From positions 1 through 36,177 of the forward strand of contig PMYE01000112.1 of assembly GCA_003171315.1 (NCBI GenBank): a stretch of 36,177 bases of DNA, read 5' to 3'. Position 1 is the first letter of the stretch, and each line of letters starts with the position of its first letter. The stretch comes from Acidobacteriaceae bacterium. GTDB taxonomy: Bacteria > Acidobacteriota > Terriglobia > Terriglobales > Acidobacteriaceae. Of this stretch, positions 1 to 36,177 are shown piece after piece. Under the pieces are notes generated by a model, which did no database searches, was not told the origin of the DNA, and saw nothing but the letters and a program-made list of their open reading frames with translations. The position numbers and the translations under genes were made by a program.

Positions 1-50
1 CTCAGGATGACTGCTTTGTTTTTTGATGCGGCTTCGGAGACAGGACACTA
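1..50 (+). repeat. Right half of a dispersed palindromic repeat (copy 1, cut by window edge)
   Basis: These 50 bases match 6491-6540 almost exactly: one T is missing from a T-run and 2-3 bases differ near the middle. They also match the right arm of the copy at 17745-17873 more loosely. The shared landmarks are CTCAGGATGAC at the start and GGAGACAGGACACTA at the end. The left arm and hairpin core would lie before base 1. Confidence 0.85.
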
Positions 51-343
51 ACTGCTAGCTCGTTCGGGGTAAGTTGGCGGTGGTTTGCCAGGTCTCAAGG
101 GCGAGATCCTTCGACTTCGCTCAAGGACAGGCTCCGGGGCACCCAGCACCCGGCAATGGAGCGAGGGAGCCATTCAGCGAGGCGGCTAGCTGGCAAGGCG
201 GTGGGCGAGCGGATCAGCGGAACCTGGAGTGAGCGGGAGAGAACGGCAGGCTTGGATACAATGGAAGGTCAAGGTAGTTCTCTCTGACGCGGCGCCAGCC
301 GGCAGGGGCTGCACCTCACGGAAAGGAAATTCTTAAAAAACTT
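51..343 (+). promoter_or_regulatory. Upstream region of transketolase
   Basis: No gene is seen here. Bases 107-128 hold a short hairpin, TCCTTCGACT...AAGGA, resembling the core of the dispersed repeat family. TACAAT at 257-262 is a possible -10 box, but no good -35 box precedes it. A purine-rich GGAAAGGAAA (320-329) is the only Shine-Dalgarno-like sequence and sits unusually far (about 14-17 nt) from the ATG at 344. Confidence 0.35.
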
Positions 344-2350
344 ATGGCTTCCAGTATTGCCTCTCTCTCTCTCGACCAGCTTTCGATCGATACATTGCGG
401 TTGCTTGCCGTGGACACGGTGGAAAAGGCCAAGAGCGGCCATCCGGGGGCGCCGCTGGGCTGCGCGCCCATCGCGTATCTGCTGTTTCACAAGGTGATGA
501 AGCACAATCCCGGGCACTCGAAGTGGGCCGACCGGGACCGGTTCGTGCTATCGAACGGGCACGCCTCGGCGCTGCTTTACGGGTCGCTGTATCTGGCCGG
601 CTACAAGCTGTCGCTGGACGATCTGAAGAGCTTTCGGCAGTGGGGATCGCGGACGCCGGGGCATCCGGAGTACGGGTTGACCGATGGCGTGGAGGCGACG
701 ACCGGGCCGCTGGGGCAGGGATTTGGGATGGCGGTGGGCATGGCCATCGCGGAGAAGCACCTGGCGGCGGTGTATAACCGCCCCGGATTCGACGTGGTGG
801 GCCATCACACGTTTGTGCTGTGCGGCGACGGCGACCTGATGGAGGGCATCTCGCACGAGGCCGCGTCGCTGGCGGGAACGCTGGGGCTGGGCAAACTGAT
901 CGTGCTTTACGATGACAATCTGATCTCGCTGGACGGGCCGACGAAGTGGAGTTTCACCGAGGATGTGTACAAGCGCTTCAAGGCCTACAACTGGCATATG
1001 CAGCGGGTGACGGATGGCAACGATCTGGACGCGATTGAAGCGGCGATTGAAGCGGCGAAGAACGAGACCGACAGACCTTCGCTGATCGCGGTGCGTACGG
1101 TGATCGGCTACGGCAGCCCAAAGGCGGGCACTAACAAGGTGCACGGCGAGGCCCTGGGGCCGGCGGACACGGCGGCGACCAAGAAGTTTTTCGGGTTCCC
1201 CGAGGACCAGAGTTTTTACGTGCCGGAAGACGCGCTGGCCAACTGGCGCGAGGCGGTGAAGCGTGGAGCCGGCCAGGAAGCGGAGTGGAACCAACTGTTT
1301 GCCGGGTACAAGGCTGCATTTCCCGAATTGGCGGCGGAGTTCGAGCGCAGGCAGGCAGGCAAGCTGAAGGCGGGATGGGAGAAGGCGATTCCCAGTTTCC
1401 CGGCGGGCAAGCCTGTGGCCACGCGCAATGCGGGGCAGCAAGTGATGAACGCGATCTATGCGGATGTGCCGGAGTTGTTTGGCGGCGCAGCGGATCTGAC
1501 AGCTTCGACGAAGACGATTTTCAAGAATAGCCCGCACTTTGCCGACGATCCCGCGGGCCGCAATGTGTTTTTCGGCGTGCGCGAGCTGGGCATGTGCGCG
1601 GCGGTGAACGGAATGGCTGTTCACGGAGGGTTGCGGCCGTTCGGCTCGACGTTCTTTGTGTTCTCGGATTATGCCAAGCCGGCTCTGCGCATTGCAGCCA
1701 TCATGGAGGCTGCGTCGCTGTTTGTCTTCACTCACGACTCGGTTGGGGTGGGCGAGGACGGGCCGACCCATGAGCCGATCGAGCACCTGATGGCGCTGCG
1801 CGCGGTTCCACACATGACGGACTTTCGACCGGCCGACGCGAACGAGACGGCCGCGGCGTGGCGGCTGGCGCTGGAGCGCAAGGGGCCGTGTTTCTTTGCG
1901 CTGACTCGGCAGGATGTGCCAACGATCAACGCGGCGGAGCACGATGTGCTGGGCGGCGTGAGCAAGGGCGCGTACGTGCTGGAGGAAGCGGCGAATCCGC
2001 AGGTGGTGCTGGTTGGGACGGGTTCAGAGGTTTCAGTAGCGCTGGACGCGGCAAAGCTGCTTGCAGCCGAGGGGATCAGGGCGCGCGTGGTGAGCTTTCC
2101 GAGCTGGAGAATCTTCGAGGAGCAACCGGCCGAGTACAAGGCCAGCGTGATGCCGGCAGGCGTGCCCAAGCTGGCAGTGGAGGCGGGCGCGACGCTGGGC
2201 TGGTGGAAGTATGTGGGCTTGGACGGCGACGTGGTGGGGCTGGACCGCTTTGGCGCATCGGCTCCGGGGCCGGTGGTGATGAGGGAACTGGGATTCACGG
2301 CGGAGAATGTGGCGGCGAGGGCGAAGAAGCTGGTAAAACAGCGGGGTTAG
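344..2350 (+). CDS. tkt: Transketolase
   Basis: Thiamine-diphosphate enzyme of the non-oxidative pentose phosphate pathway. It moves two-carbon ketol units between sugar phosphates in the cytoplasm. The 668 residues match the usual length, about 660-670. The N-terminus ([20 protein letters not shown]) is characteristic of the family. The cofactor-binding signature GDGDLMEG is at about residues 161-168 and the pyrimidine-binding domain ([28 protein letters not shown]) is near residue 410-435. The substrate-binding stretch around [19 protein letters not shown] is also present. All three domains appear intact. The gene lies 92 bp ahead of rpiB, another pentose phosphate enzyme, so co-transcription is likely. 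The ATG at 344 is chosen because it gives the standard N-terminus, although the ribosome-binding site is weak. Confidence 0.98.
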
Positions 2351-2442
2351 CGTTGCTAGCGGTGTTAGCGGAGCTAGATCCCCTTCGATTGTGCCGTAGT
2401 TGAATTTGGTCTGACACCGCTCATGTGCGAGAAAGGATTGAC

Positions 2443-2901
2443 GTGAAGCTCGTCATTGCGTCCGATCATGCGGGATTAGCTTTGAAGGAAGAGTTGCGCG
2501 CCGATCTAAGCGCGGCGGGGCACGAGGTGATCGACCTGGGCGCGTACCAGTGCGAGCCGGAGGACGACTATCCCGACTTTGCCGAGAAGGTAGGCGAGGC
2601 CGTGAAGGCGGGCGTGGCTCCGCGCGGCATTGTGATCTGCGGCAGCGGCGTGGGCGTGTGCGTAGCGGCGAACAAGATTCCGGGAATCCGCGCCGGAATT
2701 TGCCACGATACTTACTCGGCGCACCAGGGCGTGGAGCACGACAACATGAACGTGCTGGTGCTGGGCGCGCGGATTATCGGGCCGGCGCTGGCCTTCGAGT
2801 TGGCGCACGCGTTCCTCGCGGCCAAGTTTCAGGAGCAGGAAGAGCGCTTTGAACGGCGGATCAAGAAGGTGCTGGCGATCGAAGCCAAGTATCAGCGATA
2901 A
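2443..2901 (+). CDS. rpiB: Ribose-5-phosphate isomerase B
   Basis: Interconverts ribose 5-phosphate and ribulose 5-phosphate; LacAB/RpiB fold, cytoplasmic. The GTG at 2443 is preferred to the in-frame GTG at 2425. It sits 5 nt after AAAGGA (2432-2437), gives the usual start MKLVIASDHAG, and puts the key residues at the numbers known from the Escherichia coli enzyme: Asp8, His9 and catalytic Cys66 (in VICGSGVG). The anion-hole loop GSGVGVCVAANK and the HDTYSAHQGVEHDNMNVLVLG region are present. At 152 residues the length is normal. It follows tkt in the same direction, so the two probably supply or drain ribose phosphates together. Confidence 0.95.
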   Translation: MKLVIASDHAGLALKEELRADLSAAGHEVIDLGAYQCEPEDDYPDFAEKVGEAVKAGVAPRGIVICGSGVGVCVAANKIPGIRAGICHDTYSAHQGVEHDNMNVLVLGARIIGPALAFELAHAFLAAKFQEQEERFERRIKKVLAIEAKYQR

Positions 2902-2960
2902 GACGGCTGCAAGCGGGCACAGACCTGGCGGCGATTGCGCGACCCTTCGCCCCCAAGTCA

Positions 2961-2987
2961 TTGAGATCCAGGTGCATCCGATAAAAT
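2961..2987 (+). promoter_or_regulatory. Candidate sigma-70 promoter for the HAD gene
   Basis: TTGAGA (2961-2966) and TAAAAT (2982-2987) each match the consensus at five of six positions. The spacer is 15 bp, shorter than the ideal 17. The pair lies in the gap after rpiB and upstream of the phosphatase gene. Prediction by eye only. Confidence 0.4.
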
Positions 2988-3141
2988 AAGCGTAAGAAGT
3001 CACGAGTTGAACTAGCTGCATCCTCGGGCCGGCGTGTCGCAAGACCGCCTGCGCCATGCCCCTTGGTTCTTCCCAGATGCCTCACGAGAAATAACGCGCC
3101 ATGCCGTGCAGGAGTTTGCATCGCGCAGGAAAGAAACGACT

Positions 3142-3789
3142 GTGCCCCCATTCGACGTAATTCTGTTCGACGTAGGCGGTGTTTTGTTGAGCAACGGTTG
3201 GGACCGCGGCGAGCGCGCCGCCGTCGCTGAGCACTTCGGGCTGGATTTGGAGGCCCTTGAGACGCGGAATGCAGAGGTCATGGCGGCCTGGGATCGCAGC
3301 GAGATCAATCGCAACCAGTACCTCGATGCGACCGTATTCTACGAGCCGCGCAGTTTTTCGCACGATGAGTTCTTCGAATCCATGCTGAGCCAGTCGCGGC
3401 TGCTGCCGGACGGGGCGCTCGACATTCTGCGCGAGGTTGCGGCCTCGAACCGGTTCCTGGTTGGCGCACTGAACAACGAGCCGCGAGAGCCGAACGAATT
3501 CCGCTTCGGCAAATACGAGCTGCGGCGGTATTTCAAGGTGGCGTTCAGCTCGTGCTACATGGGCCTGCGCAAACCGGAGCCGGCGATGTTCCGGCGAGCG
3601 CTGGATATTCTGGGCTGCCCGCCGAACCGGGTTTTGTTTATCGACGACCGGGAAAAGAACGTGACTGGCGGGAAGGCGGCGGGGATGAAGGCGATCCTGT
3701 TCCGGGGCGCCGACGCGCTGCGGGCGGAACTGGAGGAAATGGGAGTCCTGAGCCCGGAGCCGAACTCGCAGCGGCGCCGCTTGCCGTAA
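3142..3789 (+). CDS. HAD-superfamily hydrolase (YihX-like phosphatase)
   Basis: Probable cytoplasmic phosphatase for a small phosphorylated metabolite; substrate not identifiable. The frame is open from a GTG at 3034, but conserved sequence starts only at the GTG at 3142, which has AGGAAAG upstream (3127-3133) and gives a 215-residue protein starting PPFDVILFDVGGVL. Motif I is FDVGGVL: the nucleophile Asp10 is present, but the second Asp of the usual DxD is Gly. This DxG form is also seen in the YihX-type subgroup. The motif II position has Asn (ALNNE) rather than Ser/Thr. Motif III Lys is in LRKPEP and motif IV is LFIDDREKN. A C1 cap lies between motifs I and II. The altered motif I may change acid/base chemistry, so activity is inferred, not certain. 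Confidence 0.85.
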   Translation: MPPFDVILFDVGGVLLSNGWDRGERAAVAEHFGLDLEALETRNAEVMAAWDRSEINRNQYLDATVFYEPRSFSHDEFFESMLSQSRLLPDGALDILREVAASNRFLVGALNNEPREPNEFRFGKYELRRYFKVAFSSCYMGLRKPEPAMFRRALDILGCPPNRVLFIDDREKNVTGGKAAGMKAILFRGADALRAELEEMGVLSPEPNSQRRRLP

Positions 3790-3835
3790 CCGTTTGGCGC
3801 GATTCGTGTCTAATCGGATAGGGATTGAGACACCC

Positions 3836-4585
3836 ATGCGCCTATTGAGTTGCTTCCCGCTTGCGGGATTTCTTGCCTTGATGCCGGCGGCTCTGCCGCC
3901 TGCCGCTCCGGCGCAGTCCGGCAGTTTTGAGATCGCGCAGAACGGTCAGGCTGTAGGTACGGTCAGTTTCCAGTTCACAGCGACGAAGGAGGGTTACGAC
4001 TCGACCTCGCTGGTCAAAGTCGCGATGCAGGGCCTTGACTATGAGTTGTCGAAGACGGAGCGGCTCAACGCCGCCAATCAGCTCGAACACGTGCTGTTGA
4101 GCGCCACCGTGAACGGCGAGGCGGTGAACGTGGTGGCGGCGCCCGATTCGGCGCAGTTTCTCGTGAACATTTCCGCGGGCGGGAAGAGCTCGACCGCGCG
4201 GCTGGCGGCGCATCCCGGCGCCGTTTTTCTGGCGGACTTCGATCCCGGCGCGCTGGAGACGCTGCTGGTTCTTGCTGTGGCGCAGAACAACCGCGAGCTC
4301 TGGGCCATCCTGCCGAAGAACTCGGTGTCCGTCGAGCCGGTGCAGTTGGCCACGTACCCGAATCAGCAAGGAACACTCGATGGCAAGCCCATCACCGTAC
4401 ACCACCTGGTAGCTACTATCGCCGGGGCCAGAACGGAGCTGTTCTCCGGGCCGGAAAACCAGTTGCTGCAAGCGGAGCTGCCCCAGGAGGGGTTTGCGCT
4501 GATTCGCAAGGGCTTTCAACTGAAGCCGCCGGCGAAACCGATCGTGCCGATGGGCGAAGCAGGGCCAGCGCCGCCAGCTGCGTAG
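3836..4585 (+). CDS. Exported protein of unknown function
   Basis: I do not recognise a named family. The ATG at 3836 is chosen over an upstream TTG because it begins a clear signal peptide (MRLLSCFPLAGFLALMPAAL, then an alanine/proline-rich cleavage region ending near APAQS). The mature part, about 220 residues, opens with FEIAQNGQAVGTVSFQF. It is rich in alternating hydrophobic residues, which suggests an all-beta periplasmic protein. There is no membrane segment after the signal peptide and only the signal-peptide region carries a cysteine. It ends in a proline/alanine-rich tail. It stands between the HAD phosphatase (46 bp) and the DUF5715 gene (123 bp), all on the same strand. Confidence 0.7.
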   Translation: MRLLSCFPLAGFLALMPAALPPAAPAQSGSFEIAQNGQAVGTVSFQFTATKEGYDSTSLVKVAMQGLDYELSKTERLNAANQLEHVLLSATVNGEAVNVVAAPDSAQFLVNISAGGKSSTARLAAHPGAVFLADFDPGALETLLVLAVAQNNRELWAILPKNSVSVEPVQLATYPNQQGTLDGKPITVHHLVATIAGARTELFSGPENQLLQAELPQEGFALIRKGFQLKPPAKPIVPMGEAGPAPPAA

Positions 4586-4708
4586 GCCGATCCTGCTGCG
4601 CAGAGAAATCCAAAGAGAAGCTGGGCGCGTCCAATTATCAGACGAATCCGAATCCGCGAAGGCACTCGGAGGAGGACGCGGATCGACGTACACTGGAGAA
4701 GCTCTCGA

Positions 4709-6082
4709 TTGTCCGCACTCTCCCTCATGTGCCGGACCGCAATCATCGTGGTTGCGCTGGCAACGCTGACTCTGGCCGGCGCTAGCGGCGCCCAGGTTTC
4801 CCAGGCGGGAAAGACGCACCGGAGACCGGCTGCGACCGCCGCGCATAGGGTCCATCGCACGGCGCCAGCGCACGGCGTCCATCGCGTAACGGCCACGCAC
4901 ACTCCTAGCCACACCCAAGCCAACGCGGCGCGCAAGCGCACCCCCGACGAGGTGGGGCGTATGGCGGGGCTGGCGATCCGGCGCCAGCTTGCGCGAAAAC
5001 AGGAGGCACGCCGGGCCGCAGCGGTTCGCGCAGAGCGTACACGCAATGCACGGAGGCCGAGACTGGAGAGAGCCGCCCTGCGCAGGGCAGAGACTCGCGC
5101 CGCGCGTGCTTACGAATCGCGAGAGGCCGCAGCGGCTTACCCACGCACCGACCTCCAGCAGCCCGAAACAGACGAAACGAAAAGCATGGAATCAAAGCGC
5201 GCCGGTGTAGCGCGCGGGGCGATGCCGGCTGAGCCGCGCGATCGCGAGGAAAGCGCGGACAAAGAAACAGCGCCAACCGATGGGACGGAGCCGGCCGAAT
5301 CCGCAACGGAGAAAGAAGACGGTTTGGCGGGGCAGGACGGCGATGAGGCCACTACAAACGCTGCGAGCCAGCCCGGCGAAGCGGCGGATGCGGCGGGGCC
5401 CGCGAGCCGAACTGACGAGAGCGAGGAGGCTTCGCTCTACGTTCCGAGAGGCGGGATGCCGGCGCCGCTGCGCGGATCGCTCGCGTCGCTGGAGCGGCAA
5501 AACGCGCGCCTGGATGCGGAGGGGCTGGAGCGGATTGAGGATGAAGACGACCTGGCCGCGCGGATCGCCAACAAGCTACTGGTACCGCTGCCAGCTTCAA
5601 TCGCTCTCACGGTGAATGCCGGCTTGCCGGAGAACCACCGCTACTGCCGGCCCTGGACGGCGCGATTTCTGAGCGATCTGGCGCGGGCGCATGAGGCGGC
5701 GTTCCATCGGCCGCTGGAGGTGAGCTCGGCGGTGCGGACGGTGGAGTACCAGAAGCGGTTGATGCGCACGAACGGCAATGCGGCCGCGGCCGAGGGCGAC
5801 ATCGTGAGCCCGCACGAGACCGGCGCAACCATTGACATTGCCAAGAGCGGCCTAAGCCGGGCGGAGATTGCGTGGATGCGGCGGCGGCTGGCGGCGCTCG
5901 AAGCGACGGGCAAGATCGACGTGGAGGAGGAGTTTCACCAGGCGTGCTTCCACATCACGGTGTACAAGAGCTACGCGCCGGCGCGGAAGGCGGGCGGAGC
6001 CTCGCCGACAAAGCCTGGAACGCGCCCGGCCAAGCCGCAGACGGACGAACCGGCGCAAGAGCCGGCGGCACAGGGAGCGTAG
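4709..6082 (+). CDS. DUF5715 protein, putative M15-like zinc peptidase
   Basis: Exported protein of 457 residues. The TTG at 4709 has GGAGAAG (4695-4701) 7 nt upstream; the ATG at 4727 is an alternative that keeps the signal peptide. Residues about 30-250 are low-complexity and rich in Arg, Ala, Glu and Thr, probably disordered. The C-terminal domain (about 265-435) looks like DUF5715. It carries SPHETGATIDIA, which fits the Ser-x-His-x-x-Gly-x-x-x-Asp zinc motif of M15 D-Ala-D-Ala peptidases (His369, Asp376). It is followed by EEFHQACFHI, giving a Glu-x-x-His pair (Glu407, His410) plus His415. A peptidoglycan-trimming role is inferred from these motifs only. The tail after residue 435 is again Pro/Ala-rich. 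Confidence 0.83.
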   Translation: MSALSLMCRTAIIVVALATLTLAGASGAQVSQAGKTHRRPAATAAHRVHRTAPAHGVHRVTATHTPSHTQANAARKRTPDEVGRMAGLAIRRQLARKQEARRAAAVRAERTRNARRPRLERAALRRAETRAARAYESREAAAAYPRTDLQQPETDETKSMESKRAGVARGAMPAEPRDREESADKETAPTDGTEPAESATEKEDGLAGQDGDEATTNAASQPGEAADAAGPASRTDESEEASLYVPRGGMPAPLRGSLASLERQNARLDAEGLERIEDEDDLAARIANKLLVPLPASIALTVNAGLPENHRYCRPWTARFLSDLARAHEAAFHRPLEVSSAVRTVEYQKRLMRTNGNAAAAEGDIVSPHETGATIDIAKSGLSRAEIAWMRRRLAALEATGKIDVEEEFHQACFHITVYKSYAPARKAGGASPTKPGTRPAKPQTDEPAQEPAAQGA

Positions 6083-6095
6083 CGGGGTCTGCGCC

Positions 6096-6212
6096 TAGAG
6101 CGTTTTCGGAATACACGTAGACTTTTTCAGGGTTGTGAAAGGTGGCTTTTTCTTGAGGAAAAAGCCACTTGAGTGTTTTCCTTCGGTCTACAGCAATTCC
6201 GAAAACGCTATA
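6096..6212. repeat. Nested palindromic MITE-like element with TA flanks
   Basis: The outer arms are a perfect 14-bp inverted repeat: AGCGTTTTCGGAAT (6099-6112) and its complement (6196-6209). GTAGAC (6117-6122) pairs with GTCTAC (6186-6191). The centre is a perfect 11-bp stem, GTGGCTTTTTC (6142-6152) with GAAAAAGCCAC (6158-6168), around loop TTGAG. A TA dinucleotide lies at each edge (6096-6097, 6211-6212), as expected for a TA-targeting IS630/mariner-type element. There is no coding capacity. The central stem could also act as a terminator for the DUF5715 gene that ends 14 bp upstream. Confidence 0.8.
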
Positions 6213-6407
6213 GTCGCGCCAGCTATCACCTAAAAATTCATTCGATTGCGGGTGCTCGCCTAGAGTACAATCGCGTGCGGGCGCAAGGCGCTTGCCGCCA
6301 GCACTGTGAACGCTTCGCGGCCGGGCGTTTTCGCGAACCGGGGCAGGGGCCGGCTGTCAAGAGGTTTTCGGCTTCAAGACGAGCCGCGCGTGAGATGCAA
6401 AGGAGTC

Positions 6408-6540
6408 CAGTGCGGTGTCTATAAAGTTTTCACATAAATTGCGCATCCCAAATGCAGGTCCTTCGACTCCGTCCGCCGCGGCGGACTCCGCTCAGGATGA
6501 CTGCTTTGTTTTTGATGCGAATTTCGGAGACAGGACACTA
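6408..6540. repeat. Dispersed palindromic repeat, copy 2 (complete)
   Basis: An imperfect 133-bp palindrome. The left end CAGTGCGGTGTCT mirrors the right end AGACAGGACACTA, and further matches continue inward. The core is a perfect 16-bp palindrome, GTCCGCCGCGGCGGAC (6471-6486), framed by TCCTTCGACT and GCTCAGGATGAC. The right half repeats bases 1-50. It ends 13 bp before the Yip1-type gene, so it supplies most of that gene's leader. Confidence 0.8.
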
Positions 6541-6553
6541 GAGAGGCAAGAGT

Positions 6554-7324
6554 ATGAGCGAGATGGAGGTTCAACCCGCGAGTGGAACGGCACCAGCAGC
6601 TGAGGGGTTGACGCAGTGGCAGCGCGTGGCGAACACGTTCGCCGCGCCGTCGAGGACGTTTGAGGATATCAAGCGGGGCAACCGGAGCTGGTGGCTGCCG
6701 CTGATCATTGGCGCGTTATTTACCTACATGCTTTTCGGGGCCGTGGTCCAGAAGATCGGCATGCAGCAGGTGGTGGACAATCAGATTCGGATGAATCCGA
6801 AGGCTCAGGAGCGCATGGCTCAGGTTCCGGAGGCACAGCGGGAGATGAGCAATAAGATCGCCGTCGGGTTCACCGAGGGAGCTTTTCTGGCGGGGCCGGC
6901 GATTGCAATTGTGTACGTGGCCGTACTTTCGCTCGGGCTCATGGCGACAATCAATTTCGGCTTTGGCGGCAAGGCTAAGTTCGGGAGCGTTTTTGCCGTC
7001 GTTTACTACGCGTGGCTGCCGCAGCTCGTCAAGGCGCTGTTGGGGACCGTTGTCATCTATTCGGGGATGGCGCCTGAATCGTTCAACATCAAGAATTTCG
7101 CGCCGACGAATCTGGGCGCTTTTCTCGATCCTGTTGATACCAACAAGGCGCTGTATGCGCTGGCGACTTCGCTCGATGCGGTCACCATCTGGACGCTGGT
7201 GCTGCTGAGCATGGGCACCGCGATTGTCGCGGGAACGAAGCGAAGTTCCGGCTACATTGCGGTATTCGGCTGGTGGGCGATTTTTGTGTTGATCAGCGTG
7301 GGCTGGGCGGCGGCGATGGGTTAG
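6554..7324 (+). CDS. Yip1-domain integral membrane protein
   Basis: Inner-membrane protein of 256 residues. A short polar N-terminus leads into WQRVANTFAAPSRTFEDIKRGNRSWWLPL, the typical opening of bacterial Yip1-domain proteins. About five hydrophobic segments follow: residues 55-72, 115-137, 145-170, 205-228 and 233-255. The loop between the first two (MNPKAQERMAQVPEAQREM) is amphipathic and Met/Gln-rich. The biochemical role of bacterial Yip1 proteins is unknown; the eukaryotic relatives act in membrane traffic. The ATG at 6554 is 13 bp after the end of a palindromic repeat, with only AGAGGC as a weak ribosome-binding site. Confidence 0.8.
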   Translation: MSEMEVQPASGTAPAAEGLTQWQRVANTFAAPSRTFEDIKRGNRSWWLPLIIGALFTYMLFGAVVQKIGMQQVVDNQIRMNPKAQERMAQVPEAQREMSNKIAVGFTEGAFLAGPAIAIVYVAVLSLGLMATINFGFGGKAKFGSVFAVVYYAWLPQLVKALLGTVVIYSGMAPESFNIKNFAPTNLGAFLDPVDTNKALYALATSLDAVTIWTLVLLSMGTAIVAGTKRSSGYIAVFGWWAIFVLISVGWAAAMG

Positions 7325-7362
7325 AGCGGGCTGATGGCGCGACTTCGGGCGCGAACCCGCGC

Positions 7363-7371
7363 TGCTACAAT
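7363..7371 (+). promoter_or_regulatory. Candidate extended -10 promoter for cysS
   Basis: TGCTACAAT reads as an extended -10 element (TGn plus TACAAT). No convincing -35 box is visible upstream, which extended -10 promoters can tolerate. It lies in the 150-bp gap between the Yip1-type gene and cysS, about 100 bp before the chosen start. Confidence 0.4.
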
Positions 7372-7474
7372 CGAGTAGGCTGCGATCCGGCAGATTGTTG
7401 ACGCGCGAGGAGCGATCCAGGCGGCGCCTGGGCACGCGATGCGCAAGCCGGGCGATGCACGAGCCGTAGAAGCG

Positions 7475-8953
7475 ATGACCCTCCGCCTGTTCAACACCCT
7501 GACGGGACAACTGGATGCGCTGGAGCCTGCCGACGGCAAGGCGCTGCGCATGTACGCCTGCGGGCCGACGGTCTACGACTACGGCCATATCGGGAACTTC
7601 CGCACCTTTTTGCAAATTGACATTCTGCGCCGGTTTCTACGGCTGACCGGGACGCCCGTGCGTCACGTGATGAACATTACGGACGTGGACGACAAGATCA
7701 TCCGCAACTCGGCGGAGGCGGGGGTTTCTATCGGCGAGTACACGGCGCGCTACGTGGAGGCGTTCTTCGAGGACCTGGAAGCGCTGCGGATTGAACGGCC
7801 GGAGCAGATTGCGAGGGCCACGGAGCACATTCCGCAGATGGCGTCGCTGGTGGAGAAGCTGGCCCGCGCAGGCGCGGCGTACAAGGCCGAGGACGGATCG
7901 TGGTACTTCCGGCTCAAGGCGTTTCCCGAGTACGGCAAGTTGAGTAAAAAGGACCTGAGCGGCATGGAAGACGGCGCGCGCGTGGACGTGGACGAGTACG
8001 AAAAGGACTCGGCGCGCGACTTTGCGCTGTGGAAGGCGGCCAAGCCGGGCGAGACGTCGTGGGAGACGGCGATCGGGCAGGGGCGGCCGGGCTGGCACAT
8101 CGAGTGCTCGGCGATGGCAATGGAGTACCTGGGCGAAAGCTTCGACCTGCACTGCGGCGGCGAGGACCTAATGTTTCCGCACCACGAGAACGAGATTGCG
8201 CAGAGCGAAACGGCCACGCACAAGCCGTTCGCGCGGCATTGGATGCACGTGCGGTTCCTGCTCGTGGATGGGCGCAAGATGTCGAAGAGCGAAGGCAATT
8301 TCTACACGCCGCGCGACCTGCTGCTGAAGGGCTACAAGGCTTCGGCGATCCGGCTGGCGCTCATTTCGGTGCCCTACCGCCGTCCGTTCAACTTCACCTT
8401 CGACAGCCTCACCGACGCCACCAACGCGATCGACCGGCTGCGGACGTTTCAGGCGCGGCTGAAGGCGGGGAAGTTTGCGGCGGGCGAGAGCAAGGAGATG
8501 CAGGAAGCGGCTGCCGAAGCGCGCATCAAATACGACAACGCGCTGGGGAACGATCTGAACACGGCCGAGGCGCTGGCGGCAATCTTCGAGCTGGCGCGCG
8601 CGGCGAACACGGCCATGGATCAGGGACAGTTTTTCGCTTCCGACCGCGACGCGATTTTGCCGGTGCTGAGGGATTTCGACGCGGTCTTCGACGTAATAGA
8701 GGACCGCGACGCCGAGCCGGCGCGGCGCGCGATGGCATGGGCCGAGCAGGCCGGGCGCATGGGCGACGTGGCTCCCGAGCTCAAGGCCGCGCAGTCGCTT
8801 GGGGATGAGGCGATCGAGGCGCTGGTGGCCGAACGCACCACGGCGAAACAGGCGCGCAACTTTGCCCGCGCGGACGAGATTCGTAAAGAGCTGGCGGAGA
8901 AGGGCGTGGTTCTGGAAGACTCGAAGGACGGGGTGCGGTGGAAGCGGAAGTGA
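7475..8953 (+). CDS. cysS: Cysteinyl-tRNA synthetase
   Basis: Class Ia aminoacyl-tRNA synthetase that charges tRNA-Cys in the cytoplasm. The ATG at 7475 is preferred over one 12 codons upstream (7439) because it gives the family N-terminus MTLRLFNTLTGQ and a normal length of 492 residues. Visible landmarks are the zinc-ligand Cys29 in YACGPTVYD, the HIGH-type motif GHIGN (about 37-41), and WHIECSAMAMEYLG with LHCGGEDLMFPHHENE, which carry the remaining zinc ligands. The KMSKS loop is intact at 268-272. The C-terminal DALR-type helical region and a basic tail complete the enzyme. It appears functional and essential. It stands alone, with its own probable promoter. Confidence 0.98.
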   Translation: MTLRLFNTLTGQLDALEPADGKALRMYACGPTVYDYGHIGNFRTFLQIDILRRFLRLTGTPVRHVMNITDVDDKIIRNSAEAGVSIGEYTARYVEAFFEDLEALRIERPEQIARATEHIPQMASLVEKLARAGAAYKAEDGSWYFRLKAFPEYGKLSKKDLSGMEDGARVDVDEYEKDSARDFALWKAAKPGETSWETAIGQGRPGWHIECSAMAMEYLGESFDLHCGGEDLMFPHHENEIAQSETATHKPFARHWMHVRFLLVDGRKMSKSEGNFYTPRDLLLKGYKASAIRLALISVPYRRPFNFTFDSLTDATNAIDRLRTFQARLKAGKFAAGESKEMQEAAAEARIKYDNALGNDLNTAEALAAIFELARAANTAMDQGQFFASDRDAILPVLRDFDAVFDVIEDRDAEPARRAMAWAEQAGRMGDVAPELKAAQSLGDEAIEALVAERTTAKQARNFARADEIRKELAEKGVVLEDSKDGVRWKRK

Positions 8954-9081
8954 AAAGGCAGCTTCCAGCCATTCGCTCTTAGCTTTCAGATCGAACAGGT
9001 GGTGGGTGAGCGTGCTGCGCCCTCCCGGCACGCCGATCCGGCTTTTCCCTGGGGTTAAAAGATTCCGCCGCACTGCCGGTG

Positions 9082-9110
9082 TTCCCTGCCGCCGTGTGGG
9101 ATCGTATGAT
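9082..9110 (+). promoter_or_regulatory. Candidate promoter for the DUF4337 gene
   Basis: TATGAT (9105-9110) is a good -10 box with a 17-bp spacer from TTCCCT (9082-9087), a poor -35 match. It lies in the 224-bp gap between cysS and the DUF4337 gene. Prediction by eye only. Confidence 0.3.
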
Positions 9111-9177
9111 AAGTTCAGCTTTGTACCACAAGGTCTTCCCCTAAGCCCCCCAATTCAAGATGACGAGGCGCAACCCT

Positions 9178-9723
9178 ATGGATGCGAGCGAACTGCAGGA
9201 CTTCAAGGAGAATTTGGAGCAAGGAGCGCAGGAAGAGCAACTGCGGCCCGTCGCCTTTACGATGAGTGTGCTGGCCGTGCTACTGGCGGTAACAACGGTG
9301 ATGGGCGAGCGCACGCACGCGGACGCGATCATCAACCAGAACAAGGCCACCGATCAGTGGAATGAATACCAGGCGCAGAAGATCCGCGACTACGACACCC
9401 AATTGGCCACCGATCTGCTGAGCGTGGTTGCGCTCGACAACAAAGGCGCAACCGCCAAGATGACCAAGGCCTACACCGATCACGAGAAGAAATGGGCAGA
9501 GGAGCTGAAGCAGGATCAGGCAACTGCCGAGGCGCTGCAAGCCAGCGTGGACCAGGGAGAAGCGCGCTCGGACCGCTTCGATCTGGGCGAAGTGTTACTG
9601 GAGATCGGGCTGGTAATCACGTCGGTCACGCTGCTGACGCGGAGCCGCATTTATTGGTACCTGGGGATGGCATCCGCAGCCATCGGCGTCGCCGCGGGCG
9701 CGTCGGCCTTCTTTCTCAAGTAG
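9178..9723 (+). CDS. DUF4337 membrane protein
   Basis: A 181-residue protein matching the DUF4337 layout: an acidic N-terminus, one membrane helix near residues 25-43 (VAFTMSVLAVLLAVTTVMG), a soluble helical region of about 95 residues rich in Gln, Lys and Asp (QNKATDQWNEYQAQKIRDYD), and two C-terminal hydrophobic segments with YWYLGMASAAIGVAAGASA near the end. The soluble part may form a coiled coil. The ATG at 9178 has GAGG (9165-9168) 9 nt upstream; the earlier ATG at 9160 has no ribosome-binding site. Function is unknown for the family. The yraN gene follows 49 bp later. Confidence 0.8.
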   Translation: MDASELQDFKENLEQGAQEEQLRPVAFTMSVLAVLLAVTTVMGERTHADAIINQNKATDQWNEYQAQKIRDYDTQLATDLLSVVALDNKGATAKMTKAYTDHEKKWAEELKQDQATAEALQASVDQGEARSDRFDLGEVLLEIGLVITSVTLLTRSRIYWYLGMASAAIGVAAGASAFFLK

Positions 9724-9772
9724 CACGGCGCGATTTGCACCGTTTCCCCATCTGGACCGACAATGGTTGGCG

Positions 9773-10264
9773 ATGGGACGGGGAGCGCAATTGGGGACGG
9801 AATTTCTGGACAGGGCGCTGGCGGGCCTGGATTGGCTTGCGGCGCGCCGCGGCCGGTCAGCGGCCATGCCTCCACATCTGCGAACTGGCATCGAAGGCGA
9901 GGAAGCGGCGCGCTCCTATCTGCGGCGCAAGGGCTACACGATCGTTGCTTGGCGGTGGTCGGCCGGCAATCTTCCCGGCGACCTGGATCTGATCGCGTGG
10001 AAGGGACCGCTGCTGTGTTTTTTTGAAGTGAAGACCCGCACGGCCCACGACATGGCGCCGGCGGAAACCGCGATCGACTTCCACAAGCGGAACATTCTGC
10101 GCCGGCTGGCCCGCCAGTACATGCGCCAGCTGCCCAATAAAAGCACTCCGCAGGCGCGTTTCGATGTCGTCAGCGTGTATCTTGTGCCAGGGCAAAAGCG
10201 CGAGATCACGCACTTTGAAAACGCGTTTGGCTGGAGCGAGGCGCGGCGGGAAGAACGGATTTGA
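9773..10264 (+). CDS. YraN/UPF0102 family nuclease-like protein
   Basis: Small protein with the Holliday-junction-resolvase/endonuclease-like fold of UPF0102. The conserved core is present: GIEGEEAARSYLRRKGY, then PGDLDLIAW and LCFFEVKTRT, which supply the Asp and Glu-x-Lys acidic site of PD-(D/E)XK enzymes. FHKRNILRRLARQYM and RFDVVSVYL follow, as in typical members. The 163 residues include an N-terminal extension of about 40 residues before the core; family members are often about 120 residues. The start could therefore be the internal ATG near residue 33 (MPPHLRTGIEG). A role in DNA processing or uptake is suspected for the family but not established. Confidence 0.9.
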   Translation: MGRGAQLGTEFLDRALAGLDWLAARRGRSAAMPPHLRTGIEGEEAARSYLRRKGYTIVAWRWSAGNLPGDLDLIAWKGPLLCFFEVKTRTAHDMAPAETAIDFHKRNILRRLARQYMRQLPNKSTPQARFDVVSVYLVPGQKREITHFENAFGWSEARREERI

Positions 10265-10538
10265 GAGCAATGGTCTTGGGCGACGAACGATTCCGCCGAG
10301 GGGAAACATCGATGGAACGGCTTGGGAGCACGGGATCTTTGAGCAGGCGCCCGCGACGAGCCAGCCGACGCCCGCGCCGCCCGTCAATGGCACGCCGCCG
10401 GCAGCAACGCAATTCGACGGCAGTTCGCTGGCGGCGCTGAGTGCAGTTCGGGCAGCGGTTCTCGATGGCGAATGCCTGTCGATCAAGGCCGCAGGGATGC
10501 GCTATACTCCAGGGGCAGTCTGAAAGAGGAGGATGACG
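10265..10538 (+). promoter_or_regulatory. Leader region of the two-component operon
   Basis: No convincing gene is seen; the open frames here are arginine-rich or overlap yraN out of frame. TATACT (10503-10508) is a possible -10 box without a clear -35 partner. AGAGGAGG (10525-10532) is a very strong ribosome-binding site. It abuts the ATG at 10533 and sits 6 nt from the ATG at 10539, so it decides for 10539 as the start of the next gene. Confidence 0.45.
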
Positions 10539-11060
10539 ATGCGTTTGCAGGCGATGGCGAAGGTTGTGGCCGGCGCGGCGATCATGGCGGCGCTGGGAGC
10601 CTCAGGCTGGTTGACGGCACAGACCGGCGTGAATACCGTGCTGAAAGCGGCCGACCTTGTGAAGCTATTTCCGGCTTCAGTGTATTACTGCGGGCAAAGC
10701 GCGCCCGCGCAGTTGCGCAACTCCGGCGGCGTGAAGTTTGCCGATGGCCATTACGTGCTGGCCAGCCTGGTGGACACCAGCGGTTACTCGACGGGAGTGG
10801 CAGCGAAGTACCAGGGATACCTGATCGCCGAAGTTCCGATCGAGATCGACGGGAAGCATTTGCCTGCGGGCGCCTACGGCTTCGGCTTTGTGGCAGGCGA
10901 TAAATTTCTGGTTACAGACCTGGGCGGCAACGACGTGTTCACGGCGCACTCGGCGCCGGATGCAGCCTTGCAGCGGCCGCGTCCGTTGCAGGTGACCGTA
11001 AATCCTGCCGGCGGCTTTCGCCTTTACGCCGGGCGCAACTACGTGCAGTTTGACCGGTAA
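10539..11060 (+). CDS. Small exported protein, paralogue of the one at 14739-15272
   Basis: 173-residue protein with a signal peptide (MRLQAMAKVVAGAAIMAALG, cleavage near LTAQT). I do not recognise a named domain. The mature part contains GYSTGVAAKYQGYLI, then VPIEID, then LPAGAYGFGF and a final RLYAGRNYVQF. The same order occurs in the exported protein at 14739: GYSAEGKYSHYLI, APVQIG, LKPGEYAFGW, IQIGRFGIAY. The two therefore look like diverged copies. It precedes the histidine kinase by 5 bp and is surely co-transcribed with it. An accessory role in sensing, or a function controlled by the two-component pair, is inference. Mostly beta structure is expected. Confidence 0.78.
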   Translation: MRLQAMAKVVAGAAIMAALGASGWLTAQTGVNTVLKAADLVKLFPASVYYCGQSAPAQLRNSGGVKFADGHYVLASLVDTSGYSTGVAAKYQGYLIAEVPIEIDGKHLPAGAYGFGFVAGDKFLVTDLGGNDVFTAHSAPDAALQRPRPLQVTVNPAGGFRLYAGRNYVQFDR

Positions 11061-11065
11061 GGCGA

Positions 11066-14000
11066 ATGGCTGTGGGCTTCAGCCGGCCAGGCTTCCGCGA
11101 GAGAGGTTCCTTGCGGCCCGCACGGATGAGGGGCCTGCTCTCGGGAATCCTCAAGTGCGCGGCCGCCGTCTTGCTTGCGGGCTGCACAGCCGCCGCAGCG
11201 GTTGCGCTGGAGCCTTCCACACCGCTTGCAAATTACAGCCGGCAGGCATGGGCCATGGAGAATGGCCTTCCGCAGAATACTGTCCAGGCGCTGGCGCAGA
11301 CACGGGATGGGTTTCTCTGGCTGGGGACCGAAGCGGGCCTGGTGCGGTTTGACGGGGTTGAATTCCAAACCTATGACCGCAATTCCAGTCCGGCCTTGCC
11401 AGGCAACGATATTCGCTGCCTGCAGGAAAGCCGGGACGGGGCGCTATGGATTGGAACCAACGCGGGGCTGGCGCGGTGGAAGGACGGGACGGTCAGGGCG
11501 TTCACGACGAATGACGGGCTACCTGCCAACGGGATTCTGGCGCTGGTTGACATCGGGAACGGGACAGTCGGGGTGTGGACGGAACAGGGCCCGGCGCAGC
11601 AGGCAGGAGAGCGGTTCGAGGCGGTGAGGAATGTGGATGCGTTTCCCCGCACCACACTGCCATCGACGGACGAGTATCCAGGAGCAGTTGTATTCGAAGA
11701 AAAATTGCCAAATGGCATTCTTGCGATGGGCGGCCGAAGCAGCCTGGATTTCGTTCAGGGTAAAGAGCGCCCACACAGCGTACTGCACCTCAGCGTGGGT
11801 AGGGAGCTGCCCGGCAGCCGGATCCAGGCAATATTCGCCGACCGGGAGAATGCGCTGTGGATTGGCACTAACGCCGGGCTGGTGCGGTGGGAGAGCGGCA
11901 AGGCCGAACGCTTTCCGATTACCGATCCCCTTGCCACCACTTCGATTCTCGCGCTGATGGAAGACCGCGAAGGCAACCTGTGGGTGGGCACGGAAACCGA
12001 CGGACTGGACATCCTGCGCGATCAGCGCTTCAGGACTTTGGACACGCGGGAGGGACTGTCTTCAGACCGCATCACTACCGTGGTGGAAGACGGGGGCGGA
12101 ACGCTGTGGGTGGGAACCCAGGGGGACGGCGTGAACGCCCTGCGCCGCGAGGCTGGCGTAGAGGGCCAGCGCGTCGCGCGCTCTCTTTCGGTGGCCAATG
12201 GCCTGGCCAGCAATGTGATTCTGTCGCTGGCCGCGGCGCCCCATGGCGACCTGTGGGTGGGCACGCCCGATGGGCTGAACCGGATTCACGGAAACCGGGT
12301 GGACACATTTACTTCAGCCGACGGGCTGCCCGACGATTTTATCCGCTCGCTGCTGGTGGACGCCGACGGGTCGCTGTGGATCGGCACCAGGCGCGGGCTG
12401 ACGCACTGGGCGGCGGAAGACGGCGGATTGAGCGCCGCGCATTCCGGCGCACGGATGAAGACGTACACGCAGGCGAGCGGTCTGGGCAGCGACCTGGTGG
12501 GCGCGATGGCTCGAGACGTGAAGGGCGACCTGTGGGTGGCGACGCTGGCCGGGTTGTCGCGGCTGCACAGCGGCACAATCTCGAACTTCACCACGGCAAA
12601 CGGGCTTTCGAGCAATGTGGTGACGGCGCTGCTGCCCCGCGCCGATGGGACGCTGCTGATCGGGACGCAGGACCATGGCTGGGACGTATGGGACGGGCGC
12701 AAATTCTCCGCGGGAATGCATAGCGGCCTTGAGCAGACTACGATTCGCGCCATCCTGGACGATGGCGGTGGACATCTGTGGTTTGCGACGGGCGATGGCA
12801 TTGCGCGCTGCGACTGCACGGAGATGGAGGGAACTGACCCCGCGCCGGGCTGCTCGCACTGGATGGAATTTGGGACCGCCGATGGACTGCGCAGCCGGGA
12901 GACGGCGACCAACAGCCACCCTTCGGCCTGGCGATCGCGCGATGGGCATTTGTGGTTTGCGACACCGAAGGGATTGGTGGAGGTGGACCCGGCGCACTTC
13001 CCCGTGAACATGCTGCCCCCTCCGGTGGCGCTGGAGCGGTTCCAGGTGGACGACGTGGCTCAACCGTTGCAGGCGCCGGGCTCCTGGCTGAAGGTACAGG
13101 CCGGACATGTCCACTTCGAGTTCGACTACGCCGGATTGAGTTTTGTGGCGCCGCAGAAGGTGCGCTACCGTTATATGCTCGAGGGCTTCGACCACGGCTG
13201 GACCGAGGCCGGGACGCGGCGCACCGCCTATTACACGAATATTCCGCCAGGGCGGTACACCTTCCGCGTGCAGGCGGCCAACAACGATGGCCTTTGGAAC
13301 ACGGCCGGCGCGGCGCTCAGCTTCGATTTGCGGCCGCATTTTTATCAGACCATATGGTTCTATTTGCTGCTGCTGGCAGCCGTAGCGGGAGCGGTTGTGC
13401 TGCTGTTGAGGCTGCGGCTGCGCCGGGCGGAGCGGGAGTTTCGCGTGGTGCTGGGCGAGCGCGGCCGGATCGCGCGCGAGATTCACGACACGCTGGCGCA
13501 GGGCTACGTGGGCGTATCGGTCCAGTTAGAGGTTCTGTCGGAGTTGTTGCGCCGGCACAAGATGGAAGATGCGGCCAAACAACTCGACCAGACACGCGAG
13601 TATGTGCGCCATGGGCTCGCCGACGCGCGGCAGTCCATCTGGGCTCTGCGCACGCAGGATGTGGGCGAGACCACGCTGCCGGTGAAACTACGGCGCATGG
13701 CGGAAGCGGCCGGAGGCGAGGGGCTGGCCGCCCGGTTCAGTCTTTTTGGGGCTTATCGCCCGCTACCGGCGGAAACCGAGCGGGAGTTGCTGCGCGTGGC
13801 GCAGGAGGCCATCCATAATGTAAAGAAGCACGCCGGGGCGAGCGAACTATGGGTGCAACTGGAGTACGGCCCGGAGACGGTCGCGATCGAGGTTCGCGAT
13901 AATGGAAGAGGAGGCGCCCTGGAGGCGGCGGCAGAGCTTTCGCCGGGGCACTTTGGGCTGACCGGAATGAGAGAGCGCGCGGCGGCGATCGGTGGGGCGC

Positions 14001-14095
14001 TGGAAGTGAGCAGTGCGGCGGGCGCGGGCACCACGGTCCGGTTAAGCGCGCCGGCGCGAGGTGAAATGAGCGAACAGATGGAGGCACGCCTGTGA
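11066..14095 (+). CDS. Reg_prop/Y_Y_Y sensor histidine kinase
   Basis: Membrane sensor kinase of 1009 residues with a large periplasmic input domain. From about residue 60 to 660 there are about 12-13 Reg_prop repeats (LWIGTNAGL, LWVGTETDG, LWVGTPDGL and similar), enough for two seven-bladed propellers, followed by a Y_Y_Y domain (about 676-746). A single membrane helix (about 761-786) leads to a HisKA_3 dimerisation helix with the phospho-acceptor His807 in AREIHDTLAQ. The HATPase_c domain (about 905-1000) has an N-box (AIHNVKKHA), DNGRG and GLTGMRER. The N-terminus contains LLAGC, a possible lipobox, if translation starts at the internal ATG 11126. The same layout is used by Bacteroides polysaccharide sensors, but the ligand here is unknown. 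The stop overlaps the regulator start by 4 bp. Confidence 0.95.
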   Translation: MAVGFSRPGFRERGSLRPARMRGLLSGILKCAAAVLLAGCTAAAAVALEPSTPLANYSRQAWAMENGLPQNTVQALAQTRDGFLWLGTEAGLVRFDGVEFQTYDRNSSPALPGNDIRCLQESRDGALWIGTNAGLARWKDGTVRAFTTNDGLPANGILALVDIGNGTVGVWTEQGPAQQAGERFEAVRNVDAFPRTTLPSTDEYPGAVVFEEKLPNGILAMGGRSSLDFVQGKERPHSVLHLSVGRELPGSRIQAIFADRENALWIGTNAGLVRWESGKAERFPITDPLATTSILALMEDREGNLWVGTETDGLDILRDQRFRTLDTREGLSSDRITTVVEDGGGTLWVGTQGDGVNALRREAGVEGQRVARSLSVANGLASNVILSLAAAPHGDLWVGTPDGLNRIHGNRVDTFTSADGLPDDFIRSLLVDADGSLWIGTRRGLTHWAAEDGGLSAAHSGARMKTYTQASGLGSDLVGAMARDVKGDLWVATLAGLSRLHSGTISNFTTANGLSSNVVTALLPRADGTLLIGTQDHGWDVWDGRKFSAGMHSGLEQTTIRAILDDGGGHLWFATGDGIARCDCTEMEGTDPAPGCSHWMEFGTADGLRSRETATNSHPSAWRSRDGHLWFATPKGLVEVDPAHFPVNMLPPPVALERFQVDDVAQPLQAPGSWLKVQAGHVHFEFDYAGLSFVAPQKVRYRYMLEGFDHGWTEAGTRRTAYYTNIPPGRYTFRVQAANNDGLWNTAGAALSFDLRPHFYQTIWFYLLLLAAVAGAVVLLLRLRLRRAEREFRVVLGERGRIAREIHDTLAQGYVGVSVQLEVLSELLRRHKMEDAAKQLDQTREYVRHGLADARQSIWALRTQDVGETTLPVKLRRMAEAAGGEGLAARFSLFGAYRPLPAETERELLRVAQEAIHNVKKHAGASELWVQLEYGPETVAIEVRDNGRGGALEAAAELSPGHFGLTGMRERAAAIGGALEVSSAAGAGTTVRLSAPARGEMSEQMEARL

Positions 14096-14742
14096 GCGCG
14101 GAATCGATTCGAGTGCTGATTGTCGAGGACCACAACGTGGTTCGCCAGGGACTGGCGGCGCTGCTGAATGTGGCGGGAGGCCTGGAGGTGGTGGGCGAGG
14201 CCGCCGACGGCGTAGAGGCCATCGCGCAGTTTCGCAAGCTCCAGCCCGATATCACCCTGGTCGACTTGCGGTTGCCGAGGATGAGCGGCGTGGACGTGAT
14301 CGAGCGCATCCGCATGGAGACGCCTCAGGCGCGGTTCATCGTGCTCACCACGTACGACGGCGACGAAGACATCTACCGCGCGCTGAAGGCAGGCGCCCGG
14401 GCGTATTTGCTTAAAGGAATGACCAGCGAGGATCTGATCCGGACCATTCGCGCGGTACATGCGGGCAAATCGCATATTCCGCCGGCGATCGCCGAACGGC
14501 TGGCCGAGCGCATGGGAGCCCAGGAGCTGACTCCGCGGGAGTTCGACGTGCTGGAGCAGATCGTACACGGCAAGAGCAACAAGGAGATAGCAACCGAGCT
14601 GGAGGTTACAGAGGCGACCGTGAAGACGCACATCAACAGCCTGCTGGGCAAGCTGGGAGTGACGGACCGGACACAGGCGACCACTGCGGCCATTCAGCGA
14701 GGCATTGTTCCACTCGAATCGTTAAGAAAGCCAAAACCATGA
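14092..14742 (+). CDS. NarL/LuxR-type response regulator
   Basis: DNA-binding partner of the preceding kinase, 216 residues. The receiver domain (about 5-120) shows acidic residues Glu12/Asp13, phospho-acceptor Asp58 (LVDLRLPRMSG), Thr86/Thr87 and Lys108 (YLLKG). The C-terminal LuxR helix-turn-helix has LTPREFDVLEQI and GKSNKEIATELEVTEATVKTHI. The GTG start lies inside the kinase stop (GTGA overlap), so expression is translationally coupled at fixed stoichiometry. The kinase HisKA_3 type and the NarL receiver type are the usual cognate pairing. Targets are not visible here; autoregulation of the operon from a site in 10265-10538 would be the simplest guess. Confidence 0.97.
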   Translation: MSAESIRVLIVEDHNVVRQGLAALLNVAGGLEVVGEAADGVEAIAQFRKLQPDITLVDLRLPRMSGVDVIERIRMETPQARFIVLTTYDGDEDIYRALKAGARAYLLKGMTSEDLIRTIRAVHAGKSHIPPAIAERLAERMGAQELTPREFDVLEQIVHGKSNKEIATELEVTEATVKTHINSLLGKLGVTDRTQATTAAIQRGIVPLESLRKPKP

Positions 14743-15272
14743 CCAGAAGAACAATCCAATGCGCGGCTTTGTGCGCAGTCTGTCTAGCGTTGCCGGCGCT
14801 TCGGGCGCAGGCGCAAAAGACGGCGTGGCGGCAGGCCACGCAGGCGGAACTAGCGTCGGTGTTGCCATCGCGGGCTCCGGTAGAGAACGAGCATATCGAG
14901 ACGGAGATGCGAACGGCGTCGGGAATCGTGGATGAGCATGGACGCTTCATTGCGGGGGTGGTGCTGATTACGGCCGGGTACTCGGCGGAAGGCAAGTACT
15001 CTCACTACCTGATTGTGCAGGCGCCGGTGCAAATTGGAAGCGTCTTCCTGAAGCCTGGCGAGTATGCCTTTGGATGGACCCGCGAAAACGGGGGAGATGC
15101 GCTGCGTGTTCATTTCAACCGTGCGGCGACTGGGGCGTTGGTGGGAACTACCGATGCACACTGGATCGCGGGCTCGACGCGCGTCGAGAGCCTGCACATC
15201 TGGCCGCCGGAAGAAAAGGCGCTGATTCAGATCGGGCGGTTTGGAATTGCCTACAAGTTAGGCGACGTATAA
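14739..15272 (+). CDS. Small exported protein, paralogue of the one at 10539-11060
   Basis: 177-residue exported protein. The signal peptide (MTRRTIQCAALCAVCLALPA) is followed by a likely cleavage at RAQAQ. Its ATG overlaps the regulator stop (ATGA), so it is the last gene of the coupled set. The mature protein shares the block order GYS..KY..YLI, P.QI, L..GEY.FG and a terminal IGRFGIAY with the first gene of the operon. A basic/aromatic stretch, TRVESLHIWPPEEK, comes before the end. I recognise no catalytic motif. Its place bracketing the kinase/regulator pair with a relative suggests both belong to the same sensing or response unit. Confidence 0.78.
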   Translation: MTRRTIQCAALCAVCLALPALRAQAQKTAWRQATQAELASVLPSRAPVENEHIETEMRTASGIVDEHGRFIAGVVLITAGYSAEGKYSHYLIVQAPVQIGSVFLKPGEYAFGWTRENGGDALRVHFNRAATGALVGTTDAHWIAGSTRVESLHIWPPEEKALIQIGRFGIAYKLGDV

Positions 15273-15384
15273 CAGCAAAACGCAGGCCGGCGGACCCAGG
15301 TTTTTTCGCCGCCCGCCATCCTTCACGGAGAAGACGGGGAACAGCACCCGCCCGGACAGGAACCGAGGCGGGCGCTGCCGCGCG

Positions 15385-15627
15385 CTAGAACAACAGACGC
15401 GTAGTGATCGCAATTTCGTGGTTGTAGCTGTGGAAGGCGCTGGTCGCGATCTGCTCTCCGGCACCCACGCAAACCGCGAGGCGTCTCTCCGGCTGCTCAA
15501 CGTGGATTTTGAGTGCATACAGACGTCCGGGCCAGGCAAGGGCCATGTCCTTGCCATCGTAGGAACCCCCTGAAGAACTTGCAACTGGCTTCGAGTTCCG
15601 GCCATCGCGGAATCGTAGAATATCCAA
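15385..15627 (-). pseudogene. Possible remnant of an outer-membrane beta-barrel C-terminus
   Basis: An 80-codon open frame on the minus strand ends in AFHSYNHEIAITTRLLF followed by a stop. Alternating hydrophobic residues and a terminal Phe are the usual signature of the last strand of an outer-membrane barrel. The upstream part does not look like barrel sequence and there is no signal peptide. It lies just downstream of the intact barrel gene at 15669-17507, on the same strand. It could be the tail of a decayed neighbour, or chance. The remaining bases of the 15273-15668 gap show nothing else. Confidence 0.3.
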
Positions 15628-15668
15628 CAGAATTCGCGATCATGAAGCAGGGCGCCAGCCGACAGGCA

Positions 15669-17507
15669 TCACTTCCCCGAAGTGCCTCGCTGCTTTGAGC
15701 CCCACTTATACACAAATTCGACGTATCCGAATTGTGTGTTTCGGTCCGTGGGATAGATCGCCGCAACCACGGTCTTTCCCTGGATGTAGCCATAGTAGAA
15801 GTTGAGCGCAACATTCTTTGAAGCCTGCCAGTCAGCGCTAATGTCGGAGACGGTAGCCAATGACGTTGCCCCGTTTGACGGACGGCCCGTGTACCCGAAG
15901 ACCTTGTTGTCGAAAGCGCCCCCTCCCAAATACCAAAGATCGTGGGCCGAGGTCAGCTGCAACCAGTGAAGGTCAGCACGCAGGGCGAGTTGCTTCGCCG
16001 GCTTGTCGATGACCTGCACGAACTCGTCTTTGTTGTTCATTAAGTTGTAGAAGGGGGTACGGGCGTACAGCCGCGGCGTGGTCAGCACCTGGAAGAAGGT
16101 GTTATGTGTGCCGTCGCTGTTATTGTCGTCTCCGCTTGACCGGAACCAGCCGCCACGCAGCCACGGCGACGAGGAAACCCTGGTCAGTTGGTATCCGCCT
16201 TCCACCGCGGCCGCATTGGCGCTGTGGCTCAGTTCGCCCCAGCTCCCGTTCTGCCCCACCCCCCAGAAGAGAAAATCGAATTGGCCTGGCCCAGCGGGAA
16301 TGTCCGCCAGCAAATCGCCTCCAAAGGTCCCAATCCGAATATTTCCGTGATCGGACGAGCGCACCGCCGCGGCGCGATTGTCTGTCTTGGTGACATAGGT
16401 TCGGCCATCGTGAAAGCCAATTCCGAAGAGCCGCCAGAGTACATGCCCTTTTAGCTCCGATCGGGTGAACGCGAGGTACTGAAGATCTACATTCAGTTCC
16501 GGGTTGCCATTCATATTGAAGACGCCCTGGTCGGAGCGCGCCGCCATGGCGGTAACGTTCCACGGGCCGGAACCGAAGTGCGCGTCGAGTCCATCAAAGC
16601 TGCGCTGCGCGTTTGAGAAGCCGAAGTTGGCGATCAAGCGCTGGCTTATCCGGTTGGTTTGCAGCCAGCCGATGGTGGAATTCCTTGGCTGCGTCTCGAG
16701 GCCGTCGAAGAACTCAAAGCGTCCCATGCGAATGCTACCGCTCGCGCCGTTATACCGAAGATAGCCTTGCTTCAGAAACGCCGCAGCAGGTTCGGTGTTG
16801 TTGTTCGCGGCATAATAGGTCCCGCCCAAGCCCAATTGGCCCTGTGCGCTGACGGAAGAAACTGCGTTGTTGGGGACATCGAGGACCGCGGGCTGAGACA
16901 GCTCAAGCGCCCAGTCCCATCGATGGATGCGCTGCGCCATGCCGACTCGCAAAAGCGACTGAACGTAGCTGTATGCATTCTCATAGGGCGGCGCCGCAAA
17001 CCACTGCCAGGCATCCATGCGTGTGCGGTCGTACACGGATACGCTGATTGGCGAGCCGCTTACCTGAGCCGATTGTGTGGGGGCAGCAGCGGCTGACGTG
17101 CCGAGATGGCTCTTGGCCTCTGCAGGCGTGGCGTCATCGAAAGGGAGACGGTATTTGAAAAGGAAAGACGTGTCGCCTGCGCCTTTGGCGACGGCGGGCA
17201 CGCTGTGCTCGAGATAGGGCGGGAAATTGATGTCCAGCTCCGTATTCGCAAGCGGGATGAGGTTAAGGCCTTTGCCGCCGTCGAGGTTCCAGGTTTGCAC
17301 GCGGTTGGAAGCGGTTTGGTGGAGGAAATCGGTCCGCGCCACCTGGATGAGGCCGACATAGCCGGTGATGAGGGGCGGAGGCCATGCGGGCTGCACGGAC
17401 TGGGTCGCGCTGGCGCGCTGCTCCCAGCGGCAGATGAATCCGTCCTGGGCTAGAAGGAGTGGTGAAGATACAAGAAGAGCTAACAAGAGAAGGGATGTAC
17501 GCTGCAC
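15669..17507 (-). CDS. Outer-membrane beta-barrel protein (alginate-export-like porin)
   Basis: 612-residue outer-membrane protein. The GTG start (17507-17505) has GAGG a few bases upstream and opens a signal peptide (MQRTSLLLLALLVSSPLLLA, cleaved after LAQ). After a first region of about 110 residues with YVGLIQVARTDFLHQTAS, the stretch from about residue 160 onward resembles the alginate-export porin family. It has LLRVGMAQRIHRWDWALELSQP, GYLRYNGASGSIRMGRFEFFDG and many amphipathic strands ending in TQFGYVEFVYKWG. It probably forms a substrate channel. The last residue is Lys rather than the usual aromatic. Neighbours give no substrate clue. Its base composition looks somewhat less GC-biased than the flanking genes, which may indicate transfer. 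Confidence 0.8.
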   Translation of the reverse strand: MQRTSLLLLALLVSSPLLLAQDGFICRWEQRASATQSVQPAWPPPLITGYVGLIQVARTDFLHQTASNRVQTWNLDGGKGLNLIPLANTELDINFPPYLEHSVPAVAKGAGDTSFLFKYRLPFDDATPAEAKSHLGTSAAAAPTQSAQVSGSPISVSVYDRTRMDAWQWFAAPPYENAYSYVQSLLRVGMAQRIHRWDWALELSQPAVLDVPNNAVSSVSAQGQLGLGGTYYAANNNTEPAAAFLKQGYLRYNGASGSIRMGRFEFFDGLETQPRNSTIGWLQTNRISQRLIANFGFSNAQRSFDGLDAHFGSGPWNVTAMAARSDQGVFNMNGNPELNVDLQYLAFTRSELKGHVLWRLFGIGFHDGRTYVTKTDNRAAAVRSSDHGNIRIGTFGGDLLADIPAGPGQFDFLFWGVGQNGSWGELSHSANAAAVEGGYQLTRVSSSPWLRGGWFRSSGDDNNSDGTHNTFFQVLTTPRLYARTPFYNLMNNKDEFVQVIDKPAKQLALRADLHWLQLTSAHDLWYLGGGAFDNKVFGYTGRPSNGATSLATVSDISADWQASKNVALNFYYGYIQGKTVVAAIYPTDRNTQFGYVEFVYKWGSKQRGTSGK

Positions 17508-17892
17508 TGTGACCTCGCTAACCGACCAGGGAAGAAACTAATGGAGGATGACAGGCCGCGGCGTCAATGGACAACCAACTTTCGGTGGAGGCGGGACTCC
17601 AACCGCTGACGGGCGCGCAGAGATCGCCGGCCGAAGGGAAACCGTTCTTGCACGGGAAGAGCTGAACGGTCCGACAGCCTACCTGCGACTGCGCCGCGAG
17701 AAACCGGCAAGGGCAGAGCGCGCTTTCAATGCCAATTAAGGAACTAGTGTGGTGAGTCAGAAGTTCATTGAAGAACAACCGCAGATCCTTCGACTCATTT
17801 TGGCGCAAAACGCGCCAAAATTCGCTCAGGATGACAGCTTATTTGTGATGCGAACTTCAGACTCAGGACACCAGCCAGTTTGCAGCTGCGGT
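17508..17892. other. Intergenic region between barrel gene and aminotransferase
   Basis: No gene is seen. On the minus strand TTGACG (17567-17562) is a fair -35 box for the barrel gene, but no matching -10 is obvious. The rest is mostly the palindromic repeat at 17745-17873, just past the 3' end of the aminotransferase gene. Confidence 0.4.
17745..17873. repeat. Dispersed palindromic repeat, copy 3 (complete)
   Basis: An imperfect 129-bp palindrome. The left end TAGTGTGGTGAGTCAGAAGTTC mirrors the right end, which on the other strand reads TGGTGTCCTGAGTCTGAAG and so on. The inner boxes are ATCCTTCGACT and CGCTCAGGATGAC, as in copies 1 and 2. The core hairpin ATTTTGGCGC (17797-17806) / GCGCCAAAAT (17812-17821) is perfect but unrelated in sequence to the core of copy 2. 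It may also stop transcripts leaving the aminotransferase gene. Confidence 0.8.
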
Positions 17893-19005
17893 TCAGGAGG
17901 GCGCCGCACGTAGCGCTTCGGCCACCTGCTCCTGCTGGCCGGCCGTAATCCTGCTGAAGAATGGCAGCGCCAGCGTGCGTCGGGCGATGGATTCAGTGAG
18001 AGCCAGAGACCCCACGGTACGGCCGCCGCAGTCACGCCAAACCGGTTGCAAGTGGATGGGCGCGAAGTAACGGCCGGTGGCGATGCCCCGGCGGGCAAGC
18101 GCGGCGCGCACGCTGTCGCGCTCCACGCCCTCCGGCAGGCGAACCACGTAGACAAACCAACTGAGCTCGCGGTGCGGGAGCTGAAGCGGCGGACGTTCCA
18201 GGCCGGGGATTCCCGCGAGCAGCGCATCGTACCGCTCAGCGGCCCGACGGCGTTCGACGAGCACCTCCTCCATCCGCTGCAACTGCGCGCGGCCGAGTGC
18301 GCAGGCCAGCTCCGAGAGCCTGTAGTTGTAGCCCGGTTCGACCAGGTCAAGCCACCCGGCGCCCGGGTCGCGGCCCTGATTCCTGAGCCGGCGAAGGCGC
18401 ACGGCGAGCGCCGGATCGCGAGCCAGCACCGCACCGCCCTCGCCGGTCGTCATCTGCTTATTGGGGTAGAAGCCGAGCACGGATAGATCGCCAAAGCTGC
18501 CGGCGCGGCGTCCGCGGAAGCGCGCGCCAATGGCTTCGCAAGCGTCTTCGACAAGAGCCAAGCCATGACGCAGAGCGAGACTGCCGAGCGCGTCCATCTC
18601 CGCGGGAACGCCGAAGGTGTGAATGGCCAGGATGGCGCGCGTGCGCGGAGTGATGGCGCATTCTACAGCGGCAGGGTCGAGATTGAGCGTGAGCGAATCG
18701 ATCTCGGCAAGGACCGGCGTGGCGCGCACCTGGAATACCGCGTTCATCACGCCGGCGAAGGCAAAGGAAGGAAGAATCACCTCGCCGCCCTCGCTGACGC
18801 CCAAGGTCAGCAACGCCAGATGCAGAGCAGCCGTGCCGGAGCTGACGGCTACGGCGTGCTCCATGCCGTGATACGCGGCCAGTTCCGACTCGAAGGCCGT
18901 GAGCTCCGGGCCCAGACTGAGGGTCGGCGTACGCAGGACGGAGGCGACGGCCGCGATATCGGTTTCCGTAATGGCCGACGCGGAAAGCGGGATGCGCGCG
19001 GTCAT
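17893..19005 (-). CDS. DegT/DnrJ/EryC1/StrS-family aminotransferase
   Basis: PLP-dependent sugar aminotransferase of 370 residues that would convert a keto-sugar nucleotide to an amino sugar in the cytoplasm. Landmarks are the phosphate-binding SSGTAALHLAL (about 55-65), VILPSFAFAGVMNAV, the cofactor-contacting VEDACEAIGA with Asp154, and the Schiff-base Lys183 in FYPNKQMTTGEGG. The C-terminal domain includes GYNYRLSELACALGRAQL and GRYFAPIHLQP. Its ATG overlaps the stop of the epimerase gene (ATGA), so the two are co-expressed. With a NeuC-type epimerase as partner, a LegC- or PseC-like role in nonulosonic acid or related glycan synthesis is likely. The acid synthase and CMP-transferase are not in this window. 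Confidence 0.92.
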   Translation of the reverse strand: MTARIPLSASAITETDIAAVASVLRTPTLSLGPELTAFESELAAYHGMEHAVAVSSGTAALHLALLTLGVSEGGEVILPSFAFAGVMNAVFQVRATPVLAEIDSLTLNLDPAAVECAITPRTRAILAIHTFGVPAEMDALGSLALRHGLALVEDACEAIGARFRGRRAGSFGDLSVLGFYPNKQMTTGEGGAVLARDPALAVRLRRLRNQGRDPGAGWLDLVEPGYNYRLSELACALGRAQLQRMEEVLVERRRAAERYDALLAGIPGLERPPLQLPHRELSWFVYVVRLPEGVERDSVRAALARRGIATGRYFAPIHLQPVWRDCGGRTVGSLALTESIARRTLALPFFSRITAGQQEQVAEALRAAPS

Positions 19006-20225
19006 GAGCGCTCCCGTTGTGCTTCGGCAACGCCCGTCAGCGGGACTGGCTGCTTGACGAGCAGGCGGTCGAGCGGCACGGAGGCCAGCACGCGGGCGAT
19101 GGTTTCGGCCGCGGCGCCGTCGCCATAGGGATTCACCATTCCGGCGAGATTTTTGCGGAACGCAGGTTGGAGGGCGCGATCGAGCGCGGCGCGAATAGCG
19201 GCAGCTTCGGCGGGAGCGTCAATCACATTCCGCGCCCGCTCGCGGCCTTGTTGCCGAATGCCCACGTTGACGACAGGCAGGGCAAAAGACGCCGCTTCCA
19301 TGATGCCACTGGAGGAGTTGCCTGCGAGCGCGCCGGCCTGGCCGAGCAGGCTCCAATAGGTAACAGCGTCGAGGTTGACGAAGATGTGCGTGTGGGGGCG
19401 CGTCGCGGCCAGAGATCGGGCGCACCCGATGAGCGCGTGGCTGCCGGCGTCGGCGTTGGGGTAAACGAAAACGATTTGGCCCGGCGCCTGGGCGAGCGCG
19501 GCGAAGAAAGCATCGGCCTCGGCGTTGGTGTCGCGCAGGATGGTGACGGGATGCCACGCGGCGATCAGCGTGGGCGGCGCGAGCGGCAGGCCCAGCCGGG
19601 CTTCCAACGCGCCGCGATCGAGCAGAGCGGAGCGGCGCAGATGATCGAGCGAGGGCGCTCCGGCGCGATGCACGCGCCACGGTTCTTCGCCCATGGCGAT
19701 CACGCGCTGCCGCGCTGTTTCCGTGGAGGTGAAGTGGACGTGCGCCAGCTTGGTGAGAGCGTTGCGCACCGCGTCGTCGATGGCGCCCTGGCTGACCTCG
19801 CCGCCTTCGATGTGGGCGACGGGGATACGCAGAGCGAGAGCCGTCGAGGCCGGCGCCAGCATCTCGTAGCGATCGGCGATGAGCAGAAGCAGATCGGGCC
19901 GCCACGCGGTGAGGGCATCGGCCAGGCCCAAAATGGCCAGGCCGATTGTCTTGGCCATACCGGTGTCGGTGTCGGAGTTGAGCAGGCACTCGATGCGCGC
20001 CTGGATGGGAAAGCCGTCGCGCTCGATTTCCTTGAGCGTATTGCCGAACTGGGGGGCGAGATGCGGGCCGAGAGCGAAAACGCCGAGTTCGATTTCAGGG
20101 TAAGTTGCAAGCTCGCGCAAGGGCCAGTAGAGATGGCTGTAGTCGGCGCGCGAGGTGGTGACGACGCCGATTCGGCGGCGCGCGGGAAATCCGCGCCCGT
20201 CTGTTGCATTCAGGGGCTTTTGCAC
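19002..20225 (-). CDS. neuC: UDP-N-acetylglucosamine 2-epimerase, hydrolysing (NeuC/LegG type)
   Basis: Converts a UDP-N-acetyl amino sugar to the free 2-epimer plus UDP, the entry step to sialic or legionaminic acid. Family marks are IGVVTTSRADYSHLYWPLRE at the start, LLLLIADRYEMLAPA, AHIEGGEVSQGAIDDAVRNALTKLAH, TAWHPVT-like AAWHPVTILRD, and GNSSSGIMEAASF. The frame is open to an ATG at 20345, but that codon overlaps the ATG of the divergent gene and the extra 40 residues show no conservation. The GTG at 20225 is chosen, giving about 407 residues. TATACT lies only 6 nt before it (20237-20232), so the message could be leaderless. NeuC versus LegG specificity cannot be decided by eye. Confidence 0.88.
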   Translation of the reverse strand: MQKPLNATDGRGFPARRRIGVVTTSRADYSHLYWPLRELATYPEIELGVFALGPHLAPQFGNTLKEIERDGFPIQARIECLLNSDTDTGMAKTIGLAILGLADALTAWRPDLLLLIADRYEMLAPASTALALRIPVAHIEGGEVSQGAIDDAVRNALTKLAHVHFTSTETARQRVIAMGEEPWRVHRAGAPSLDHLRRSALLDRGALEARLGLPLAPPTLIAAWHPVTILRDTNAEADAFFAALAQAPGQIVFVYPNADAGSHALIGCARSLAATRPHTHIFVNLDAVTYWSLLGQAGALAGNSSSGIMEAASFALPVVNVGIRQQGRERARNVIDAPAEAAAIRAALDRALQPAFRKNLAGMVNPYGDGAAAETIARVLASVPLDRLLVKQPVPLTGVAEAQRERS

Positions 20226-20343
20226 AGGAGAAGTATAAATTGCGGTTGCGCCGGAACTGTCTTTGCATACCGTAGCCACTCTGCCATTTGGCGCCTTGCT
20301 CGCGTAAACTGGAGAGTCCCGCGACGGGGGGAGAGTTGCATTC
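20226..20343. promoter_or_regulatory. Divergent promoter region
   Basis: This short region separates the minus-strand epimerase from the plus-strand TPR gene. On the minus strand TATACT (20237-20232) is a good -10 box. On the plus strand GGGGAGAG at about 20328-20335 is a strong ribosome-binding site for the ATG at 20344. Plus-strand promoter boxes are not clear. Confidence 0.4.
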
Positions 20344-23300
20344 ATGAATTTGAAAGCGATGCGAGGAGTTGGTTACTGGGCGCTGGCGTTCCTGGCGGCG
20401 GCGCCGTTGCTTTGCAGGGCGCAGAATCGCTACGACGTGGAGGCGATCCGCCTGAACAATCGCGGCGTGGCGCTGATGGGTCAGCAGCTTACCGAGCGCG
20501 CCGCGGGGAGTTTTGCCGAAGCCTTCAAGAAAGATCCAAAGCTGGCCCAGGCCGCCATCAACGAAGGTATTGCGCTGCTGACGCTGCAAAAGCTGGACGA
20601 AGCCAAGATAGCGCTCAAGCAGGCCATTGCCATCGACCCGACCAGCGCGCAGGCGTGGTACAACCTGGGACTGGCGCAACATGCGGGCAACGATCTGACC
20701 GGCGCGCTGGCCAGCTTTCAGCAGGCGGTGAAGCTCGATCCCGTGGACGCGGACTCATGGTATTTCGAAGGCGCCTGCTACCAGGACATGAAGCAGTTCG
20801 ACAAGGCCGCAACGGCCTTTGAGAAGACGCTCACGATCAATCCGTTGCACGTGTCGGCAGAGTTCGCCCTGGCGCGGTCGCTGCAGCGCATGGGCCGCAC
20901 CGCGGAGGCGAGGGAGCACTTTGCGCATTTCCAGCATTTGGCAAACGCGAAGATTTCCTCGCCGCTGGGTCTGTCTTACGGCGAGCAGGGGCACTATTCG
21001 ACGGCAACCGCGATTGAAGAGCCGGAGAGCATCCAACACACGATGATTCCGGTGCGGCTTGTGACGCAGCCGATTGCCGCGCCCGGCCCTGGAGGCGCTT
21101 CGTCATGGAAGACCACCGGCGGGGCCTGCATGATGGATGTGACCGGCACGGGGCAGATGGATCTGGTGCTGATGCAATCGGGCGCTCAGGCCATTCGCGT
21201 ACTGCACAATCGGGGCGGCGGGAACTTTGCAGAGGTTGATGCGGCGGCGGCAGGGCTGAAAGCAAGCGGCCACGGCGTGGCGTGCGCCGTTGGCGATTAC
21301 GACAGCGACGGGTTGAACGACCTGGCTGTGGCTCTGGACGACCGCGTGCTGTTGTTTCACAACCTCGGCCACGGGCAATTCAAGGATGTGACGGCGGGAT
21401 CCTGCCTTGCGCCGCGCAACCGGCCCACGGGCATTACGTTCGTGGATTATGACCACGACGGCGATCTGGACCTGCTCTTGACTGGCGCGCCGGCGGCTCG
21501 GGGCGGCGAGTCGAACGTGCTGTGGCGCAACAACGGCAACGGAACCTTTACCGAGCAAACCGAGCAGACGGGATTGGGTGGGAGCGGCAAGACGGCGGCA
21601 GTGATTCTGACCGATTTCAATAACGATCGCGCCGTGGATCTGGCGGTGACCGGCGACGGGCCTTCGCCGCTGATTTACGTGAATCCACGCGAGGGCAAGT
21701 ATCCTACGCAGCCGTTGTATGAAGGCGCGAAGCTGCCGCCCACGGTGGGCATCGCGGTGCTCGACTACAACAAGGACGGCTGGATGGACATCGCGGTGAC
21801 GCACGCCGGCGCGCCGGGGCTTACATTGTGGCGAAACGTCGAGGCGCCCGATCGCATCGGCCGGCGCTTTGAGCGTGTCGCGTTGCCGGTGCATGGGGTT
21901 GTGCGCGGGTGGGGCCTGACGCCCGTGGACATCGACAACGACGGCTGGGTCGATCTGGCGGCGATCGTGGAGACAAAGGCGGGCCCAAGCGTACGTGTCT
22001 TCCGCAACAAGGGCGACGGCGGCTTTGAGGACGTGAGCCACGCGCTGGGCCTGGACGACATTCGCCTCACTGCGCCGCGAGGGCTGATTGCGGCGGAAGT
22101 ATATGGCGACGGCGCGCCGGACCTGATCGTCACCCAGGAGAATGCTCCGCCGGTGCTGCTGCGCAACGTGGGCGCGAACAAAAATCACTTCGTGCGCCTC
22201 GACCTAAGCGGTCTGGCGGACAACAAAACCGGGCTGGGCGTGAAGGTGGAGGTGTTTGCGAACGGACTCTGGCAGAAGTGGGAGCTGGCGGGCGCATCCG
22301 GTTACCAGACGCAGGCTGCGCCGCAGATTCTTGTGGGTCTTGGCGACGCGCCGGGCATTGACGTGCTGCGCATGTTGTGGCCCACGGGAGTGATGCAGGA
22401 CGAGATCAATTTGCCTCAGCAACGGGTGATCGAGATGAAGGAAGTGGACCGGCGCGGCAGCTCGTGCCCGGTGCTGTTCGTGTGGGATGGGCATCACTAC
22501 AAATTCGTAACCGACGTGATTGGCGCGGCCGTGGTGGGGCACTGGTTTACGCCCACGCGGCGCAATACGCCGAATCCCGGCGAGTGGGTGAAGATCGACG
22601 GCGCGAATGTGGCGCTGGCGGACGGCAAGATCAGCGCGCGCTTTATGGAGCCGATGGAGGAAGTGAATTACATCGACCAGTTGCGGATGGTTGCGGTCGA
22701 TCATCCCGAGGGCGTGGAGGTGAATCCCGACGAGCGGTTCCTCGACAATCCGCCATTTGCCTCGGGCCGCGTGGTGGCGAGCACGGACACGCGCTTGCCC
22801 CAGGGGGCGTGGGACGGCGAAGGGCGCGACGTGCTCAATCGGCTGAGCCGGCGCGATCACGTATTTGCGAGCGGATTCAAGGTGTTGCCCTACGACGGGT
22901 TTGCGAATCTGCACGCGCTCACGCTCGATCTGGGTGAGATCAAGGCAAACGCTCCGCTGCGGCTGCTGATGACCGGCTACGTGAACTACTTCAGCGCGAC
23001 CTCGCTTTATGCGGCGTGGCAAGCGGGGTTGAAGGAGATTCCGCCATACGTGGAGGCGGAGTTGCCCGACGGTACGTGGCGGCGGATCGCCGGCGATGCG
23101 GGATTTCCTGCCGGGCTGGAGCGGACGATCGTTGTGGACCTGACGGGCAAGCTGCCCGCGGGCACGCGGCGCATCCGGCTGATGACGAACCTGCAGATTT
23201 ACTGGGACCAGGTGCTGATCGACCAGAGCACAGACGCGGAGGCGCGGACGACGGAAGTTCCACTGGACAGCGCGACGTTGCACTTCCGGGGTTACCCGAA

Positions 23301-23805
23301 GCAGATCGAGGGCGCCAGTCCCGACGACCTGAACTACGACTACAATCTGGTAAGCCTGACCGGGCCGTTCCTGCGTGAGCGCGGCAACTACACGCACATG
23401 GGCGACGTAACTCCACTCGTCAAAAGCATTGACGACCGGTTTGTGGTCTTCGGCAGCGGCGAGGAGGTTGCGGCGGAGTTCGATGCGGCCGCTCTGCCCG
23501 CTCTGCCCGCGCATTGGAAGCGCGATTACTTTTTCTATGCCAACGGATTCGTGAAAGACATGGATTGGTGGGATGCGTCGCCATACACCGTGGCGCAACT
23601 GCCGTTTCATGGCATGAGCGAGTATCCCTATCCGGCGAGCGAGAAACCGGCTGACGATGCGAGCCGGCTCGACTACGAGTTGAACTGGAACGACCGGTTC
23701 GACTCGGGCGCACCGGTGCGGTCTTACCGGTTCCAATATCAGTACTTGCCGTCCGCGCCGCGGGAGGATCGGGCGCCGCAATCGTCACCGGGAACGCAGC
23801 CGTGA
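20344..23805 (+). CDS. Exported TPR + FG-GAP + ASPIC/UnbV protein with novel C-terminal region
   Basis: 1153-residue exported protein. After a signal peptide (cleavage near CRAQN, residues 24-28) come four to five TPRs (about 30-195; AQAWYNLGLAQHAGNDLTGA is typical). Seven FG-GAP/VCBS blades follow (about 255-610) with calcium-loop motifs such as DYDSDGLNDLAV, DYDHDGDLDLLL, DYNKDGWMDIAV and DIDNDGWVDLAA. An ASPIC/UnbV-like domain (about 613-700) has GLGVKVEVFANGLWQKWELAGASGYQTQ-type sequence. Residues about 705-1140 form a large region I do not recognise, opening SSCPVLFVWDGHHYKFVTDV and rich in Trp, Tyr and Asp. The order suggests a periplasmic or surface binding protein. The stop overlaps the amidase start (GTGA), so the two are coupled. 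Confidence 0.88.
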   Translation: MNLKAMRGVGYWALAFLAAAPLLCRAQNRYDVEAIRLNNRGVALMGQQLTERAAGSFAEAFKKDPKLAQAAINEGIALLTLQKLDEAKIALKQAIAIDPTSAQAWYNLGLAQHAGNDLTGALASFQQAVKLDPVDADSWYFEGACYQDMKQFDKAATAFEKTLTINPLHVSAEFALARSLQRMGRTAEAREHFAHFQHLANAKISSPLGLSYGEQGHYSTATAIEEPESIQHTMIPVRLVTQPIAAPGPGGASSWKTTGGACMMDVTGTGQMDLVLMQSGAQAIRVLHNRGGGNFAEVDAAAAGLKASGHGVACAVGDYDSDGLNDLAVALDDRVLLFHNLGHGQFKDVTAGSCLAPRNRPTGITFVDYDHDGDLDLLLTGAPAARGGESNVLWRNNGNGTFTEQTEQTGLGGSGKTAAVILTDFNNDRAVDLAVTGDGPSPLIYVNPREGKYPTQPLYEGAKLPPTVGIAVLDYNKDGWMDIAVTHAGAPGLTLWRNVEAPDRIGRRFERVALPVHGVVRGWGLTPVDIDNDGWVDLAAIVETKAGPSVRVFRNKGDGGFEDVSHALGLDDIRLTAPRGLIAAEVYGDGAPDLIVTQENAPPVLLRNVGANKNHFVRLDLSGLADNKTGLGVKVEVFANGLWQKWELAGASGYQTQAAPQILVGLGDAPGIDVLRMLWPTGVMQDEINLPQQRVIEMKEVDRRGSSCPVLFVWDGHHYKFVTDVIGAAVVGHWFTPTRRNTPNPGEWVKIDGANVALADGKISARFMEPMEEVNYIDQLRMVAVDHPEGVEVNPDERFLDNPPFASGRVVASTDTRLPQGAWDGEGRDVLNRLSRRDHVFASGFKVLPYDGFANLHALTLDLGEIKANAPLRLLMTGYVNYFSATSLYAAWQAGLKEIPPYVEAELPDGTWRRIAGDAGFPAGLERTIVVDLTGKLPAGTRRIRLMTNLQIYWDQVLIDQSTDAEARTTEVPLDSATLHFRGYPKQIEGASPDDLNYDYNLVSLTGPFLRERGNYTHMGDVTPLVKSIDDRFVVFGSGEEVAAEFDAAALPALPAHWKRDYFFYANGFVKDMDWWDASPYTVAQLPFHGMSEYPYPASEKPADDASRLDYELNWNDRFDSGAPVRSYRFQYQYLPSAPREDRAPQSSPGTQP

Positions 23806-25211
23806 ACGATGTTGTGCTGGCCCCGGCGGCGAGACTGCTTGAGCTGGCGCGCACGGGCCAGCTCTCTGTAACGGAGTTGGCCGAGGCGCACATCCGGCAG
23901 ATCGAGCGGCTGAATCCGGAACTCAACGCGTTCGCCGACTTCGACGCGGAGCGCGTGCGCGCGCAGGCGCGGCGGCTCGATGCGATGCGCGAACCGCGCG
24001 GCCCGTTGCATGGCCTTCCGGTTACCGTCAAGTCTTCGATTGCCACCGCGGGTTACCGCTGCGAGATGGGGAGCCTGCTGCACAAGGGCGAGACTGCGAA
24101 TGAAGATGCCGTTGTGGTGGCGCGGCTTCGCGCGGCGGGAGCGTTGATCCTGGGCACGACCAACTGCCCGGAGTTCCTGATGGCGTATGAGACCGCGAAC
24201 CGGCTTTACGGGCGCACGCGGAACCCGTGGGACCTTGAGCGCTCGCCTGGCGGATCGAGCGGCGGCGAGTCGGCGGCGATTGCGGCGGGGATGTCCGCGG
24301 CGGGATTGGGCAGCGATAGCGGCGGATCGGTGCGGGTGCCCGCACACTTCACGGGAATCTGCTCGCTCAAACCGACTCCCGGCCGGATTCCGGGACGAGG
24401 CCATCTGCCACCCTGCGTGGGGCCGTTCGCAATTCTGGGCGCCATCGGGCCCATGGCGCGCACCATGGGCGACGTTGCCTTGCTGTTCCGCGCTCTCAGC
24501 GGCCAGGATCCGCTCGATCCGGTCAGTCCGCCTGTGGCGCTGAGAAATCCGGGGCCGGATGAGTTGCGCGCGAGGGCGATCGGGTATTTTGAGGACGATG
24601 GTCTGGTTCCCGTGACGCACGAGACGCGCGCCGCAGTGAACGATGCCGCGCAAGCACTGCGCGAGGCGGGGTTTCGCGTCGAGCCGTTCCGGCCGCGCAC
24701 GCTGGAGCGGTTGAGGAAGTTGTGGTGGACGTTTTTTGTGCAATGCGGGGCCATGTTCTACGAGCCGGAGATTCGCGGCAAACAGGAACGGCTGAGCCCC
24801 ATCTTCAAAGAGTTTCTTTCGATTGCGGAGGCCTCCGGGCCAATCAACGCGACGGATCTGCTGAACGCGTGGGCCGAGCTGGACGTACTGCGCGCAAGAA
24901 CGCTCGAGGAAATGAGAGAATTTTCCGTGTTGCTCTGCCCGGCGGCGGCAATTCCCGCATTCCGCCACGACGAGCGCACATGGACAATCGACGGCGCATC
25001 CGTGAATTACCTCGACGCCGTCCGCTACACGCAATGGTTCAACGCGCTCGCTTGCCCGGCGGCTGTGGTTCCCGTAGGCCGGTCGTCCGAGGGGTTGCCG
25101 ATTGGCGTGCAGATTGCCGCGCGGCCCTTCGAGGATGAGATCGCGTTGGGCATCGCGGCCGTTGTGGACGCGGCGTTTGGCTATCGCCCGCCACCAATGG
25201 CGCTGGCGTGA
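23802..25211 (+). CDS. Amidase-signature family hydrolase
   Basis: Ser-cisSer-Lys amide hydrolase of 469 residues. The full catalytic set is visible: Lys77 in LPVTVKSSI, the paired serines 152/153 in SPGGSSGGESAA, and nucleophile Ser176 in GSDSGGSVRVPA. There is no signal peptide, so it is cytoplasmic. It lacks the companion subunits of GatCAB and the context is not tRNA-linked, so a small-molecule amidase is more likely than GatA. The GTG start overlaps the preceding stop, which ties its expression to the exported TPR/FG-GAP protein. That pairing is unexpected for a housekeeping amidase. The substrate cannot be named from sequence. Confidence 0.92.
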   Translation: MNDVVLAPAARLLELARTGQLSVTELAEAHIRQIERLNPELNAFADFDAERVRAQARRLDAMREPRGPLHGLPVTVKSSIATAGYRCEMGSLLHKGETANEDAVVVARLRAAGALILGTTNCPEFLMAYETANRLYGRTRNPWDLERSPGGSSGGESAAIAAGMSAAGLGSDSGGSVRVPAHFTGICSLKPTPGRIPGRGHLPPCVGPFAILGAIGPMARTMGDVALLFRALSGQDPLDPVSPPVALRNPGPDELRARAIGYFEDDGLVPVTHETRAAVNDAAQALREAGFRVEPFRPRTLERLRKLWWTFFVQCGAMFYEPEIRGKQERLSPIFKEFLSIAEASGPINATDLLNAWAELDVLRARTLEEMREFSVLLCPAAAIPAFRHDERTWTIDGASVNYLDAVRYTQWFNALACPAAVVPVGRSSEGLPIGVQIAARPFEDEIALGIAAVVDAAFGYRPPPMALA

Positions 25212-25384
25212 ACCGCTCCCGGGTCAATTTTCCCATTCTAAGCAATGGTTTGCGGGGTGTTCAGGACCTCTCCGTCACCGCTTCTCGCGCTTCTATAGAT
25301 CAACCTTTCGATGGAGGCCATTTTTCTATGACAGCGGTACACTGACGTTTCCCCGAGAACTGGAGGCCGGATGGAGCGCTCAGG
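25212..25384 (+). promoter_or_regulatory. Gap between amidase and DAHP synthase genes
   Basis: No gene is seen. TATAGA (25294-25299) and TACACT (25338-25343) are weak -10 candidates without good -35 boxes. GGAGG (25362-25366) is a strong Shine-Dalgarno-like sequence but lies 18 nt from the GTG used by the next gene. It better fits the out-of-frame ATG at 25371, which opens a frame of about 22 codons. Confidence 0.3.
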
Positions 25385-26287
25385 GTGCGTGAAAGCTGGC
25401 AGGAAAGGTTCGCCGAGACCCCCGATGTTTTGCTAGACGCGCGGCGCCAGCGGACGATTGTGCCGGTGCTAGGTTTTGCTGTCGGCGGCGATGAGTTCGT
25501 CACCATGGCTGGGCCGTGCTCGGTGGAAACCGAGTCCCAGATCATGGCCACTGCCAAGCACGTGCGCAGGATGGGCGCGCGCGTTCTGCGCGGCGGCGCG
25601 TTCAAGCCGCGCAGCTCTCCCTATGCGTTTCAAGGCCTGGGCCTGGAGGGTCTGAAACTGCTCGCCGCGGCGCGCGAACAAACCGGCCTGGCCATCGTCA
25701 CCGAGGTGATGTCGGAGTGCGACGTTCCGCTGGTCGCCGAGTATGCCGATATTTTGCAGATCGGCTCGCGCAGCATGGAAAACTACACGCTGCTGGAAGC
25801 GGCAGCGCGTTCCGGACGGCCGATTCTGCTGAAGCGCGGCATGATGGCCACCATCGCCGATTTTCTGCGCTCGGCGCAGGTGATCCTGGACAACGGCAAC
25901 CCCAACCTCATTCTGTGCGAGCGCGGCATCCGCACGTTTGAAACGGCCATGCGCAACACCTTCGATGCCGCAGGCATTGCCCTGCTGAAACAGATCGCGC
26001 ACCTGCCTGTGATCGCCGATCCGAGCCACGCAGCCGGGCATCACGATCTGGTTCCCGCGCTAGCGCGCATCGGCATCGCCGCCGGCGCAGACGGCCTGCT
26101 GGTGGAGGTGCATCCCAATCCCGACAAGGCATGGAGTGACGGCGAGCAGTCGCTGGACTTTGCGGAGTTTGATGCCATGATGGCCGCGCTCGAGCCCTGG
26201 ATCGCACTGCGCGGAATGACGCTGCACGAAGAGATGCTGGGACAGCGTGAACTTGCCGGCCTCCGTACCCTGGAGGCGGTGGGATGA
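25385..26287 (+). CDS. aroF: DAHP synthase (type I beta), without regulatory domain
   Basis: 3-Deoxy-D-arabino-heptulosonate 7-phosphate synthase joins phosphoenolpyruvate and erythrose 4-phosphate, the first step of the shikimate pathway. Landmarks are the metal ligand Cys45 in [68 protein letters not shown] and [20 protein letters not shown]. All catalytic and metal residues appear intact. Only about 38 residues precede the barrel, so the ferredoxin-like or chorismate-mutase-like N-terminal regulatory domains of type I beta relatives are absent. The enzyme is probably insensitive to feedback. The GTG at 25385 is the only start in an open stretch that begins at 25346. The stop overlaps the next gene (ATGA), linking it to a string of exported heme and propeller proteins. 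Confidence 0.95.
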
Positions 26288-27699
26288 GATTGCCGCTTGC
26301 CGCACTGGCTGTTGCCGTGCCGGTTGCCATGATGCTCAATCCAGTATTCGGGCTCACCACGGACGCGGAGCAGATCGCTGCTCCCGATTTCATCGTGACG
26401 GCCGCACCCGCTTACGAACCGCTGGCCGAGCTGCGCGGGCAGGAACGGTTCCCCCGGGGCGCGCAACTGCTGCTGGTTCATGCGGGAAAAGCCGAGCCCC
26501 TGGTGACCGGCTTTGCGGCTGCGGCGGACGCGAACGTATCTTTCGATGCGCAAACCGTGCTGTTTGCCGGCAAGCAGTCCGCGGGCGATCCCTGGCAGAT
26601 TTGGGAACTGACGCTGAAGGACCGCTCTGTGCGCAAGGCGATTGCGACGGACGCAGATGCGGAGCGTCCCTTCTATCTGCCGGGCGGGCGGATGGTGTGG
26701 GCGCAATGGACGCCCACGGGGTTCCAAGTGCAATCCGCCGAGGATGGGCATCCGATGGGGTACACGCCGTGGAATCCGACGGCAGGGCCGGGCGTACTGC
26801 CGCTCACCTACATGGGGACCAGCGCATTCCCAGTGGACGTGCTGCGGGACGGACGGATTCTGTTCGAAGCCGGCTTTCCCCTGGGCCACGGTTCGACACC
26901 GGAACTGTACCTGGTTTATGCCGACGGCTCGGGAGTGGAGGCCTACCGTTGCGATCATGGGCGTGCGCGGTGGGGCGGGACGCAAGTAGATTCGGGCGAC
27001 GTGGTCTTCACGCACGGGGCTTCCCTGGCGCGGTTCACATCGGCGCTGGTGCACGAAGAGCCGGTTCAAGCGCCGCGCGGCACGTACGCCGGAGCGATTG
27101 CCGAAACCGCTTCCGGAGCGTGGCTGGTGAGCGCGAGAGCGGCGGCAGACGCACGATACGCGATCAAGATCTGGCAACCCGGCGCGACGGCGATGCGCAC
27201 CGTTCTGGCGGAGAGTGGCGAAGATCTCGTCGAGCCCGTATTGGTCGCGCCGCGCAACAGGCCCAATCGGCATCCTTCGGGCCTGCACCCATGGAACTAT
27301 TCAAACCTGCTGGCGCTGGACGCGCGGGTTTCCCGCGACGGCGCTTTGAAGGGGACGCCCGTGTCGGTGCTCCTGGAAGCGCAGGACGCTGCGGGCCGCG
27401 TAATGACGATGGGAACGGCGCCGGTGGAAAAGGACGGCTCGTTCTTCGTGAAGGTTCCGGGCGACCGGCCCATTCGATTTTCGCTGCTCGATTTCAAAGG
27501 CGCGGTTCTGCGGCAGGAACATGGCTGGTTCTGGGCCCGGGGCGGCGAACAGCGCATTTGCGTGGGCTGCCACACGGGGCCGGAACGCGGTTCGGAGAAT
27601 CGCGTTCCGGACGTGCTGATGCGGACCACCGTACCTGTAGATTTGGCCGGCGCAAAACCCGTGGCGGCGACGCAGGCTGGAGCGCCGGGAGGCAAATGA
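26284..27699 (+). CDS. Exported mono-heme protein resembling hydrazine synthase alpha subunit
   Basis: 471-residue exported protein. The signal peptide ([20 protein letters not shown]) is followed by a propeller-like region of about 300 residues with blade-type sequence ([38 protein letters not shown]). A beta domain (about 345-415) and a single c-type heme site CVGCH (426-430) follow. The order, and phrases such as [17 protein letters not shown], recall HzsA-like proteins, which are widespread outside anammox bacteria. There is no reason to infer hydrazine synthesis here, since HzsBC are missing. A periplasmic electron-transfer or sensor role is inference. The start overlaps the DAHP synthase stop by 4 bp. 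The tail after the heme is short. Confidence 0.75.
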
Positions 27700-27701
27700 T
27701 T

Positions 27702-29504
27702 ATGAAGTTCGTTTTACTTTTCCTTCTTGGCGCTGTTCCGGTTGCGATGGGGCAAACCGGCGGCACGCAGCCCTCCCACGAGGCACCTCCCTCCCCTGCC
27801 GCGCAAACGGCGCCAGCCGCATCGCAAGCGGCTTCCGCAAGCGCGCAAACGCCGCTCCAGCCAGTGATCCGCTTTGAGGACGCGACCGACGAGTCGGGCA
27901 TCCACTTCACGCATAGTTTCGGATCGGCCAAGCTGGGTTCGCTGCTGGAAGGCACCGGCGGAGGCTGCGTCTGGTTAGACTTCAACAACTCGGGCCGTCC
28001 CTCTCTTTACGTTGTCAGCGGGCGGCCGCTCGACGATTCGATGCATCCTTATCCGCTGAAAGTGAAGCCGAATCCGCCGCCGCATAATCATCTCTACCGT
28101 AACGACGGCAACGGCCACTTTACCGATGTGACCGAGCAATCGGGCTTGAATCCGGAACTGTATTCGATCGCGGTGACGGCGGCGGACTACGACAATGACG
28201 GCTACGAAGACCTGCTGGTGACCGGCTACGGCAAGGTGGTTCTCTATCACAACGACGGCAACGGCCACTTTACCGACGTGACGGAAAAAGCGGGCATCAA
28301 GGTCGACGGCTGGTCGATCAGTTCCACCTGGCTGGACTACGACCGGGACGGCTGCCCCGATCTCTTCGTCGGCCGCTACGTCAAGTTCGATCCGAAATAT
28401 CACAACTATTACGCCGCGGATAACTACCCCGGGCCGCTCGACTACGAAGGCGAAACCAACGTGCTGTTCCATAACAACTGCGATGGAACATTCACCAACG
28501 TGTCGGACAAGTCGGGGATCGGCGCGTATGTGGGCCGCACCATGGGGGTGACTGCGGCGGACTTTGACAACGATGGTTGGGACGACATCTACGTTTCCAA
28601 CGATCGCACGGAGAATTTCCTATTCCACAACAAGCACGATGGGACATTTGAGGAGATCGCGACCGATGCCGGCGCCGCCTTTGGGCAGAACGGCGAGGCC
28701 ACTTCCTCCATGGGGCCTGTGGCGGCAGACTTCAGTGGCCGGGGAGTGCTCGATCTCTGGGTGAGCGACGGAAACTACAACCGTTTCATGCAGAACACGG
28801 AAGGCGCCACGGCCGGATCGTCCACAGCACAGCCGAATTCCGCCAAGACAGGCTTTGAAGACGAGGGCGCATCCAATGGAATCTCGCAGACCGACGCGCA
28901 GTATGTGAGCTGGGGTTCGGGCGTCTACGACTTCGACAACGACGGACTGCTTGACATCCTCGTATTCCACGGCGGTCTGATTCATCTGATTCCGCAGGAG
29001 CACACACTGTTTCGCGGGCTTGGCAATGACCAGTTCCAGGATGTGTCGCGCCAGGCCGGCCCCGTAATGGAAGCGCGCACGGTCGCGCGCGGCGCCTGCT
29101 TTGCCGACTACATGAACGACGGCAAGGTCGATGCCTATCTGGTGAACCTCGGCGCCGATGGCAAGCTCTTCCACAATGTTTCGACCGCTGCCGGCCACTG
29201 GCTCGAGGTGAAGCTGGTCGGCGCCATGCGTGCCGGCGATAAAGGCACCGCGCCCGGTCCCGGCGCAAAGAGCAATCGCGACGGCCTCGGCGCACGCATT
29301 GAAGTGCTGGCCGGCGGCAAGCGCTGGACCGCCGAGCGCGTCGCCAGCTCCGGCTATCTGTCGCAGAACGACGGCCGCCTGCACTTCGGGCTCGGAGCGG
29401 CAACAAGCATCGACAAACTGATCGTTCATTGGCCCAGCGGACGCGAGCAGATGCTCGACAACGTCGGCGTGGACCGCGTGCTGACCGTCGAAGAACCCAA
29501 ATAA
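27702..29504 (+). CDS. CRTAC1-type FG-GAP/ASPIC-UnbV exported protein
   Basis: 600-residue exported propeller. The ATG at 27702 is preferred to 27696 because GGGAGG (27687-27692) is 9 nt away instead of 3. A signal peptide (MKFVLLFLLGAVPVAMG) and a Pro/Ala/Gln linker are followed by seven calcium-loop blades: DFNNSGRPSLYV, DYDNDGYEDLLV, DYDRDGCPDLFV, DFDNDGWDDIYV, DFSGRGVLDLWV, DFDNDGLLDILV and DYMNDGKVDAYL. The C-terminus is an ASPIC/UnbV domain (GLGARIEVLAGGKRW, SSGYLSQNDGRLHFGLG, VHWPSG). Related proteins are abundant in Acidobacteriota and Planctomycetes with poorly known function, probably calcium-dependent binding of glycans or proteins outside the inner membrane. It sits between two heme proteins in the same operon. 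Confidence 0.88.
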   Translation: MKFVLLFLLGAVPVAMGQTGGTQPSHEAPPSPAAQTAPAASQAASASAQTPLQPVIRFEDATDESGIHFTHSFGSAKLGSLLEGTGGGCVWLDFNNSGRPSLYVVSGRPLDDSMHPYPLKVKPNPPPHNHLYRNDGNGHFTDVTEQSGLNPELYSIAVTAADYDNDGYEDLLVTGYGKVVLYHNDGNGHFTDVTEKAGIKVDGWSISSTWLDYDRDGCPDLFVGRYVKFDPKYHNYYAADNYPGPLDYEGETNVLFHNNCDGTFTNVSDKSGIGAYVGRTMGVTAADFDNDGWDDIYVSNDRTENFLFHNKHDGTFEEIATDAGAAFGQNGEATSSMGPVAADFSGRGVLDLWVSDGNYNRFMQNTEGATAGSSTAQPNSAKTGFEDEGASNGISQTDAQYVSWGSGVYDFDNDGLLDILVFHGGLIHLIPQEHTLFRGLGNDQFQDVSRQAGPVMEARTVARGACFADYMNDGKVDAYLVNLGADGKLFHNVSTAAGHWLEVKLVGAMRAGDKGTAPGPGAKSNRDGLGARIEVLAGGKRWTAERVASSGYLSQNDGRLHFGLGAATSIDKLIVHWPSGREQMLDNVGVDRVLTVEEPK

Positions 29505-29521
29505 GGATGCGAAGGAATACG

Positions 29522-31495
29522 ATGCGAATGGCAGGATCGATCAAGAATACGCGGAGCGATTTCAGGGTAGGGCGAGCCTTGGCCGCCGTGCTCGGAGGAT
29601 GCGCCGCGCTCCTGCTTGGTCTGGTTCTGCGCCCCGGAATGGAGCGGCCGGCCTATGCAGGCACGACGCCGGTCAAAGGTCCATCGCTCGACAACTTCAT
29701 CGACTACGCATCGCCGCTCGAAGTGCTGCTTTCTCCCGATGGCGCGCGGCTCTACGTGTTGTGCCAGCAGAGCGAGGAAGTCCGCGTGCTCGATGCGGGC
29801 AGCTACGGAGTGATCGGAAAGATCGCCGTTGGCCGGGTTCCGCGCGGCATGGCGCTCTCGGCCGGCGGCGAGCGGCTCTTAGTCACAAACTCGTGGGACG
29901 ACACGCTTTCGGTCATCGATACGCGCGCACTGGCCGTGACCGCTACGTGGAAGGTGGGCGCGGAACCATCCGGCGTGGTGGAAGACCTGGCAGGGAAGTA
30001 TGTCTTTGTCGCCAACCGCATCTCCAATGATGTGGCGGTGCTCGATGCACAAACAGGGGTGGAGGAAAAGCGTCTGCTGACAGGGCGCGCGGCCAGTTAT
30101 CTTACGCTTTCGCCCGACGGCAAGCGGATTTACGCAACCCATATTTATCCCAACCCCGATCCGCTGCGCACAGGCCTCGAAAACCGCACCCCTCCCGAGT
30201 CGGAGATCACCGTCATTGACGCGCAGCGCGCCGAGGTCGTCGACCGCATTCCGCTGCATTCCATCGCGGGTGTCTTCCATCTGGCCTTCTCGGCGGACGG
30301 CAGGCTGGGCGTGGTTGCCGAGTATCATCCCAAAAATCTCGTTCCCCTGGCGCATCTCGAACACGGTGGCGCCTTCGCTTACACACTCACGCTCTTTGGC
30401 GCGGACGTGGGCAAGCCCGTGGAAGTTCCGCTCGATGAGCTGGAGCGCTACTCGGCGCAACCCTTCGGTGTCGCCATCGCACCGGATAAATCGCGGATCT
30501 ATGTCACTCTTGCCGGCTCTGAAAGCGTTCTGGTTATCGATGTGCCGCGCCTGATGCGCTTCCTGCGCACACGGCCCCGCCCGGCGTCCGGCTCATTCGC
30601 GCAGGATCTATCAGCCAGCGGCGACTACGTCATCGCCCGCATCCCCGTCGGCCACAATCCCCGCGGGCTTGCTCTCAGCCGCAACGGGCAAACGCTCTAC
30701 GTGGCCAACCGTCTCGACGACACGATGAGCGTGATTGATACACGCACGCTCCGCGTCGCTACAACCATCGCTTTGGCGGGGCCAACGACCGTGAGCGCGC
30801 TGCGCCGCGGCGAGCAGACGTTCTATTCGGCGCACTACTCGTTCCAGGGGCAGATCGGCTGCTCGAGCTGCCACATCGATTCCACCTTCGACGGGCTGCA
30901 GTGGGATCTGGAGCCGGACGGTTTCGGAATCGACATCGTGGACAATAAGATGCTCGAGGACATCAAGGACGTCGCGCCCTATAAGTGGAACGGAGGCAAC
31001 CCCAACCTGCCCACCGAGTGCGGCCCGAGAACGGAAAAATACTTTTGGCGCTCGGAGAATTACGGCGACCTGCAATTGACCGATCTGGTTCTCTATATTC
31101 GCAGCCTTCCAGCCCGGCCTAACCGCTGGCGGCTTCCGGGCCATGAACTCACTCCGGCACAGGAGCGCGGCAAGGCAATCTTCGAGCGCACGGTCGATCA
31201 GTTCGGCAAGCCGATTCCGCTCGAAAACCGCTGCTCCTACTGTCACAGCGGGCCACAGGGAACCGACCGAAAGCTATTTGACGTGGGTACGCGCAAGCTC
31301 ACCGACATCACCGGAGTCTTCAAGACGCCGCAACTGACCAACATCGCGCTGACGGGACCCTTTTTGCACGATGGATCGGCACGCACGCTCGAAGAGATCT
31401 GGACCATCTACAACCCCGAGGACAAGCATGGCCGTACCAACGACCTGATCAAGGATCAGCTCAACGACCTGATCGAATATCTGAGGACGCAATGA
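29522..31495 (+). CDS. YVTN beta-propeller fused to di-heme cytochrome c peroxidase/MauG-like domain
   Basis: 657-residue exported protein. The ATG at 29522 has AAGGA (29512-29516) 5 nt upstream; other in-frame ATGs lie at 29507 and 29528. A signal anchor near residues 20-40 is followed by a YVTN propeller (about 50-430) with LLVTNSWDDTLSVID, YVFVANRISNDVAVLD and LYVANRLDDTMSVID. The C-terminal 220 residues carry two c-heme sites, CSSCH (447-451) and CSYCH (571-575). They end with FKTPQLTNIALTGPFLHDG and LEEIWTIYN, the hallmark of bacterial di-heme peroxidases and MauG. In such enzymes one heme is catalytic and the other transfers electrons. The substrate could be peroxide or a partner protein undergoing cofactor maturation. 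The stop overlaps the Reg_prop gene (ATGA). Confidence 0.88.
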   Translation: MRMAGSIKNTRSDFRVGRALAAVLGGCAALLLGLVLRPGMERPAYAGTTPVKGPSLDNFIDYASPLEVLLSPDGARLYVLCQQSEEVRVLDAGSYGVIGKIAVGRVPRGMALSAGGERLLVTNSWDDTLSVIDTRALAVTATWKVGAEPSGVVEDLAGKYVFVANRISNDVAVLDAQTGVEEKRLLTGRAASYLTLSPDGKRIYATHIYPNPDPLRTGLENRTPPESEITVIDAQRAEVVDRIPLHSIAGVFHLAFSADGRLGVVAEYHPKNLVPLAHLEHGGAFAYTLTLFGADVGKPVEVPLDELERYSAQPFGVAIAPDKSRIYVTLAGSESVLVIDVPRLMRFLRTRPRPASGSFAQDLSASGDYVIARIPVGHNPRGLALSRNGQTLYVANRLDDTMSVIDTRTLRVATTIALAGPTTVSALRRGEQTFYSAHYSFQGQIGCSSCHIDSTFDGLQWDLEPDGFGIDIVDNKMLEDIKDVAPYKWNGGNPNLPTECGPRTEKYFWRSENYGDLQLTDLVLYIRSLPARPNRWRLPGHELTPAQERGKAIFERTVDQFGKPIPLENRCSYCHSGPQGTDRKLFDVGTRKLTDITGVFKTPQLTNIALTGPFLHDGSARTLEEIWTIYNPEDKHGRTNDLIKDQLNDLIEYLRTQ

Positions 31496-32625
31496 GAAAA
31501 TTTGCCGATAAGAGGTGGTTTGCAATGGCGCTGCTGGCAGCCGCGGTCGCGGCGGCGGCAACGCCGCGGGGGACCGCGCAGACGCCTGCGCGACAGCCGC
31601 ATGCCGCGGCAGCAGCCACGGCCGTTCCGCGGATGCCGCATTTCAAGTTCGTGAACTACACCACCGAAGACGGATTGCCCAATAACCACGTGTACTGCGT
31701 GCTGGTGGATGGCGACCGGATCTGGGCCGGCACCGACAACGGCCTGGGGCTCTTCGAAAACGGAAAGTGGAAGACCTACAACACGAAGGACGGCTTGGCG
31801 CACCGGGCGGTTCTTTCGCTTTCACTCGACAAACGAACCGGTGACGTGTGGGCTGGCACCATGGGCGGGCTTAGCCGCATCTCCGGCGGACGTATCATCA
31901 GCTACACGCAGATGAACTCCGGACTGAGCAACGATATCGTATACGGCGTATCGGTCGAGGGTGAGAACGTGTGGGTGGCGACGGCTTCCGGCGCCGGGCG
32001 GCTGAATCTGCACACCGGCGAGTGGTCGCTCTACAACGAGCGCAACACTCCAATGAAAGAGATCTGGGTGTACGGGGTTTCCGCCAAGCCGGATAAAGTT
32101 TACTACGCCGTCTGGGGCAGCGGCGTGCTCGAGTACACCCAGAAGACGGGACGCTGGGATATGTACGCCGACCCGGATGAAGAGACCGAGCTCGTGCTCT
32201 TCAAGGACCAGGGGCTGGTCCACGACATCGTATCTTCGATCAGTTACGTCGACAACATCGTGTGGGTGGCGACCTACTTTGGCGACAGCCGCTACGACGG
32301 CCGCTACTGGCACAACTTCCTGACGAAAGACAGTGGGCTCCCCTCGAACTTCACGAACTTTGTGAAGGGCGCGGACGCCAATCATGCCTGGTTCTGCACC
32401 GACAAGGGCCTGGCTTACTACGACGGAACCAACTGGGCTGTCTATACGCGCTCGCTCACCACGCACAAGCCTGAAATGACGGTACGCGACGCGAAAGGCA
32501 AAGTAACGGAGATTCCCGTGACTACGGGACCGGCCCACAACTACATGAACGGGGTCGACTTTCAGGGGGGCGACATCTGGGTTGCCACATCCGAAGGGTT
32601 GAGCCACGGAATTCTCGAACACTGA
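31492..32625 (+). CDS. Stand-alone Reg_prop beta-propeller protein
   Basis: 377-residue exported protein with a signal peptide (MRKFADKRWFAMALLAAAVA, Ala-rich). Seven Reg_prop-type blades make one complete propeller: RIWAGTDNGLGLF, DVWAGTMGGLSRI, NVWVATASGAGRL, YYAVWGSGVLEY, IVWVATYFGDSRY, HAWFCTDKGLAYY and DIWVATSEGLSHG. YTTEDGLPNNHVYCVLVDGD just after the signal peptide closely resembles the opening of the kinase input domain at 11066-14095. Unlike that protein it has no Y_Y_Y, membrane or kinase domain. It may bind the same class of ligand, or act as a scaffold for the neighbouring heme proteins. It is coupled to the di-heme gene upstream by a 4-bp overlap, and ridA follows after 18 bp. 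Confidence 0.86.
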   Translation: MRKFADKRWFAMALLAAAVAAAATPRGTAQTPARQPHAAAAATAVPRMPHFKFVNYTTEDGLPNNHVYCVLVDGDRIWAGTDNGLGLFENGKWKTYNTKDGLAHRAVLSLSLDKRTGDVWAGTMGGLSRISGGRIISYTQMNSGLSNDIVYGVSVEGENVWVATASGAGRLNLHTGEWSLYNERNTPMKEIWVYGVSAKPDKVYYAVWGSGVLEYTQKTGRWDMYADPDEETELVLFKDQGLVHDIVSSISYVDNIVWVATYFGDSRYDGRYWHNFLTKDSGLPSNFTNFVKGADANHAWFCTDKGLAYYDGTNWAVYTRSLTTHKPEMTVRDAKGKVTEIPVTTGPAHNYMNGVDFQGGDIWVATSEGLSHGILEH

Positions 32626-32643
32626 GCTAAAAGGAGACTAGCC

Positions 32644-33144
32644 ATGAACGCAATTGCAGAAGTACTGAAAACGATCGCGCACGCACCGGTCAAGAAATGC
32701 GCGATCACCAATCACGGCGTGCTGAACGAAGCCTATGCCTATGCCAAGCCGAGTTCGTTTTCGCGCGGCATGAGAATCGATCTGAACGGAGTGACGATTC
32801 TGTTGATATCGGGAACCGCATCGATCGACGAGAACGGCGTGAGCGTTCACATCGGCGATTTCCGCGCGCAGATGCGCCGCACACTATCGAATATCACTGG
32901 ACTGCTGGCCGCCGAGGGCTGCACCTGGCACGACATCGTGCGGACCACGTGCTACCTGCGCGACATCGAGCGCGACTACGAGGCATTCAACGAGGAGCGG
33001 ACGGCGTTCTACAAGGAACAGGGACTCGATCCCCTGCCCGCGTCGACCGGCATTCAGGCGATTCTTTGCCGGCCGGAGCTGCTCATCGAGATTGAGGCGA
33101 TCGCCATGTTCCGCACGGATAAGGACGCAGGCAACAAGGAGTAG
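32644..33144 (+). CDS. RidA/YjgF-family protein
   Basis: 166-residue cytoplasmic protein with a strong ribosome-binding site (AAAAGGAG, 7 nt before the ATG). The RidA fold is recognisable from LLISGTASIDENG, FRAQMRRTLSNITGLLAAEGC, DIVRTTCYLRDIERDYEAFNEERTAFY and the C-terminal LLIEIEAIAMF. RidA itself deaminates reactive enamine/imine intermediates formed by PLP enzymes. The Arg in ILCRPEL lies close to the conserved catalytic Arg position but needs a 2-residue shift to align, so enzymatic class is uncertain. An N-terminal extension of about 35 residues is present. Standing alone among exported proteins, it implies that the operon also has a cytoplasmic chemical step, perhaps with the DAHP synthase. 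Confidence 0.88.
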   Translation: MNAIAEVLKTIAHAPVKKCAITNHGVLNEAYAYAKPSSFSRGMRIDLNGVTILLISGTASIDENGVSVHIGDFRAQMRRTLSNITGLLAAEGCTWHDIVRTTCYLRDIERDYEAFNEERTAFYKEQGLDPLPASTGIQAILCRPELLIEIEAIAMFRTDKDAGNKE

Positions 33145-33149
33145 CTGTC

Positions 33150-35189
33150 ATGAGGTTAGGGGTACTGTCAATTTCGGTTTGTCTCCTAGCGCTCGGCGCC
33201 GCAGTGGTTGTCGCGGCGCAGAGCGCTCCTGTGTGCGAATGCGGCAAGCATCCGCCAGGCCCGCCGCGCGATCGCACCGTAGAGCCCTACGCGGGCGAAC
33301 CTGATGACTTGCGGCCGTTCGCCAAATTCGAGAAGCCTTACTACGAAAACTATATTCAGCCCGATATTTACGTGGGCGCAGGCCGCGACATCCCCGAGCC
33401 CAAGGACATCACCGAAGTCCGGATCGGTTTCTTCGCCCCACTTGAGCCCAGCCCAGATCATGTCGATGGCGAGCGTATGCTGCACGGAGCGCAGTTGGCG
33501 GTGGAGGAGGCCAACGCGCGCGGCGGCTATGGCGGCAAGCCCTTCAAACTGATGTTGCACAACGACTACAACAACTGGCAGGCCAAGGCCGTCTATGGCT
33601 CGACCCGCCCGACCGACGAGGGGATCTGGGGCTCGGCTGGAGACGAAGGGGTCAAGATGATCTACGACGATCAGGACTGGGCCATCTTCGGTTCGATCAG
33701 CTCGGAGAGCACGCACATCATCCTGCGCCTGGTTCTCAAGGCTGAAATCCCTATTGTAAATACGGAGTCGACCGATCCTACGATTCCGGAGACCTACGTT
33801 CCCTGGTACTTCACCGATCTGCAGGACGACCGCGTTCAAACCTATACGCTCGCCCGTCATATCTATACCGACTTGGGCCTCAAGAGGATTGCACTTCTCC
33901 GCTTGAACAATCGCTATGGCCGAATGGCCTCGCCGAAGTTCCGGAATGCGTCGGTGCGTCTGGGGCATCCTGTCGTGATTGAACAGAAGTTTATGCCGGG
34001 GGATACGGATTTTACGCGGGCGCTGCGCATCATCCGCGATTCGCATGTCGACGGCATTGTGCTGTGGGCCGACGAAACCGAGACCGCGAATATCCTGAAG
34101 CAAATGCGCGCCATGGGCATGAAACAGCGCGTCTTTGGCTCCTATCGCACGCTGGGGCCCGATCTGCTGGCTCAGGCCGGTCCGGCCGCCGAGGGTTTCC
34201 AGGCCGTTTTTCCATACGACCCGACACGCAACGACCCGCGCTGGCTGGACTTCAACCGCCGCTTCGAAGCTCGCTTCCACGAGCAGCCCGAGCAGTTTGC
34301 TTCGCTGGCTTATGACGCCATGAATATGCTGCTCGACTCCATTTGCAAGGCCGGGCTGAACCGGGCGCGCATTCACGATGCGCTCGCCGACATCGAACAG
34401 TACGACGGCGTGACCGGGCACATGATCTTCGATCCGAACCAGAAGAATGTGGCCCCCATGTACCTGGGAACGGTGCACAACGGAACGATTACCTATCGGG
34501 TTGCGACGATGAACAAGCAGCCCACAGCGCCGAGCGCGCCAAGGCAGGTGTCGTTGGCCGCGCCACGACCGCTCGCGGCAGGGCAGACGCCGTCTTCAGA
34601 GCAGGAATCTTTGGCGCAACAGGCGCCCTACGCGCGCGTGGGCGAGGATGGAGTGAGTTACTTCGGCCCGCAGCGGCCCGACGTGCCCGCGGGAACGTTG
34701 AAATTGGTTTTGTTCGGGCCTGAGGCAGACAAAGTGGCGCAGTCGGTCGAGATGCAGACGGCGTTGGCGGAAGGCACGGCTGCGGGGCGGGAGTGGGAGC
34801 TGCTGCCCGTGGGCAGCGACGTGAACTGGAGCTCGGCGGACTGGCCGGTGTGGGCTGCTTCCACGCAACTGGTGCACGCGGTGATGGACGAACACCCGCT
34901 CGCCATCCTGGCCCTGAACCGCGACGCCGCGCACCTGGCCGAACAACTGGCGCTGAAAGGCTTTGTGCCCGTGATTGCCCTGGCCGACGACAAAACGCTC
35001 ACCTCAACCAACATTCCGTGGATCTTCCGCATGCCGGCGCGGACCCCGCCGGCCACTGCGCTGCGCCTGCTGGAGACAGCCACGCTCCGCAGCGGAACCA
35101 ACCCGGAGCGGCTCAGGGATGTGCTGGCGTCGGGAGATGCAATTTCCGGAATGGCCTTTCTGCCGACGGGAGAGCCGCGCAGCCGGTGA
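33150..35189 (+). CDS. Periplasmic binding protein (Peripla_BP_6 type) with extra half-domain
   Basis: 679-residue exported protein starting 5 bp after ridA. The signal peptide (MRLGVLSISVCLLALGAAVV) is followed by a Cys/Pro-rich segment with CECGKHPPGPP. A full type I binding fold (about 90-470) has IGFFAPLEP, HGAQLAVEEANARGGYGG, WAIFGSISSESTH, IPIVNTESTDP and YGRMASPKFRN, as in branched-chain amino acid binding proteins. After a Pro/Ala/Gln linker, about 515-679 resembles part of a second such fold (LKLVLFGPEADKVAQ, PLAILALNRDAAHLAEQLALKGFVPVIAL, PWIFRMPARTPP). No permease or ATPase genes adjoin it. It may deliver ligand to the operon's redox proteins or act as a sensor. Similar unaccompanied binding proteins occur with PQQ-dependent alcohol catabolism genes. 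Confidence 0.86.
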   Translation: MRLGVLSISVCLLALGAAVVVAAQSAPVCECGKHPPGPPRDRTVEPYAGEPDDLRPFAKFEKPYYENYIQPDIYVGAGRDIPEPKDITEVRIGFFAPLEPSPDHVDGERMLHGAQLAVEEANARGGYGGKPFKLMLHNDYNNWQAKAVYGSTRPTDEGIWGSAGDEGVKMIYDDQDWAIFGSISSESTHIILRLVLKAEIPIVNTESTDPTIPETYVPWYFTDLQDDRVQTYTLARHIYTDLGLKRIALLRLNNRYGRMASPKFRNASVRLGHPVVIEQKFMPGDTDFTRALRIIRDSHVDGIVLWADETETANILKQMRAMGMKQRVFGSYRTLGPDLLAQAGPAAEGFQAVFPYDPTRNDPRWLDFNRRFEARFHEQPEQFASLAYDAMNMLLDSICKAGLNRARIHDALADIEQYDGVTGHMIFDPNQKNVAPMYLGTVHNGTITYRVATMNKQPTAPSAPRQVSLAAPRPLAAGQTPSSEQESLAQQAPYARVGEDGVSYFGPQRPDVPAGTLKLVLFGPEADKVAQSVEMQTALAEGTAAGREWELLPVGSDVNWSSADWPVWAASTQLVHAVMDEHPLAILALNRDAAHLAEQLALKGFVPVIALADDKTLTSTNIPWIFRMPARTPPATALRLLETATLRSGTNPERLRDVLASGDAISGMAFLPTGEPRSR

Positions 35190-35485
35190 CGCGTGAGTTT
35201 TTCGACGAGATTCTGAAACAAAATTGTTGGAAACAAAATAGATACACTAGAAAGCTCCCGAAAACAGCCCCAATTTTTCGTACTTTCCCGCGCTGAATGG
35301 GAGGGTCCCCGGGCGATGATGTTACTCATCGGTAACGGGGGGGTGCCTCCCCCGGCGTCTGTAAATAACTGCTGTGGTTTCAGGTGGTTGGCGCAAGTAT
35401 GGTGCGCCAAACGTACTATTCCAAAGGACTTACCCGCAGATGTGTCTCCCAAAAGGAGTTAAGGCAGCCTTCGGCTGCCAGCGGT
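35190..35485. other. Intergenic region with several hairpins
   Basis: No gene is seen. The direct repeat GAAACAAAAT occurs twice near 35215-35240. Four hairpins follow: CGATGA/TCATCG (35314-35319, 35326-35331), CGGGGG/CCCCCG (35336-35341, 35349-35354), TTGGCGCA/TGCGCCAA (35388-35395, 35403-35410) and GGCAGCC/GGCTGCC (35463-35469, 35473-35479). The G/C-rich hairpin could end the operon, but no U-tract follows it. Confidence 0.6.
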
Positions 35486-35607
35486 CAGGGAACAGGGAGC
35501 AGGGAACAGGGAGCAGGGAGCAGGGAGCAGGGAACAGGGAGCAGGGAACAGGGAATAGGGAACAGGGAGCAGGGAACAGGGAGCAGGGAACAGGGAATAG
35601 GGAACAG
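35486..35607. repeat. Heptanucleotide tandem repeat, 17 units
   Basis: Seventeen head-to-tail 7-bp units of consensus YAGGGAR (mostly CAGGGAA or CAGGGAG, two TAGGGAA), plus a final CAG. Units 6-11 (35521-35562) and 12-17 (35563-35604) are identical, so a 42-bp block has been duplicated. GGCAGCC occurs on both sides (35463 and 35611). Two more degenerate units, CAGGGAT twice, lie at 35704-35717. The array is open in several frames on both strands but is very unlikely to be translated. Confidence 0.95.
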
Positions 35608-36177
35608 TGCGGCAGCCAATAGCTGGCGAAGGTGCGGTTCTGGTCTGCTGATCGATCATGGAATGAGTATGCGCCGAAGGAGGGAAATGATCGGCAAAGT
35701 TGGCAGGGATCAGGGATCATGGGCAAGGAACAGAAAAAGAACGACTTATGGCGAAGATGGTAGGCTATTTCGGGTGGCGGGGGACTTGACAAGGGCAGGG
35801 ACCAAGAGACCAAGGAGACGGCGAACCGTTTTCTCTGCGGAGGATGGGGCTGCGGTGCGCAACTCAACTCATTGGAAGATACCACCTCAAATGGACCAGA
35901 GCCGTTCCGACGATTTCCGGATAGGGGACCATCCGTCCGGAACGCGCGCCCTAACAATCATCGATTGACGGTCCGATCGAGCGTCGGTTGGAGTGACCTC
36001 TGAATCCTCATTGCCACTTTGAATCGGGCATATGCGGCGCCGGATTTGCGATGCTCCGAAGAGCGGCGTATGATCTGGAACAAAATCGGAACAGTAGCGC
36101 TGATTCTCTCCAGTTCGTTGGGACGCATTAGGCTTGCGTCTGATTTCTCTGGCTGGGTTAGGGCGGTTCTCCTGCAA
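35608..36177. other. Region without convincing genes
   Basis: No recognisable protein, RNA gene or mobile element is seen. Open frames exist on both strands but have biased, unfamiliar compositions and poor starts. The last 180 bases are visibly less GC-rich than the rest of the window. A new gene may begin near the edge, but too little is present to call it. Confidence 0.5.

Follow-up and report, generated by a model that had tools for sequence, protein, structure and literature searches.

Homologues of hydrazine synthase joined to a DAHP synthase and an arginine-less Rid protein in a conserved operon of soil Acidobacteriota

Why would a DAHP synthase and a Rid-family protein be encoded in one co-directional block with exported heme and propeller proteins? 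The question is raised by a contig of an Acidobacteriaceae bacterium (PMYE01000112.1, 36,177 nucleotides, named here the window), in which positions 25385–35189 hold seven genes, all on the + strand. The features of the block are as follows.

25385–26287, + strand: gene 1, type I-beta DAHP synthase, 300 aa, an extra paralogue (TIGR01361; the catalytic domain alone was matched)
26284–27699, + strand: gene 2, exported mono-heme hydrazine synthase (HZS) alpha-like protein, 471 aa (PF18582, 4.4e-16; propeller and HZS middle domain)
27696–29504, + strand: gene 3, exported CRTAC1-like FG-GAP/ASPIC-UnbV propeller (PF13517, PF07593)
29507–31495, + strand: gene 4, exported HZS beta-gamma-like fusion (YVTN propeller and di-heme domain; matches to 5c2v_B and 5c2v_C)
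31019–31021, + strand: Cys codon aligned with HZS gamma-Cys165, the third heme bond in HZS (alignment)
31492–32625, + strand: gene 5, exported stand-alone Reg_prop propeller (PF07494 only)
32644–33144, + strand: gene 6, Rid-family protein, 166 aa, without export segment (PF01042; Ser at the catalytic Arg105 position)
33150–35189, + strand: gene 7, exported double periplasmic-binding protein (PF13458 in two stretches: a Peripla_BP_6 domain and a second, shorter region)

The tight coupling described in the first-pass annotation is confirmed by the coordinates: three ATGA overlaps fall at 26284, 27696 and 31492, and the remaining gaps, of 2 (or 17), 18 and 5 bp, do not exceed 18 bp. The start of gene 4 is uncertain; the longest reading frame begins at TTG 29429, and ATG 29507 or 29522 look likelier. 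The five exported proteins and three c-type heme sites claimed earlier agree with five hydrophobic N-termini (genes 2–5 and 7, with 15-residue hydropathy maxima of 2.13–2.75) and with three CxxCH motifs, one in gene 2 (residue 426) and two in gene 4 (residues 452 and 576, numbered from 29507). For genes 1 and 6 the maxima are 1.51 and 1.39, which by hydropathy indicates no export segment. The gene families named in that annotation stand as domain matches and have to be amended in three cases: gene 4 is an HZS beta-gamma homologue, gene 6 is devoid of the RidA catalytic Arg, and gene 7 is a double binding protein, whose counterpart in relatives with arrangement B is two binding-protein genes. 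In the domain search of the Reg_prop protein no kinase domain was found. Scans of the block for promoters and terminators gave no signals above those of shuffled sequences.

Gene 2 encodes a homologue of the hydrazine synthase alpha subunit, and gene 4 one of the beta and gamma subunits in fused form. Gene 2 matches 5c2v_A by profile (E 1.1e-27), and its structure model matches 5c2v with E 4e-21 and TMq 0.71–0.72. As a single sequence, gene 4 matches 5c2v_B (5.9e-39) and 5c2v_C (1.9e-22), and by profile its di-heme part matches HZS gamma at 6.7e-43, far better than MauG, at about 1e-8. The analogy with MauG and PQQ-dependent catabolism drawn in the earlier annotation is thus not the closest one, since the best solved relatives by sequence are HZS gamma for the di-heme part and HZS alpha for gene 2. 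The whole gene 4 protein does reach PF03150 (29.6 bits, cut-off 25.6) and, with two CxxCH motifs, qualifies as carrying a MauG/CCP domain, in which the inter-heme Trp is present; a whole-genome search of the window's own genome with PF03150 matched nothing although this protein reaches the model, and that search was disregarded.

Homology does not make the pair a hydrazine synthase. The alpha fold with the alphaI CxxCH is present in gene 2, but the alphaII bis-His heme domain is missing (471 aa, one CxxCH). The position of Tyr591, the proximal ligand of heme alphaI, is occupied by Glu in an ungapped alignment of the window, and none of 58 matches to the alpha heme-site pattern has a Tyr at this spacing. 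In gene 4, Trp replaces gamma-His144 in the alignment (for the roles of these residues, see section 8 of Hagglund et al., 2025; PMC12758564). The NCBIfam scores also lie far under the cut-offs: 47.6 bits against the equivalog cut-off of 800 for HZS alpha, and 187.4 against 1250 for hydrazine_BC, in spite of an E value of 3.6e-55. Membership in hydrazine synthase is rejected on the missing alphaII heme, the missing Tyr591 and these scores, and by such sequence features the predicted heme complex falls outside hydrazine synthase proper. A Cys aligned with gamma-Cys165 is kept in the window's clade (27/27 readable loci of arrangement A). Among 33 readable loci of arrangement B, 25 have another residue there (Asp in 22, Ala in 3), so the module does not depend on this site.

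Is the block a unit, or did seven genes come together by chance? Five of the genes, those for the alpha-like, CRTAC1, YVTN/di-heme, Reg_prop and binding proteins, occur together at every one of 44 Acidobacteriota loci whose flanks are complete; the Rid gene is present at 42 of these loci (missing at 2) and the DAHP synthase gene at 38 (missing at 6), while in the deep loci L147 and L148 neither was observed. A survey of 247 phylum genomes returned the Reg_prop protein in 13 of them (E<=1e-40). For the alpha-like protein the count was 14 (at E<=1e-20, a cut set after the list was viewed; at 1e-10, 24 genomes match), and 13 genomes have both (Fisher p 9e-21). By the listed coordinates both lie on one contig, about 7.5 kb or less apart, in 10 of these 13, and on separate contigs in the other 3, whose assemblies consist of about 650–950 contigs. 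Such linkage, far above chance in the phylum genomes and conserved in the full-flank loci, rejects accidental adjacency. It also answers the gene-neighbourhood check proposed with the first-pass annotation, as homologues are linked in Acidobacteriota and not scattered. The block is present in records of the named strains Occallatibacter savannae AB23 and Granulicella sp. L46. It is concluded that the conserved co-directional block is a real unit in soil Acidobacteriota. The TPR/FG-GAP and amidase genes upstream (20344–25211) are not favoured as further members: in the window a gap of 173 bp parts them from gene 1, an amidase stands upstream in 13 of the 23 arrangement-A loci having more than 2.5 kb ahead of the DAHP synthase, and at locus L137 both genes are downstream on the opposite strand. 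Downstream of the block, some relatives carry a GMC oxidoreductase and a gluconate-2-dehydrogenase-type subunit 3.

The DAHP synthase of the operon is an additional copy. Gene 1 scores 351.1 bits with TIGR01361 (cut-off 267.75), and C45, H215, E241 and D252, which we take from the Thermotoga enzyme to be the metal ligands, are invariant in 8/8 operon copies, which together place it in type I-beta. Five PF00793 proteins, a count that includes the KDO8P-synthase type, occur in each of five operon genomes tested (the window's own included), while two genomes of the genus that lack the operon have 3 and 4. A single clade of all operon DAHP synthases is rejected (AU p 0.0002), as is one of A plus B alone (p 2e-6). 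The operon copies take three separate placements among paralogues of the same genomes, with four label changes under parsimony, three of them forced by starred branches, and this suggests three origins of the operon DAHP synthase, as far as can be judged from a midpoint-rooted tree, which does not directly tell gain from loss and in which an older operon copy that had been replaced would leave the same picture. Loci were available for 30 of 44 matches, and the 16 A and 16 B rows of the tree are a hand-picked subset of those available; L168 and L169 (the operon copies of genomes G000 and G002), five duplicates, three short fragments and one KDO8P-synthase-like row were left out. The position of the gene varies as well: it can precede alpha, stand between Rid and the binding protein, separate the two binding proteins or follow both of them. 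That the units of relatives hold differing versions of DAHP synthase suggests that this enzyme and the heme complex function together.

The second cytoplasmic partner, the Rid protein, is not expected to be an ordinary imine deaminase. Ser134 of the window is at the position of the RidA catalytic Arg105, and Ser is found there in 15/15 operon Rid proteins, while Arg is retained in three ordinary RidA paralogues (from G000, G002 and G009). One RidA of the window's own genome bears the Arg. Ser at this position is reported for about 10% of RidA proteins (PMC4433059). Arg loss by itself is not special, since the non-operon paralogues L161 and L164 also lack it, with Ala in its place. The Arg-less operon type is 58–86% identical to the window's protein. 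G57, C142 and E149 are invariant in the 15 operon Rid proteins and are also present in the L151 protein, which aligns them with G240, C327 and E334 of the chorismatase Hyg5, the Glu being common among Rid proteins; a third Gly of the CH-Hyg5 subfamily falls outside the domain. As described in PMC7170507, Hyg5 uses Glu-334 as its catalytic acid and has one Gly and one Cys among its subfamily residues. A chorismatase proper was considered and is not supported, with 32.3 bits against the TIGR04444 cut-off of 325 and higher scores for the RutC and RidA models; the nearest structural (Foldseek) and sequence neighbours are RidA proteins. A search with a partial Rid sequence returned nothing useful.

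The first-pass annotation had read the block as a redox module outside the cytoplasm, possibly linked to aromatic compounds, and this view is supported. We tentatively propose a periplasmic HZS-like heme complex, coupled to a dedicated shikimate flux, that binds or oxidises a chorismate-derived product; the chemistry is what we infer, and the proposal is possible rather than probable. The alpha-like and beta-gamma-like proteins would form an alpha-beta-gamma complex in the periplasm, with the CRTAC1 and Reg_prop proteins as its scaffold. While the operon is on, DAHP synthase would boost shikimate flux, and the substrate of the Rid protein would be chorismate or an enol or aromatic acid made from it. 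The resulting compound would then exit the cytoplasm, be captured by the periplasmic binding protein and, at the gamma-type heme, be oxidised or serve as electron donor or cofactor, with electrons departing via cytochrome c. No exporter for aromatic compounds was noticed among the genes of the block, which speaks against this scheme. It is more doubtful that this is an unrecognised metabolic system, in which the complex uses a small chorismate-derived substrate or cofactor made on demand by DAHP synthase and a chorismatase-like Rid protein without Arg and delivered by the double binding protein.

The same genes can be read in other ways. The heme complex might handle nitrogen oxides as HZS does, by reduction or condensation of NO or hydroxylamine, with DAHP synthase replenishing quinones or aromatic amino acids during nitrosative stress or oxygen shortage. 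The homology itself, the gamma-Cys165 equivalent in the window's clade, a Crp/Fnr-type regulator upstream in 6/44 full loci and an HAO-type protein (PF13447) in 7 of 16 genomes searched speak for it. However, the Tyr591 equivalent is absent, gamma-His144 is replaced, and PF13447 was not found in the 4 searched genomes of the window's genus. NirK, counted over its cut-off (weaker matches, 99/247, were not counted), occurs in 6/247 phylum genomes and in 0 of the 14 with an alpha-like gene, so own denitrification is rejected as the NO source, and we consider the nitrogen-oxide reading somewhat unlikely. DAHP synthase and Rid could also be convenient passengers of a unit of five exported proteins, as the loci missing one or the other, and L147 and L148 with neither, would allow; yet differing DAHP synthase paralogues occupy the same operon and one Arg-less Rid type is conserved, which makes this improbable. 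Least credible is an oxidase of the MauG/CCP type serving to mature one of the operon's exported proteins, for example at a Trp of Reg_prop or CRTAC1, with shikimate flux feeding aromatic amino acids. The PF03150 match, the inter-heme Trp and the 14 Trp among 377 residues of the Reg_prop protein fit it, but the di-heme part is much nearer to HZS gamma, Reg_prop blades are Trp-rich family-wide, and we know of no alpha-type partner of MauG.

To our knowledge, no function has been experimentally established for HZS homologues outside anammox bacteria. Section 8 of Hagglund et al. (2025; PMC12758564) likewise gives no confirmed function for the highest-ranking structural matches of the alpha subunit. 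The operon, whose conserved version in soil Acidobacteriota includes named strains, is a handle on this function, and its recurrent evolutionary link to the shikimate pathway points toward a testable substrate class; if the chorismate-derived reading is true, the HZS superfamily would prove to have a function beyond anammox. The claim that the module had not been described as a unit holds in part. We found no paper on the seven-gene unit apart from that of Hagglund and co-workers, whose clusters of clades I–IV, as described there, already combine genes of the alpha-like, CRTAC1 and beta-gamma-like kinds, followed downstream by two genes for substrate-binding proteins. In its main text the terms acidobacteri, DAHP, phosphoheptulonate, RidA, endoribonuclease, shikimate, chorismate, regulator propeller and two-component have no occurrences (PMC12758564).

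Compared with other known systems, the Rid protein shares with the Rid family and the FkbO/Hyg5 chorismatases the fold and perhaps, as mapped through L151, the Hyg5-type Gly, Cys and Glu positions, and with Rid4–7 the loss of Arg (as given in PMC4433059), but it has a single domain where two are expected of the chorismatases, and it stays below every curated cut-off. The di-heme domain and inter-heme Trp of gene 4 are common to MauG, bacterial cytochrome c peroxidase and MbnH; in gene 4 this domain is fused to an HZS-beta-like propeller, and an HZS-alpha-like partner is encoded alongside. Its propeller half is nearer by profile to the YVTN surface-layer propeller 1l0q (3.6e-73, against 5.8e-61 for HZS beta), whereas by single sequence HZS beta comes first and 1l0q second (3.8e-36); 1l0q has no heme domain, and the propeller repeats alone match. 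The HZS of the anammox bacterium Kuenenia (PDB 5C2V) has homologous alpha (propeller and CxxCH middle domain), beta propeller and di-heme gamma, with the Cys of gamma-Cys165 found also in the window's clade. The window differs from it, beyond the heme, residue and score differences given above, in that beta and gamma are fused, alpha comes first and CRTAC1 stands between. We take Paludibaculum fermentans to be an acidobacterium. It is included in clade I of Hagglund et al. (2025), which the beta-gamma protein of L147, with ten CxxCH motifs, resembles, and clades II and III of the same work have, as described there, an alpha without alphaII, as in gene 2 of the window.

The first-pass annotation had proposed a coupled operon of seven genes. 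Their positions are confirmed, with three 4-bp ATGA overlaps and remaining gaps of at most 18 bp. Its five exported proteins and three c-type heme sites were recovered as five hydrophobic N-termini and three CxxCH motifs. The block and its surroundings contain the following features:

11066-14742: Reg_prop/Y_Y_Y histidine kinase, its propeller 35% identical to gene 5, then an open reading frame resembling a response regulator
20344-25211: TPR/FG-GAP/UnbV protein and amidase, immediately upstream of the block
25371-25400: ATG preceded by GGAGG, upstream of the DAHP synthase GTG and out of frame with it
25385-35189, plus strand: the seven genes, namely (1) type I-beta DAHP synthase, above the curated cut-off, with a provisional GTG start at 25385; (2) alpha-like protein; (3) CRTAC1-like protein; (4) beta-gamma-like protein, start provisional; (5) Reg_prop propeller; (6) Rid protein; (7) Peripla_BP_6 binding protein, matched over two stretches
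35486-35607: minisatellite, 14-bp unit in 8.7 copies (score 209), about 300 bp past the last gene

In one relative (L037), the DAHP synthase is read from an in-frame upstream start, unlike in the window, and an indel or assembly error possibly accounts for the out-of-frame ATG.

Genes 2 and 4 resemble anammox hydrazine synthase (HZS). Gene 2 matches the middle domain of the alpha subunit; PDB 5c2v_A was found by profile search at 1.1e-27, and the AlphaFold model (mean pLDDT 79) matched 5c2v with E 4e-21, the next fold being TolB at 2.2e-11. Gene 4 matched 5c2v_B (5.9e-39) and 5c2v_C (1.9e-22), beta before gamma. When its halves were compared with profiles, the surface-layer propeller 1l0q (3.6e-73) ranked above HZS beta (5.8e-61) for the propeller half, and in the di-heme half HZS gamma was clearly top (6.7e-43, ahead of 6e1c at 4e-16).

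The neighbourhood-conservation check proposed in the first-pass annotation gave a positive answer. The alpha-like protein was matched in 40 of 60 genomes (own included), a few weakly; within the window's genus it was matched in 30 of 36, and two of the six absences fall in genomes listed as 100% complete. The Reg_prop alignment, run against the named genome collection, yielded 276 pattern matches and 238 confirmed relatives, the best 80 of which were kept; the titles of these 80 are all Acidobacteriota or groups within. Every one of these best 80 loci has at least one further block gene on its strand no more than 7.5 kb away, and 78 have at least three. Full flanks (6.5 kb or more upstream, 6 kb or more downstream) are available at 44 of the 80. 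None of these 44 lacks the alpha-like, CRTAC1, beta-gamma, Reg_prop, or binding-protein gene; Rid is found in 42 and DAHP synthase in 38. Less regular companions are a second binding-protein gene (21 loci), a GMC oxidoreductase (14) and its subunit 3 (13), and a Crp/Fnr-type regulator (6). A few loci share a MAG of origin (e.g., L085 and L087), so these counts are not all independent. The window's order (arrangement A) occurs in 22/44, and the amidase lies upstream in 13 of the 23 arrangement-A loci having room for it. Arrangement B runs alpha, CRTAC1, beta-gamma, Reg_prop, Rid, DAHP synthase, and two binding proteins, often with GMC and subunit 3. The Reg_prop protein occurs in 13 of 247 genomes from the phylum, all within the 14 that have the alpha-like protein at E<=1e-20 (Fisher p 9e-21). 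Loci of more distant families, several cut by contig ends, also combine alpha, CRTAC1, beta-gamma, and Reg_prop with binding proteins; in some of them the beta-gamma protein begins with eight additional CxxCH motifs. A second, smaller copy was seen in one genome (L041, 1-5000; G010:C125), where the alpha-like gene adjoins a gene for a beta-gamma-like protein that has three CxxCH motifs and, in the Cys165 position, Asp; neither CRTAC1 nor Reg_prop was matched beside this pair within 1-5000.

The DAHP synthase tree comprised 58 rows, 36 operon copies and 22 paralogues from elsewhere in the same genomes. Arrangement-A enzymes form one clade, whose sister is the non-operon paralogues L170 and L171 of G054 and G052, two genomes whose own operon holds a B-type enzyme. 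The second clade unites arrangement-B copies with deep-branching loci L145 and L152, and the third unites deep loci L144 and L151 with paralogue L188. The operon/non-operon label requires 4 changes, 3 of them forced by starred branches; the tree is midpoint-rooted, so the direction of change is not inferred. A tree that groups all operon enzymes is worse by 81.5 log-likelihood units (AU p 0.0002); the penalty is 76.2 for uniting A with B (p 2e-6) and 70.3 for uniting A with the third group (p 0.0003). On a fewest-changes reading, the enzyme would have entered the operon three times; replacement of an older operon copy by another paralogue would leave the same tree pattern as separate origins. 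Under either history, this operon has retained or regained the same enzyme, a pattern not easily accounted for unless enzyme and operon share a function. C45, H215, E241, and D252, unchanged across 8 aligned operon enzymes, are presumably the metal ligands, as in the Thermotoga enzyme. Five operon genomes of the genus each encode five proteins matching PF00793, a family that includes KDO8P synthase; two operon-free genomes encode three and four.

All 15 operon Rid proteins compared, the window's included, carry Ser at the catalytic-Arg position. Seven Rid loci lie outside the block in the window's own genome, G002, and G009; the residue was read in six of them (all but L162). The ordinary RidA proteins L158, L159, and L160 have Arg there, and L161 and L164, of another Rid type, have Ala. 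The sixth, L166 (G002:C1:425877-426188), is a second operon-type Rid with Ser, apparently missing the usual N-terminal part; its genome, of the same genus, consists of one contig. According to PMC4433059, Rid4-Rid7 lack the catalytic Arg and apparently imine hydrolysis, and Ser stands at this place in about 10% of RidA proteins. Both the model scores and the Foldseek ranking of the Rid protein favour RidA over a chorismatase. In the deep-branching operon L151 (3477-4673, minus strand), a longer tandem-Rid protein, apparently of three domains, replaces the single-domain Rid. Gly57, Cys142, and Glu149 of the window's Rid are common to this protein, which aligns there with Hyg5 (PDB 5ag3) 240, 327, and 334 (positions counted by hand); Glu-334 is the catalytic acid of Hyg5 (PMC7170507), and the Gly and Cys given there for the Hyg5 subfamily equal 240 and 327 if a numbering offset of 9 holds.

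The Rid residues and the tandem-Rid protein may point to chorismate chemistry, as leads and not as proof. It is a tentative proposal that a periplasmic HZS-like heme complex works with a chorismate-derived small molecule; the main rival is N-oxide chemistry by such a complex. The cluster of HZS homologues is conserved and was partly known before; what is added here is that DAHP synthase and an Arg-less Rid are its recurrent partners.

The relation to HZS can be judged from the active site. In HZS as described in PMC12758564 and PMC12607021, heme gammaI is bonded a third time through gamma-Cys165, heme alphaI has alpha-Tyr591 as its proximal ligand, and gamma-His144 occupies the place of Trp in MauG and CCP. 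Compared with HZS, gene 4 has a Cys aligned to gamma-Cys165, with a one-residue gap beside it, but Trp at the gamma-His144 place, and gene 2 has Glu in the alpha-Tyr591 column; 58 pattern matches of the alpha heme site showed no Tyr four residues past CxxCH. Among the best 80 of 238 loci, the Cys165 place holds Cys in 27 of arrangement A (2 more unreadable) and in the 14 without arrangement assignment, and Cys in 8, Asp in 22, and Ala in 3 of arrangement B (4 unreadable). The fused subunit of Scalindua HZS has the same beta-then-gamma order as gene 4 (PMC12758564). On these active-site residues, the predicted heme complex is a relative of the hydrazine synthases and not a member.
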